Origin: Lunularia cruciata
Lineage: Eukaryota; Streptophyta; Marchantiopsida; Lunulariales; Lunulariaceae
Assembly (NCBI GenBank): GCA_948567375.1
Contig: OX419755.1
Span: 60,151,945-60,215,944 of the forward strand
Direction: 5' to 3'
DNA: 64,000 nt
Positions 1 through 64,000 of the stretch are shown here, piece after piece. Below the pieces are notes generated by a model. It ran no database searches. It worked only from the letters and a program-made list of their open reading frames with translations, and was not told where the DNA came from. The first letter of the stretch is position 1. Each line of letters starts with the position of its first letter. A program made the position numbers and the translations under genes.

Positions 1-3000
1 TTTAATCTCTCAGGTAGAAACCACACCCAGAAGAGAGTAACAAGCACTGACTCGCAATGTTGTCACAAATTAACACTCCATAATCACAACTCCATCAAAT
101 CTTTCCAAACAATCTTGATTGTGATGATTCAGGTGCTCCCAAAAACGGCACTTCACTACAAAACAACTTTGCCTCAGAATTGTGTTCCACCCCTCCACTA
201 AAGGCACAACTTCCTCGATCAAAATTGCTTCACATCAACTTCGCACTGCACTCACAAATGCAAAATACTACCAACACTACAATTCCTCTCAGATCTGTCA
301 AGGCATTGCTTTGATTGCACTTCACTCAGGATCAAACACACAGAATGAAGATCAAGGCTGTGGAATCCAACATCCAACAAGCACTCTGACTTGCACTTCA
401 AATTTCTCCACACACTCACAAACACAATTGCGAAATTGATACTCGGAATCAAGCTCAAGCGACGAGCACTGCTTCACAACACTTCACTTTATCTATTCTC
501 AAAAATAATGAGCACTGAACAACAATTCTCGGCGAATGCCACTCTTAATTAGTGAAGCAATTGACAGTTCTAACAACTATACCGTTTCTACAACAACTGT
601 TCTAACGTGCAGATCCAAAATGACAATGCAACCTTTCATATCTACCCCTTCAAATCTCAAATCTGTTACTAATCCAATCCAATGTCTACTTCTTCCTTGG
701 CTTTCAAACTTGAACCCGAAGTAATCTTACTTCCTACTACATTTTCCTCGGGTTTCACATCTCCTACTTCTTCTACCAAATCCAACAATTCTCTTTCCTG
801 ATCTGAAATTGCACTAGTGGGTAATCTATCTAACTCTTCATCCTTTGACCCACTCTTCTCTAATGTCTCTAAGGGCAACTCCAAAGACATTTGGATTCCT
901 ATGTTATCTACTTTGGTTTTTGCCTTAACATCTTGCCGAAGCTTTTCTAACTCTATTCTCACTAAGTCTAATCTAATCGCAATATTGTCTTCTACTTCTA
1001 AGATCTTCCTGTCTACACGAGTTCTGAGACTAATCAACAAGGCATTCAAATCTGTATCTTTTGCTTGTCTTCGCATTGTCTCCTGCACCAACAACTTCAA
1101 CTCGTGCAACCTTGTTTCTTCAATCCAAACGCTGGCTTCTGTACTTAACATTGCGTTCACTTTGAGGACTATCTCCTTCAATGGCTCCAATCTTGTCTTT
1201 TGTTCTTGTTCTTGATCCCATTCCTCTCTGTACATCGCCAACTCTTCTTCGAACTCGGCCTTCACTGCCTCCTTCTCTTTCTCCTTCTGTACGATTTTCT
1301 CTTCCTGATTACAAAGTAACTCTTGTAATCTCTCTTCTTCTCTATACCGCACAGACAACTCTCTTTGCTAGAGTTGCTTCTTCTCTTCCATACTCTCCAT
1401 CACTCGATCAAGCACTTGTTCCTTTGATGCTACCCTCGCCATAGCATGGATAAGCTCTACTCTTGAATCAGCGAACTGCTGCTTCAAGATTTCAAATTCA
1501 GCTACATGTCTCTCCCTTGCGATGTCACTCTTCCTCGCAAGATCCTCTTGATAGCTCACTTCCCGCTTCAGGTCTTCAATTACCTGACTTCTCTCTACTG
1601 CTGCCGCTTGCAGTACTTCTCTCTCCTTCTCACCTCGGGTTATACTCTTCTTCAACTCCGAGTTTTCTTCTTCTAATCTCGCTACCACCTGCAATACAGT
1701 CTTTACCTTTGGACAAGTTGACTGCATCTCCTTCTTCTTCTTCTCCAACTTCACTAACAGCGGGTATACTACCTCTTGCAGGTACTCCACTCCCTCACTG
1801 GCAACTTCTTCCTCCCACGGAGTAATTTCTTGTTTCTCCTCATGTTCTCCTGATATGCGCCTTCTTCGCTGAAGTCTTCATATCGGGTTTGATGCCTCAC
1901 TACTTGTGCTGTCTTTTGCATCTGCCTTCACTTTACTCGGCCCCGCCTCATACTTCACCTTACATCTTGAGCGAACTCCTCGCTGTACTGCGATCTTCTT
2001 CTCCTCGAGCACCGGTACTTTGTCTTCTAGCGCCGCATTGTCTTTGGCTTCTACTTTGGCTTGCACTTCTTCTTTGTATTCTTCAGCCGCCGGTGCCGAG
2101 GTCATTTCTCCACCGTCTTCACTGTCACTGCTAGTATCTCCGCTCTACAGTGTCAGCTCGGGTTCCTCCTCACGTTCCGAGTCCTCCGTCTTGAGCTCAG
2201 CTTCGCCTTCTGAGTCTTCATCTTCTGACTAAATCACCACCATCCCTTGCCTCGGGTTATGTTTCTGCATCTTCCAAGGTTTCTTGTTTTCTTCGGCTTC
2301 TGCGTGCCAAGTTCTCTTCTTCATCGGGGTACTTACCATGACCTCCACGTTTTTCCCTATCTTTGCATAGTAGTTGTCCGTGCTCCGGATTTAGAGAATA
2401 TATTGCTGCTCCTCCGCGTCGACTTCTCCTCTCAAGTTAGGATGGAAATGAGACACCATTCTATTGCGCTCCGCCAAATTGAGCAAATTCAACCCGAGGT
2501 AGAAATGTGCTGCAAATGGTACAATGTAGTGTGGAGGCGACTTATCCCGCAGATTCCACACCATCTGCCTCGTTCTCTCGTGAAAACACCTTGCCCAATT
2601 GATCGGTTCTCCTGCAAATAACTTGTGGAAGAACACCGCTTGGTGTTTCATCACATAAGTGGTTCTCTCCGGCTTCAGGATGGCCATTAGTGCACTCACA
2701 ATTCCTCTCCTCACAGGGTCTTTGTAGCTCTCAACTTTGTACCCATTCTTTGTTCTCTTTGACAAGAAGGCATCTCTCACCTCCTACGTTTCTTGGGCTA
2801 TCTCTCCTTTCCCCAAGAACGTGGCTCCCTGCTCCGAACCCGCCTCCTTCCCGAGTACGAGTCTCCAATCTGACTCTGTCCAGCAAGCCGGATTTCCTCT
2901 CTTCCCTTCTTCCTTGGGACCATTGAGACACTTACTCTCAATGATTTCTGTCATGAATCTTGGAAAACTTACGTTCTAGTTCCATGCCAAAAAGGTGATC

Positions 3001-3647
3001 CGAAGTCGGCTCAAGACTTCAATCCTTGCTACTACATCTAATCTCCGAATTGCATGATTTCTCACTGCAAATTCAGAGTTTTTCTTCCCTCCTCCCATCT
3101 CTTCTGCTTTCTTACTGTCTCTCAATTTCTCTCTCGCGACTTCTCCCTTGTGCACTAACCCGAGTACAAATTTATTTCCCTTTCCCCGATCACCTGCAAG
3201 ACGACTTCTCAACGGCGAAGGAAAATTGCTCGACATTTCGTCGTTGCAGTTTCGATTTTTATAGAGTTGCACTTCTTTGTCTTCCATTGCTTTGAGTTTC
3301 TACCAAGAAATCACACCTCCTGCATGCACCTGTCACTGTCAATCAACCTTTGCGCGTATGAGCCGCCAGTTTTGAAACGGCCCCTTCTTGAATTTCTCGC
3401 CCCGACGAAAGGTTGTTAGACTGTCTTTGCCTCGGGTTGAGCTCCCCCCTAATCCAAAGACAATTTACTTCGTATGGTATGATGACAGGGCATTTCCGAG
3501 GACTTTGCCTTATGACCCAAAGTCACTTTACTTTGGGTTTCATCCCAAAGACAATTTTCTTTGCCTTCTTCGGCCATACAGGCACAATCCGACCTCTCTA
3601 TACACTTCTTCTCCTTTATTTTGAAAAAAAAAAATGTGGGCACCACA
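1..3647 (-). mobile_element. Family X giant LTR, copy a (3' end cut by window)
   Basis: Read on the minus strand, this stretch begins at 3647 with TGTGGTGCCCACA and a T-rich run, the same start as the copies at 27132 and 61014. It can be followed colinearly along the whole 27132-30842 copy. Only about the last 130 bp, including the TGTCACA terminus, lie outside the window. It interrupts repeat A2 of element G2, because A-repeat sequence resumes exactly at 3648. It carries the U3-encoded coiled-coil ORF described separately. Whether it is a solo LTR or the 5' LTR of a longer element cannot be seen, since its far end and its target duplication are off the window. Confidence 0.9.
669..3236 (-). 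pseudogene. U3-encoded coiled-coil ORF of family X, copy a
   Basis: The frame begins at the ATG at 3236, just after a TATAAAA sequence, and ends at the stop at 669. In order it encodes a basic N-terminal stretch, a globular domain with a conserved NWARCFH block (about 2391-2780), an acidic Glu/Asp/Ser-rich linker (about 1880-2250), and a long Glu/Lys/Arg-rich coiled coil (669-1790). The last 230 codons are uninterrupted. Stops and shifts break the rest. The same protein is readable in the copies at 12158-14707, 27539-30048, 53778-57570 and 61429-63998, so it belongs to the LTR and is not a chance ORF. I recognise no known family. The function is unknown; a structural or DNA-associated accessory role is only a guess from the coiled coil. 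Confidence 0.72.
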
Positions 3648-3895
3648 GAGCTGCACTTCAAAAGTATACCCCCTGGACTCAAGCTAGGTCTGAACCCTAA
3701 CGGTCCCGCTGATGGCACACTCAACGGTGCAAATGGTGCAAAGTGATGGTGGGCCCCACCGTGAAGTCAATACCCCAAACACAAAATCTGACTATCAAAA
3801 ATTAGTCTTTGAGAAACTACTAAAATAGCTCTAACTACTATCATTGGAACTCTAGTGTACAAGCATCTAGATGTGACACTACAAATGGCGTGACA
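3648..3895 (-). repeat. Split direct repeat A2 of G2 (interrupted by X-a)
   Basis: Reading down from 3895 it starts TGTCACGCC and matches 53219 onward in G1. It stops at 3648, where X-a begins. The remaining part should lie left of the window, beyond X-a. Confidence 0.85.
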
Positions 3896-3897
3896 AC

Positions 3898-4003
3898 TAT
3901 CATGCGTATATACATCACTAGACAACATATATTGCAGTCAACATCATACACTATAGAAGCACAACTCACACATAAGTCATACATAGACTCTAAAGTGCCA
4001 CAA
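3898..4003 (-). repeat. Split direct repeat B1 of G2
   Basis: This is a 106-bp unit starting TTGTGGCAC (minus strand), the same length as B1 and B2 of G1. It is separated from A2 by two bases, as in G1. It follows directly after the purine-rich tract. Confidence 0.85.
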
Positions 4004-4004
4004 T

Positions 4005-4014
4005 CGCTTCCCTA
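4005..4014 (-). other. Polypurine tract of G2
   Basis: The minus strand reads AGGGAAGCG immediately before B1. It occupies the position of AGGGGGG in G1 and is the expected primer for plus-strand DNA synthesis. Confidence 0.6.
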
Positions 4015-4171
4015 GCTGGTGGTTAGGTCCCTCTAACTCTAGATACCCATCTACTCTAAGTATATGGTCTACCCTATAATGGGCAACGATCAAGAGGCCG
4101 GGTGCTATGGAGCCCCATCATTAGTTACCTATCTGCAATCTATACCATATAAAAAATGAACTAGCTATAGG

Positions 4172-5601
4172 TCAAGTACATCTAGGACATAACCATTGTC
4201 CATGAGGAACCACCATGAGGGGAGGAGTCATACATGCCATATGCCATCCTCTTAAATAGCTATCACACACTAACATAGTAGCAGCTCCACTAGAAGATCC
4301 ACATAACATACACCTCAAGCCTGCACGTACAAGTGCCAAGCTTGGGTCCATAGTACCATCAATGTTTGGAAGGTGGTATGGCACACAATTGCGCATATGA
4401 TCCATCCAAAAAACACCATCACGTCCTTCTAACACAAGGACTCCTTTTTCCAGATGGCAAAACCTCACGCACTCTCAAGATAGTGCGGCTTGTCAAAACA
4501 TCAAGTGTTGTTGGTGCTATCTGCTATAGATATACATAGTCTCTTGGATGAAATTGATGGATCGAGGGTCTATAACCTCCTCCTTGAATGGTAGCATAGC
4601 ATAATGTATCTCTATGTTCAGCAATCGCCAAGTTCTCAAAGGCCATCGACATCACTCCCCAAAAGATCTCTGCCCATTGAGAACATGCACTTATCCATAT
4701 ATCGGGGTCATCCAAGTCCAAAACTACAATAGCATCTCAACAAATGGCTACATGTAAATTTATATCTCATCCATAGAGTAGAAAGTATGGAGAGAAGGAT
4801 GCTAAGGAGGCTTGCCGGCTGAACCAATAGCCCATGGCCAACCAAGGTAATTGGAGATCCCAATCTCCCAAGTGGCCTCTTTACAAACCATACTAAATGC
4901 AATCCTCTCTTCACCGTTTGAACCACTCTCTCTGCTAAGCCATTTGCCTCAGGGTAATCTTGAGATGTAGTACAATAATCAATCAAAGCCTTGTCACACA
5001 AGACTTGAAACTCCTCCAAGAACTCTGTACCCTGAGCAGTCAAAATCTCAGTTGGTGCACCAAAATGACTAAGGACTTGATCCAAGAACGAGTAAGTTGT
5101 CCCTTCACTAGACTTGTCAGGAAATGCCACCAACTCAATCCACTTGGAGAAGTGCTCCACCATCACCAAACATACCAATGATGTCTCACAATCAGCGGTA
5201 AAGGTCCAGCAAAGTCCAAACTCCAATGGTAACCCAATCCCATGATAGGTAATGGGTGTAACTGTGGCATAGGAGCATTGAATGATGCTCTAACTTGGTC
5301 ACAAACCACACATCTGGCAACAAATTGTTGTACCTCGGTCTGCATACCGCGCCACCAATAATGACTCTAGAGTAAGCTATATGTACGCTTTACTCTAAAA
5401 TGTCCTAGCCCCTCATGAGCATGATGGACCAACTGTGGTCTCTAAGATGCAAGTGGTACTACTCTCACTCTACAAACCTCCCATACACGCAAAAGGTGTT
5501 TGCCCTCCAATCTGAACCATCAGGCTTACTGAAGAACACAATCTCTCTCCTTGGCCCCAATTGTGCCACCCACAACACCAGTGCAAAGATAGTCCATCAC
5601 T
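4172..5601 (-). pseudogene. G2 integrase and PHD finger relic
   Basis: The stretch is homologous to the integrase-PHD segment of G1 (51500-52942). The zinc-binding CVVC pair (coded near 5300), the DDE core between about 4900 and 5260, and the C-terminal region are recognisable in two frames. The final 98 codons (4172-4468) hold the PHD finger, but one zinc ligand is changed (CDSC of G1 is CDSY here), so the finger should be defective. In contrast to G1, the integrase zinc-finger Cys is intact. Nonsense and frameshift changes make it non-functional as it stands. Confidence 0.85.
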
Positions 5602-5621
5602 AAGACATCATCATGAATGTC

Positions 5622-7251
5622 TTGCTGAACTATACAAATATTCTCATTCTCTGGATCTATGACCTCAATAACTCCTCGTGTATGCACTGAGAGAGATACC
5701 ACCAAAGCCTCTGAAAATATACATAGAAATCAGATGCATGTCAACGTGCTCTGGTCTGATCCTCCTAGTTGGGACATGGGTTTCTATTCAACCCATCTGC
5801 ATCACGGTTCACTACTTCAGGTCTGTGAACAACCATGAAATCATACTCTTGTAAAATCAGAGCCCATCGTGCAAGCTTCCTTGAAAGTTGGACTCCATCA
5901 ACCACTTTAGTGGCTGATGATCAGTGATGAGAGTGAAGGGGTTACCAAATAGGTAACATAAAATATCTGCTACTGCCCAAATTTCTGCCAAGCACTCTCC
6001 CTCATATGAACTATACTTTGCCTTTGCTGAATTGTTAGAGCAACTAGCATAGGCCACCACAAACTCCTTCCCCTCATCATCATGTTGGGTGAGCACCGCT
6101 CCAAGCCCCAACATACTCCAATCAGTATGAACCTGAAATGGTTGTCCTTTGATCGGTCTCCTCAAAATAGGAGCGGATGTCAACCTCTCCTTGAGCTCTA
6201 CAAAAGCTCTCTCCTGCTCATCTCCCCAACACCACTCTTGTGTAGGCTTGATCAGCTTTGTCAAGGCCTTGGCAATGGCACTAAATCCTCTAACATAGTG
6301 GCAATAGAAGTTCACCAACCCAAGGAATGGTTGCACTCTACTCACATCCGTAGGCCAAGGAATACGTGCAATAGCCTCCACCTTGCTCTACTGAACACCA
6401 AGTCGTCCGAGGTAGATAGTGTGACCCAAATACTCAACCCGCTCGTAGAAGAACCTATACTTCTCAGGATGTAATTTGAGTCCATGAGATCTCAACCTCT
6501 CAAACACCTCCAACAACTGTCTCTCATGCTCCTCCACAGTAGTGCTATAGACCAAAATGTCATCAATATAGCACCAAGCAAAATCCAATCCAGCTAGGAT
6601 CCTATCCATGATCCTTTGGAACTCAGTAGGAGCATTCTTTATCCTAGACAATAAGAACCTCCATTGATATAACACATCCTTGCCATGAGGATCAATAGCC
6701 TAAAATGTTATCTTGGATTTATCCTCCTCCTTGATTGGCAACTGATGATATCTCGCTCAAAGATCCAAAGTACTGAAGACCTTTGCATGCCCAATTGCAT
6801 CAAAAATCTCCTCCGGTGTAAGCATGGCATACCAATCAGCCCTGGTCTGTCGGTTGATAGAATGGTAATCTCCACACATCCGCCTATCTGTGTAGTTGCC
6901 ATGCATATCCTTGTTAGCTGGCATCACTATCGCTGATGCATATTCTCCATGTGAAATCTCAACCAAACCAGCCTCAAAAAGGTCACTACTCTAGCTTTGA
7001 ATCAATGTCCTCTCCATCTCACTTTATCAATAAGGACATTGGAAAATTGGTGTATTGCTAGTTAGCTCAATCCATATATCAGGTCCTATTAGAGCACCCA
7101 AATCCTTCATATGGAAGGAAAAACAACTTGTATGGATCCTCAAGAACCTCCAAACCCTCCGCCTTTCCTCTCCAATAAGCTTGGATCCAAGATTTGGCTC
7201 CCAAGTATCCTTTGTAACTATAGTAGGAGTGGAAGACGTACTGACTGGCTG
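5622..7251 (-). pseudogene. G2 reverse transcriptase and RNase H relic
   Basis: The stretch is homologous to 49829-51499 of G1. The RT catalytic box YIDD survives (about 6560-6580), as do the upstream LDL region and the RNase H segment with HTDW and the TDHQPLKW block (about 5890-6130). Several in-frame stops split it. At its downstream edge G2 has CAGCAAGAC where G1 has the stop CAGTGAGAC. That suggests an ancestral CGA codon that decayed differently in the two copies. Confidence 0.85.
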
Positions 7252-8539
7252 CTACACTGGGCCCTTGGGAGCAATAGTGTCATGCTCCCGACCACTAGAG
7301 GTCCCAACCTCTGTGTGAAAAAATCCCTCCACTCTAGTTGCAAGCTCCACACGTCCCTAGCTGCATCCCATGTGGACCAAGGGTGTAATCCAAGTAGCCC
7401 ACGCTCACTTGGATGGACTCCAAGTAGACCACTCTCCTTAGTAGCTATTGGATGTGTCCCAAGAATACCATGTCCACTTGGTCTATCGCTCCCAGCATGT
7501 GCCTGAATCTTCTTGATAGGCACAAGGCTCACAAGTGTCCAAGTGGTGATGCCTATCAAGTGCATCCTACGTTGCTCTGCCAAGCCAAGGCTCACAATCT
7601 AGGTCAAACAGTTTAGGTCCATAGCCTAACCTAACACCTGATGCTTGGATACCTCTAACACTACTAGAACAGCGGTAATACCGGTGCAAAAACCCATTGC
7701 CTGCTCTCTCTCTCATCAGTGTTGGGCTCCACCAACTACTGTAACTATGAGTCCCAAACAAGTCCAAGTCCTCCCTCTCAAAAAGCATGAGAGCCTAGGA
7801 AACTCATGAGTGTGGGAAATGCGGCTCTAGGCTGTCCAACTAGGTTCACCACTACCATAGGTGACCTATCAGCCACTACCACTGTCTAAGACTAGCGCCC
7901 AACATCCAAGATATCATCAACAAGGATGTGGTCAAGTCACTAAAACCCATCATAAGCACGTAGTTGACCCACTTTGGGTAAGAAGTTCGTCCACCAAAGA
8001 CGAAGACAATGAGCCCATGATCTCACTCTGGCTGCATCTAACAATACAGAAGGTCCCATCCAAGAATGGACCTAATGTGTACTCGCCACCACTCTGGTGC
8101 GAGAATCACCCATCAAAGGCACGTTCTCCAAAAGGTAAGTTGGAGAAATGGACTGATGAACTTGGAGATGTCGTAGTATCCATAACATCTCCCAAAACAC
8201 ACCAGAACAAGGATCTTGAAGACCCAAACCATAGCCCGCATGTGTATGTCCCTAACATGGCAATCCAAAAATCACCAAGTTAATAGACCCATGTCTCTCT
8301 AGGTCATGCGCCCTCAGTAAGGAAATATCTACTAGTAGGGCCTTCTGGTAACCTCTGACTGCTGACATTGGTAATAACTTTGGATACCAATAGGCCAAGT
8401 GTGCCACATGATGTATAGAGACTCACCTAGCAATTTCATCTCTCTCTACATACAAGTACCTCTATACTTGTATACCTGCCTGCAACACCGCAGCTAGTCC
8501 GGTGCTAATCCCACCAAACAACTCTAATAGACATATCCC
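7252..8539 (-). pseudogene. G2 DNA methyltransferase relic and linker to RT
   Basis: This matches the DNMT3-like domain of G1. Motif I (LFGGISTG) is intact near 8490-8515. The catalytic PCQ box near 8255 has become Pro-Cys-stop through CAG to TAG, with a Trp to Leu change just before it. The in-frame TAG followed by TTG that splits the domain before motifs IX-X in G1 is also present here (7738-7736). So is the TAG followed by CAGCCA (7254-7246) upstream of RT. The enzyme is clearly inactive in this copy, but the shared architecture shows that the methyltransferase belongs to the family and is not a one-off insertion. Confidence 0.85.
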
Positions 8540-11188
8540 CTCTATTGGATACTGCCAAGCAATGAGTGTGGTATCCAGAGGTGTCAAAGCAATTGATTCT
8601 AGAGGCTCATCCTCACACTCATCTCCTAATGGTACAAAGGCTCCACTCCAAACCTGTTGCACCAACTGATGTGCATATTGCTGCAATGCCTCATTGGAAC
8701 TCCACAATGGAACATCCAAGGTGGATGGAACAATCCTACTTGTACTCCAAATCCGAGTGATCTCCTTTGGTACTGGAGTATCCTCTGCATGGGCATTCCT
8801 CTCCAAAAAATCACCAGGCCAAGTAACTGCACCATTGAAAGCTAAAACTGATGCTGCCATGGTCTCAGACTGTAGTGAGCCTAGATTGCCACTATTGAAG
8901 CATACTGGTAGGCGACAAACTTGTCCCTCACCAGATTTCCAACCTGGTCTATAGGAGACTGTCTCCTCCCAATAGTCAATACTGAAACCCATGGGGTATA
9001 ACACTACTCTCCCAACTAGCACATCATATGACTCAGCTATTGTCACAATAGCCTGAGCTCTCACCAGCAAGCTATCAGTCGGATGACTAGACTAAACCTA
9101 GACAACAAGCTCTCCATGTATGATGTATTGTGTCGAACCACCACCTAGAGATTCTGGACCAGAAATGGATACCTTTCTACATCGGTCATTCGTAACTCTA
9201 GACTAATAAGTACAACCTTCCCCAACATAAAGGGCTGTGCACCAGAGTCTAACAAGACTCTCTATGGTGTATAGACCTTCCCTGAAGGTACTACCAAACG
9301 GAAAATCCCCCTTTGGTTATCCAATAGGACAACACCAGGTGTAAACTATGCTCTCTCAAAGGTTGGTCTAGCTAGCAACTCCTCTAGTCTAGCCGCTATT
9401 ACTTGCCAGAAACCACTAGTTGCTGAACAAATCCATGCTCCTCAACCAAGTCAGCTCCACTACCAACCACCTCTACTCTAATAGTAGGAACTGCATCATC
9501 CCTACTCTCACAAAGCATGGCAGCCAACCAGGACACTAGGGTTGGGTCAACTCCCAATGTAAACATATCACTAGCCAAAAACAAAGGACACCGTATAATC
9601 AGCTGAGCCGCCCCCAACATCATGCTAGACTCAGTTTGTGTAGTAGTAGGTGGTTGACTAGCAGGTTGTCCATCATGCACTCCATCACCACCTACCACAC
9701 CTGCACTCAAATGTCTAGGAACCATGGATGTTTTCTACAATGCCTCATATAGTGTGAAAGACTGGGGAAGTCTGACATGTCTCCCGACCTCTCCTCTCTG
9801 TGAGTCCAACTTCACTGATGCTCCTCTAGGCTATGGAGCACGTACTGCACTCCTAGTCATTGCTATAGATGCATCCACTTGTGTTGCTCCGCACATGAAG
9901 TCCAAAGCATCTCTATTACCATCATATGAGGTGGAAGCCTCAGTCCCCAAATCTGATCTCCTCTGAGCAATGGCCATACTAGCTAATCTCTGCTCCAAAT
10001 GCCCAATCCGAGTAGCCATAGCTGTATCAAAAGTAAGGGCAGGTACTGCACCCCTACTAGGTGAAGATCCTCTACCACCACCTCTACCACCTAGTCCTCC
10101 ATGAATTGGAGCTCCTTTACTACCTGCCATAGCAGCCCTACCGCCCCGTAACTCTGAGTGTAGGTCAAAACACCGGTCACTAGTGTGACCAAATCTTTGG
10201 CAGTGCTCACATTGCCTCTATGCTGGCTGTGATGCACTAGAGGTATCAGGTCCGCTGCCCTGAGTACACTCTCTCCTATGGTGAGGTCTACCACAAGTCC
10301 AACAAGCAATACTTCCATTCAATGGCTGTTATTGACCCAAAGATGAAGGTAAGGGCCTAGCTCCACTAGGCCCTCCACTTGCTCCATAGGATCTGGGCTA
10401 TTCACCCTATCCTCAAAAACCAATTGGGCGTGGCGCACTTTGTTGCACTCTAGAAGAAGTCACAACCGTGGATGAGATCTCCCTACTAAATCCATATGTC
10501 ACCACTCTCTCCTCCACCATGTTGAGCTCAATACGCTCAGCCAAACCAAAGACCATTGCCAAAGTGAGCGAAGTAGCCTGCAACAATATAGCATCACAAA
10601 CTCTACATCATAACTCCTTGTCCAGTCTCCCATACCAAAACAAGACTGCTTGGGCCTGAATAACTCCCTAAGTGAAACTGATCAGCCGCCTCATGCAAGT
10701 GTATGCCTCATGCAAGTGTATGCCTCGCATAAGCTTTTTCTAGCCTTCCATTGGAACTCCTACAAGCTCCTCAGCTTGTCAGTCCACACTCTTTGGTAGT
10801 TCTACCTCAAATAATGGAAGAACTCCACCATGGGGTTAAACCCCGGTATCACACCACCTCATGTAGCGGTACTTCCACTTGTAGTAGCATTATCTCTAGC
10901 TAGTGCACCTCCACTAGCTCCACCAACACTACTCGAGCTAGAATTCGTAGGTACAGCCGATCTACTCCTGGCCACCAAGCCTAAAGTGATAGAGACATAG
11001 TTTGGAGACCAATACTGTCTCCATAATTCAATCTCCTCCAAATGACCTCTCCTGAACTCATGGTAGTCATCCATCGGCGGACCCTCCAGATGCAACCCCT
11101 TCCATGCCATGAAAGGTGTAAACAAAGGTGGGTTCCACATCTGCTGCATATCACACCAACTATCAAACTCTTGGATGAAGTCATCCAA
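8540..11188 (-). pseudogene. G2 gag, zinc knuckles and protease relic
   Basis: The stretch is homologous to about 45900-48540 of G1. It contains the start of the gag core (DDFIQEFDSW block at about 11160-11188), the retrotransposon-gag region (10500-10850), the CCHC zinc knuckles (about 10150-10310) and the aspartic protease region (about 9000-9300, where DSGA is still readable near 9250). The in-frame TGA of G1 gag is shared (10861-10859). A 17-bp tandem duplication at 10688-10721 shifts the frame. Upstream homology stops near 11188-11215, where X-family sequence begins. Confidence 0.85.
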
Positions 11189-11357
11189 CTCAATAACTCT
11201 GAAGTGTATGGGGCTTTCAAACGTTCATCTTCTTCACGCTGCACTGCTCATCTTTGAGCTCTCTCTTCCCGTTGTTCTCTCGATGCAGACATTCATATTG
11301 CGTGGACATCCAATTTCAAATTTGGCTTTGTATCCCCGGCAGCGGCGCCAAAAATCA
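11189..11357 (-). other. 5' internal remnant of a family X element, after its LTR
   Basis: On the minus strand this follows the TGTCACA end of the X-b LTR and starts with the primer-binding site. It then continues for about 130 bp of leader before joining G2 gag. It is what remains of the internal region of a second X element unit; the rest is gone. Confidence 0.65.
11333..11350 (-). other. Primer-binding site, tRNA-Asp type (family X)
   Basis: The minus strand reads TGGCGCCGCTGCCGGGGA, seven bases past the LTR end. From knowledge of plant tRNA-Asp, its 3' end would pair at all but one of 18 positions. This PBS type is typical of the Athila/Tat side of plant Ty3-gypsy elements. Confidence 0.85.
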
Positions 11358-14300
11358 TGTGACAACCCGGCAAATATCACTTTTGTGGTAATCGGGTAAG
11401 TAAAGTTTGTTCCCGCAGAGATACTATCCAGAATTGGCAAATACAAAGTCAAAAGTCACAATTGTAGTTCTTCTTGATGTCTTCTTTAATCTCTTAGGTA
11501 GAAACTACACCCAAAAGAGAGTAACAAGCTCACAATCTTGACAACTTGTCATGAATACACACTCACATAATCACAACATAGCAAATTCTGTCCAAACAAC
11601 TCTTGATTGTGATGATTCAGATTCTCCCGAAGACGGCACTTCATTGCAAAGACCAATTTCACCTCAGAATTGTGTTCCACCCCTCCACTGAAGGCACAAC
11701 TTCCTCGATTGAAATTGCTTCACATCAACTTCGTGTTGCATTCACCAATGCAGAATACTACCAACACTACAATTCCTCTCAGATCTATCAAGGCACTGCT
11801 CCGATGCACTTCACTCAGGATCAAACACACAAAATGAAGATCAAGGCTACAGATTCCAGTATCCACAAACACATTGACTTGCTCTTCGGAATTCTCCACA
11901 CACTCACAAACACAAACATGAAATTGACAATCGGAATTAAGCTTAAGCGACGAGTACTAAGAACAAAACTTTGCTTTTTCTATCTTCAAAAAGTTGAATA
12001 TTGAATAACATTGTACTGCAAATGCTCCACTTAAATACTGAAGCAAACGGCAGACTTGCTTACCTAGGCACCGCTTCCTAACATCCTTTCCTACCTGCAG
12101 ATCCTAAGTGACAGTCTATCTCTTCATATCTGCCCCTTCCTATCTCAAAATCAACTTTTATCCCGATCTGATGTTGACCTCATCATTGGCTTCTAAACTC
12201 AATGATCTTCCTACTATTTCACCTTCTTTGGGTATGACTGATTCTACTAATTTCTTTACTAATTCTACAACTTCTTCACTACATTCTACAATTGAGCTCA
12301 CTGGTAATCTATCTACACTCTTATTTCCCGACCCACTCTTCTCTAATGTATCAATCCTTAAGTCTGATGATACTTGCATACTTACTATTACGACATCGGA
12401 TTTCTTCTCCACTGTCACACTATTCCGTATTTTCTCTAACTCCAAATTTACTAAATCCAGTCTAAGACTAACATTATTCTCTACCTCCAACATTTTCCTA
12501 TCTACACGCTCTCTCAACCGAATCAGCAATGTGTTCATGTCCACATCCTTGGCTTTTCTCTTCCGAGTCTCCTGCACTAGTAATTTCGACTCATGTAAGC
12601 AAGCTTCTTCCAATCTTCCTTCAGCCTCCGTGCTTAAGATCGCTCTTAATATCCCCGCAACTTCTCCTATTGATTCCGACTCATATCCTCAAGAGCGTTC
12701 TACCTTCAACTCCTCACGATACATCTTCAACTTGTCTTCGTATTCTGCACCAAGCATCTTCTTCTCCTCTGCATAGTGCATATTCTACTGTTCCGCGTTC
12801 TTGACAAGTTCTTGCAATCGCTCTTCTTCTTCTTGCTTGGACGCCAACTCTCTCTACCATGCTTGATCTTTTGTTGCGGCACTTTTCTTCAAGCTGTCCA
12901 ACTCCTGCTCCATCATGATGTTCATTGCCTTCAAATGAACATTCTTGATGTGCACTGTACTCACTTCTTCCTTCATCTTGCTCAGCCACATCGCCTACTC
13001 CTTCAATTCTCCGGCTTGCCTCTACAATTTCTTTTTCTTTAACCTTGCAGCTTTCTTGTAACAAGCTCAGCGTTTTCTTTCTTGAGTCTTCCTCCCTTTG
13101 AAGTTCTTCAATTTCTTCATGTCTTCGGACTTGTTGCTCCTGCAACCCCTTCACTTCTCTCAACAGATGCTTCACCACTTGCAGCTCATTCATCCCTTTC
13201 CTTTGATCTTGGGCAATTCCTCTCTGATGTTCTTTCAATAGCTCGAGCAATGGCATGACCACATTCGTCAAATATGTTATCCCGCTGAATTTTTCTTCCT
13301 CTTCATTGCCATCTTTGTCTGGAGTCTTCTCATGCGTCATTGGCTCCTTCATCCAAAGTTGTGATCTTCATATCTTCATCGTGTCGGCACTGTCTTTGTC
13401 TTGGCCTCTTGAACTCCGCCCCGCGGGATTCTCTGCCTCCTCTTCTGGTCTTGACGTGTTCTCCACCATTGCCTGACCAGCCTCACTTACTACCACTGAT
13501 TGTTGGACTTCTGGCTCTCCCTCACTTTTGCTCCCAGACTCCTCACTTTTCAAGGTAAGCTCTTCTTCTTTCGAGTCCTCTTCTTGCGACTCAGTTTCCT
13601 CTTCAGACTCTGATCCCGATGATGCCCCTCTTACAACTTTGGCGGTCTTCAACATCAGCCGCCGAGTCTTTCTTTGCATGGGAGACTTCTTGGCTTCTTC
13701 GGGTTTGCTTTGCTTCTTCATCTTTGGACTGGTAACATCTTCGATTTTCCACTGTCCCGTCCTTGCAAAGTACTCGTCATTCGCTCGCAAAAGAAGCATA
13801 TACTAGCACTCCTCATCGTCTGCTTCCCGTCTCAAATCGGGGTGCATGTGCGACACCATATGATGACGCTCGTCTTTGGACAGCAAGTTCAGCCTGAAGT
13901 AGAAATGAGCCGCGAATGGTGCAAAATAATGCGGTGGCGAGCCCGTTCTCCAATTCACCACCATCTGCCTCGTTTGGTGATGAAAGCACCTCGCCCAATT
14001 CACTGGAACTCCTACAAACATCTGATGGAAAATGACTGCCTGCTGCATGGTCACGTAGGTCATTTGTTCTGGCTTGAACATGGCCATCATTGCCCCCACG
14101 ATACTTCTTTGGATCAGGTCCCAATAGGACTCCACCTTGTAACCATTTGTAGTTCTTGGAGCGAAAAACAAGTTACGGATCTCCGCCGTCTCCTCTGCAG
14201 CATCACACTTCCGATAGAAGGTGATCCTTGTTGGCTCTCCTGCTTCTCTCCCCAATACTAACTTCCAATCCAACTCAGTCTATCGAGCCAGATTGCCTCT

Positions 14301-15060
14301 CTTCCCTTCTACCTCGGGACCCTCCTCACAATTATTGGCAGCAATTTCTGCCATTACTCCCGGAAACTGAAATTCCAATTCCATGCTAAAAATGTAATAC
14401 AAAGTCTAGCCAAGACTTCGATCCTAACTACTACATCTACTCTTTGGATTGCAAAACCTCTCACCGCCAGCACATTGGCCACCTTCTTTGCCATGATTTG
14501 TTCTCTTGTTCTACGCTATTGGAAAACAAGACCCTCTCCTAGACAAGACACTCTAACTCCCTCAGGGTTTCAGAAAATCTCACTCTCAATGGGCTTCTGG
14601 ACACGCATTACTGCAGGACGACTACTCAAAGGAATTGAAAATTTACTCAAAGTGTTCAAATTCCCCTTGCGCAGTTGCAATTTTATATTGCCCCAAATCG
14701 TAGTCATTCTTCAGTCAATTTTGTCGGTGAATTTCTCTCTTCTGCGTGCACTCCCGGTCACTGTCAAGACATGATTCTTCTGCCCCCGCCGTTTCTTGAA
14801 ATGTACTTTCTTGCCACGTACAGAGGTTGTTAAATGGTCTTTGTCTTTCATGCATTTTCCAACCCGAAGACGGTGATCTTCGGACTGTTCTCGGCATACT
14901 CCTCTTCCGAGTACCTCCATCATTGGATCCGATGTCAGCTTCTTCGGCTTTCTTCCGAAGTTACTTCTGTCCACTCTTTGTCTGGAATTTGACTTTTTTG
15001 TGCTTACTTTGCCTCCTAAACACGACTTACCATAGAAAAACAAAAAATTTAGGTACCACA
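11358..15060 (-). mobile_element. Family X giant LTR, copy b (3703 bp)
   Basis: The copy runs on the minus strand from TGTGGTACCTAA at 15060 to TTGTCACA at 11358. A purine tract (15061-15073) abuts its 5' end and a PBS follows its 3' end. It therefore serves as the 3' LTR of the integrase-bearing unit at 15072-16853 and also as the 5' LTR of a lost unit. It belongs to a slightly different subfamily from 27132-30842, and the U3 ORF differs in sequence but not in layout. A TATTTAAG promoter-like box is conserved near 12035. Confidence 0.92.
12158..14707 (-). pseudogene. U3-encoded coiled-coil ORF of family X, copy b
   Basis: The copy can be read from an ATG at 14707 down to 12158. The segment 14273-12714 lies in one frame broken by a few stops; a frameshift then moves to the frame of 12613-12158. 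The layout is the same as in the other copies: a globular domain with NWARCFH and a PHYFAPFAAHFYF block (13803-14273), an acidic Ser/Glu-rich linker (13368-13799), and coiled coil (12158-13352). Protein-level similarity to the 27539-30048 copy is kept although the DNA has diverged, which suggests past selection on the protein. I know no matching family. Confidence 0.7.
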
Positions 15061-15073
15061 TACCCCCTCCCTC
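15061..15073 (-). other. Polypurine tract of family X
   Basis: The minus strand reads GAGGGAGGGGGTA directly before the LTR start TGTGGTACC. It overlaps the stop of the integrase ORF. It fits the plus-strand primer site and marks X-b as a true 3' LTR. Confidence 0.85.
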
Positions 15074-16853
15074 AAATGTGAGCGTCCTCGCAAACACCGA
15101 CAACCGGGTTTTTATACAAAGTCGGGTTTGGGATCCAATATTTTCTAACCCTCCAACCATTGACGCGAGTTGCAAAAGGATTGCCATCAAGGTCTGCGAG
15201 TTGAATAGATCCATTATCATAAATGTGCATCACACGATACGGTCCCATCCACCTCAAATGTAATTTTCCTAGAAAAAATAGGCGGCGATTATCATATAAT
15301 AATACCAGATCTCCTTCTTGAACAGTCACAAGTTTGATTCTTTTATCATGCCAAACTTTCCGTTGTTCTTGAATTTCCTTTGTAGTTTGCATTGCATTGT
15401 CCTTTTTCTCTTCCAACTACATCAGTTGATGGATCCAAAGATCTTGACTTTCTTCCTCCGACAAACGTTCTTCACAAAGTATTCTATATGTCGGTACTTC
15501 AAACTCAATTGGTAGTATAAGATGCAATCCGTATGTCAGGAAATAAGGAGTTTGCTTGGTAGTAATTTTTTCCGTTGTTCGATATGCCCACAACGCTCCA
15601 AGTAACTTTATATCCCAATCATAGGCATAATTGACTATCACCTTATTCAAAATTTTACACAGCAATCCATTGGCTTTCTCCGTGAGTCCATTTGCTTTTG
15701 GGTTGTAAGGCGTGGTCTTCTAATGCTTAATTTGGAAGTATTTGGTTAACGCCTCCACCATTGAGTTCAAAAAATGAGTTCCCCAATCACTGACCAATTC
15801 CAGAGGACACCCATAACGGGAAATGATGTTTCAAAAGAAAAATTCTGCTACTATCTTTGCATCATCTCTTTGTGTTGCCTCTGCTTCCACCATCTTGGTA
15901 GCATAATCAGTACATACTAAGATGTACCTCTTCCTTGTGACACAGATTACTGGTTGAATAGGTCCCACAAAATCAATTCCCCATTTCTCAAATGGTGCTA
16001 GAGGCAAAATTGGTTTCAAAGGCCACTGAGAAGTCGCCGTCAGTTTCCTTGTTCTTTGACATGCATCACAACTCTGAATATGGGCATGAGTATCTTTATA
16101 CATCCTAGGCCACCAATACCTTGCCGAAAGAATTTTCTTCACCGTATTTTTTAGGGCATAGTGTCTCCCCAATGCTTCCGAGTGCAAGGATTCAATGACT
16201 CCTCCTACTTCGTATGCTTCCAAGCATCTCCGAAGTACTTCATCTTCGCCCATTTTAAACAAAATGTTGTGTTTCAATTGGTACGGTCCCATTTTCCAAA
16301 GGAAGACTGCTCTTTGTTCCGGATCCAACCCCTCAAGACAATGGCACGTATGCAAATAATGATATTTTTCCGCATACCGCGTACTTTGCACAGCCATTAA
16401 ATGATATAGCTCTTCATCAAGAAACCAATCATCGATTTCCAAATCTTGGTCTTGAGTTTCTAACCTGGATAAGAAGTCCGCATTTGAATGCAAAGCTCCC
16501 TTCCTTACTTGTACAGTGTATGTGAATTCTTGTAACAACAAGATCCATCATGCAATTTGCCCGGAAAAATCTGCCTTCTTGACCAAGTGTTGCATTGCAT
16601 AATGGTCCACATAGAAGATGAATTTGTATCCTAATAGGTAGTGACAAAATTTCTTGTAGGCATACACCATCCCAAGGGCTTCTCTTTCAGTCGTCGAATA
16701 GTTCTTTTCAAAAACTGAAAGTTGTTGGCTGGCATAATACACCGGGTAGTCCTTTTTCTTCTTGTCCTTCTGACTTAAGACAACTCTGATGGCCATGGAT
16801 GAAGTGTCCACATACACATGAAAAGGGACGTCCCAATTTGGGGCCCCGAATAT
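15072..16853 (-). pseudogene. Family X RNase H-integrase relic
   Basis: In order (minus strand): the end of the polymerase and RNase H (16548-16853, with VYVD and the TEREALGMVYA block), the spacer, the integrase zinc finger (HSEALGRHYA ... CDAC, near 16060-16190), the catalytic core with first Asp in WGIDFVGP (near 15970), second Asp in SDWGTHF (near 15785) and Glu in NGLTEK (near 15675), then LWAYRTT (near 15580) and the C-terminal domain (15072-15416). The LWAYRTT block and the tRNA-Asp PBS place it near Tat/Athila elements, without a chromodomain. Stops interrupt it (for example at 16541-16547). The 5' part of pol, plus gag and the end of the upstream LTR, are deleted at 16853. Confidence 0.88.
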
Positions 16854-18259
16854 ATCAGCCGCCAAGTCTTTCTTTGCATGGGAGACTTCTTGGCTTCTTC
16901 GGGTTTGCTATGCTTCTTTGTCTTTGGACTGGTAACATCTTCGAATTTCCACTGTCCCATCCTTGCAAAGTACTCGTCATTCACTCACAGATGAAGCATA
17001 TACTGGCACTCCTTATCGTCTGCTTCCCGCCTCAAATTGGGATGCATGTGCGACACCATACGATGACGCTCGTCTTTGGACAACAAGTTCAGCCCGAAGT
17101 AGAAATGAGCCGCAAATGGTGCAAAATAATGCGGTGGCGAGCCTGTTCTCCAATTCACCACCATCTGCCTTGTTTGGTGATGAAAGCACCTTGCCCAATT
17201 CACTGGAACTCCTGCAAACATCTGATGGAAAAAGATTGTCTACTGCATGATCATGTAGGTTGTTCATTCTGGCTTGAACATGGCCATCATCACCCCCACA
17301 ATACTTCTTTGGATCGGGTCCCGATAGGACTCCACCTTGTAACCATTCGTAGTTCTTGGAGCAAAAAATGAGTTACGGATCTCCGCCATGTCCTTTGCAG
17401 CATCACACTTCCGATAGAAGGTGATCCCTATCGGCTCTCCTGCTTCTCTCTCCGATACTAACTTCCATCCGACTCAGTCCATCGAGCCAGATTGCCTCTC
17501 TTCCCTTCCACCTCGAGACCCTCCTCACAATTATTGGCAGCGATTTTTGCCATTACTCCCAGAAACTAAAATTTGAGTTCCATGCTAAAAATGTAATATG
17601 AAGTCTAACCAAGACTTCGATCCTAACTACTACATCTACTCTTTGGATTGCAAAGCCTCTCACCGCCAGCGTGTTGGCCACCTTCTTTGCCATGATTTGT
17701 TCTCTTGTTCTACGCTGTTGGAAAACAAGACCCTCTCCAGGACGAGACACTCTAACTCCCTCAGGGTTTTGGAAAATCTCACTCTTGATGGGCTTCCGGA
17801 CACGCATTACTGCAAGACGACTACTCAAAGGAATTGGAAATTTACTCAGAGTGTTCAAATTCCCTCTGCGCAGTCGCAATTTTATATTGCCCCAAATCGT
17901 AGTCATTCTTCAGTCAATTTTGTCGGTGAATTTCTCTCTTCTGCGTGCACTCCCGATCACTGTCAAGACATGATTCTTCTGCCCTCGCCGTTTCTTGAAA
18001 TGTACTTTCTTGCCACGTACAGAGGTTGTTAAACTGTCTTTGTCTTTCATGCATTTTCCAACCCAAAGACAATGATCTTCGGACTGTTCCCAGTGTACTC
18101 CTCTTCCGAGTACCTCCATCATTGGATCCGATGTCAGCTTCTTTGGCTTTCCTCTGAAGTTACTTCCGTCCACTCTTTGTCCGCAATTCGACTTTTCCGT
18201 GCTTACTTTGCCTCTTCAACTCGACTAACCATAGAAAAACAAAAAATGTGGGTACCACA
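16854..18259 (-). mobile_element. Family X LTR fragment, copy c (5' 1.4 kb)
   Basis: It starts TGTGGTACCCACA at 18259 on the minus strand, follows copy b closely, and breaks at about 16853 in the middle of the U3 ORF, where RNase H sequence begins. A shared ATCAGCCGCC-like stretch at the break hints at a microhomology deletion. It is the truncated 5' LTR of the unit that ends with X-b. The N-terminal part of the U3 ORF, including the NWARCFH block (near 17190), is present. It is inserted into the G2 leader. Confidence 0.85.
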
Positions 18260-19248
18260 ACCTCACACAAACATAGTGCACAAACAGAAAGTAGAGAATG
18301 GAGGGGGTCAATCACAAGAAATCTAAATCTCCATCTTGTATCTAAGTCCTAAGCTACGGGGATCACCAAGAATGGGATCAAATTGCTTCTCCTAGCCAAA
18401 GCTACAAGTGCATAGATAATAGTGGCATAGTCACTATGACAAAAGGTGAGGTGGACTAGTTGGCTAGGGCACCAGTCTACAAACAAGAGATCTAGAGGTC
18501 AAACCTTGTTGCGCACAATCTAGCAGGATGGGCAGATTTTGCCAACCAATGACCAAGATCTACTCTAAACTAGCTAGCCTCATGCCAGCAAGCTGGCTTG
18601 CTAGCCACAAGGCCTTCTAGGCCTTTGTAGCCTCTCATACCTCTAGCTCTTTGCCTCGAAATACCAAAATTGATTGAAATGAGGTCCTTCTTCTTGCCAC
18701 TTTGAACCTCCTCCAAAATTTGGCAAAACTCCTCCAAACTTGTGAAAGTCCTCCAAACTAGCAAAACTTCTCCAAATCTAGCCAAACATCAAAAATCCTC
18801 CAAATCTGGCCAAAATTTGATGTAAAATCCAGCCAAAATCTGACATAAACCCTAAAGTTGGTTGGCCGCCAAATCCTCCGCTAACTTTCCACTTGAGCCA
18901 ATTTGAAAACATGGGTTTCTCCAAATCACAAATTCATGAGAATAGCTTCCTAACTCCAGCTTTAATTTGACTTTTTGAGCCCAATTTGCAACAAATTGGT
19001 CTTGCCTTCACCTCTTGAGCTCAAAATCACAACCATTGCTCAAAATTTGCTCCTTCTGTGCTAAAAAATTGGCTAGCACTTTTGCACACTGTCTGCCTTA
19101 CTGCTCAATATGCATCAATTGAACAAGCTTCTGCACACTAGAAAAAACTGGACTTGAATTGAGCTACCAACAATCCACCGAGCTTGGAGATACCACCAAC
19201 ACTCAAAGTTCTTGCACCCGATTTCCCCTTGACTTCACTTCTCTGATG
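18260..19248 (-). other. G2 5' leader
   Basis: The stretch is homologous to 44451-45325 of G1 (noncoding leader between A1 and gag) and is interrupted at 18259 by family X. The shared CATCAGAGAAGTGAAG sequence follows directly after A1, as in G1. I see no credible ORF. Confidence 0.8.
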
Positions 19249-19700
19249 TAATCAGATTATTTACCACTCTCAAATCAACTCAACTCAACTCAGAGCAGTA
19301 CTTGATTTGTCACTATATAAACTGCCAACAACTGGGTATTGATTATAGTCAAGCCACACCCGCTCTAGTATAGAGAATCCAGGTGACGCTCACTAGCCTC
19401 TGTCCACCATAGCCAGGAACTCAAAGGCTCAACATCAGAGAAGTGATCTCTCTAGAGCTACACTTCAAAAGTTTACCCCTAGACTCGAGCTAGGTCTGAA
19501 CCCTAACATCCCACTAACGGCACACTTGACGGTGCAAATGGTGCAAAGTTACAGTGGGCTCCACCGTGAAGTCAGTACTCCAAACACAAAATCTGACCGT
19601 CGGAAAGTAGTCTCTGAGAAACTATTGAAATAATTCTAACTACTATCATTGGAACTCTAGTGTCTGAGCATCTAGATGCAACACTACAAATGGCGTGACA
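19249..19700 (-). repeat. Split direct repeat A1 of G2
   Basis: It reads from TGTCACGCC at 19700 to CTGATTA at 19249 on the minus strand. No B unit lies outside it: unrelated sequence begins at 19701. This reproduces the 5' end of G1 and shows that the family starts with A alone. Confidence 0.85.
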
Positions 19701-19955
19701 GTTGCAAATTGGGCTTAGCTGCAAAATTAGGGGCCACATTTATCTAGATTAGGGATTTGGAGGTCCCTATCCTTCAAGTTGCAAGTAGAGTGTAGAAACT
19801 TGCCTCATTTAGTGTTGAGTTTTAGTGAAGAAGATTTTAACAAGTTGATGGAGGTTAGCTCTACTACATTTGTGAGCTTAAATGTAGCGGAGGTCTTTTG
19901 GAGTTGGAAAGGCTTCTCAAAAATGTTTGAATTGGCAAAAAAAAAACACAGTATT
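19701..19955 (+). other. Flank of G2, no gene seen
   Basis: This is the sequence just outside the G2 5' end. It is AT-rich with one short open stretch and no recognised product. It may be decayed leader of G3, but I could not align it convincingly. Confidence 0.4.
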
Positions 19956-21100
19956 TTGAATTTAGAGGTTTTGAAGCATAAGGTTATGGGCTAGAGAGGC
20001 TACAAAAACCTAGAAAAGCAAGTAAGCCAACTTGTTGGTGTGAGGCTGGCTTGTGAAAGTGCATGTTGTGATGACATATTACAAGTTGTGGTTGGTTATA
20101 TTGTCATGATGGAGTTTTATGGGGTTACCAAAGGGGTAGTATGTAGTGGGTTTATGCCAAGAGTCACTTGGTATCAACTTGTATCTTAGGTCTCAACAAG
20201 GGAGGAGATTGATTTTGATTTAGAGTTTGACAGAAGAGTTGATCTAATTGGTAATTCACATTGTGTGTCTACATTTTGTTATGAGATATGGGTCTCCAAA
20301 TACCCCAAACATGACTTTGGTATAGTGGATACCATTGAGTTGGATGATTTCATCCAAGAGTTTGATAGTTGGTGTGATCTATAATAGATGCAGACCCCAA
20401 ATTTATTCACACCTTCCATGGCATAGGAGTTGTTCCAACACTTGAGGGTCTACCAATAGATGACTACCATGAGTCCAAGAGAGCACACTTGGAGAAGATT
20501 GAATTAAGGAGGCAATATTGGTCTCCAAACTACATCTTTATCAATTCAAACTCAATTTTCAAATGTAGATTAGTAGTACCGATGAGTTCTAGTTCTAGTA
20601 GTATTAGTGTATCTATGGAGGTACCACCTATTCTACAAGGTGGTGAGATACCAACGTTTAACCTCATGGTGGAGTTCTTCTTATGCTTGAGGTAGAACTC
20701 CCAAGGAATGTGGATTGACAAGCTAAAGAGCTTTCAAGAGTTCAAATGAAAGGATGAAGAGAGCCTATGCAAGGCATACACTTGTATAAGATGGTTAACC
20801 AATTTCACTCAATAAGGCACAAGTTATCCAATTTTGGTATGGGACATTAGGCAAGGAGTTGTGAGTAGAGTATGTGATGTTATGTTGTTATAGGTTACCT
20901 TACCAAATTTGGCAGTGGTCTTTGGTTTGGTAGAGCACAATGAGCTCAACATGGTGGAAGAGAGAGTGGTGATATCTATTGGTAGGGAGATCCTATCCAT
21001 AGTTGTTACTTCTTTTACAATGCAACAAATTGTACCACACCATGTTGACTTTTTAGGGCAAAGTAGACAACTTGATCTTATGGAGCAAGTGGAGTGCTGT
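19956..21100 (+). pseudogene. G3: decayed gag of a DNMT-type gypsy element
   Basis: It aligns with about 44880-46700 of G1, with a gap. The end of the leader, the gag N-terminus (20200-20360), the FIQEFDSWCD block (about 20350-20385), the hydrophobic gag core (20489-20695) and the region before the zinc knuckles are all recognisable. It has lost nearly all CpG. At the position of the G1/G2 in-frame TGA it reads CAA, consistent with an ancestral CGA. Where G1 has ACGACGGAG it has ATGATGGAG. It is cut at 21100 by Y-family LTRs; the other end is unclear. Confidence 0.75.
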
Positions 21101-21841
21101 TGTAATACTCCAAGGACAAGAGAAGAGAGAAAACACAGATTGCACACTCAAACATTCGATGCCCCAAAGGAGCATCTTCTCTTTATTATATAGACAAAGA
21201 AGATCTCCTCCAAGGAAGCTCCACCATAGGATTAGCGACACAGATAGGTGACATGTCAGCAAGATCCACCCTTGGATTACTTACTTGGATGGGTGACATG
21301 TTTGGTCTAGGTCCTATCTGGTTGGTCAAACAAGCTTTGACCAGAGGGAATCTTTTAGGGAATCTTCCTGTAGGAATCTCAGAATCACGTAAGGTATTGT
21401 TGGAAAGCTCTTGACGAGACAAAGCAGGGGGAGGGGAGGCCAGCCTTTCCTACATTGCGGTGGGGGGGGGGGATTTTCATATTTTCAAGGCCTAATTCAT
21501 CCGTTTAGGCCTCCGAAATTGCCTTCAAAGATTTCAGGCATATTTTGGTTCCTACTCTATTAGTAGAAGTCCCCTTTTGTTGATACCTCTTTCTGATCTG
21601 TTTAGTCCATCATGTGTAACATCCTTCTAGATGTTACCAAACCAATTCTCACCTTTAAATCATATGTCTAGCTATTGGTTCTAAGGTTCTCAAGTCTATT
21701 TTGGTTTCTGCCCTATTAGTAGAAGTACTCTTTTCGTGATACTTCTATCTTATCTATTTTGACCATCATGTATAACATCATTCTAGATGTTACCAAACCA
21801 AATTTCACATCTAGATCATACAGCTAGCTCTTGGTATTATA
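21101..21841 (-). mobile_element. Family Y solo LTR (c1)
   Basis: It is 741 bp, starting TGTAATACTCC and ending GGTATTATA (CA decayed to TA), closely like the 742-bp LTR at 31347-32088. The flanks GCTGT (21096-21100) and ACTGT (21842-21846) look like a target duplication with one substitution. It lies inside the outer end of the next Y LTR. It contains a run of about a dozen G near 21460. Confidence 0.8.
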
Positions 21842-21843
21842 AC

Positions 21844-22427
21844 TGTAATGTTTCAAGGACAAGAGAAACACAAGAGAAGAAATGCAATGCTTCAGCGCTC
21901 AATACTATGATGCTTCAAAGGAGCACCTTGTCTTTATTATATAGCAAAAGAGGATTCTTTCAAAGGAACCTCTACCCTTGGATCAGATACATGGTTCAAT
22001 GATATGTCATTGAGCTCCACCCTTAGATTAGTTGCATGGATGGGTGATATGTTCATTCTTGTCCTATTAAGTTGGTCAAACAAGTTTGATTGGAGGGAAT
22101 ATTTAGAGAATATTTCTATAAGAAGCTAAGAATTGCATGGAAGAAGTACCATTCAAAAGCTCTTGATGAGACAAATAGTGGGAAGAGCAGGCTAGTGGTT
22201 ATTTCCAAGTTGGGGACAAGGGAGGTTAATTTTTCCATTTTTGAGGCGTAATTCATCCATTTAGGCCTCTAAAATTGGCTCTAAATTTTTCAAGGTGTTT
22301 TTGATTCAAACACTATTAGTGGAAGTACTCTTTTGGTGACACTTCTATCTGACTACTTAGTCCATCATATATAACATCCGTCTAGATGTTTTCACCTCTA
22401 GATAATATATCTAGCTATTGGTATTAC
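21844..22427 (-). mobile_element. Family Y LTR (e)
   Basis: The stretch runs from TGTAATGTTTC to GGTATTAC in plus coordinates. On the minus strand it is preceded by an AAAGGGAAGAGG purine tract (about 22428-22443), so it is the 3' LTR of a minus-strand Y element whose chromodomain end lies at 22428-22799. Confidence 0.75.
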
Positions 22428-22799
22428 TAACCTCTTCCCTTTAAAGATAAAATATTCTCATTGCAAGGCTATTGCTCAAAAGATTGCACTAACATTGATG
22501 CATATGTCAAGTTGGTTGCTAGCTCCCATGTTACCTCATATGGTGGGTACACTTTCCAATGTACAAGATATTCCACATGCAGATGGTGGGTTACCTCATA
22601 TAATAGTTATGCTTTCCAATGTACAAGATATTCCACATGCAAACGGTGTGTACCATGGATATGTTTTTGGAGAATACATTCAACTTCATATTCCACCAAG
22701 CCATCCATGAGTGTTGGACAAGGTCAAATTTCTTGTATGGAAGTAGGGTGGTTGGGATGCATCTACATATAAGGAAACATGACATAAGAGGAGTACGCA
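22428..22799 (-). pseudogene. Chromodomain end of a Y element
   Basis: The minus strand reads a decayed chromodomain (EVE-ILQKH, then an EYLVHWK-like block) of the chromovirus integrase C-terminus, ending at the purine tract. Two partial repeats of the YLV...WK coding region (22540-22600 and 22600-22660) show an internal tandem duplication. Stops and shifts are present. Confidence 0.6.
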
Positions 22800-23034
22800 A
22801 TACCTTTCCTTTTGGAGAGGAGAAATTCTCATTTTTGGAAGCCTAATTCATCTATTTAGGCCTATAAAATTAGCTCTAAAGTTTTGAGTATTTTTGGCCG
22901 TTGCCCTATTAGTGGAAAAACCATTTTGATGACATCTCTATTTAATCTACTTAGACCATCATATGTAACATCCCTAAAGATATTACCAAGCCAATTTCCA
23001 CCTCTAGATACTATGTCTAGTTAATGGTATTACA
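22800..23034 (-). mobile_element. Family Y partial LTR (d)
   Basis: This is the terminal 230 bp or so of a Y LTR, ending GGTATTACA, with a purine tract just beyond (minus strand, 23035-23050). It is the 3' LTR of the Y-d pol relic, truncated at its outer side. Confidence 0.7.
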
Positions 23035-26000
23035 AACTTCCTCCTTTTAAGAAGTAATGTACTCATCACAAAGCGGTTGCTCAAAAGATTTCACTAACAC
23101 TAGTGCATGGATCAAGTTAGCTACTAGCTCCTATGTTGCCTCATACAATGGATACAATTTCCAATGGACAAGATATTCCAAATATAGATGGAAAGTACCA
23201 TGGATGCATTTCTAAATAATGCATTTGACTTTATATTCCTCTATGTCATCAATGAGTGTTAGATAATGTCAAATTTCTTATATGGGAGGAAAGTGGGGTT
23301 CATATTAAGGTACATATTTGTGTAATAAGGAAACATGGAACAATAGATGGATCTTCTTGTGTGGTGATATGCCACTATGCCAATTTGATGACGGATGGGA
23401 AAAAGCCCAATAAAACAAGATCTAAGCTTACAAAAGCCAACTAGAGTGAGGTTGGTTGTGGAAAACTAGACTTGATCTCCTAATATTGAACTCTATGTGC
23501 CAACCATGTGCATCTACATATTACTTTTATCAATTTTGGGCCATCTGCAGCCTATGCTTGGCGTTCTCCACACCATGCTGGATTTCAGAAACAAAAGTGT
23601 TGATAATGTCAACCTTGGTAGGCACCAGGTGGATCCTCATCTATCTTGAAGGCGTGAAAGGATGCTCTCCATACATGAGGAAGAATGGTGTGACCTATGT
23701 AGATGCATTCACTTAATTGTTGTAGGCAAATTCCACTAGTGGAAGTAAGGTGTCCCACCTCTCTTGCTCATCTAACATGAAGCCTTGAAGCATGTCCTCA
23801 ATAATGTGATCAACTTGCTCTATTTGTCCATTGCTTTGTGGATGGTAAGTTGTGAACATGGCTAATTTGGTTTTGAAGATAACAAAGAATGTTCTTCAAA
23901 ACAAACTAGTGAATTGAGTCCCTTTATCAATTATGAGCACTCAAGATAGGCCATGGTGAGAAAAGATGACATCTAAGTACAATTGAGCTAATTGTGGAGC
24001 AATCACATCCTTGGTGGTAGGATGTGCATGAATCATTTTCTTGAGTTGATCATCAAAGATGACAATAGAGTCAAACCTTGAGGTGATCTTGAGCAATTCA
24101 CAAACCAAATACATGCTTACTTATTCTAAATGTTGTTTAAGAGTAGGGAGGGGTTGAAGGAATGATATAGGAGCTTGATTAGAAGTTTTATTTTGTTGAA
24201 AAAGTAGGCAACTTTGAAGATTTTCCATCATATTTTTGCTCATCTTGGGCCAATAGTAATGGCATTTGATTGCATCTAAGGTCTTGTACATTCCAACATG
24301 ACCTACAATTGCAGAATCATGATATTTGCTAGGATGGTGGATCATATAGCTTTGGCATCCAAGATTCATAATTTACCATCATGAAAGCTGAGTCCTTGGG
24401 TACTAGTGATGCCTTTGGATGATCAAGCTCCTACAATTTGTGTGTTGATTTTTGTAGCAATAAGATTCCTAGGCCAAAATTCTGGGTTCATCTTGACCTT
24501 TACCACTAGATTTTTTGCCATAAGTATTTGAGTGAATGCATTAGCAAGTTGTTTCTTACCTTTGTGATCATCTTGTTGAATCATTGTCTCCACTCTACCC
24601 ACCAAATCTATTGATGAGATAGATCTTTTTGTCTCTTGTGGTCAATCTCCACTACAAATGCCTTCTTGCCAAGATAGTGCTTCCGATGCTTGGTTACAAG
24701 AACAATAGCCAACTTTTCTCTTTTGGTGGTATGATAGTTGTATTCTATTAGTAAAAAAATTTTAAGAGAAATATGCAATTGAGTGCCATCCATCATGCAG
24801 CTCTTGTTATAGGACTGCTCCTATTGCTACACCTAATGCATCTTTAGCTAACTTGATTGGACATTTGGATCATACAATTTCAAGATTAGTGCATGTAGTA
24901 ATGCATTTTTCAATTTCTAAAAGGCTAATTCTTGTGTGGTTCTCCACATCCACTTCTTTCCCTTGCCAAGTAGTGCCATTAGAGGTTTTATGATCTTGGA
25001 GAGGTCCTTGACAAATCATTGATAGAACCTCATCAATCCCAAGAAACTCTTGAGTTGAATCTGATCTTCTAGAGCACTCTATTTTTGAAAGCTCTCTATC
25101 TTATCTATTAACACTTGGATACCTTCTATATTTACTCTATGCCCCAAGTAGTCTATTTTAGACTTGGCAAACTTTCACTTTGAGATTTTTGCATACAATT
25201 GATTTTTTCATAGAATCTAGGGTAAGGGGTATTTTTTGGTCATTATTTGTTGATTGAGGCAACAATAGTCAATGCATGTGCATTGAACCTTCCTTCTGCT
25301 TCACAAACAAGACAAGATCCCAATATGGTGATATGATGGGTTGGATAAACCCTTTTTGTAGCATATCCTCAATTTGAGCCTTACATTCCTCCAACTCATG
25401 AGATGATAGTCAATATGGGGCCTTACAAGGAAGTGTCTTCCCAAGAAGTATCTAAATTTTGTGATTTACTTTTTTTTTTGGTGGTAATCTTGAGTGTAGG
25501 TCATTTGGGAAGACATCTTGAAACTTATCGACCGCATCTTCAATTTCTTAGGAATTTGTCCATTGAGTTGTGCACTTTGGACTTCTTTTATTAGACCCAT
25601 GAAACATCCATTTGTCTTATAAATAATTATTATCCTTATAACATAAAGAGGCAATTCTTGCTTGTGTGATCTTTTTTAACCCCAATGATCTTCCATTGGC
25701 AAGTGCTCACTACATTTTTTCTCCAATTGACCTTCATAGTTGAGTTCTCTATACACAAACTGCCTAAGATTGTATTATAATGAGCTAACTATATCACTTG
25801 CCACTCACTTGCTTCTTGATACTCTCCTACGGAATGTTACCTTTTTTGGTAACAATTAAATCTTTTCTATTTGACCATTAGGTAATTCTACTTCTTCATT
25901 TTCATCCTTCTCTAGATCTATTCCCAACCTTATTAAAATAGAGCAAGACAAGAAATTCTTTATTACTCTAGGGTCTATCATTTAATTGCCTTCTAGGACT

Positions 26001-26720
26001 CCATTCATAACAATCAATTGTGAGTTTATCTTCCTCAACCTTTGCGCACTTGTCCTCTTCCTCCTCCCACTTTTTTTCTTCTCCATTGAGCTAGTAAGGC
26101 CATGAAGTACATTTACTAGTGATCTTTGTTTTTATGATATGATTTCCATATCCTCTTCTTTTATTTGTCTCTTAATGTTCTTCAAAGATTGCTTGTATGG
26201 ATGTTGAGTGCCAACTTGATTGGACATTTTGGGTCATACTATTTCAGGATTGGTGCATGTATTATTGCATCTTTCAATTCCTAAAAGGCCAATTCCTATG
26301 CAATTCTCCATATCCATTTCCTCTCCTTGCCAAGTAGTGCCATTAGAAGTTGTGTAACCTTGGAGAAGTCCTTGATAAGTCAACAATAGAACCTCATCAA
26401 CCTCAAGGAACTCTTGAGTTGAGTCTGATCTTTTGAGCACCTTATTTTTGAATCACCTCTATTTTAGTTTTTAACACTTAGATACCTAATGCACGTACTC
26501 TATATCCTTGATAGTCAATTCATACTTGCATTGTATCATCCTTCTTTGTCACAAACAACATAGAGCTCTGTATGGTGATATGTTGGGTTGGGTAAACCCT
26601 TGCTACAACATATCCTCAATTTATGTCGTGGACTCCTCTAACTCATGTTTGATAGTCAATATGGGGTCTTAAAAGGGGGTGTCTTCCTAAGAAGTTGCTC
26701 AATTTTATGATCAGGTGGTG
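23035..26720 (-). pseudogene. Y-d: chromovirus gag-pol relic
   Basis: In minus-strand order: protease region (about 25650-26050), RT front (25260-25470), connection and RNase H (24600-25090, with the YHTTKREKLA block), integrase zinc finger (24121-24369, HVGMYKT then CLLFQQNK), integrase core and chromodomain (23035-24100). The central RT with the catalytic Asp-Asp box is missing: sequence jumps near 25200-25260. A second partial copy of the RT/RNase H connection occurs at 26210-26720. The protease shows IDPR where DSG or DTG is expected. Many stops make it inactive. Confidence 0.75.
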
Positions 26721-26751
26721 TGATAAGAGCAATACCTAAAATAATTATGGA

Positions 26752-27126
26752 ATGACAAGAGCACCTAATTGCATATTTCTCTCAAAATTTGTTACCAACA
26801 AAGTACAATTATCACACCACCAAACAAGAACAATTGGCTATTGTCCTTGCAACCAAGCATTGGAAGCACTATCTTGGCAAGAAAGCATTTGTAGTGGAGA
26901 TAGAACACAAACCTCTAGTCTACCTCAAGATATAAAAAGATCTCTCATCCATAAATTTGTTGGACAAAGTGGAGACAATAGTTCAACATGACAATCACAT
27001 ATGTGGAAGGCAAGAAATATCTTTCCGATGTAGTCACCCAAATACCTATGGCAAACAATCTGTTGGTAGAGGTCAAGATGAACCCAAAATTTTGACCAAA
27101 GAATCTTATTGCTATGAAGATTGACT
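26752..27126 (+). pseudogene. Y-a RNase H relic
   Basis: It encodes a decayed RNase H and tether segment (YHTTKQEQLA, then a KHYLGKKAFVVE-like block), split by stops and one frameshift. It ends at the X-d insertion site (CATAG, 27127-27131). Confidence 0.75.
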
Positions 27127-27538
27127 CATAGTGTGGTGCTCACATTTGTTTTTCTCAAAATAAAGAAGAAGAAGTGTACAGAGAAGTTGAATTGCGCCTG
27201 TATGGCCGAAGAAGGCGAAGAAAAGAGTCATCGGGATGAAACCCGAAGTAAAGTGACTTCGAGTCATAAGGCAAAGTACTCGGAAATGCCCTATCAGCAT
27301 ACAACCCGAAGTAAATTGTCTTCGGATCAGGGGGAGCTCAACCCGAGGCAAAGATAGTCTAACAACCTTTTGGGGCAAGAAATTCAAGAAGGGGCTGTTT
27401 TAAAACTGGCAGCCCATACACGCGAAGGTTGATTGACAGTGACAGGTGCATGCCGGAGGTGTGATTTCTTGGTAGAAACTTGAAGCGACAAAAGACGAAG
27501 GAGCGCAACTCTATAAAAATTGGAACTGCAACAACAAA

Positions 27539-30048
27539 ATGTTGAGTAATTTTCCTTTGCTGAGAAGTTGTCTTGCAGGTGATTGTAGAAAGGGAAATAG
27601 AGTTGGACTCATGTTAGTGCGCAAGGGCGAAGTCGCAAGAGTGAAATCAAGAGAAAGTGAGAAAGTAGAAGAGATGGGAGGAGGGAAGAAAAACTCCGAA
27701 TTTGCAGTGAGAAATCATGCAATTCGAAGATAAGATGTGATAGCGAGGATCGAAGTCTTGAGCCAACTTTGGATCACTTTTTTGGCATGGAATTGGAACG
27801 TAAGTTTTCCAAGATTCATGACAAAAATCATCGAGAGTAAGTGTCTCGATGGACAAAGTCGGATTGGAGACTTGTACTCGGGAAGGAGGTAGGCTCAGAG
27901 TAGGGAGCCACGTTCTTGGGGAAAGGAGAGATAGCCCAAGAGACTCAGGAAGTGAGAGATGCCTTCTCGTCGAAAAGAACAAAGAATGGGTACAAAGTTG
28001 AGAGTTACAAGGATCCAGTGAGAAGAGGGATCGTGAGTGCTCTCATGGCGATCTTGAAGCCGGAGAGAACAACTTATGTGATGAAACACCAAGCGGTGTT
28101 CTTCCATAAGTTGTTTGCAAGAGAACCAATTAATTGGGCGAGGTGTTTTCATGGGAGAACGAGGCAAATGGTGTGGAATTTGCAGGATAAGTCGCCTCCA
28201 CACTACATTGTGCCATTTGCAACACACTTCTACCTCGGGCTAAATTTGCTAAACTCGGCGGAGCGGACTCGGATGGTGTCGCATTTCCATCCGGATGTCC
28301 GAAAGGAGGTCAATGTCGAGGAGCAGCAATACATTCTCCAAATCCGGAGCACGGATGACTACTACGCAAAGACAGGGAAGAACGTGGAGGTCGTAGTGAG
28401 TACCCCGACAAAGAAGAGGAGTCGGCAAGGAGAAGCCGAAGAAAGCAAGAAACCTTGAAAGATGCAGAGAAGTAACCCGAGGTGAGGAATGGTGGTAATT
28501 GAGTCAAAAGATGAAGACTCAGAAGGCAAGGCCGAGCTCAAAACGGAGGACTCGGATCATGAAGAGGAACCTAAGCTGACACTACAGAGCAGAGATAGAA
28601 GCAGTGATGGTGAAGAAGGAGGAGAGATGACTTTGGCGCCAGCTGCTGAAGAATACAAAGAAATGCAAGCCGAGTTGGAAGCCGAAGACAACACAGCGTT
28701 GGAGGATGAAGTACCGGTGCCAGAGGAGAAGAAGATTGCAGTACAGCAAGGATTTTGCTTGTGATGTAAGGCGAAGTGTGAAGCGGGGCCGAGTAGAGGG
28801 AAGGAAGAGGTAGAAGAAAGCTCGGGCAATGAGGCATCGATTCCGATACGAAGACTCCAGAGAAGAAGGCGAGTATTGAGAGAACACAAAGTGAGAAGAG
28901 AGACCACTCCGCAGGAGGAAGTAGTTGCCAGTGATGGAGTGGAGTACCTGCGAGAGATAGTGTGCCCCTTGTTGGTGAAGTTGGAGTACAAGAAGAAGGA
29001 GATGCAGTCAACTTGTCTAGAGGTGAAGACTGTTTTGCAGGTCTTATCAAGATTAAAAGAAGAGAACTCAGAGTTGAAGAGAGGTATAACCCGAGGTGAG
29101 GAGGAGAGAGAAGTACTACGAGCGGAGGCAGTAGAGAGAAGTCAGGTAATTGAAGACCTGAAGAGGGAAGTAAGCTATCGAGAGGATCTTGCGAGGAAGA
29201 GTGACATAACAAGGGAAAGACAGGTAGCTGAATACAAAATCTTGAAGCAGCAGTTTGTTGATTCAAGAGTAGAACTTATCCATGCTATGGCGAGGGTAGC
29301 AGCGAAAGATCAAGAACTCAATACAGTGACGGAGAGTATGGAGGAGAAGAAGCAACTCTGGCAAAGAGAGTTGGCTATAAGGTATAGAGAAGAAGACCAA
29401 TTGTGAGAATTACTTTGTAATCAGGAGGAGAAAGTAGTTCAGAAGGAGAAGGAGACGGTGCAGGCCAAATTTGAGGAAGAATTGGTGATGTACAGAGAGG
29501 AATGGCTTGCAGAGCAAGAACAAGAAAGGAAGACACAATTGGAGCCGATAAAGGAAATTGTCCTCCAGATGAATGCAATGTTAAGTATAGAAGCCAGCGT
29601 TCGAATTGAAGAAGCACGCCTGCACGAGTTAAAGTTGTTGGTGCAGGAGATGAGGCAAAGACAAGCAAAAGACACAGAGATGAACACCTTGCTGATCAAA
29701 TTGAGAACTCACATAGATAGGACGTAGAGGATAACATTTCAATTAGATTAGGCTTAGTGAAAATAGAGCTAGAAAAACTTCAGAAAGGTGTTGAAGCAAA
29801 ACCCAAAGTAAATAACATAGGAGTCCAAATGTCTTTGGAGTTACCATCAGAGACATTAGAGAAGAGTGGGTCGGGAGATAAGGAGTTAGATAGATTACCC
29901 ATTAGTGATATTTAAGATCAAGAAAGATAATTTTTAGATCTAGTAGACGAAGTAGGAATTATGAAACCCGAGGATAGTGTATTAGGAAGTAAAGTACTTT
30001 GGGTTTGGGTTTGAAAGCCAAAGAAGAAGTAGACATTGGATCGGAGTA
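27539..30048 (+). pseudogene. U3-encoded coiled-coil ORF of family X, copy d
   Basis: The region 27916-29727 stays in one frame, with stops at 28456, 28762, 29404 and 29725. The N-terminal part from the ATG at 27539 is in another frame. Domains: basic N-terminus, globular domain (27916-28380, with VMKHQAVFFHK and NWARCFH), acidic linker (28490-28760), coiled coil (28876-29960) and a C-terminal tail ending TAG at about 30048. Intact length would be around 840 residues. The long coiled coil resembles many structural proteins only in composition. The position in U3 means the 3' LTR would place it downstream of pol on the genomic RNA. No function can be assigned. Confidence 0.72.
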
Positions 30049-30167
30049 GTAACAGTTTTGAGATTTGAAGAGGCAGATATGAAGATGTGCATTGTCATTT
30101 CGGATCTACGGGTTAGAAGAGTTTTTGTAGAACGGGGTATAGTTGTTAGAACTGTCGATTGCTTCAC

Positions 30168-30175
30168 TATTTAAG
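30168..30175 (+). promoter_or_regulatory. Conserved TATTTAAG box in family X LTR
   Basis: TATTTAAG lies about 120 bp downstream of the U3 ORF and about 670 bp before the LTR end. The same box occurs at the matching place in copy b (near 12035, minus) and as TATTTAAA in copy f (near 56052). It is a good candidate for the core promoter of the genomic RNA. Confidence 0.55.
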
Positions 30176-30847
30176 AGTGGCATTCATAGGAAAATGTTGT
30201 TCAGTGCTCATAATTTTGAGAATAGATAAAGCGAAGTGTTGTGAAGCAGTGCTCGTCGCTTGAGCTTGATTCCAAGTATCAACTTTGCAATTGTGTTTGT
30301 GAGTGTTTGGAGAAATTTGAAGTGCAAGTCAGAGTGCTTGTTGGATGTTGGATTCCACAGCCTTGATCTTCATTCTATGTGTTTGATCCTGAGTGAAGTG
30401 CAATCAAAGCAATGCCTTGACAAATCTGAGAGGAATTGTAGTGTTGGTAGTATTATGCATTTGTGAGTGCAGTGCAAAGTTGATGTGAAGCAATTTTGAT
30501 CGAGGAAGTTGTACCTTCAGTGGAGGGGTAGAACACAATTTTGAGGCAAAGTCGTTTTGCAATGAAGTGCTGTTTTTGGGAGAGCCTAAATCATCACAAT
30601 CAAGATTGTTTGGAAAGAATTGAAGGATTTGTGATTAAGGAGTGTTAATTCATGACAAGACTGCAAGTCAGTGCTTGTTACTCTCTTCTGGGTGTGGTTT
30701 CTATTGAGAGATTAAAGATGCAACCAAGAAGAACTAAAATTGTTACTTTGCTTTGTATTTGACCAATTCTGACTCGTATCTCTACGGGAACGAACTTTAC
30801 TTACCCAATTACCGCAAAAGTGATATTTGCCGGGTTGTCACACATAG

Positions 30848-31346
30848 ATCATATGAGCTCAATCATCCAAAGCATAACTAGTACCCAAGAGCTCACCTTT
30901 CATGATGGCAAGTTATGGATCCTTGATGCCCTAAATCTAAGAACCACCATCTTGGCAAAATGTCATGGTTTGCCATTGCAAGTCATGTTGAAGTGTGCAA
31001 GACCTTAGGTGCAATCAAATGCTATTACTATTGGTCCAAGATGAGCAATGATGTGATGGAGTACATTCAAAGGTGCTTACTATATCAACAAAATAAAGCC
31101 TCTAATAAGGCTCTTGCATGAATCCTTCAACCCCTTCATACTCCTACATTATGTTGGGAGCAAGTTAACATGGATCTGGTTTGTGAATTGCCCAAGAGCA
31201 CCTCATGGTTTTACTCCATTGTAGTCTTTGTAAACCACCTCAACAAAATGATTCATATATATCCTACAACAAGGATGTGACTACTCTATAATTAGCTCAA
31301 TTATACTTAGCTACAATCTTTTCTTACCATGGCTTGCCTCATATGC
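30848..31346 (+). pseudogene. Y-a integrase N-terminal relic
   Basis: This decayed segment continues Y-a after X-d. It holds the HHCC zinc-finger region (CHGLPLQ ... YYWSKM, then CLLYQQNK; about 30960-31110) and the start of the catalytic core (WEQVNMDLVC, about 31155), up to HGLPHM, where Y-b is inserted. Confidence 0.75.
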
Positions 31347-32088
31347 TGTAATACTCCAAGGATATGAGACCTAAGAAGAAACACACCATGAGAAACACAT
31401 GATTTCACACTGAAACCTCCGATGCCCCAAAGGAGCACCTTCTATTTCTTATATAGAAAAAGAGGATCTCTTCCAAGGAAGCTCCACCCTATGATTAGGC
31501 ACACTGATTGGTGACATGTCAGCAAGCTCCACCCTTGGATTGCTTACTTGGATGGGTGACATGTTGGTCTTCGTCCTATCTGGTTGGTCAAACAAGCTTT
31601 GACCAGAGGGAATCTTTTAGGGAATCTTCTTGTAGGAATCTCAAAATCACGTAGGTGAGGTACCATTGGAAAGCTCAAAGCAAGGGGAGGAAAGGCCAGC
31701 CTTTTTTTTGTTGGAGGAATATGTACACATTCTTGAGGCCTAATTCATCCATTTAGGCCTTTAAAATTGCCTTCAAAGATTTTAGGCATATTTTGGTTCC
31801 TACTCTATTAGTAGAAGTCCCCTTTTGGTGATACCTCTTTTTGATCCATTTAGTACATCATGTGTAACACCCTTCTAGATGTTACCAAACAAATTCTCAC
31901 CTTTAAATCATATGTCTAGCTATTGGTTCTAAGGTTATCAAGTCTATTTTGGTTTTTGCCCTACTAGTACAAGTACTTTTTGGTAATACTTCTATCTGAT
32001 CTATTTTGAACATCATGTATAACATCATTCCAGATTTTACCAAACCAAATTTCACATCTAGATCATATGGCTAGCTCTTGGTATTACA
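31347..32088 (-). repeat. Y-b 3' LTR
   Basis: The unit is 742 bp with TGTAATA / TATTACA termini. On the minus strand it directly follows the purine tract AAAAGGAGGGAGG (32089-32103). Confidence 0.9.
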
Positions 32089-35000
32089 AACCTCCCTCCT
32101 TTTAAGACGCAACGTCCTCATTGTGCAGTTGTTGCTCAAATGCTTGCACCAACACTGGTGCATTTGTCAAATTTGCAGCGGGCTCCCAGGTTGCTTCATA
32201 GAGGGAGTAACCTTTCCACTATACTAGATAGTTGATCCGTGGATGACGAGTACCACGCATGTGTTTTTGGAGAATACCCTCCACTTCATATTTCTCCGTG
32301 CCATCAATAAGTGTTAAACAAGGTCAAATGTCTTGTGTGGAATGACAAGGGCCCTATCGGGAAGTATATCTGCATAGTAGGGAAACATGGAACACTAGAT
32401 AGATCTTCATGTGTGGTGGTAGCTCAAGGTGATAGGCCACAACATCGACTCAATGAAGAATAGAAAAAGGCCTAATAAAATGGGGTCTGAGCTTATGAGG
32501 GCCAACGAGTGTGAGGTTGGTTGTAGACAACCAAACCTGATCCCCAACATTGAACTCCATGTGCCTATAGTATGCTCAGCATGATGCTTTTGTCAATTTT
32601 GTGCAATCTGCAATCTGTGCTTAGCACGCTCCACACTTTGTTGGATTCTAGAAACAAATGTGTTGACTGCATCAACCTTGGTAGCCATCGGACGGATCTT
32701 CATCAAGCTAGAAGGTATGAAGGGATGCTTACCATACATGAGGAAGAATTGAGTGACATGGGTAGATGCATTCACCAAATTATTGTAAGCAAATTCCACC
32801 AATGGGAGTAGGGTGTCTAACTCTCTTACTCCTCTAAGGTAAAGCCATGTAGCATGTCTTCAATAATGCAATTAGCCTGCTCTATTTGTCCATTTGTTTG
32901 GGGATGGTAAGTTGTGGACATGGCCAACTTGGTTTTGAAGAAACCAAAAAGTGTTTGCCAAAACAAATTGGTGAATTGAGTGCCTCTATCGGTGATGAGT
33001 ACTCAAGACAAGCCATAGTGAGAGAAGACTGCATCTAAGTATAATTGAGCTAGTTGCAGAGCGGTAATATCCTTGGTGGTAGGGCGTACATGAATCATTT
33101 TGCTGAGCCGGTCCACAAAGACCACGATGGAGTCAAACCTTGAGGTGGTCTTGGGTAATTCACACACAAGATCCATACTCACCTATTCCCAACGTTGTGT
33201 AGGAGTGGGGAGAGGTTGAAGGAGCCCTACATGAGCTTGATTAGAAGCTTTGTTCTATTGATAAAGTAGGCAGTTGCGCACGTAGTTCATCATGTTGTTG
33301 CTCATCTTGGGCCAATAGTAATGGCATTGGGTTGCATCTAAGGTCTTGTCCACTCCAACATGACCTACAATGGCCGAATCATGACATTCTGCTATAATGG
33401 GGGTGCATAATTTTAGGACATTTGGGATCCATAATCTGCCATCACAAAAGGTGAGTCCTTGGATGTTAGTGAAGCCTTTGGATGATTGCGCTCTTACAAT
33501 CTATGGATCAGTTTTTGTAGTAGCCAAAATCTTTGACCAAAATTCAGGGTTAATCTTAACCTCTACCACCAAAATGTTTGCCATTGGCATGCGGGTGAAT
33601 GCATCTGCAAGTTGCTTCTTACCTTCCACATAAATGATTATCATGTTGAAGCATTGTCACCACTTTGTCCATCAAATTTGGCAATGAGATAAATCTTTCT
33701 ACATCTCGAGGTAGACTAGAGGTTGTGGTCTATCTCTACTACATATGCCTTCTCACCTAGATAGTGCTTCCAATGCTTGGTTGCAAGGACAATGGCTAGC
33801 TCTTCTCATTCTGTGGTGTGATAGTTGCACTCTGCCGTAACAACTTTTGAGAGAAATATGCAATTGGATGTTATCCATCATGCCACTCTTGTTGTAGAAC
33901 TGATCCTATTGCTATGCTTAATGCATATGTAGCCAACTTGATTAGACATTTTGAGTCATATCACTTCAAGATTGGTGCATGTAGCAAGGTGGCTTTTAAT
34001 TCTTGAAAGGTAAACTCTTGTGTGGTTCTCCATGTCCACTTCTTCCCCTTGCCAAGTAGTGCCGTTAAAGGCTATGAAACCTTGGAGAAATCCTTGACAA
34101 ATCAACAATAGAATCCCATAAACTCCAAGAACCTCTTGAGTTAAGTCTAATCTTCTAGTGCATGCCATTTTTGAATGACCTCTATTTTATCTATCAATAC
34201 TTGAATACCCTTTGCACTTACTCTATGCCCTAAGTAGTCTACTTAAGACTTGCCAAACTCGGCATTTTGAGAGTTTGGCATACAATCAACTCTATTGTAG
34301 AATCTGGAAGGCTTCTATAGATGTTGTTTGTGTTCTGTCATGGTGCTATTGTATACTAAGATGTCATCCAAGAAAACAATAATAGACTTATCCAAATATG
34401 GACAAAATATGTCATTCATTAGACTCATGAAAGTAGTTGGTACATTGGTGAGGCCAAAAGGCATCAAGAGATACTCAAAGTTGCTATACTTGGTTTGAAA
34501 GGTAGTTTTGTACACATCTTCCTCTACAATTCAGATTCAAATCTGAATTGTAGAGGAGGATGGAGAATCTGAATTGTAACCGCTCCGCAAGTCCAATTTG
34601 GTGAAGTGTCTTGCTCCATTGAGTTGATCAAATAGATCATCCATGCAAGGTAAGGGGTATTTTTTCTTCATTGTTTGCTGATTGAGACCTCGATAGTTGA
34701 TGCACATGCGCATTATATCATCCTTCTTCTTCACAAACAAGGCAGGAGCTCCATATGGTGATATGTTGGGTTGGATGAACCCTTTCTGCAGCATATCCTT
34801 AATTTGATTCTTACATTCCTCCAACTCATGAGGCGATAGGCAATATGGGGCCTTACAAGGAGGTGTCTTCCCCAAGAGTGTCTCAATTTTATGATCTATT
34901 CTCCTTTTGGTGGTAATCCTGCAAGTAGATCATCTAGAGAACCATCTTGAAAATCATTTACCACATCCTTCAATTTCTCAAGAATTTTTCTATTGAGTTG

Positions 35001-36660
35001 TGCACTCTGGACTTCTCTTATTAGACCCATGAAATATCTATCGGTCTTATAGAGAGCTGTTGTCCCTATAACATAGAGAGGCAATTCTTGCTTGTGTGAT
35101 TTTTCTTTAACCCCATTGATCAACCATTTTTGCATTCTCATTGTTTTCTTCCTCCAATCTAACATAGGGTTGTAATGCTCCATCCATGGCATGCCTAAGA
35201 TTGCATCATAACAAGCTAATTGTATCACTTGCAATTCAATTGCTTCTTGATGTTCTCCTACAAAGTGTTACCTGTCTAGGTAATGATTCAATCCTCTTTG
35301 GTTGCCCATTAGGTAGCTCTACTTCTTTGCTCTCATCTCTCTTTAGATTCATTTCCAATCTTATTGCCACAGAGCAAGACAACAAAAATTCTTTGTTGCT
35401 CTCTGATCTATTAATACTCTCACTTGATTGCCTTCTAGGACTCCATTCATGACAATCAATTGTGAGGTTGCCTTTTGGGACCTTTGTGCTCTCATCCTCT
35501 TCTTTCCTTTGATTTTTTGCTTCTTTATTGAGCTAGTAAGGCCGCAAGGTACATTTACTGGTGATCTTTGTTTTCCAAAGTGATTTCCACCTCCTTCTCC
35601 TTAGTGCATCTTTCCATGTTGTTCAAAGATTGCTTGTATGAAGGCCGAGGGCCTCTAGGAAGACCAGCACAACAGTTGGTAGACATGTGCCCAATATGGC
35701 CACAATTGTAACAATAGCATTGTTCTCCTCAAGTTTCTTCTCCTTGTGGGTTTCCATCTTTCCGTTCTTCTACCCATCCACACTCTCCTTGAAGCGGCTG
35801 TGCTCCTCGGTCTCAAAACCAAAGGTTGCCCAATTCCATTGGTAATGGTCCACCCATGTGTGGCATTTCTGCCTGATAATGTTGAGGTGGAACTTCTCTT
35901 TCACCTCCACTTAATGCCCTTGTTATTCTCTACGCACAAGCAATGGCTTCAAATACCATGCAAAGATTTTGAACCATGACTTCTTGGCAAATTTGCTCCT
36001 TCAACCCTTGTTTGAAATTGTCAAGAGCCTCTGCTAGACTCATATCAATTATTGCAACTTGTAGATCTAAAAGTGCCTCCACATACTCTTGTACGTTGTT
36101 CTTTTGTTTCAATCCCCATAGTTGGATCCGGGCCATCTGCACATGATCCACCGACTGGAAATTTTTCAGCAATCCTTCTTGCATTGTTGTCCACGTGACC
36201 TCTCTTCTCTCTATCAACATGGATCGTTCTTGAGCATCATACCATGTGAGGGATCTATCGGTCAAGTACTCACATGCAAACACGCATGTAGCATGCTTGA
36301 TGAGCTCTATTGAGAACAATTGGAAATATCAATTCATTCGTGAGATCCAGTTCTCCACTACTCCCATTGTATGTTGCCCCTTATAAGACTCAATGTTGCA
36401 TGTCTTCTTCATCCGGAGTAGCAATGTGGCTTCATTGTTGATTGGGTTTGTAGGCACAAGTACCTCTCCAAGTACTTTGATCCCAGGTATTGGGTTTTGA
36501 GACAACTCTTCTTTTTGCATTGCTTGATCATTCCTGAGGGTCTACACTTGATCTTGTAATGCCTCCATGGTCATCTTAATCTCTCAAAATTTGCTCAACA
36601 TCCCTTGCATTCCTTGCACCAACTCTTGCAACTATAGGTCCATGGTTCTTCATGCAACAC
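32089..36660 (-). pseudogene. Y-b gag-pol-chromodomain polyprotein relic
   Basis: In minus-strand order: gag (35930-36660), one CCHC knuckle (CYNCGHIGHMSTNC, about 35680-35720), protease (about 35250-35430; IDQRAT where DSG or DTG is expected), its ILGMPW-like flap region (about 35160-35200), RT (34315-34875, with FLDD near 34370), RNase H (33640-33900), integrase (32560-33450) and chromodomain (32110-32290, EVEGILQKH ... YLV-WKGYSLYEATWEP). The chromodomain identifies a chromovirus, in which this module is known to guide integration to marked chromatin. Numerous TAG/TGA stops and a local palindromic insertion at 34521-34556 inactivate it. Confidence 0.88.
34521..34556. repeat. Perfect 17-bp inverted repeat (2-bp loop) inside Y-b RT
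   Basis: The arms are CCTCTACAATTCAGATT (34521-34537) and its exact complement (34540-34556). The sequence AATCTGAATTGTA recurs at 34566-34580. It lies where other gypsy RTs have a simple continuation from SGY to the KTTF block, so it is a local duplication-inversion. Confidence 0.9.
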
Positions 36661-37226
36661 TCAATTATTATTGTCTACTTCAATAGAAAGTTAATATGAT
36701 TACTCTGGAGGGCCACAAACTATTGGAACTACCATTGGGACCTCTAAAGCTACCACTTGTTGATAATATTCCTCACCAAAATTCCTGACAAGGAAATCTC
36801 TAAACATCACTTTTGGTCTCACTACATAACAAATTTCTACTTGAGTGTTAAAAGGGAAAGGATTTGGGACATTCAAATCCATCACAACAAAATCTAAATT
36901 GTCAAATCCCACTCTTTATTGTAAATCACTACAGGAAAAATCACTGGGTTTGGTGAATTCATCACTATATCCATGAACTCTACTCTGAAGTGAAAAACCA
37001 TATACACTCTCACTTGCTCACGCTAAATATACATAATCTTGATGTGGAATGGATTCAAGAATGGAAAGCAAGGTGTTGGATATTGTCCTCTTGGAGCCTC
37101 CATTCCACCCTTCTTCTAGCACTCATAATTGACCAATTACACCAGGATGTCTCTCCTCAAAATTATTGTCTCAGTAGCCCATGTTCTTCCAAGAGGGGTG
37201 ATCCAATCTCTTGGATGACAACACCT
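36661..37226 (-). other. Y-b leader between PBS and gag
   Basis: It holds a 70-codon open stretch (36700-36912, minus) with no recognised domain. Otherwise it looks noncoding. Confidence 0.5.
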
Positions 37227-37238
37227 GCTCTGATACCA
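37227..37238 (-). other. Primer-binding site, initiator-Met tRNA (Y-b)
   Basis: The minus strand reads TGGTATCAGAGC one base after the LTR end. It is the standard 12-base PBS complementary to plant initiator tRNA-Met. Confidence 0.92.
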
Positions 37239-37239
37239 T

Positions 37240-38012
37240 TGTAATACTCTGAGGATATGAGACTTGAGAAGAAATACACCATGAGAAACACATGATTTCA
37301 CTCTGAAACCTCCGAAGCCTCAAAGGAGCACCTTCTCTTTATTATATAGACAAAGAGGATCTCCTCCAAGGAAGCTCCACCCTAGGATAAGGCACACTAA
37401 TAGGTGACATGTCAACAAGCTCCACCCTTGGATTACTTACTTGGATGGGTGACATGTTGGTCTTGGTCCTATCTGGTTGGTCAAACAAGCTTTGATCAGA
37501 GGGAATATTTTAGGGAATCTTCTTGTAGGAATCTCAAAATTACGTGGGTGAGGTACCATTGGAAAGCTCTTGACAAGACAAAGCAAGGGAGAGGGAAGGC
37601 CAGCCTTTTCTTTGTTGGAGTGGAATTTACACATTTTTGAGGCCTAATTCATCCGTTTAGGTCTTCAAAATTGCCTTCAAAGATTTCAAGTATATTTTGG
37701 TTCCTACTCTATTAGTAGAAGTCCTCTTTTGGTGATACCTCTTTCTGATCTACTTAGTCCATCATGTGTAACATCCTTCCAGATATTACCAAAACAAATT
37801 CTCACCTTTTAATCATATATCTAGCTATTGGTTCTAAGGTTTTTTAAAGCTTCTAAGGTTCCAAGTCTATCTTGGTTTTTGTCCTATTAGTAGAAGTACT
37901 TTTTTGGTGATACTTCTATCTGATCTATTTTGACCATCATGTATTACATCATTCCAGATTTTACCAAACCAAATTTCACATCTAGATCATATGGCTAGCT
38001 CTTGGTATTACA
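37240..38012 (-). repeat. Y-b 5' LTR
   Basis: The unit is 773 bp with TGTAATA / TATTACA ends, adjacent to the PBS. It carries a small extra duplicated segment (TTCTAAGGTT near 37830-37860) compared with the 3' LTR. Confidence 0.9.
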
Positions 38013-38912
38013 TATGTTCATCATCAATTGGAGCACTCAACTCATTAGTTTATTTTGGAGAACACTCTTTGGAATCGTCAAAAACAAACTTGCTATGTCC
38101 ACAACATATCATCCACAAACCAATAGACAAATAGAGCAGTCCAATCACACTATTGAGGATATACTTTGGGGATTCATCTTAGAGGAGCAAGAAAGGTGGG
38201 ACACCTTACATCTACTAGTAGAATTTATGTATAACAATTTAGTGAATGCATCTACACATGTCACACCATTCTTTCTCATGTATAGAGAACACCTTTTTGC
38301 ACCTTCAAGCTTGGTAAAAGATCTGCCTAATGGCTACAAAAGTTGATGTTATCAACACTTTTGTTTCTAGAATCTAACAAGGTGTAGAGAATGCCAAGCA
38401 CAAGTTGCAAATTACCCAAAATCAACATAAACAATATGCAAATGTGCATTGCATATATATAGAGTTAAGCATTGGAGATCAAGTATGGCTTCCACAACCA
38501 ACCTCACGTTAGTTGGCCCTTGTAAGCTCAGACCTCATTTTATTGGGCCTTTTCCCATCCTTCATTGAATTGGCACAATGGCCTATCACCTTGAGCTACC
38601 ACCACACATGAAGATCCATTAGTGTTCCATGTTACTTTACTACATAGATGTACACCCCAACCGCCCCACTTTCCTTCCATGCAAGAAGTTTAACCTTGCC
38701 CAACACTCATTGATGGCAAGGAGGAATATGAAGTCAAATGTATTCTCTAGAAATGCATGCATGGTACCCACCATCTGTGTGTGGAATATCTTGTCCATTG
38801 AAAAGGGTACCTATTGTATGAGGCAACATGGTAAAAAATAGTTAACTTGATCCATGCAGTGGTGTTAATGCAATCTTTTGAGCGACCACTTTGCAATGAG
38901 TACATTACATCC
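38013..38912 (+). pseudogene. Y-a integrase core and chromodomain relic
   Basis: It continues the integrase of Y-a after Y-b. An open stretch of 114 codons at 38002-38346 spans the junction. It includes TTYHPQTNRQIEQSN (with the DDE glutamate region), the YNNLVNASTHVTPFF block and a GPF-like motif (near 38515-38560). A decayed chromodomain follows (38700-38870). Stops occur throughout. Confidence 0.82.
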
Positions 38913-38927
38913 TAAAAGGGGGAGGTT

Positions 38928-39536
38928 TGTAATACAATTAGCTAGACATAGTATCTAGAGGTAGAAATCAACTTGGTAATATCTTGAGAAATGTTATATA
39001 TGATGGTCTAAATAGATCAGATAGAGATGTCACCAAAATAGTATTTTCACTAATAAGGCAAAGGCCAAAAACACCCTGAAAACTTTAGAGCCAATTTTAG
39101 AGGCCTAAATAGATTAATTAGGCCTCAAAAATGAAAAATCTCTCCTCCAACAGGAAAGATATCACCTTCTCTCCCTATTTTTCTTGTTGAGAGCTTTCCA
39201 ATAGTAACTCACCTATGTAGTTCTAAGTTTCTTATAAGAAGATTCTCCAAAGATTCCCTCTAGTCAAACTTGTTTGACCAACCAAATGAGACATGTCAAG
39301 GATTGACATACCACTAAACCATGCAACAAATCTCAAGTTGGTGCTTGCTAACATGTCACCAATCCATGTATCTGATCCAAGGATAGAGTTCCCTTTGAGT
39401 GGATCCTCTTTGCTATATAATAAAGACAAGGTGCTCTTATGGGGCATCAAAGTATTGAGGGATGAAGTCTTGTCTTTCTCATGTGTTCCTTCTCTTGTGT
39501 TTCTCTTGGGGGTCCTCCTATCCTTGGAACATTACA
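38928..39536 (+). repeat. Y-a 3' LTR
   Basis: The unit is 609 bp, TGTAATACAATTAG to GGAACATTACA, directly after the purine tract AAAAGGGGGAGG (38914-38925). It belongs to the same LTR subgroup as 21844-22427. Confidence 0.85.
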
Positions 39537-42500
39537 CACTCCCAAAAAACAAGACAAAGGGAAGGAAGTCTTCACTATAGGACCCATCCTTATGACAATT
39601 GTAGAATATTTGGCTATGAGCATCTTCTAGTCAATGGAGAATCTTATAAAGGAATTGACACCAACTTCACAAATGCCAATCTTCAAGAAAAGCTACCAAT
39701 AGATAGTGAATTAGATCTTGGAGCAATATGTGAGTCCCCATGTGACAACCTAATTGGTCTCTAATTTTCCAAATGGAGTAACAAGGAGTGGAAAAACCTT
39801 GTAAAGCTACAAATGAATGTTACTATGTGAGTACAAGAGACCAAACTATGGGAACCTCTCAATTTTGAAGAAGTTGAAGTTATGGACAGCAAGAGGAAAA
39901 AGGTGAAAAGCTCCAAGAAGGGTATAATAGTGTTACTAACCCTAGTAAAGGAGCAAAAGAAGCTAATAATTATGATTAAAAAGTCTATAATGATGGCAAG
40001 CAAGCAAAACATGCTCTTCCAAAGAGGAGGGGCTCTCTTTCAGAAAGAAATAAAGCAACAAAAAGCATATGGGAAACCACAATTCCTATATTTAAAAGTG
40101 CCACCAATTCCAAGCAACAAAAGGAACTAGATATTATAAACTTGGAGGATGATTCCTTAAAGCCTCATAGAAATATTGTAGGACCTTCAAAACCTATAAA
40201 AAAAGCACACAATTCTACCCAAAGGGAAAGGAGTAGCATCTTTGATTTGGTGCCATCACAATAACACCAATTTTATGGCATGAGGGACCTACCTTGCCAC
40301 TCGTATCACCAAGCAAAAATCTATTTTTAATTCTTGATAACTTAACATTTTCCAAGAAGTGCCAAAGCAAGAGCCATTCTCAAGAGGCCAATATATTGGC
40401 AAGAAGGCTATGAGAAGTTGATCTTGCAATATATGATAGGTTTGGGATGTCTTTCTTAATAATAAACACCCTAGTTGGTAATGTTGTGAGGTAGAAAGAC
40501 TTAACTAAATGGATAGAGAACCCCAACCAGGAAGGGATGCATGGTCTTAAATCCATATTGTTAGAGTTGAGATGTGGCCATCTAGCTCATAATAAAATAC
40601 AAGAACTATGGGATGAGCAAGAACAATGCATACAAGAAAAATCTTGTAAAATTCAAGAGGTGGACCTTGCATGGGTTAAGAAGGTGGCTACATTATAGAT
40701 GCACACTATCACAATAGAGAAGAAGTTAGTGGAAGCGATGCCTCAACTCTAGCATGTTGAGACCAAGAAAACAATTACTGACAAACAATTGGTGAGTGCA
40801 CAATTGGACCACAAAAAGATAGAGGGGGAACTTCAAGCACTATGGGACTAGGCAATCATTGACAAGAAGGACTCTAAGGAAGCAAAAGATAAGATAGATG
40901 GACTGACCACTACCTCTAAGAATTCTCATAAGGAGGTAGAAGACTTGATATTGTCTCAATCCACACTAGAAGTAGAGGTCATAGCTCTCTAGAAGGAGAA
41001 ACTCAATTGGAGAAAGGTAAGAGAAGATCTTGAGAAAGCTTTTCTCTAGTTGACAATAAACAAGCTCAATAGTGAGAAAGTGCAGTACCAAAAGTACCTT
41101 CCCTACTACAAGGAGAAAAGGAACAAGGAATAAGGTAAGGTCAAAGCTCAGCAAAAATCAAGAAATGACCTTACATTGAAAAATTGTAAGTTGGAATAAA
41201 GAATGAGCTAATAATTGCAATTCATTAGTCATAATAAGTTGGAAGCTCCCATGAAACAAGACTCCAAAGCAAAAGATGAACTTGATGAGAGGATGATGAG
41301 CCTAGAGGATCCATGAGAGGTGGATCTAAAAGAAGAGGTCTTAGAGATGATGAGGTAGGCCTATCAAGGAAGAAGTCTAGAAGCAATCCTTTAGGTGGTA
41401 TTTCCTCCATATCCAATTCATCAAGGCCTGCAACTCTTGCAATACCACTAGTAGTAAGAGGACAAGGCCTAGTACACCTAAGAAAGGGAGTCAAAAGTCA
41501 TCTAGGAATCCAAAGAAGAATGCAAAAGCTAGTTCTTTGGGAATAAAAACTACAAAGCCCTTGATGGAGGAGATAGCCAAGAATGTGGGCACTAGTAGAC
41601 CCAAACCCCAAAGTACTATGGGAAAGGAGGTATTGGCTAGAGAAGAGATGGTGATCAACAAATAACAAAATATGAGAAGTATGGTAAAATCCACCTATAT
41701 AGTGGATCTCATGGAGCCATTAGAAGAAGAGCCTTAAAGTCCAAGAAGACAAAAACAGTGTTTGACACCTTAGAAGAGAGAATGAGTTGAATAAGCCCAT
41801 ATGTAGATAAAGTGGGAGTTACTACCAAAAAGGAAGAGCAACATCTTGGGTTCACAACATTGCAAGATTTTCTATGGGAAGTCCTAAAGACTTAACATGC
41901 AAACAAGAATAGGAGTCTCAATTGCCACCCAGTGTAGTAGAATTGGTAAAACAATAGGTAGAAAGTACAATTGTAATTGCATCTGACTTCCTGTACTTCA
42001 TGAGTGCCTCTTAGGTTTTAGAGTTGCAAGAGCATATGGAGAAAGTGATGATTACCTTGCAGATGGAGAATATCCAAGGGCTAGAAAGCTTTACTTGGGA
42101 AATTACTACAATAAAATCACTTGCAAAGGAACCTACTCAACAACCAAAGCTTTTGGGTCAAGTCCCACAAGGTATTTGCAAGTTCCAAGAATGGTTGAAA
42201 TTGGCCATCTTCTCAAGCCATGGGTCAAGTTACAATCCCATTGTAGTCACAATCCTCCTATTTTTCATGACCTTTGGAGCCAAGAATCATCAATGAAAAT
42301 GAAGTAGAGGAAGCTACCAAGGCCTTGTGCCAAGAAGACAACAAATACTTAAGCTTCGTACCCATTCCTTCCTTGACAAACTCAGATGTGGGATATGCAA
42401 AAGGAAGTGTTTGCAACCTTCTCCATATTGCAATGGGAAGCATTGGTGGAGCAAAGTTACCAATTTGATCTCATCCTACTCATTATGGAGATCACAATCA

Positions 42501-43303
42501 ATTGGCAAACCAAGCTTTTGATATGGAGCAATTTTCCATGTTTTGGGCATATGGAATTGAGTTTTAGGACTTAAGAAAGAAGATAATGCATGTTTTAACA
42601 AAATAAATAATGCAAGGAGACATCCAATTAGAGCAACTCCACAAGTTGATATATGAAGCTACCTACCTCACTTACTTCTCCTTTAAGTACCTCATTGAAA
42701 TTTTGAAGTTGATCAATCAAGGGTTGGCAATAAAACCCTAGTTGTGTCTCATAAGGCAATATATCAAGGTAACATAGGTAGCCAACAAGGAGATCAATAG
42801 GATCCACAAGGATATAAGGCTACAAGGTGCTTGCAATGCTACCATCAGTAACAACCCAGAGGCACAAAAGGTGCACATCTTCCAAGCCATGTAGGAGCTT
42901 AAGGTGGCTTTGGATCATTTGGAAGAGAGAACACAAACTATTTTCAACCATTTTGTTGATAAGTCCTTGGCAATGTTGGAAAAGCATGTCAAGTCATTCA
43001 AAAATAATACCTTCAAGTACCCTTTGACTTACAAGGCCTTGAGCATATACATGATTAAATGCCATGACAAAGAATAAAACTTGGACATCAACCAAGATGA
43101 GATCAACTCCAAGAACTCTGATGAGGATAGAGCTATTGTTTGTGCCTAAGAGAAAGAAGTACATAGTAAAGGAGCTTCTTGTATCATATCACCTAGATTA
43201 TGAAATACAAGTAAAGGATTCCCAAATTCCTACAGCTATACATGATGATTTTTATTATGTACTTAAACATGATAAAACAAATCTCCCTATAATTGTCCAT
43301 TTT
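39537..43303 (+). other. Unidentified decayed coding-like region
   Basis: This is AT-rich, low-CpG sequence with long plus-strand stretches of charged codon usage broken mainly by TAG. I find no protease, RT, integrase or transposase motif. Parts encode coiled-coil-like Lys/Glu/Gln-rich protein (see 40540-41220). An open stretch of 80 codons lies at 43064-43306, just before X-f. It was the older host sequence into which X-f inserted and continues at 58341. It could be a remnant of another large element or of a gene. Confidence 0.4.
40540..41220 (+). pseudogene. Decayed coiled-coil ORF, unknown family
   Basis: One frame (including 40615-40617) reads through almost 600 bp of Lys/Glu/Gln/Leu-rich heptad-like sequence. 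Every interruption I checked is TAG or TAA, fitting CAG and CAA decay by C to T. It resembles the family X U3 coiled coil in composition only, and I could not align the two. Identity is unknown. Confidence 0.45.
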
Positions 43304-44010
43304 TAGGCTGTGGTACTTGAATTTTTTGATTTTGACAAGTTTTAAAGAAGAAGTGTATTTTTGAAGCTGTGTTGATGGTTAATAAAGAAGAAAAGAGAAG
43401 AATTGTGTGTTTAGCATGAACCTGAAGAAGCAGACCTTGGGTTAGAGTTAGAAGGAATCAGGTTGGACTTATGGAAGTATGGACTCAAAGTAAGAGGAAT
43501 TTGTACTGCAATGCACAACCCAATCCAAAGGACCTATAAAAAATTTGCCTCAGGCCTAGCCAATCAAGAAAGTATGTGTAAAGAAAGCAACTACCTTGAG
43601 ATCAAGATGACATTGAGAGTGACAAAAAATAGACACATAGAATTGGCATGTCAATTGAGGATCTATTGGAGAATGACCAATTAGCAAAACACTATAAGAT
43701 TGAGACTTCATCAAGGGAGTTCTGAAATGTCATGATGATATCCCATGCCTTTCAACAGTTTCCCCAAAGGAGTTAGGATCTCATGTTTTGAGGAAGGTTT
43801 GATCTTTCAAAGATCAAGAGTGAGGAAGCACACGATGCAACCAAAGGGAAGTAAGAAGAATGTGGTGAGTGGTCTTGCAATCTTTTTATTAGATGTAGTG
43901 GCAAGGACCAAAGTCCTGAGCAGACTTTGCATCATCTTTTTGGCATTGAACTAGAATTTGAGCTTTCTAGAGTTCATGGCAAAAATTGCTATCAGTAGTT
44001 GCAAACACGG

Positions 44011-44450
44011 TGTCACGCCATTTGTAGTTCCGCATCTAGATGCTCGGACACTGGAGTTCCAGTGATGGTAGTTAGAGTTATTCTAGCTGTTTCTCAGGGA
44101 CTACTTTCCGACGGTTAGATTTCGTGTTCGGGGTACTGACTTCACGGTGGGGCCCACCGTCACTTTGCACCGTCGAGTGTGCCATCAGCGGGACCGTTAG
44201 GGTTTCAGGGCTAGCTCGAGTCCAGGGGGTATAGTTTCAAAGTGAGCTCCAAAGAGCTCACTTCTCTGATGTTGAGCCTTCGAGTTCCTGGCTATGGTGG
44301 ACAGAGGCCGGCGAGCGTCACCTGGATTCTCTATGCTTGAGTGGGTGTGGCTTGACTGTAATCAGTGCCCAGTTGTTGGCAGTTTATAGAGTGACAGATC
44401 AAGTACTGATCTGAGTTGAGTTGAGTTGAGAATGTTAAGCAATCTGATTA
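44011..44450 (+). repeat. Split direct repeat A1 of G1
   Basis: The 440-bp unit runs from TGTCACGCC to CTGATTA. Direct repeat of A2. It begins right at the target duplication with no B unit outside it. A TTTATAGAG sequence near 44383 is a possible TATA element. Confidence 0.93.
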
Positions 44451-45541
44451 CATCAGAGAAGTGAAGTCAGGGGGAAATCGGGTACAGGAACGTTGAGTGT
44501 TGGTGGTATCTCCAAGCTCGGTGGATCGTGGTAGCTCGATTCAGGTTCTGTGTTTCCCTAGTGTGCAGAAGCTCGTGTAGTTGATGCAAATTTGGCAGTT
44601 AGGCGGACGGTGTGCGGAAGCGCTGGCCAAATTTCGAGCAAAGAAGGAGCAATTTTTGAGCAGTGTTGTGATTTTGAGCTCAGGAGGTGAAGGCAGGACC
44701 AATTTGCTGCGAGTTGGGCTTGGAAAGTGAAATTGAAGGTGGAGTTGGAAAGCTCTTCTCATGAAATTGTGATTTGGAAAAACCCGTTTTGTCAATTTGG
44801 CTCGAGTGGAAAGTTAGCGGGGGATTTGGCGGACATCCATCTTTAGGGTTTACGTCAGATTTTTCGGCGTTTAGAGGCTTCGAGGCATAGGGCTGTGAGA
44901 GGCTACGAAGGCCTAGAAGGGCCAGCAAGCCAGCTTGCTGGCGTGAGGCTAGCTAGTTTAGTGTAGATCTTGGTCATTGGTTGGCAAAATCTGCCTTTCT
45001 TGCTAGATTGTGCGCAACAGGGTTTGACCCCTAGATCTCTTGTTCCTAGACTGGTGCCCTAGCCAACTGGTCCACCCTCACTTGTTGTCATAGTGACTAT
45101 GCCACTGTTATCTATACACATGTAGCTTTGGCTAGGAGAGGCAGTTTGATCCCATTCTTGGTGATCCTGGTAGCTTAGGACTTAGATACGAACTACTCTT
45201 ATGTCAAATGCCAAATGGTGGCAAAGTCAGTCCCATGTTGTGTTATGAGATGGAGGGTTTTTGTTTAGATTTCTTGTGATTGGATCCCCTCCATTCTCTG
45301 CTTCCTGTTTGTGCACCACGTTTGTGTGAGGTGCCTTGACTTTTGAGCGTTGGTGCTCTGGTGTGCTCTCGGTGGTGAGGCTGGAGTGATGACCAGTCAG
45401 ACTACCTTTGTTTCTCTCCGGTGAGGCAGGAAGTGATGACCTGCAGACCGTGAGAGTGCGTGTTATGATGGCAGGTTACAGGTTGCCCTTCCCCTAGTGT
45501 AGTTATCTCGGTTAGAGTTACATTAGTGGGTGGTGTTTTAG
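44451..45541 (+). other. G1 5' leader (about 1.1 kb, noncoding)
   Basis: It lies between A1 and the gag frame. No TGG-starting primer site follows A1. The sequence CATCAGAGAAG contains ATCAGAG, also found inside the usual initiator-Met PBS, and a TGGTATC occurs near 44500. Neither is a full PBS. No ORF is conserved between copies here. Confidence 0.75.
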
Positions 45542-46237
45542 TTGGTGTTGGCACGCGGTGGTGTTGGCACTTGGTGGGGCACTTGCGGTTGCGACTTGCT
45601 GTTGCAGTTGGTGGTTCGGGTTTGTTGGTGTGGTTACTTTGTCACGACGGAGTTCTTTGGAGATTCCAGAGGAGTTAGCCTTGCAGTACGTAGTGGGTTT
45701 ACTCGGAGTGGTGCTCGGTATCAGCCTGTATCTCAGGTCCCAGTGAGAGAGGAGATTGACTCTGAGTTGGAGTTCGACACAGGAGCTGATTCAGTTGAGA
45801 GTGCACTTGGTGTGTCCGCACCGTTGTTGTGGGACATGGACGAGATTTATGGGGCCTCCAAAGGCCCTAGGCGTTACTCTGGTACAGTGGGTACCATTGA
45901 GTTGGATGACTTCATCCAGGAGTTCGATAGTTGGTGTGATCTGCAGCAGATGCGGAACCCGACTTTGTTCACACCCTTCATGGCATGGAAGGGGTTGTTT
46001 CAGCACTTGGAGGGTCCACCGATGGACGACTACCATGAGTTCAGGAGAGCTCATTTGGAGGAGATTGAGTTATGGAGACAGTATTGGTCTCCACACTATG
46101 TCTCCATCACTTCAGGTTCGGTGGCCAGGAGTAGGTCGGCTGTACCCACGAGTTCTAGCTCGAGTAGTGTTGGTGGAGCTAGTGGAGGTGCACTAGCTGG
46201 AGATAGTGCTACTACGAGTGGAGGTACCGCTGCATGA
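45542..46237 (+). CDS. G1 gag N-terminal part, ends at in-frame TGA
   Basis: The frame is open from 45542 after a TAG at 45539. The first ATG is at 45836, and no other start is convincing. Alignment with G3 stays in frame upstream of that ATG, so the protein may begin earlier at a lost or non-AUG start. It encodes the matrix-like gag N-terminus (IELDDFIQEFDSW block, then a Ser/Gly-rich tail). The TGA at 46235-46237 (GCA TGA GGT) is also present in G2, while the diverged G3 has CAA there. The pattern fits an ancestral CGA. The frame continues directly into the next segment. Product: structural protein of the virus-like particle. Confidence 0.8.
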   Translation: MVLARGGVGTWWGTCGCDLLLQLVVRVCWCGYFVTTEFFGDSRGVSLAVRSGFTRSGARYQPVSQVPVREEIDSELEFDTGADSVESALGVSAPLLWDMDEIYGASKGPRRYSGTVGTIELDDFIQEFDSWCDLQQMRNPTLFTPFMAWKGLFQHLEGPPMDDYHEFRRAHLEEIELWRQYWSPHYVSITSGSVARSRSAVPTSSSSSSVGGASGGALAGDSATTSGGTAA

Positions 46238-49200
46238 GGTGGTGTGGTACCGGGGTTTAACCCCATGGTTGAGTTCTTCCTATGTTTGAGGCAGAACTAC
46301 CAAGGAGTGCGGACTGACAAGCTGAGGAGCTTGCAGGAGTTCCGGCGGAAGGCTGGAGAGAGCCTACGCGAGGCATACACTCGCATGAGGCGGCTGATCA
46401 GTTTCACTCAGGGAGTTACTGAGGCCCAGGCAGTCCAGTTTTGGTATGGGATACTGGACAGGGAGTTGCGACGTAGAGTTCGTGATGCTACGTTGTTGCA
46501 GGCTACTTCGCCCACTTTGGCAGTAGTCTTTGGTTTGGCTGAGCGTATTGAGCTCAACATGGTGGAGGAGAGAGTGGTGACATCTGGATTTGGTAGAGAG
46601 ACCTCATCCACGGTTGTGACTTCTTCTAGAGTGCATCAGAGTGCACCACGCCCAGTTGGTTTTCGAGGACAGGGTGGACAGCCCAGATCCTATGGAGCGA
46701 GTGGAGGGCCTAGTGGAGTTAGACCCTTACCCTCATTTTCGGGGCAGCAGCAGCCAGTGAGTGGTGGTGTTGCTTGTTGGACTTGTGGTGGACCTCACCA
46801 TAGGAGAGAGTGTACTCAGGGCAGCGGACCTGATACCTCTGGTGCATCACAGCCAGCACAGAGGCAGTGTGAGCACTGCCATAGATTTGGTCATACTAGT
46901 GACCGGTGTTTTGACCTACACCCGGAGTTACGGAGTGGTAGGGCTGCTATGGCAGGTAGTAGAGGAGCTCCAGTTCATGGAGGACGAGGTGGTAGAGGTG
47001 GTGGTAGAGGATCTACACCTAGTAGGGGTGCAGTACCTGCCCTTACTTCTGACACAGCTATGGCTACTCGGATTGAGCAGTTGGAGCAGAGATTGGCTAG
47101 TATGGCTATTGCTCATAGGAGATCAGATTCGGGTGCTGAGGCTTCCACCTCATATGCTGGTGATAGAGATGCTTTGGACTTCATGTGCGGAGCAGCACAG
47201 GTGGATGCATCTGCAGCAGTGACTAGGAGTGCAGTACGTGCTCCAGAGCCTAGAGGAGCATCAGTGGAGTTGGACCCACAGAGAGGAGAGGTTGGGAGAC
47301 AGGTCAGACTTCCCCAATCTTTCACGTTATCTGAGGCATTGCAGACGACATCCATGGTTCCTAGACGTCCCAGTGCAGGTGTGGTAGGTGGTGATGGAGT
47401 ACTTGATGGAGTACCTGCTAGTCAGCCACCTGCTACTACACAGATTGAGTCTAGCATGATGTTGGGGGCGGCTCAGCTGATTATGCGGCATCCTTTATTT
47501 TCAGCCAGTGACATGTTTACATTGGGAGTGGACCCAGCCCCAGTGTTCCGGTTGGCTGCCACGTTGTGTGAGAGTAGGGATGGTGCAGTTCCTACTACTA
47601 GAGCAGAGGTGGTTGGTAGTGGAGCTGACTTGGTTGAGGAGCATGGGATCCGTTCAGCGACCAGTGGTTTATGGCAGGCAGCAGCGGCTAGACTGGAGGA
47701 GTTGCCAGCTAGACCAGCCTTTGAGAGAGCGCGGTTTACACCTGGTGTTGTCCTATTGGATAACCAGAGGGGGATCTTTCATTTGGTAGGACCTTCAGGG
47801 AAGGTCTATACACCACAGAGAGTCTTGTTAGACTCTGGTGCGCAGCCCCTTATGTTGGGGAAGGCTGTAGTTGTTGGTCTGGAGTTACGGAAGACCGATG
47901 TGGAGAGGTGTCCATTTCAGATCCAGACATCTCTTGGTGGTGGTTTGACACAGTACATCACACGTGGAGAGCTTGTTGTCCAAGTTCAGCCTGGTCATCC
48001 GACTGATAGCTCGGTGGTGAGAGCTCAGGCTATTGCGACGATAGCTGAGTCCTATGATGTGCTAGTTGGGGGAGCAGTGTTATACCCTATGGGTTTCAGT
48101 ATTGACTATTGGGAGGAGACAGCCTCTTATAGACCTGGTTGGCAGTCTGGTGAGGGACGGGTATGTCGCCTACCAGTACGCTTCAGTAGTGGCAATCTTG
48201 GCTCACTACAGTCCGGGACCATGGCAGCATCAGTTTTGGCTTTCAGCGGTGCAGTTACTTGGCCTGGTGACTTGTTGGAGGGGAACGCCCATGCAGAGGA
48301 TACTCCAATACCAGAGGAGATCACTCGGCTATGGAGTACGAGTGGGATTGTTCCATCCACCTTGGATGTTCCATTGTGGAGTTCAGAGGAGGCATTGCAG
48401 CAGCATGCAGATCAATTGGTGCAGCAGGCTTGGAGTGGAGCCTTTGTACCATCAGGGGATGAGTGTGAGGATGAGCCTCCAGAGGTGATTGCTTTGACAC
48501 CTCTGGATACCACACTCATTGCTTGGCAGTATCCAGTAGAGGGGATATGCCTATTGGAGTTGTTTGGTGGGATCAGCACCGGACTAGCTGCGGTATTACA
48601 GGCGGGTATCCGAGTACAAAGGTACTTGTATGTAGAGAGAGATGAGACTGCTAGGCGAGTCTCTCTACATCATGTGGCACACTTGGCCTATCGGTATCCG
48701 GAGTTATTACCGATGTCAGCAGTCAGAGGTTACCAGAAGGCCTTACCAGGAGACATTTCCTTACTGGGGGCGCATGACCTAGAGAGACATGGGCCTGTTC
48801 ACTTGGTGATTTCTGGATGGCCATGTCAGGGACATACACGTGCGGGCCGCGGTTTGGGTCTTCAGGATCCTCGTTCTGGTGTGTTTTGGGAGATGTTACG
48901 GATACTACGACATCTCCAGGTTCATCAGTCTGTTTCTCCAGCTTACCTTTTGGAGAACGTTCCATTGATGGGTGATTCTCGCACTAAAGTGGTGGCGAGT
49001 ACACATCAGGTCCATTCATGGATGGGACCTGCTGTATTGTTAGATGCAGCCAGAGTGGGATCACGGGCTCATCGTCTTCGTCTTTGGTGGACAAACCTCT
49101 TACCCAGAGAGGTTCTACAGTGTGCTTATGATGGGATTCAGCGACTGGACCACATTCTTGTTGATGATATCTTGGATGTTGGGCGTCAGTCTCAGACAGT

Positions 49201-49345
49201 GGTAGTGGCTGATAGGTCACCCATGGCAGTGGTGAACCTAGTTGGACAGCCTAGAGCTGCATTTCCCACACTCATGAGTTTCCCAGGCTCTCATGCTTTT
49301 CGAGAGGGAGGACCTGGACTTGTTTGGGACTCACAGTTACAGTAG
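46238..49345 (+). CDS. G1 gag core, zinc knuckles, protease, DNA C5-methyltransferase
   Basis: In frame with the segment before. Domains: retrotransposon gag core (46244-46565); two zinc knuckles, CWTCGGPHHRREC (46775) and CEHCHRFGHTSDRC (46868); a Gly/Arg-rich stretch (46960-47040); aspartic protease with active site DSGA (47831) and DVLVGGAVLYPMG; a linker; then a cytosine-5 methyltransferase from 48542. Methyltransferase motifs: I, LFGGISTG (SAM binding, 48560); IV, GWPCQG with catalytic Cys at 48824; VI, ENV (48953); VIII, RAHRLRLWWTN (49064). Motif order is I to X, unlike the permuted plant DRM enzymes, and the VI-VIII spacing is like DNMT3. Expected activity is 5-methylcytosine formation in DNA. 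The TAG at 49343 cuts off motifs IX-X; it is shared with G2. Confidence 0.93.
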   Translation, partial: GGVVPGFNPMVEFFLCLRQNYQGVRTDKLRSLQEFRRKAGESLREAYTRMRRLISFTQGVTEAQAVQFWYGILDRELRRRVRDATLLQATSPTLAVVFGLAERIELNMVEERVVTSGFGRETSSTVVTSSRVHQSAPRPVGFRGQGGQPRSYGASGGPSGVRPLPSFSGQQQPVSGGVACWTCGGPHHRRECTQGSGPDTSGASQPAQRQCEHCHRFGHTSDRCFDLHPELRSGRAAMAGSRGAPVHGGRGGRGGGRGSTPSRGAVPALTSDTAMATRIEQLEQRLASMAIAHRRSDSGAEASTSYAGDRDALDFMCGAAQVDASAAVTRSAVRAPEPRGASVELDPQRGEVGRQVRLPQSFTLSEALQTTSMVPRRPSAGVVGGDGVLDGVPASQPPATTQIESSMMLGAAQLIMRHPLFSASDMFTLGVDPAPVFRLAATLCESRDGAVPTTRAEVVGSGADLVEEHGIRSATSGLWQAAAARLEELPARPAFERARFTPGVVLLDNQRGIFHLVGPSGKVYTPQRVLLDSGAQPLMLGKAVVVGLELRKTDVERCPFQIQTSLGGGLTQYITRGELVVQVQPGHPTDSSVVRAQAIATIAESYDVLVGGAVLYPMGFSIDYWEETASYRPGWQSGEGRVCRLPVRFSSGNLGSLQSGTMAASVLAFSGAVTWPGDLLEGNAHAEDTPIPEEITRLWSTSGIVPSTLDVPLWSSEEALQQHADQLVQQAWSGAFVPSGDECEDEPPEVIALTPLDTTLIAWQYPVEGICLLELFGGISTGLAAVLQAGIRVQRYLYVERDETARRVSLHHVAHLAYRYPELLPMSAVRGYQKALPGDISLLGAHDLERHGPVHLVISGWPCQGHTRAGRGLGLQDPRSGVFWEMLRILRHLQVHQSVSPAYLLENVPLMGDSRTKVVASTHQVHSWMGPAVLLDAARVGSRAHRLRLWWTNLLPREVLQCAYDGIQRLDHILVDDILDVGRQSQTVVVADRSPMAVVNLVGQPRAAFPTLMSFPGSHAFREGGPGLVWDSQLQ

Positions 49346-49828
49346 TTGGTGGAGCCCAATGCTGATGAGAGAGAGCGGGCGATGGGTTTTCGCACCGGTA
49401 TTACCGCTGTTCCAGTAGTGTCAGAGGCATCCAGGCGTCAGGTGTTAGGTCAGGCTATGGACCTGAACTGTTTGACCTGGATTGTGAGCCTTGGTTTGGC
49501 AGAGCAGCGTAGGATGCGCTTGATAGGCATCACCACTCGGACACTTGTGAGCCATGTGCCTATCGAGACGATTCAGGCACATGCTGGGGGCGATGGACCG
49601 AGTGGACATGGTATTCTTGGGACACATCCAGTAGCTACTAGGGAGAGTGGTCTACTTGGAGTCCATCCAGGTGAGCGTGGGCTACTTGGATTACACCCTT
49701 GGTCCACATGGGATGCAGCCAGAGGACGTATGGAGCTTGCAGCCAGAGTGGAGGGAGTTTTTCACACAGAGGTTGGGACCTCTAGTGGTCGGGAGCATGA
49801 CACCATTGCTCCCAAGGGCCCAGTATAG
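49346..49828 (+). CDS. G1 methyltransferase motifs IX-X and linker to RT
   Basis: In frame with the previous segment after the TAG. The first 50 codons complete the methyltransferase: ERERAMGF (motif IX region) and RRQVLGQAMDLNCLTW (motif X, the position of LLGRSWSV in DNMT3). A linker follows with short repeats of L-G-x-H-P. It ends at TAG 49826-49828, which is followed by CAGCCA. No ATG suits independent translation, so it is presumably made only as part of a polyprotein. Confidence 0.85.
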   Translation: MVEPNADERERAMGFRTGITAVPVVSEASRRQVLGQAMDLNCLTWIVSLGLAEQRRMRLIGITTRTLVSHVPIETIQAHAGGDGPSGHGILGTHPVATRESGLLGVHPGERGLLGLHPWSTWDAARGRMELAARVEGVFHTEVGTSSGREHDTIAPKGPV

Positions 49829-49834
49829 CAGCCA
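49826..49834 (+). promoter_or_regulatory. Candidate stop-codon readthrough site before RT
   Basis: TAGCAGCCA fits the known leaky-stop context UAG-CARYYA first described for tobamoviruses. The same nine bases occur at the same place in G2 (7254-7246, minus). The frame stays open on both sides, so readthrough would set the ratio of the gag-methyltransferase part to RT-integrase. Confidence 0.6.
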
Positions 49835-51499
49835 GTCAGTACGTCTTCCACTCCTACTACAGTTACAGAGGATACTTGGGAGCCAGATCTTGGACCCAAG
49901 CTTACTGGAGAGGAAAGACGGAGGGTTTGGAGGTTCTTGAGGAGTCACACGAGTTGTTTTGCCTTCAGTATGAAGGATTTGGGTGCTCTGAAGGGACCTG
50001 GTATACGGATTGAGCTGACTAGCGACACACTTGTTTTCCGACGTCCTTATCGATATAGTGAGATGGAGAGGACATTGATTCAGAGCCGGAGTAGTGACCT
50101 TTTTGAGGCTGGTTTGGTGGAGATTTCACATGGAGAGTATGCATCAGCGACAGTGATGCCAGCCAAGAAGGATATGCATGGCAACTATACAGATAGGCGG
50201 ATGTGTGGAGATTACCGTCCTATCAACCGACAGACTAGGGCTGATCGGTATGCCATGCCTACACCGGAGGAGATTTTTGATGCGATTGGGCATGAAAAGG
50301 TCTTCAGTACTTTGGATCTTCGAGCGGGATATCATCAGTTGCCGATCAGGGAGGAAGATAAGTCCAAGACAGCATTTTGGGCTATTGATCCTCACGGCAA
50401 GGATGTGTTATATCAGTGGAGATTCTTACCATTTGGGTTGAAGAATGCTCCTGCTGAGTTCCAGAGGGTCATGGATAGGATCCTAGCTGGACTAGATTTT
50501 GCTCGGTGCTATATTGATGACATTTTGGTGTATAGCACTACTGTGGAGGAGCATGAGAGACAGTTGTTGGAGGTGTTTGAGAGGTTGAGATCTCATGGAC
50601 TCAAATTACATCCTGGGAAGTGTAGGTTCTTCCATGAGCAGGTTGAGTATTTGGGTCACACTATCTACCCCGGAGGACTTGGTGTTCAGCAGACCAAGGT
50701 GGAGGCTATTGCACGTATTCCTCGGCCTACGGATGTGAGCAGAGTGCGAGCATTCCTTGGGTTGGCAAACTTCTATCGCCGCTATGTTAGAGGATTTAGT
50801 GCCATTGCCAAGGCCTTGACAAAGCTGACCAAGCTTACACAGGAGTGGTGTTGGGGAGATGAGCAGGAGAGAGCTTTTGTAGAGCTCAAGGAGAGGTTGA
50901 CATCTGCTCCTATTTTGAGGAGACCGATCAAGGGACGACCATTTCAGGTTCACACTGATTGGAGTATGTTGGGGCTTGGAGCGATGCTCACCCAGCATGA
51001 TGATGAGGAGAAGGAGTTTGTGGTGGTCTATGCTAGTCGCTCCAACAATTCAGCGGAGGCGAAGTATAGTTCATATGAGGGAGAGTGCTTGGCAGCAGTT
51101 TGGGCAGTAGCACATTTCCGATGTTACCTATTTGGTAACCCCTTCACTCTCATCACTGATCATCAGCCGCTGAAGTGGTTGATGGAGTCCGACAAGCTTT
51201 CAGGGAAGCTTGCACGATGGGCTCTGATTTTACAGGAGTATGATTTCACGGTTGTTCACAGACCTGGAGTGGTGAACCGTGATGCAGATGGGTTGAGTAG
51301 AAACCCATGTCCCAGCCAGCAAGATCAGACCGGAGCACGTTGGCATGGTGAGACAGATGAGGAGATGGTGCCAGGTTGGCATGCATCAGCCTTTCTGTGT
51401 ATATTCGCAGAGACATTGGTGGTATCTCTCTCAGCGCATACAGGAGGAGTTATTGAGGTCACAGATCCAGAGAGTGAAGATATTGGTACAGTTCAGTGA
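49829..51499 (+). CDS. G1 reverse transcriptase and RNase H
   Basis: It continues in frame after the TAG. RT motifs: the KDMHGNYTDRRMCGDYRPIN palm entry, LDLRAGYHQL with catalytic Asp at 50315, FLPFGLKNAPAEFQR, and YIDD at 50510-50521. The RNase H domain follows, with HTDWSMLGLGA (Asp at 50957), SYEGECLA, TDHQPLKW and VNRDADGLSR. The residues needed for polymerase and RNase H activity are present. The TGA at 51497 (CAG TGA GAC) is CAA in G2, so it is probably a private C-to-T loss at an ancestral CGA and would separate integrase from RT in this copy. Confidence 0.93.
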   Translation, partial: QPVSTSSTPTTVTEDTWEPDLGPKLTGEERRRVWRFLRSHTSCFAFSMKDLGALKGPGIRIELTSDTLVFRRPYRYSEMERTLIQSRSSDLFEAGLVEISHGEYASATVMPAKKDMHGNYTDRRMCGDYRPINRQTRADRYAMPTPEEIFDAIGHEKVFSTLDLRAGYHQLPIREEDKSKTAFWAIDPHGKDVLYQWRFLPFGLKNAPAEFQRVMDRILAGLDFARCYIDDILVYSTTVEEHERQLLEVFERLRSHGLKLHPGKCRFFHEQVEYLGHTIYPGGLGVQQTKVEAIARIPRPTDVSRVRAFLGLANFYRRYVRGFSAIAKALTKLTKLTQEWCWGDEQERAFVELKERLTSAPILRRPIKGRPFQVHTDWSMLGLGAMLTQHDDEEKEFVVVYASRSNNSAEAKYSSYEGECLAAVWAVAHFRCYLFGNPFTLITDHQPLKWLMESDKLSGKLARWALILQEYDFTVVHRPGVVNRDADGLSRNPCPSQQDQTGARWHGETDEEMVPGWHASAFLCIFAETLVVSLSAHTGGVIEVTDPESEDIGTVQ

Positions 51500-52942
51500 G
51501 ACATTCATGATGATGTCTTAGTGATGGACTATCTTCGCACTGGTGTTGTGGGTGGCGCAGTTGGGGCCAAGGAGAGAGACCGTGTTCTTCAGCGAGCCAG
51601 ACGGTTCAGATTGGAGGGTAGACACCTTTTGCGTGTATGGGAGGATAGTAGAGTGCGAGTAGTACCACTTCCATCACAGAGACCACAGTTGGTCCGTCAT
51701 GCTCATGAGGAGCTAGGACATTTTGGAGTAAAGCGTACATATAGCTTACTCCAGAGTCATTATTGGTGGCGCGGTATGCAGACCGAGGTACAGCAGTTTG
51801 TTGCCAGATTTGTGGTTTGTGACCGAGTTAGAGCATCATTCAATGCTCCTACGCCACAGTTACACCCATTACCTATCATGGGATTGGGTTACCGTTGGAG
51901 TTTGGACTTCGCCGAACCTTTACCGCTGACTGTGAGACATCATCGGTATGTTTTGGTGATGGTGGAGCACTTCTCCAAGTGGATTGAGTTGGTGGCACTT
52001 CCTGACAAGTCTAGTGAAGGGACAGCTTACTCGTTCCTGGATCGAGTTCTTAGTCATTTTGGTGCACCAGCTGAGGTTTTGACTGATCAGGGTACAGAGT
52101 TCTTGGGAGAGTTTCAGGTCTTGTGTGACAAGGCTTTGATTGATCATCGTACTACATCCCGAGATCACCCTGAGGCAGATGGCTTAGCAGAGAGAGTGGT
52201 TCAGACGGTGAAGAGAGGATTGCAAAAGTATGGTTTGCAGAGAGGCCACTTGGGAGATTGGGATCTCCAGTTACCTTGGTTGGCCATGGGCTATCGGTTC
52301 AGCCGGCAAGCCTCCTTAGCATCCTTCTCTCCATACTTTCTACTCTATGGACGAGATCCAGATTTACCTGCAGCCATTCGTCGAGATGCTACTGTAGTTT
52401 TGGACTTGGATGACCCTGATGTATGGATGAGCGCATGTTCTCAACGGGCAGAGATCTTTCGGAGAGTGATGCCGATGGCCTTCAAGAACTTGGCGATTGC
52501 TCAGCATAGAGATACTTTACGCTATGCTACCATTCGAGGAGGAGGTTATAGACCCTCGATCCGTCGATTTCATCCAGGCGACTATGTATATCTACAGCAG
52601 ACAGCACCGACGACACTTGATGTTTCTACAGGCCGCACTATCTTGAGAGTGCGCGAGGTTTTGCCATCTGGAGTCCTTGTGTTAGAAGGACGTGATGGTG
52701 TTGTTTGGAAGGATCATGTGCGCAATTGTGCGCCATGCCACCTCCCAAACATTGATGGTACTATGGACCCAAGCTTGGCACTTGTACGTGCAGGCTTGAG
52801 GTGTATGTTATGTGGCTCTTTTGGTGGAGCTGCTACTATGTTGGTGTGTGATAGTTGTTCGAGAGGATGGCATATGGCATGTATGACTCCTCCCCTCACG
52901 GTGGTTCCTCAGGGACAGTGGTTATGTCCTAGATGTACTTGA
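51500..52942 (+). CDS. G1 integrase with C-terminal PHD finger
   Basis: In frame after the TGA; the first ATG is at 51521. The N-terminal zinc finger has the His pair (HEELGH, near 51704), but the first Cys is Phe (FVVC at 51809; CVVC in G2). The DD35E catalytic core is complete: Asp in SLDFAE (51905), Asp in LTDQGTEF (52085), Glu in GLAER (52190). An SH3-like C-terminal domain (GDYVYL ... RVREVLPSG) follows. The last 45 residues form a C4HC3 PHD finger (52802-52939), with Cys pairs at MLC and CDSC, His in RGWHMAC, and WLCPRC at the end. PHD fingers commonly bind histone H3 tails, so it could replace the chromodomain in targeting. That role is inferred. Confidence 0.93.
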   Translation, partial: DIHDDVLVMDYLRTGVVGGAVGAKERDRVLQRARRFRLEGRHLLRVWEDSRVRVVPLPSQRPQLVRHAHEELGHFGVKRTYSLLQSHYWWRGMQTEVQQFVARFVVCDRVRASFNAPTPQLHPLPIMGLGYRWSLDFAEPLPLTVRHHRYVLVMVEHFSKWIELVALPDKSSEGTAYSFLDRVLSHFGAPAEVLTDQGTEFLGEFQVLCDKALIDHRTTSRDHPEADGLAERVVQTVKRGLQKYGLQRGHLGDWDLQLPWLAMGYRFSRQASLASFSPYFLLYGRDPDLPAAIRRDATVVLDLDDPDVWMSACSQRAEIFRRVMPMAFKNLAIAQHRDTLRYATIRGGGYRPSIRRFHPGDYVYLQQTAPTTLDVSTGRTILRVREVLPSGVLVLEGRDGVVWKDHVRNCAPCHLPNIDGTMDPSLALVRAGLRCMLCGSFGGAATMLVCDSCSRGWHMACMTPPLTVVPQGQWLCPRCT

Positions 52943-53109
52943 CCTATAGCTAGTTCATTCTTTATATGGTATAGATTGCAGACAGGCGACTAACGATGGG
53001 GCTCCATAGCACCCGGCCTCCTGATCTTTGCCCATTAGAGGGTATACCATATACTTAGAGTAGATGGCTATCTGGAGTTAGAGGGACCTAACCACCAGCT
53101 AGGGGGGCG
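52943..53109 (+). other. G1 3' untranslated region and polypurine tract
   Basis: This is about 160 bp after the PHD stop, ending with AGGGGGG at 53101-53107, the plus-strand primer tract. B1 begins within a few bases of it. Confidence 0.85.
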
Positions 53110-53110
53110 A

Positions 53111-53216
53111 TTGTGGCACTTTAGAGTCTATGTATGACTTATGTGTGAGTTGTGCTTTTATAGTGTATGATGTTGACAGCGATGTATGTTGTGTAGCGAT
53201 GTATATACGCACGACA
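53111..53216 (+). repeat. Split direct repeat B1 of G1
   Basis: The 106-bp unit runs TTGTGGCAC ... CACGACA and is identical to B2. It follows the purine tract and precedes A2 with two bases (GC) between. Confidence 0.93.
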
Positions 53217-53218
53217 GC

Positions 53219-53667
53219 TGTCACGCCATTTGTAGTTCCGCATCTAGATGCTCGGACACTGGAGTTCCAGTGATGGTAGTTAGAGTTATTCTAGCTGTTT
53301 CTCAGGGACTACTTTCCAACGGTTAGATTTCGTGTTCGGGGTACTGACTTCACGGTGAGGCCCACCGTCACTTTGCACCGTTTGCACCGTCGAGTGTGCC
53401 ATCAGCGGGACCGTTAGGGTTTCAGGGCTAGCTTGAGTCCAGGGGGTATAGTTTCAAAGTGAGCTCCAGAGAGCTCACTTCTCTGATGTTGAGCCTTCGA
53501 GTTCCTGGCTATGGTGGACAGAGGCCGGCGAGCGTCACCTGGATTCTCTATGCTTGAGTGGGTGTGGCTTGACTGTAATCAGTGCCCAATTGTTGGCAGT
53601 TTATAGAGTGACAGATCAAGTACTGATCTGAGTTGAGTTGAGTTGAGAATGTTAAGCAATCTGATTA
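53219..53667 (+). repeat. Split direct repeat A2 of G1
   Basis: The 449-bp unit is a direct repeat of A1 with one extra 9-bp tandem copy (CACCGTTTG, near 53375) and about half a dozen substitutions. Confidence 0.93.
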
Positions 53668-53773
53668 TTGTGGCACTTTAGAGTCTATGTATGACTTATG
53701 TGTGAGTTGTGCTTTTATAGTGTATGATGTTGACAGCGATGTATGTTGTGTAGCGATGTATATACGCACGACA
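53668..53773 (+). repeat. Split direct repeat B2 of G1
   Basis: The 106-bp unit directly abuts A2 and ends CACGACA at the target duplication ACGG. A2+B2 together (555 bp) match the solo unit at 58586-59140 in length and ends. Confidence 0.93.
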
Positions 53774-53777
53774 ACGG

Positions 53778-55935
53778 TCCTAAGACAAAGGGAAAGAGAG
53801 GGACTCTAGCTTGATGGCCTGAGTTGGATTGGAGATTAGTCTTGGGGAGAGAAACAAGGGAAGTAGGAGAAGTCACCTCCTATCAAAGTGTGATTCTTCA
53901 AAAAAAGCCATTGAGGTGAGGAATTCATTTAGTGCACCAAAGCAAACCACCTATGTAATGATGTAGCAAGTGATGTTCTTTCAATAGATGTTTGCAAGAG
54001 AAGTGGTGAATTGGGCAAAGTGTTTACACAAGTGAGTAGGTAAGACTATTACTAGTTGGAGAATGAACATGCCATCCCATTAATTCATACTCTTTGTAGC
54101 CCATTTCTACTTTGGATTAAACCTACTCAGCTAGGAAGAGAGAGGAAGAATGGTGTTCCAATTTCATCCCAATTTATGAAGAGATGAGGATGGAGATGAG
54201 CAATATTAAATCAATGATTTTGTGAGGATGATGACCACTAAATCAAGAATGAGAAGGAGAAGATATTGTTGGTAGACATCCCAAGGGCAATAAAGAGAAG
54301 TAGACCTGAAGGAAGAATATCTCCACTATAGCCACAAAAGACAAGAAGGCTGAATCCAAAGCCAAAGATGGTGGTAGTGAAGGACCAGTCTTCAAATGAA
54401 AAACTGAAAGGAGAAGCCAAGTCAAGTGTGAGGACTCAAGAGAAGAAGAAGAGTTCACTTTGCAAAGTGGGGAGTCCAGCAGCAAGAGTGAAAGAGAACC
54501 CAAAGTTTAGCAATTAGTGGACAAAGTGGCTAGAGAAGAAGAACATGAATTCCATGAGGCAATCAATTGCATGGAAGAAGAGACAACCCTTGTCTAGAGT
54601 TACTTGCAAAAGAGTTAGAAGATGAACAAGCAAGAAAGATTGCTTTGGCATTCCCAAGGACAGCAAGATCAAAGAGAAGTGTGCAAGTTGTAGCTACAGG
54701 GCCGGGCAAAGTTGAAGAGGAAGGACACAACTCAGATGGAGTAACTTTGAAAGTATGAAGATCACATCTTTGGGACAAAGCACAAGCCAAAGAAGTGCCG
54801 ACCAAAGACAAAGACAAGGAAAATGATGAAGGAAGATACGTTGGAGTTGAATATCTATCAAATATCATTTGTCCTTTATTGGTGTAGCTACAGAAAAGAA
54901 AGAGGAGTTGAAGAAAGAGAATCCTAAATTGAAGGATGAACTAGAAGTAGGAAGGTTCTTGAGTGAAGAGACCTCAAAGTTGAGGAGTAAGTTTAACCTA
55001 AGGAGTGAAGGAAGCCAAAGAACTTTGGGTTGAGGCAGTTCTTTGGAAGAAGAGTTTTGAAAATTTGCATGAGAATTTCTTGAAGGAGCAGAAGGTGTCA
55101 TTTGAGAAGATGAAGGGTGAATTTGTTGATGCAAAGTTAGAAATTCTACACTTGAAAGCAATCAAAATTGTGATGGAGCAAGAGTTAGAGAGTCTGAGAA
55201 AGAGTGCAATGGAGAAGGATCAAGCCTAGCAACAATAGCTGATTGTTAGACATCAAGAGGAAAAAGATTGCAAGGTCTGATCAGAAGCATAGAAGCTCAA
55301 CTAGTCCAATATGTGGAAGAGAAAGAAGCACAAAAGGTGGAATGTGAGGATGAGTTAAAGATGTACCAAAATGAGTTGGAAGTAGAAAGAAGTAAGGAGA
55401 AGATAGTTCCAAGGAGAGAGTCGGATTCAATAGGAGCAATTGTGGTGGAGTTGAAGGCAATGCTGAGTATTGACACCATAGTTAAGTTGGAGGAGGCAAG
55501 ACTGCATTAATTGAAGTTGGTGCAGGAGACTAGGAAGATGAAAGCAAAGGAGGTCAACTTGAACAATCTTTTGATTTGCTTAAGAGGTTATGTAGATAGG
55601 AAGATGCTAGAGATAGGAAACAATGTGAGTCTCAAACTAGATTTAGTCAGATTAGACTTAGATAAACTTTGTAATGAGGTGAAAATAAATGCTAAGTGTA
55701 AATTTGTAGAAATAGGAGTGCAAGTGTCTTTGGGTGAGTTACCTAAGACATTAGAAGAGATTGGGTTAGCAAATGAGAATGTAAATAGATTAGCAAGGAC
55801 TTCAATTTCAGTTTAGACTGAAGAAATAATAGAAAAAGTAGAGGACTAAGTAGTATTATAGAGCCAAAAAAGAGCCAAAGAAGGAGAAGTGTTGGTAGAA
55901 GCCAAAGTCAAGATAGACCATGGATCAGAGTAGTA
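53778..55935 (+). pseudogene. U3-encoded coiled-coil ORF of X-f, first unit
   Basis: It continues the X-f LTR after G1; the N-terminal start lies at 43700-44010. It retains a decayed globular domain (TTYVM ... VNWAKC-like block near 53940-54025), the acidic linker and coiled coil, with open runs at 55005-55229, 55268-55510 and 55511-55816. The C-terminal tail ends TAG near 55934, matching the end of the other copies. Many stops are present. It is the oldest copy of this ORF in the window. Confidence 0.65.
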
Positions 55936-58180
55936 ACAACTTTGAGATATGAAGAGGTAAATAAGAAAAGGTGGTTTGTCATTTTGGATCTATAAGTTGG
56001 TAGAGTTATTATAGACTGGTATGTTATTAGATAACTATCAAGTGCTTTGCCTATTTAAAGGAGGCATTCATAGTTTGTTGTTGTTCAATGTTCATATTTT
56101 TGAAGTTGAGTAAAGCAAAGTGTTGTAACTTAGTGCTCATTATTTCAGCTTAATTCCAAGTATCAATCTTATGTGTGTGTTTATCAATGTTTGGATAATT
56201 TTAAAGTGAAAGTTAGTGAGCTTGTTGGATCTTGAATTCTATAGTGCTGATTTTCATTCTATGTGTTTGATCTTGAGTGAATAGCAATCAAAGCAATACT
56301 TTGACATATTTGTGAGCAATTGTAGTGTTGGTAGTATTTTGCAATTATGAGTGCAATGTTGGATTGATGAAAAGCAATTTTGATTGAGGAAGTTGTGCCT
56401 TCAATGGAAGGGTGGAACACAATTCCAAGGTGAAGTCATTTCATGGTGAAGTAGCCTTATTTAGGAAAATTGAATCATCACAATCAAAGTTTAATTGGAA
56501 AGAGATTGATGAATTGTGATTATGGGTGACATGTTATTGTGATGAGATTGTGATTTAATGCTTGTTACTCTCTTCTAGGTGTAGGATATATTAGAGTCAA
56601 ATATCTATCAAAGATTATTTGTCCTTTGTTGGTGCAACTATAGAAAAAGAAAGAGGAGTTGAAGAAAGAGCATGTTGAATTGAAAGATGAACTAGAAGTA
56701 GTAAGGTACTTTAGTGAAGAGACCTCAAAGTTGATTAAGTTAACCCAAGGAGAGAATGAAGCCAAAGAACTTTAAGTGGAGGTAGTTCTTTGGAAAAAGA
56801 GTTTTGATAACTTATAGGATAATTTCTTGAAGCACAATGACAAGTTGAAAGAGCAAGAGGCACCAATCAAGAAGATGAAGGGTGAATTTGCTAATGCAAA
56901 GTTAGAAATTATACACTTAAAGGCAATTGCTATTTTGATGGAACAAGAGCTAGAGAGTTTGAGAAAGAGTGCAATGGAGAAGGATCAAGCTTGGCAATGA
57001 GAGTTGACTATTAGACATCAAGAGGAAGAAAGCTTGCAGGGTCTGATCAGAAGCATAGAAGCTCAATTAGTCCATTATATGGAAGAGAAAGAAGCATAGA
57101 AGGTGGAACTTGAGGACAAGTTGAAGATGTATTGGAATGAGTTAGAAGCGGAAAGAAGTAAGGAGAAGATAGTTCCAATGAGTGAGCCATATTCAATAGG
57201 AGCAATTGTGGTGGAGTTGAAGGTGATGTTGAGTAATAATACCAAAGTTAAGTTGGACAAGGTGAGACTACATGAATTGAAGTTGTTGGTATAGGAGACT
57301 AGGAAGAGGTAGGAAAAGGAGGTTGACTTGAACAATCTTTTGATTTGCTTAAGAGATCATGTAGATAGGAAAATGTTGGAGTTAGGAGACAATGTGAGTC
57401 TCAGACTAGATTAGTCAGATAAGACTAAAGACTTCAATTCCAATTTAGTTTGAAGAAATAGTAGAGGAATTAGTAGTAGTAGTAGATAGAGCCAAAGAAG
57501 GAGAAGTGCTAGAAGGAACCTTTGGTTTAGAAGCCAAAATCAAGATAGACATCTTATTGGATTAGTAATAGTTTTGAGATATGAAGAGGTGGTTGTCATT
57601 TTGGATCTGCAGGTTGATAAAGTTGTTATAGACCGGTATGTTGTTAGATAACTATCAAGTGCTCTGCCTATTTAGAGGAGGCATTCACAATGTATTATGT
57701 TTAGTGTTCATATTTCTGAAGTTGAGTAAAGCAAAGTGTTGTAACTTAGTGCTCGTCATTTCAGCTTAATTGTGAGTATCAATCCTATGTATGTGTTTGT
57801 GTGTATTTGGAGAATTTTGAAGTGCAAGTTAGTGAGCTTGTTGGATGTTGTATTCTAAAATGTTGATTCTCATTTTGTGTGTATGATCCTGAATGAATAG
57901 CAATCAAAGCAATGCCTTGACAGATCTGAGAGATATTGTAGTGTTAGTAGTATTTTACAATTACAAGTGCAATGTAAGATTGATGCAAAGCAATTTTGAT
58001 TGAGGAAGTTGTGCCTTCAATAGAGGGGTGGAACCCAGTTCCAAGGCAAAGTCATTTTATGGTAGCCTTCTTTGGGAAAACTGAATCATCATAATCAAAG
58101 TTGAATTGAAAAGAGATTGATGAATTGTCATAATGGGTGACATGTTATTGTGACAAGACTATGATTCAATGCTTGTTACT
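54843..58180 (+). repeat. Internal tandem duplication in X-f (about 1.7 kb units)
   Basis: Unit 1 (about 54843-56580) and unit 2 (about 56586-58180) both run from the start of the coiled coil through the ORF end to the CTTGTTACTCTCTTC block near the LTR tail. The units have diverged by substitutions and indels, so the duplication is old. Unit 2 carries a second, more decayed coiled-coil ORF (about 56600-57560). Confidence 0.8.
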
Positions 58181-58340
58181 CTCTTCAGGGTGTTGTTTCT
58201 ACTTGAGGTACTAAAGACAAACTCAAGAAGAATTGATGTTTTACTTCATATTTGACTATTTTTGAACAATATCTTTGTGGGAATGAACTATTACTTGCTA
58301 ATTACTACAAAAGTGATACTTATTGGGTTGTCACATAGGC

Positions 58341-58581
58341 CCATGAAAGAATAATGGTGCACATAGATATTTTATTATGTTTGTTGCTAAGCACCAACCA
58401 TTGCTATGGTAGTAGATATGGAGAAGATAAGACTTCCTATACCATTGAACTCCATTCCAAGGGGATTTGAGGAGAGGTTGGATCTACAAGTACCCCAATC
58501 AAAATCAATCTACCATTTGACCTCTAAGAAGAAACCACATGCTTAGTCCCATGTAGAAAGATACCTAGTAGGAGTTTGAGA
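58341..58581 (+). other. Host sequence between X-f and the solo A-B unit
   Basis: This is the continuation of the sequence before 43304. No ORF or motif is recognised. Confidence 0.5.
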
Positions 58582-58585
58582 GACC

Positions 58586-59140
58586 TATCACGCCATTTGT
58601 AGTGTCGCATCTAGATGCTCAGACATTGGAGTTCTAGTGATAGCAATTAGAGTTATTTCAGAAGTTTCTCAGAGACTACTTTCCAACGGTCAGATTTTTT
58701 GTTTGGAGTACTGACTTCACGGTGGGGCCCACTATCACTTTGCACCATTTGCACCGTCAAGTGTGCCATCAGCGGGACCATTAGGGTTCAAACCTTGCTC
58801 AAGTCTAGGGGGTATACTTTTCAAGTGCAGCTCTAGAGAGCTCACTTCTTTGATGTTGAGCCTTCGAGTTCTTGGCTATGGTGGATAGAGGCCGGCAAGC
58901 ATCACCTGGATTCTCTTAGCTAGAGTGGGTGTGGCTTGACTGTAATTAGTGCCCAGTTGTTGGCAGTTTATAGAGTGACAGATCAAGTACTGATTAGAGT
59001 TGAGTTGAGTTTAGAATGGTAAACAATCTGATTATTGTGGCACTTTAGAGTCTATGTATGACTTATGTGTGAGTTGTGCTTCTATAATGTATGATGTTGA
59101 TAGTGATGTATGTTGTGTAGCAATGTATATATGCACGACA
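58586..59140 (+). mobile_element. Solo A-B terminal unit of family G, TSD GACC
   Basis: The unit is 555 bp: TATCACGCC ... CTGATTATTGTGGCAC ... CACGACA, flanked by GACC at 58582-58585 and 59141-59144. It has A followed by B in the order of A2-B2, with no internal region. Recombination between A1 and A2 of a full element would leave exactly this. It shows more CpG decay than G1. Confidence 0.9.
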
Positions 59141-61013
59141 GACCATGCAAATGCTCAAAGACTGTTAGCAATGATGGCATGCAACCCAAGATCCCATACT
59201 TTTAGGAATAGTTTTGTATTGTAAGTACCAAGTATATCATTGGATGTTTTGGGGTGATGTCAAGGAGGAAGGTGCATTAAGCCCTTTTCATCAAGAAACC
59301 AAGTGCACATCTTTCATGTTTCTCCTACAACAAGCCAACATATGGGGTTGTTGCATAGGAAGGACTCTAGTGTTAGCCCATGTGGATGGTTTTATAAAAA
59401 CATGGGACTCTATCTTCAAGGACTAGCAAGAAAGAGATTAGACAAGACTCTACTAAAAATGCAAAAGGAGTTCTTTCCTTGGCCACATAAGGGGAAAAAA
59501 GAAGAAATAGCATTTAGAGGCGTGCCTAAGGTGTAATGACTTAGGAAAGAGCTATGTCATTGGGCAAAAATACCAATTTTGAGTGTGGAAAATGTTATCC
59601 AGAGGATGATATAGAAGAAGTGTAGGATGGAGAGGGGATGAAGAAGGAAGAATGGTTTTGGGATCCTTTAATTACCAAATATTTAGGGAAAGTCATCCAT
59701 GGGCTGACTTGTCAAGTGTGGGATTAATCTTCTATGGAAATTTATAATAAAGAAGAAGATAAGTAGTAATTAAAGCTAAAGTGGTGCTTTAACTATGCTA
59801 GGGGTTTGTAATCTAGTAGAGAGAATTTATGGCTAGGAGTCAATTGGCATTTATGGCAGTGGCACATGAAGGAGGTGGTAGTTACAAGTAGAGTATTATA
59901 AGAGATAAAAAAATTCTCTTAGGGTTAGGTTATTTGTATATAAGTGGGCTTGTGCCCTTAAGTAGGAGTTCTCATTTTCTTCAAGTGTAGTTTGATTGAA
60001 GGTTTGGCCGGTTGTAACCAATGGCTCTCTTATTGACCTATCTACCCATTAGTTCACTGATTTTAGAGGAGAATCCAAGTTAGATCATTAATTCATGTAG
60101 GCAGATTCAATTGCTCAAACATAATCATTGAGCCCATGGACTGAACTACTGCTAGTCATGGTGGTAAGAGTTAGCTTGTGTCCTTGGGATTGATAGTTCT
60201 TGCTTGATCAACCAAGAAATTCTCATTATAAAGAAAACATATTCTGCATATTCTTGTGATTTTTTATGAGTCCAATTTCAAGTTGAAAATCAATGCTCAT
60301 CACACCATTTTCTAAATTGTAGAGGTGCATTCTAGCAGTATGTTAGTGATTTGAGAGTGAGTGTATTACTCAGGCCAAAGGGTTCATAGGGGGATATAAT
60401 TACAAGCTATCTCTTGGGTTGAGTGTCCAAGGGTGAAACCAGTTCCTTGGTAGAGCTACAATTGCTACAACAATTCTTACTTCATCTGGCTCCAAACCAA
60501 GTGAGAGGCCAATCCTATATAGATTTTCCCAGTATTTTCTGATTCTTGTAGCATCTTGCACCCTCACTATAGGATTGGGCCAAATCATTGAAAATATATC
60601 CTATGGATGCTATGTTTGGATGTATAGCTAACATATCTCTTCCTTCTCTTGTAAGTTTGGGGTTGGGAAATGAAGCAAATTTAAGTATATCAATGGAGCA
60701 AAGTGAGGGAATTGGAGTATGATCTAGTTTGAAAATCCAAGAAGAATAAAGAAAGAGTTGCAAGATGACATCCTTATGCTAGATATGAGTGAGACATTTC
60801 CCAGTACCTTTGAGTTTGGAGAGGATATCAAGCAAGCATTTGAAGAAGGGAGTCTATTTCTTGATGATTCTCAACTTGTGTGAAAAATGTTACTATGGAT
60901 AAGTTTATTTGAAGCTAGAAAAGTACAAGAAGAAAAGGATTGAAAAATGCACGTATTGATCCAAAAGGAGTGAAAGATCCATGCCTTAAGAAAGAAGGGG
61001 TAAAAGGGTTGTG
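59141..61013 (+). other. Unassigned AT-rich stretch
   Basis: It contains only short open runs on both strands (for example 59303-59536 plus and 60400-60763 minus). None has a recognisable motif, and their codon content looks degenerate. It probably continues the old host sequence of 39537-43303. I see no RNA gene or repeat end before X-e starts at 61014. Confidence 0.45.
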
Positions 61014-61401
61014 TGTGGTGCCCACATTTTTTGTTTTTTTTCAAAATAAAGAAGAAGAAGTGTATAGAGAAGTCGGATTGTGCTTGTATGGCCGAAGAAG
61101 GCAAAGAAAAGAGTCTTCGGGATGAAACCCAAAGTAAAGTGACTTTGGGTCATAAGGCAAAGTACTCGGAAATGCCTTGTCAGCACACAACCCAAAGTAA
61201 GGAGTCTTTGTATCGAGGGGAGCTCAACCCAAGGCGAAGTTAGTCTAACAACCTTTTGTCGGGGCAAGAAATTCAAGAAAGGACCATTCAAAAACCGGCG
61301 GCCCATACGCGCAAAGTATGATTGACAGTGACAGGTGCATGCAGGATGTGTGATTTCTTGGTAGAAACTCGAAGTGAAGAAAGACAAAGAAAGCGCAACT
61401 C

Positions 61402-61408
61402 TATAAAA
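61402..61408 (+). promoter_or_regulatory. TATAAAA box near the start of the U3 ORF
   Basis: TATAAAA in CTCTATAAAAATTG also occurs at 27512-27518 and, on the minus strand, near 3256. It lies only about 20 bp before the conserved ATG (61429). A transcript started from it might therefore use a later ATG, or the box may be coincidental. Confidence 0.4.
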
Positions 61409-61428
61409 ATTGAACTCGCAACAACGCA

Positions 61429-63998
61429 ATGTTGAGTAATTTTCCTTCACCGTTGAGAAGTCATCTTGCAGGTGATTGCGGGAAGGGAAATAGAGTTGGA
61501 AACGCGCTAGTGTATAAGGGAGAAGTTGCAAGAGTGAAACCAAGAGATAGTGAGAAAACAGGAGAGATGGGAGGAGGAAAGAAGAACTCCAAATTTGTAG
61601 TGAGAAATCATGCAATTCGGAGGTTAGATGTGATTGCGAGGATCAAAGTCTTGAGCCGACTTCGGATCACCTTCTTGGTATGGAACTGGAACGTGAGTTT
61701 TCTAGGTTTCATGACAAAGATCATCGAGAGCAAGTGTCTCGATGGACCCGAGGAAGAAGGGAAGAGAGGAAATCCGGTTTGCTGGACAGAGTCAGATTGG
61801 AGACTGGAACTTGGGAAGGAAGCAGGCTTGGAGCAGGGGGCCACGTTCTTGGGGAAGGGAGAGATAGCCCAAGAAACCCAAGAGGTGAGAGATGCATTCT
61901 CATCAAAGCGGACAAAGAATGGGTAAAAAGTCAAGAGCTACAAAGACCCTATCAAGAGAGGAATTGTGAGTGCTCTGATGGCAATCCTGAAGCAAGAGAG
62001 AACAACCTATGTGATGAAACACCAAGCGGTGTTCTTTCACAAATTGTTTGCAGGAGAACCGATTAATTGGGTGAGGTTTTTCCATGGGAGAACGCAACAA
62101 ATGGTGTGGAATCTGTGGGATAAATTGCCTCCACACTACATCGTGCCGTTTGCAGCTCATTTCTACCTTGGGTTGAATTTGCTAAACTCAACAGAGCAAA
62201 CTTAGATGGTGTCGCATTTCCATCCCGATTTGAGAAAGGAGGTCGATGTAGAGGAGCAGCAGTACATCTTGCAAATCAGAAGCACCAACGAGTACTACAA
62301 GAAGATAGGGAAGAATGTGGAGATCAAAGTGAGTACTCCAAACTCAAAGAAGAGAAGTTGGCAGGGCGAAGCTGAAGACACAATGAAACCTCGAAAGACC
62401 AGGAGAGGAAACCCGAGGCGAGGCATGGTGGTGATTGAGTCGGAAGATGAAGATTATTTGGAAGGTGACGCCGAGCGCAAGACCAAAGACTCGGAACACA
62501 AGGAGGAGCCCGAGCTAACGCTACAGAGTGGAGATACGAGTAGTGACAGCGATGAGGGTGGAGAAATGACATCGGCGCCAGCTGCAGCAGAGGAAGAAGA
62601 AGAAGTGCAGGCAGAGATTGAGGCCGAGGACAGCACAAAGTTGGAAGATGAAGTACCTAATGCAGAAGAGAAGATTGCAGTTCAGAGGGGAGTCCACTTG
62701 AGACATAAGGCAAAGTACGATGCAAGTACTGTGAAAGAAGAAGCGATTGAAAGCTCAAGAAGCAAGGCGTCCGTTCCAATATGAAGCCTATAGAGAAGAA
62801 GGCGAGTATCAAATGAACAAGAAGTGCAAAGAGAAGTGGCTATGCAGAAGAAGTAACCCCGAGCGATGGAGTCGAGTACCTACGGGAGGTGGTGTGTCCT
62901 CTGTTGGTGAAGTTAGAGTACAAGAAGAAGGAGATGCAGTCAACTTGTCCAGAGGTAAAGACTGTCTTGCAGGTGTTATCAAGATTAGAAGAAGAGAACT
63001 CGAAGTTGAAGAAGAGTATAACCCAAGGTGAGGAGGAAAGGGAAGTACTGCGAGCGGAGGCAGTAGTGAGGACTCAGGTAATTGAAGCCCTGAAGAAAGA
63101 AGTGAGATATCAAGAAGATCTTGTTAAGAAGAGTGACATAGCAAGGGAAAGACAAGTAGCTGAATACAAGATCTTGAAGCAGCAGTTTGCTGATTCAAGA
63201 GTAGAAGTTATCCATGCTATGGCGAGAGTAGCAGCAAAGGATCAAGAGCTTGATAGAGTGATGGAGAGTGTAGAGGAGAAGAAGCAACTCTGGCAAAGAG
63301 AGTTGGTAGCACGGTATAGGGAAGAAGAGAGATTACAAGAGTTACTTCGTAATCAGGAGGAGAAGGTTGTACAAAAGGAGAAGGAGAAGGAGACGGTGAA
63401 AGCTGAGTTTGAAGTGGAATTGGCAAAGTAAAGGGAGGATTGGCTTGCAGATTGAGAGCGAGAGAGGAAGATGAGATTGGAGCTGTTGAAGGAGATAGTC
63501 CTCAGGATGAACATGATGTTGATTACAGAGGCCAGCGTTCAAATTGAAGAGATGAGGTTGCACGGGTTGAAGTTGTTGGTGCAAGAGACAAGGCAAAGAC
63601 AGGCAAAAGACACTGATTTGAATGCCTTGTTGATTAGTTTAAGAACTCATGTAGACATGAAGATCTTAGAAGTAGAAGACAATATTGCAATTAGATTAGA
63701 CTTAGTGAAAATAGAGATCAAAAAACTTTGGAAAGATGTTAGATCCAAACCCGAAGTAGATAACATAGGAGTGCAGATTCCTTTGGAGTTAGAGATGGAG
63801 ACAATGGAGAAGAGTGGGTTGAGAGATGAAGAGTTAGAAAGATTACCCACTAGTGCAATTTCAGATCAGGAAAGAGAATTGTTGGATCTGGTAGAAGAAG
63901 TAGAAGATGTGAAACCCGAGGAAAAAGTACTAGGAAGTAAGATTACTTTGGGTTTGGGTTTGAAAGCCAATGACAAAGTAGACATCGGATCGGAGTAG
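61429..63998 (+). pseudogene. U3-encoded coiled-coil ORF of family X, copy e
   Basis: This is the most readable copy. From ATG 61429 one frame runs to 62784 with stops at 61924 and 62203. A frameshift between 62785 and 62889 leads to a second frame that runs to the TAG at 63996-63998, with stops near 63429 and 63453. Domains: basic N-terminus, globular domain (61860-62330; VMKHQAVFFHK and a PHYIVPFAAHFYLGL block), acidic Glu/Asp-rich linker (62430-62700), then about 330 residues of coiled coil (62889-63800) and an acidic tail. Intact length would be about 850 residues. I know no homologous family. Confidence 0.72.
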
Positions 63999-64000
63999 TA

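Follow-up and report, generated by a model that had tools for sequence, protein, structure and literature searches.

The window, a stretch of 64,000 nucleotides of Lunularia cruciata DNA, contains at positions 44011-53773 a Ty3/gypsy retrotransposon, G1, that encodes a DNA methyltransferase (MTase). Its coding region reads in frame from gag with zinc knuckles through protease (PR), MTase, reverse transcriptase (RT), RNase H and integrase to a PHD finger (Table 1), an order based on Pfam for the MTase and all domains downstream of it, and on alignment to relatives. The Pfam match of the gag region does not reach the threshold (E 0.036), and the protease, for which there is no Pfam match in the window, was placed within about 47700-48150 by alignment to relatives and carries a DSGA motif; in the relative P0022, weak protease matches stay below threshold. 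The RT-RNase H-DDE integrase order, the TG...CA ends and the short target duplication are Ty3/gypsy features. Among solved structures, the matches of the PHD finger include the PHD fingers of CHD4, KMT2D, KDM5 and ATXR5. Chromoviruses likewise have a chromatin reader at the integrase C terminus, but there it is a chromodomain, which the PHD finger replaces in G1.

Table 1. Features of G1 and of related sequences in the window.
Feature	Position	Strand	Evidence or remark
Repeat A, 5' copy	44011..44450	+	begins TGTC
gag, aspartic protease and linker	45836..48541	+	candidate start codon 45836
In-frame TGA in gag	46235	+	common to G2
Zinc knuckles in gag	46775 and 46868	+
DNMT3-type cytosine-5 MTase domain	48542..49489	+	Pfam, motifs, best structure match
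In-frame TAG in MTase	49343-49345	+	motif IX/X part downstream of TAG
TAG CAG CCA closing the gag-PR-MTase frame	49826..49834	+	stop and type I readthrough consensus CARYYA
RT and RNase H	49829..51496	+	Pfam RVT_1 4.6e-32, RT_RNaseH 1.5e-35
In-frame TGA before integrase	51497..51499	+	G1 only, not in G2
DDE integrase with C-terminal extension	51500..52801	+	Pfam H2C2 zinc-binding and rve core, 5.3e-17 and 3.8e-13
PHD finger at integrase C terminus	52802..52939	+	Pfam PHD 1.7e-10
GGGGGG run, polypurine-like, just before inner B	53102..53107	+	direct reading; similar in L001
Repeat B, inner copy	53110..53216	+
GACAGCTGTC palindrome at inner B/A junction	53213..53222	.	element ends GACA and TGTC with GC between them
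Repeat A, inner copy	53219..53666	+	vs 5' copy: 5 substitutions and one 9-bp indel
Repeat B, outer copy	53667..53773	+	ends GACA; identical to inner B over 107 bases
ACGG, 5' copy of 4-bp target site duplication	44007..44010	.	direct reading
ACGG, 3' copy of 4-bp target site duplication	53774..53777	.	matches 44007..44010
Decayed MTase domain of copy G2	7739..8539	-	83% amino acid identity over 267 residues vs G1
Solo A-B remnant of the G1 family	58586..59140	+	GACC on both flanks

An earlier note on this DNA had proposed that a DNMT3-like MTase is built in frame between protease and RT, and our analysis confirms this: Positions 48542-49342 match PF00145 (DNA_methylase) with an E-value of 3.2e-8 (33.8 bits against a cut-off of 22), and the best match of this MTase piece among solved structures is DNMT3A (E 1.4e-9). 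With a profile of ten family MTases, DNMT3A is again the best solved match (E 6.5e-24, 87.6 bits), and the predicted structure of a natural homologue superposes on DNMT3A/B. In both sequence and fold the MTase resembles DNMT3 more closely than it does other C5 MTases, DNMT2 included. Motifs I, IV (PCQ), VI (ENV) and VIII (AHRLRLWWTN) follow each other in colinear order as the note had read them; the circularly permuted order of DRM is absent, and the best stretch of DRM chains, at their C-terminal part, extends over no more than profile positions 1 to 127-129. The motif IX/X part, however, lies behind an in-frame TAG that had gone unmentioned. Since this stop precedes motif X both in G1 and in the second copy G2, neither window copy is an obviously complete enzyme. 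The domain is uninterrupted in Marchantia and Calypogeia protein models and in the locus L001, the one relative outside the window that could be read as DNA, whose MTase is 53% identical. All ten aligned family MTases share the catalytic Cys, Glu-Asn in ENV and one motif VIII Arg, and two of them (P0030 and P0031) have ECQ in place of PCQ. Among relatives, conservation is higher in the MTase than in gag or the linkers; judged by such domain conservation rather than by codon statistics, the MTase is kept like an enzyme. The catalytic domains of mammalian DNMT3A/3B are 26-27% identical to the family MTase in structural alignment and differ from it in having PCN for the PCQ of G1 and in the PWWP and ADD domains: no Pfam match to PWWP, ADD or DUF3444 was found in the six window frames or in seven relatives.

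The stop that closes the gag-PR-MTase frame differs from the other interruptions: It is followed by CARYYA, the type I readthrough consensus known as a plant-virus motif (PMC5382211), and the RT frame resumes in phase behind it. The same UAG-CARYYA is present at the MTase/RT junction of L001, so the motif is seen in two lineages. Because the MTase lies upstream of this stop, it is probably made together with Gag. The MTase is thus part of the polyprotein, as had been claimed, but not simply a part of Pol, as it sits on the Gag side of a seemingly conserved stop. Of 23 protein models of relatives, 15 end at the junction, three later (172-187 amino acids) and one after 21 amino acids, whereas four continue, perhaps through predicted introns, beyond the MTase to RT or integrase; at the DNA level, the stop is confirmed for the window copies and L001 only. 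None of the other in-frame stops of G1 precedes CARYYA, and for these, programmed readthrough was rejected. The two stops shared with G2 (46235 and 49343) may be inherited or may reflect parallel decay at methylated sites.

Two equal long terminal repeats around the coding part are not what G1 has: its direct repeats are split in the order A-coding-B-A-B, with A at the 5' end and B-A-B at the 3' end, as in DIRS/PAT elements. The A copies differ by five substitutions over 438 aligned bases and the B copies by none, indicating that G1 moved rather recently. The junction palindrome GACAGCTGTC is identical in L001 (at 7051), where the inner junction alone is the evidence for split repeats. In other respects G1 departs from the DIRS/PAT type: the integrase is of the rve/H2C2 kind, no tyrosine recombinase was matched by Pfam in the window frames scanned, and insertions are flanked by duplications, ACGG for G1 and GACC for the solo remnant. 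A canonical tRNA primer site was not found after A, the best candidate matching 8 of 12 positions. Empty-site copies of the insertion locus are visible at 14465-14196 and 3042-2849. The arrangement of G1 also recurs in public proteins and in G2, so that the region is no assembly chimera; for the G2 MTase, the range given earlier (7590-8539) was close, and inheritance of the arrangement within the family was read correctly. G2 is the older copy and heavily decayed, with many stops and one frame change in its MTase. Its C-to-T decay follows the plant CG/CHG contexts, a pattern that fits host enzymes and is uninformative on the element's own MTase; the other repeats of the window are more diverged and provide no usable control. 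Elsewhere in the window, the repeat ORF at 62206-62781 had no protein match at E <= 0.001 among 212 candidates, and the tRNA and Rfam scans (gathering scores) were empty.

There are 54 public protein matches to the family, the named ones mostly from liverworts and Sphagnum; 17 are Marchantia proteins (several genome versions, many partial). Of 19 proteins that contain RT as well as MTase, 11 have a second architecture, RT-RH-MTase. No K. nitens protein is named among the 54 or among a further set of 27 matches, and the latter (7998 candidates sharing most words were scored) include no plant DNMT3 or KnitGypsy by name. A genome scan yielded 19 loci, of which L001 is the one examined, and found, as an element of the G1 kind; it is filed under a cyanobacterial MAG and is taken as a contaminant because its content is that of a eukaryotic-type retroelement. 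One comparison drew on 31 MTase rows and on an RT tree of 15 rows, which included a decayed outgroup fragment whose eight stops were written as X. A separate, midpoint-rooted MTase tree combined 15 sequences from elements with 20 loci picked by profile score and spread from the 48 that remain besides L001. In this latter tree, the output of which flagged long branches and uneven letter make-up, DNMT3A, seven bacterial DNMT3-like enzymes and the 15 element MTases group together (100/100) apart from 13 other bacterial and phage MTases, in agreement with the DNMT3 type. Human DNMT3A (partial, and the sole DNMT3 in the tree) falls beside the Bacteroidota-type MTases (98/93) rather than those of the elements. 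The Bacteroidota loci L002-L005, L008, L009 and L011 reach 80-93 bits against the family profile, like DNMT3A, although these values come from two profile builds (hmmbuild of A1 and another), so that small differences mean nothing. Since the fit of these enzymes to the family equals that of DNMT3A, the match scores do not favour descent from a host DNMT3. Unlike the element domains, the Bacteroidota MTases are standalone frames of 218-355 amino acids on bacterial contigs (the one of 218 near a contig end). One further DNMT3-like locus, L006, comes from an unassigned bacterium. A viral origin was rejected: viral frames reach at most 59 bits among the matches listed, below DNMT3A. Single-sequence scans found no match in viral contigs, a profile scan gave 30 loci that are 26-50% identical over parts, and the best viral structural match has a TM score of 0.66 at 21% identity, which is not comparable with the PDB scores because Foldseek was used for the former and VIA-align for the latter.

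The combination of an MTase with a gypsy element is rare and has already been described: that MTase-bearing retrotransposons occur in dinoflagellates and a charophyte had been stated correctly (de Mendoza et al. 2018, PMC5890265). By description, G1 is of the kind of KnitGypsy-Dnmt3 from the alga Klebsormidium nitens, a Ty3/gypsy element with a non-permuted DNMT3-type MTase in its polyprotein and a DIRS-type repeat layout (PMC5890265), whereas the named relatives of G1 are mostly from liverworts and Sphagnum; the term PHD is absent from the main text of that paper. Purifying selection is reported for the K. nitens MTase, as compared with domain conservation for the G1 family; the enzyme gave no methylation in yeast, a result its authors call inconclusive (PMC5890265). 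SymbioDIRS-Dnmt3 of Symbiodinium resembles G1 in its A-coding-B-A-B repeats and in a DNMT3-type MTase that shares its frame with RT, but has a tyrosine recombinase in a separate ORF where G1 has a DDE integrase and 4-bp duplications (PMC5890265). Likewise, PAT has split repeats and DIRS1 an MT domain in pol (RT/RH/MT) (PMC2685390), while G1 differs from both in its integrase. According to survey passages citing de Mendoza 2018, some DNMT3s of streptophytes and dinoflagellates sit in LTR (termed Copia) and DIRS retrotransposons; these passages name no bryophyte element, stop readthrough or repeat structure (PMC12344493). New here are the relatives in liverworts and Sphagnum, the candidate readthrough stop, split repeats together with a DDE integrase, the integrase PHD finger and the CG/CHG decay of G2. 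The earlier contrast with a DRM order in plant hosts tells half of the story, because true DNMT3 occurs in non-flowering plants as well (PMC6453930).

Cytosine methylation silences transposons, and an element with a de novo methyltransferase of its own is therefore a puzzle. As the best explanation of the whole, we lean towards the idea that G1 is a retrotransposon of the KnitGypsy-Dnmt3 kind in which the MTase, linked to Gag, acts on newly made DNA of the element itself and methylates it. Most ribosomes would stop after Gag-PR-MTase and a few would pass UAG-CARYYA, adding RT and integrase, so that particles may take up almost as much MTase as Gag. Inside them the enzyme would methylate cytosines, probably in CG, of the new DNA before or just after insertion, and the new copy would likely benefit by being protected or marked in the manner of the host. 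For DIRS/PAT elements it has been proposed that the ends are rebuilt from the inner junction; the A-coding-B-A-B repeats imply the same for the B-A junction of G1, which would be followed by ordinary integrase cutting at TG...CA and insertion by the DDE integrase, for which the PHD finger may act as a guide. The window copies look broken, and intact relatives would supply the working enzyme; the suggestion that the element methylates its own or other copies is thus conceivable for relatives or an ancestor, but not evidently for G1 and G2. That the family is defunct in the source genome and its MTase a relic would account for the shared stops, the additional stop at 51497 and the decay of G2, yet the recent movement of G1, the uninterrupted L001 and the conservation of the MTase make this very unlikely.

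It is tempting to relate the MTase to the repeats: elements with DIRS-type repeats might need it to protect a circle-like intermediate or to tell strands apart. Both traits are found together in G1/G2, in L001 as far as its inner junction shows, and in KnitGypsy-Dnmt3 and SymbioDIRS-Dnmt3 (PMC5890265), and the RT/RH/MT order of DIRS1 pol (PMC2685390) resembles the second architecture among the relatives. However, this is a correlation in few lineages. Moreover, many PAT-type elements are not known to carry an MTase, and we regard such a role as improbable. Even less probable is an action in trans, by which de novo methylation outside the element would alter host chromatin or blunt silencing: DNMT3-type enzymes act on many sites, and a product made at Gag level could be abundant, but the methylome of K. 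nitens is land-plant-like despite its DNMT3 elements (PMC5890265). The Gag-linked position, the ECQ variants and the RNA methylation raised for the LINE type (PMC5890265) might point to a nucleic-acid binding part of Gag or to an RNA methylase; against this stand the invariant catalytic residues and a sequence and fold that match DNMT3 and not DNMT2 best, leaving it little credence.

G1 and its relatives extend the known algal case to land plants, namely to liverworts including Marchantia polymorpha, for which the main text of a methylome paper reports five DNA methyltransferases in the three classes MET, CMT and DRM and no DNMT3 (PMC5784723). A wider and rather doubtful generalization is a Ty3/gypsy class widespread in streptophytes or the green lineage that would unite a Gag-protease-DNMT3 polyprotein, UAG-CARYYA readthrough, a packed MTase, DIRS-style rebuilding at a palindromic junction, DDE integration and a PHD reader. 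On that view, the life cycle would include methylation of the replication intermediate as a functional step, which would explain the association of split repeats with an MTase. The readthrough stop and the junction palindrome lead to concrete predictions on dosage and replication, and the role of the element MTase is accessible to genetics, as the family proteins occur in Marchantia and other liverworts, which are tractable laboratory plants.

The cytosine-5 methyltransferase (MTase) domain that an earlier note had described inside the polyprotein of the Ty3/gypsy element G1 is real. The translated region contains motif I, PCQ, ENV and a motif VIII that resembles DNMT3, in the colinear order of a C5-methyltransferase, and a profile search returned the Pfam family DNA_methylase (E 3.2e-8). 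The proposed set of motifs from I to IX-X is present in colinear order, but it is interrupted: an in-frame TAG at 49343 lies upstream of the last conserved part of the G1 MTase, ERERAMGF...LGQAMDLN, which can be aligned with relatives beyond the stop. The decayed copy G2 indeed carries the same domain, with 83% amino acid identity to G1. The stops at 46235, 49343 and 49826 are common to both copies, and the stop at 51497 is absent from G2. Besides the MTase, G1 encodes gag (two zinc knuckles), a protease (PR) with a DSGA motif, reverse transcriptase (RT)-RNase H (RH) and a DDE integrase that ends in a PHD finger. The solved structures nearest to this finger are those of CHD4, KMT2D and related proteins, and the fingers of KDM5 and plant ATXR5 are also among the matches. 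Elements of this kind, with a DNMT3-type MTase in a gypsy element, have been known since 2018; our work adds the land-plant range, the putative Gag-side readthrough arrangement, the demonstration that split repeats go with DDE insertion, and the PHD finger.

Features of the window
Feature	Position	Remarks
G1	44011-53773	9,763 bases, TGTC... to ...GACA
MTase region of G1	48542-49490	
MTase domain of G2	8539-7739	minus strand
Solo A-B copy	58586-59140	flanked by GACC
Second, abundant repeat family	1-3647, 27132-30716, 61014-64000, about 11358-14465	long coiled-coil-like ORFs
Nested insertion within G2, between leader and gag	11195-18259	about 7 kb made up of other repeats; contains remnants of integrase and RNase H
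Partial diverged gag related to G1	20067-21097	plus strand; 51-60% amino acid identity in pieces; adjoins other repeats
Further repeats and gypsy fragments outside the G1 family	31922-39508, 21860-27114	roughly 71-89% mutual DNA identity

There is good evidence for a programmed readthrough between MTase and RT, by which the MTase would fall on the side of Gag. G1 and G2 have TAG CAG CCA at this stop. The sequence is TAG CAA TCA in L001, a locus from a genome scan (MTase 53% identical), where 1,162 (5'-open) and 1,047 open codons flank it in the same phase. Plant RNA viruses use UAG-CARYYA as their type I readthrough signal (PMC5382211), and both contexts match it; CARYYA follows 18 of 6480 stop triplets in the window. 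This stop was read in DNA for G1, G2 and L001 only; the other relatives were judged by their protein ends, which do not prove a stop. In 15 of 23, the public protein ends 63-148 amino acids past the MTase without RT; three end after 172-187 amino acids and one after 21, and the public models of the other four extend into RT or integrase. We found no mention of a readthrough stop in the text sections consulted of the 2018 paper on KnitGypsy-Dnmt3 of Klebsormidium nitens (PMC5890265).

The ends of G1 differ from ordinary LTRs: part A (440 bases) stands without B at the 5' end, and B-A-B is found at the 3' end. In G2 the 5' A likewise lacks an adjoining B; of the 3' repeats an inner B-A is present, the outer end being lost. 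The inner B|A junction of G1, GACA-GC-TGTC, is a palindrome of the two element ends plus two extra bases. The identical ten bases occur at the matching position in L001, and a polypurine-like G run directly precedes the inner B in both. Since G1 has target duplications (ACGG on either side) and an empty site (the surrounding repeat has two further copies, at 72-73% identity, that lack the insertion), the split-repeat layout goes together with DDE-type insertion. The mechanism by which the ends would be rebuilt is inferred. For KnitGypsy-Dnmt3, a figure legend reports Gypsy domains together with DIRS-type repeats (PMC5890265).

The domain identities suggest that the MTase has been kept as expected of an enzyme. 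Against Marchantia P0004, they are 74% for MTase, 61% each for PR and gag and 48% for linkers; against another public protein, P0007, 81% for RT-RH and 70% for MTase; and against L001, 69% for integrase, 67% for RT-RH, 62% for PHD, 53% for MTase, 44% for PR and 31% for gag. A first protein search gave 54 matches (17 Marchantia polymorpha, 1 Calypogeia fissa, 2 Sphagnum, 1 Closterium, 33 without species name); nine of them carry a PF00628 (PHD) annotation, and many others stop short of the integrase. Sections of a 2025 survey, citing the 2018 paper, place DNMT3s in streptophyte and dinoflagellate retrotransposons (PMC12344493); in searches of open PMC papers we found no description of bryophyte elements of the G1 kind. 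In a single-sequence search with window pieces, 19 of 75 proteins had both RT and MTase, the MTase preceding RT in eight and following RNase H in 11. Because these layouts separate in the MTase and RT trees, with partly weak support, the MTase would either have moved or have been gained more than once.

The decay of G2 follows the plant pattern, in which methylated CG and CHG cytosines are deaminated. With G1 taken as the less changed copy, C-to-T changes in G2 affect 172/534 CG, 183/756 CAG/CTG, 18/144 CCG and 169/3036 CHH sites, and 15/230 CG sites in the opposite direction. At least G2 was therefore methylated in the germ line, by whichever enzyme.

G1 sits inside one member of the second repeat family, and another abuts the broken inner A of G2; eight of nine scanned repeat ORFs lack a Pfam match, and the ninth gave an integrase zinc-binding domain. 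L001 (1-8182) has an uninterrupted gag-PR-MTase/RT-IN-PHD coding part, its 5' gag end cut by the contig. It comes from a public 'Synechococcales cyanobacterium' MAG contig and is most likely eukaryotic contamination. Seven other loci (L002, L004-L006, L008, L009, L011) lie on bacterial contigs, mostly Bacteroidota, and encode standalone DNMT3-like methyltransferases, with the motif AHRRRLYWTN in L002 and L006; they can serve as outgroups when the origin of DNMT3 is traced.
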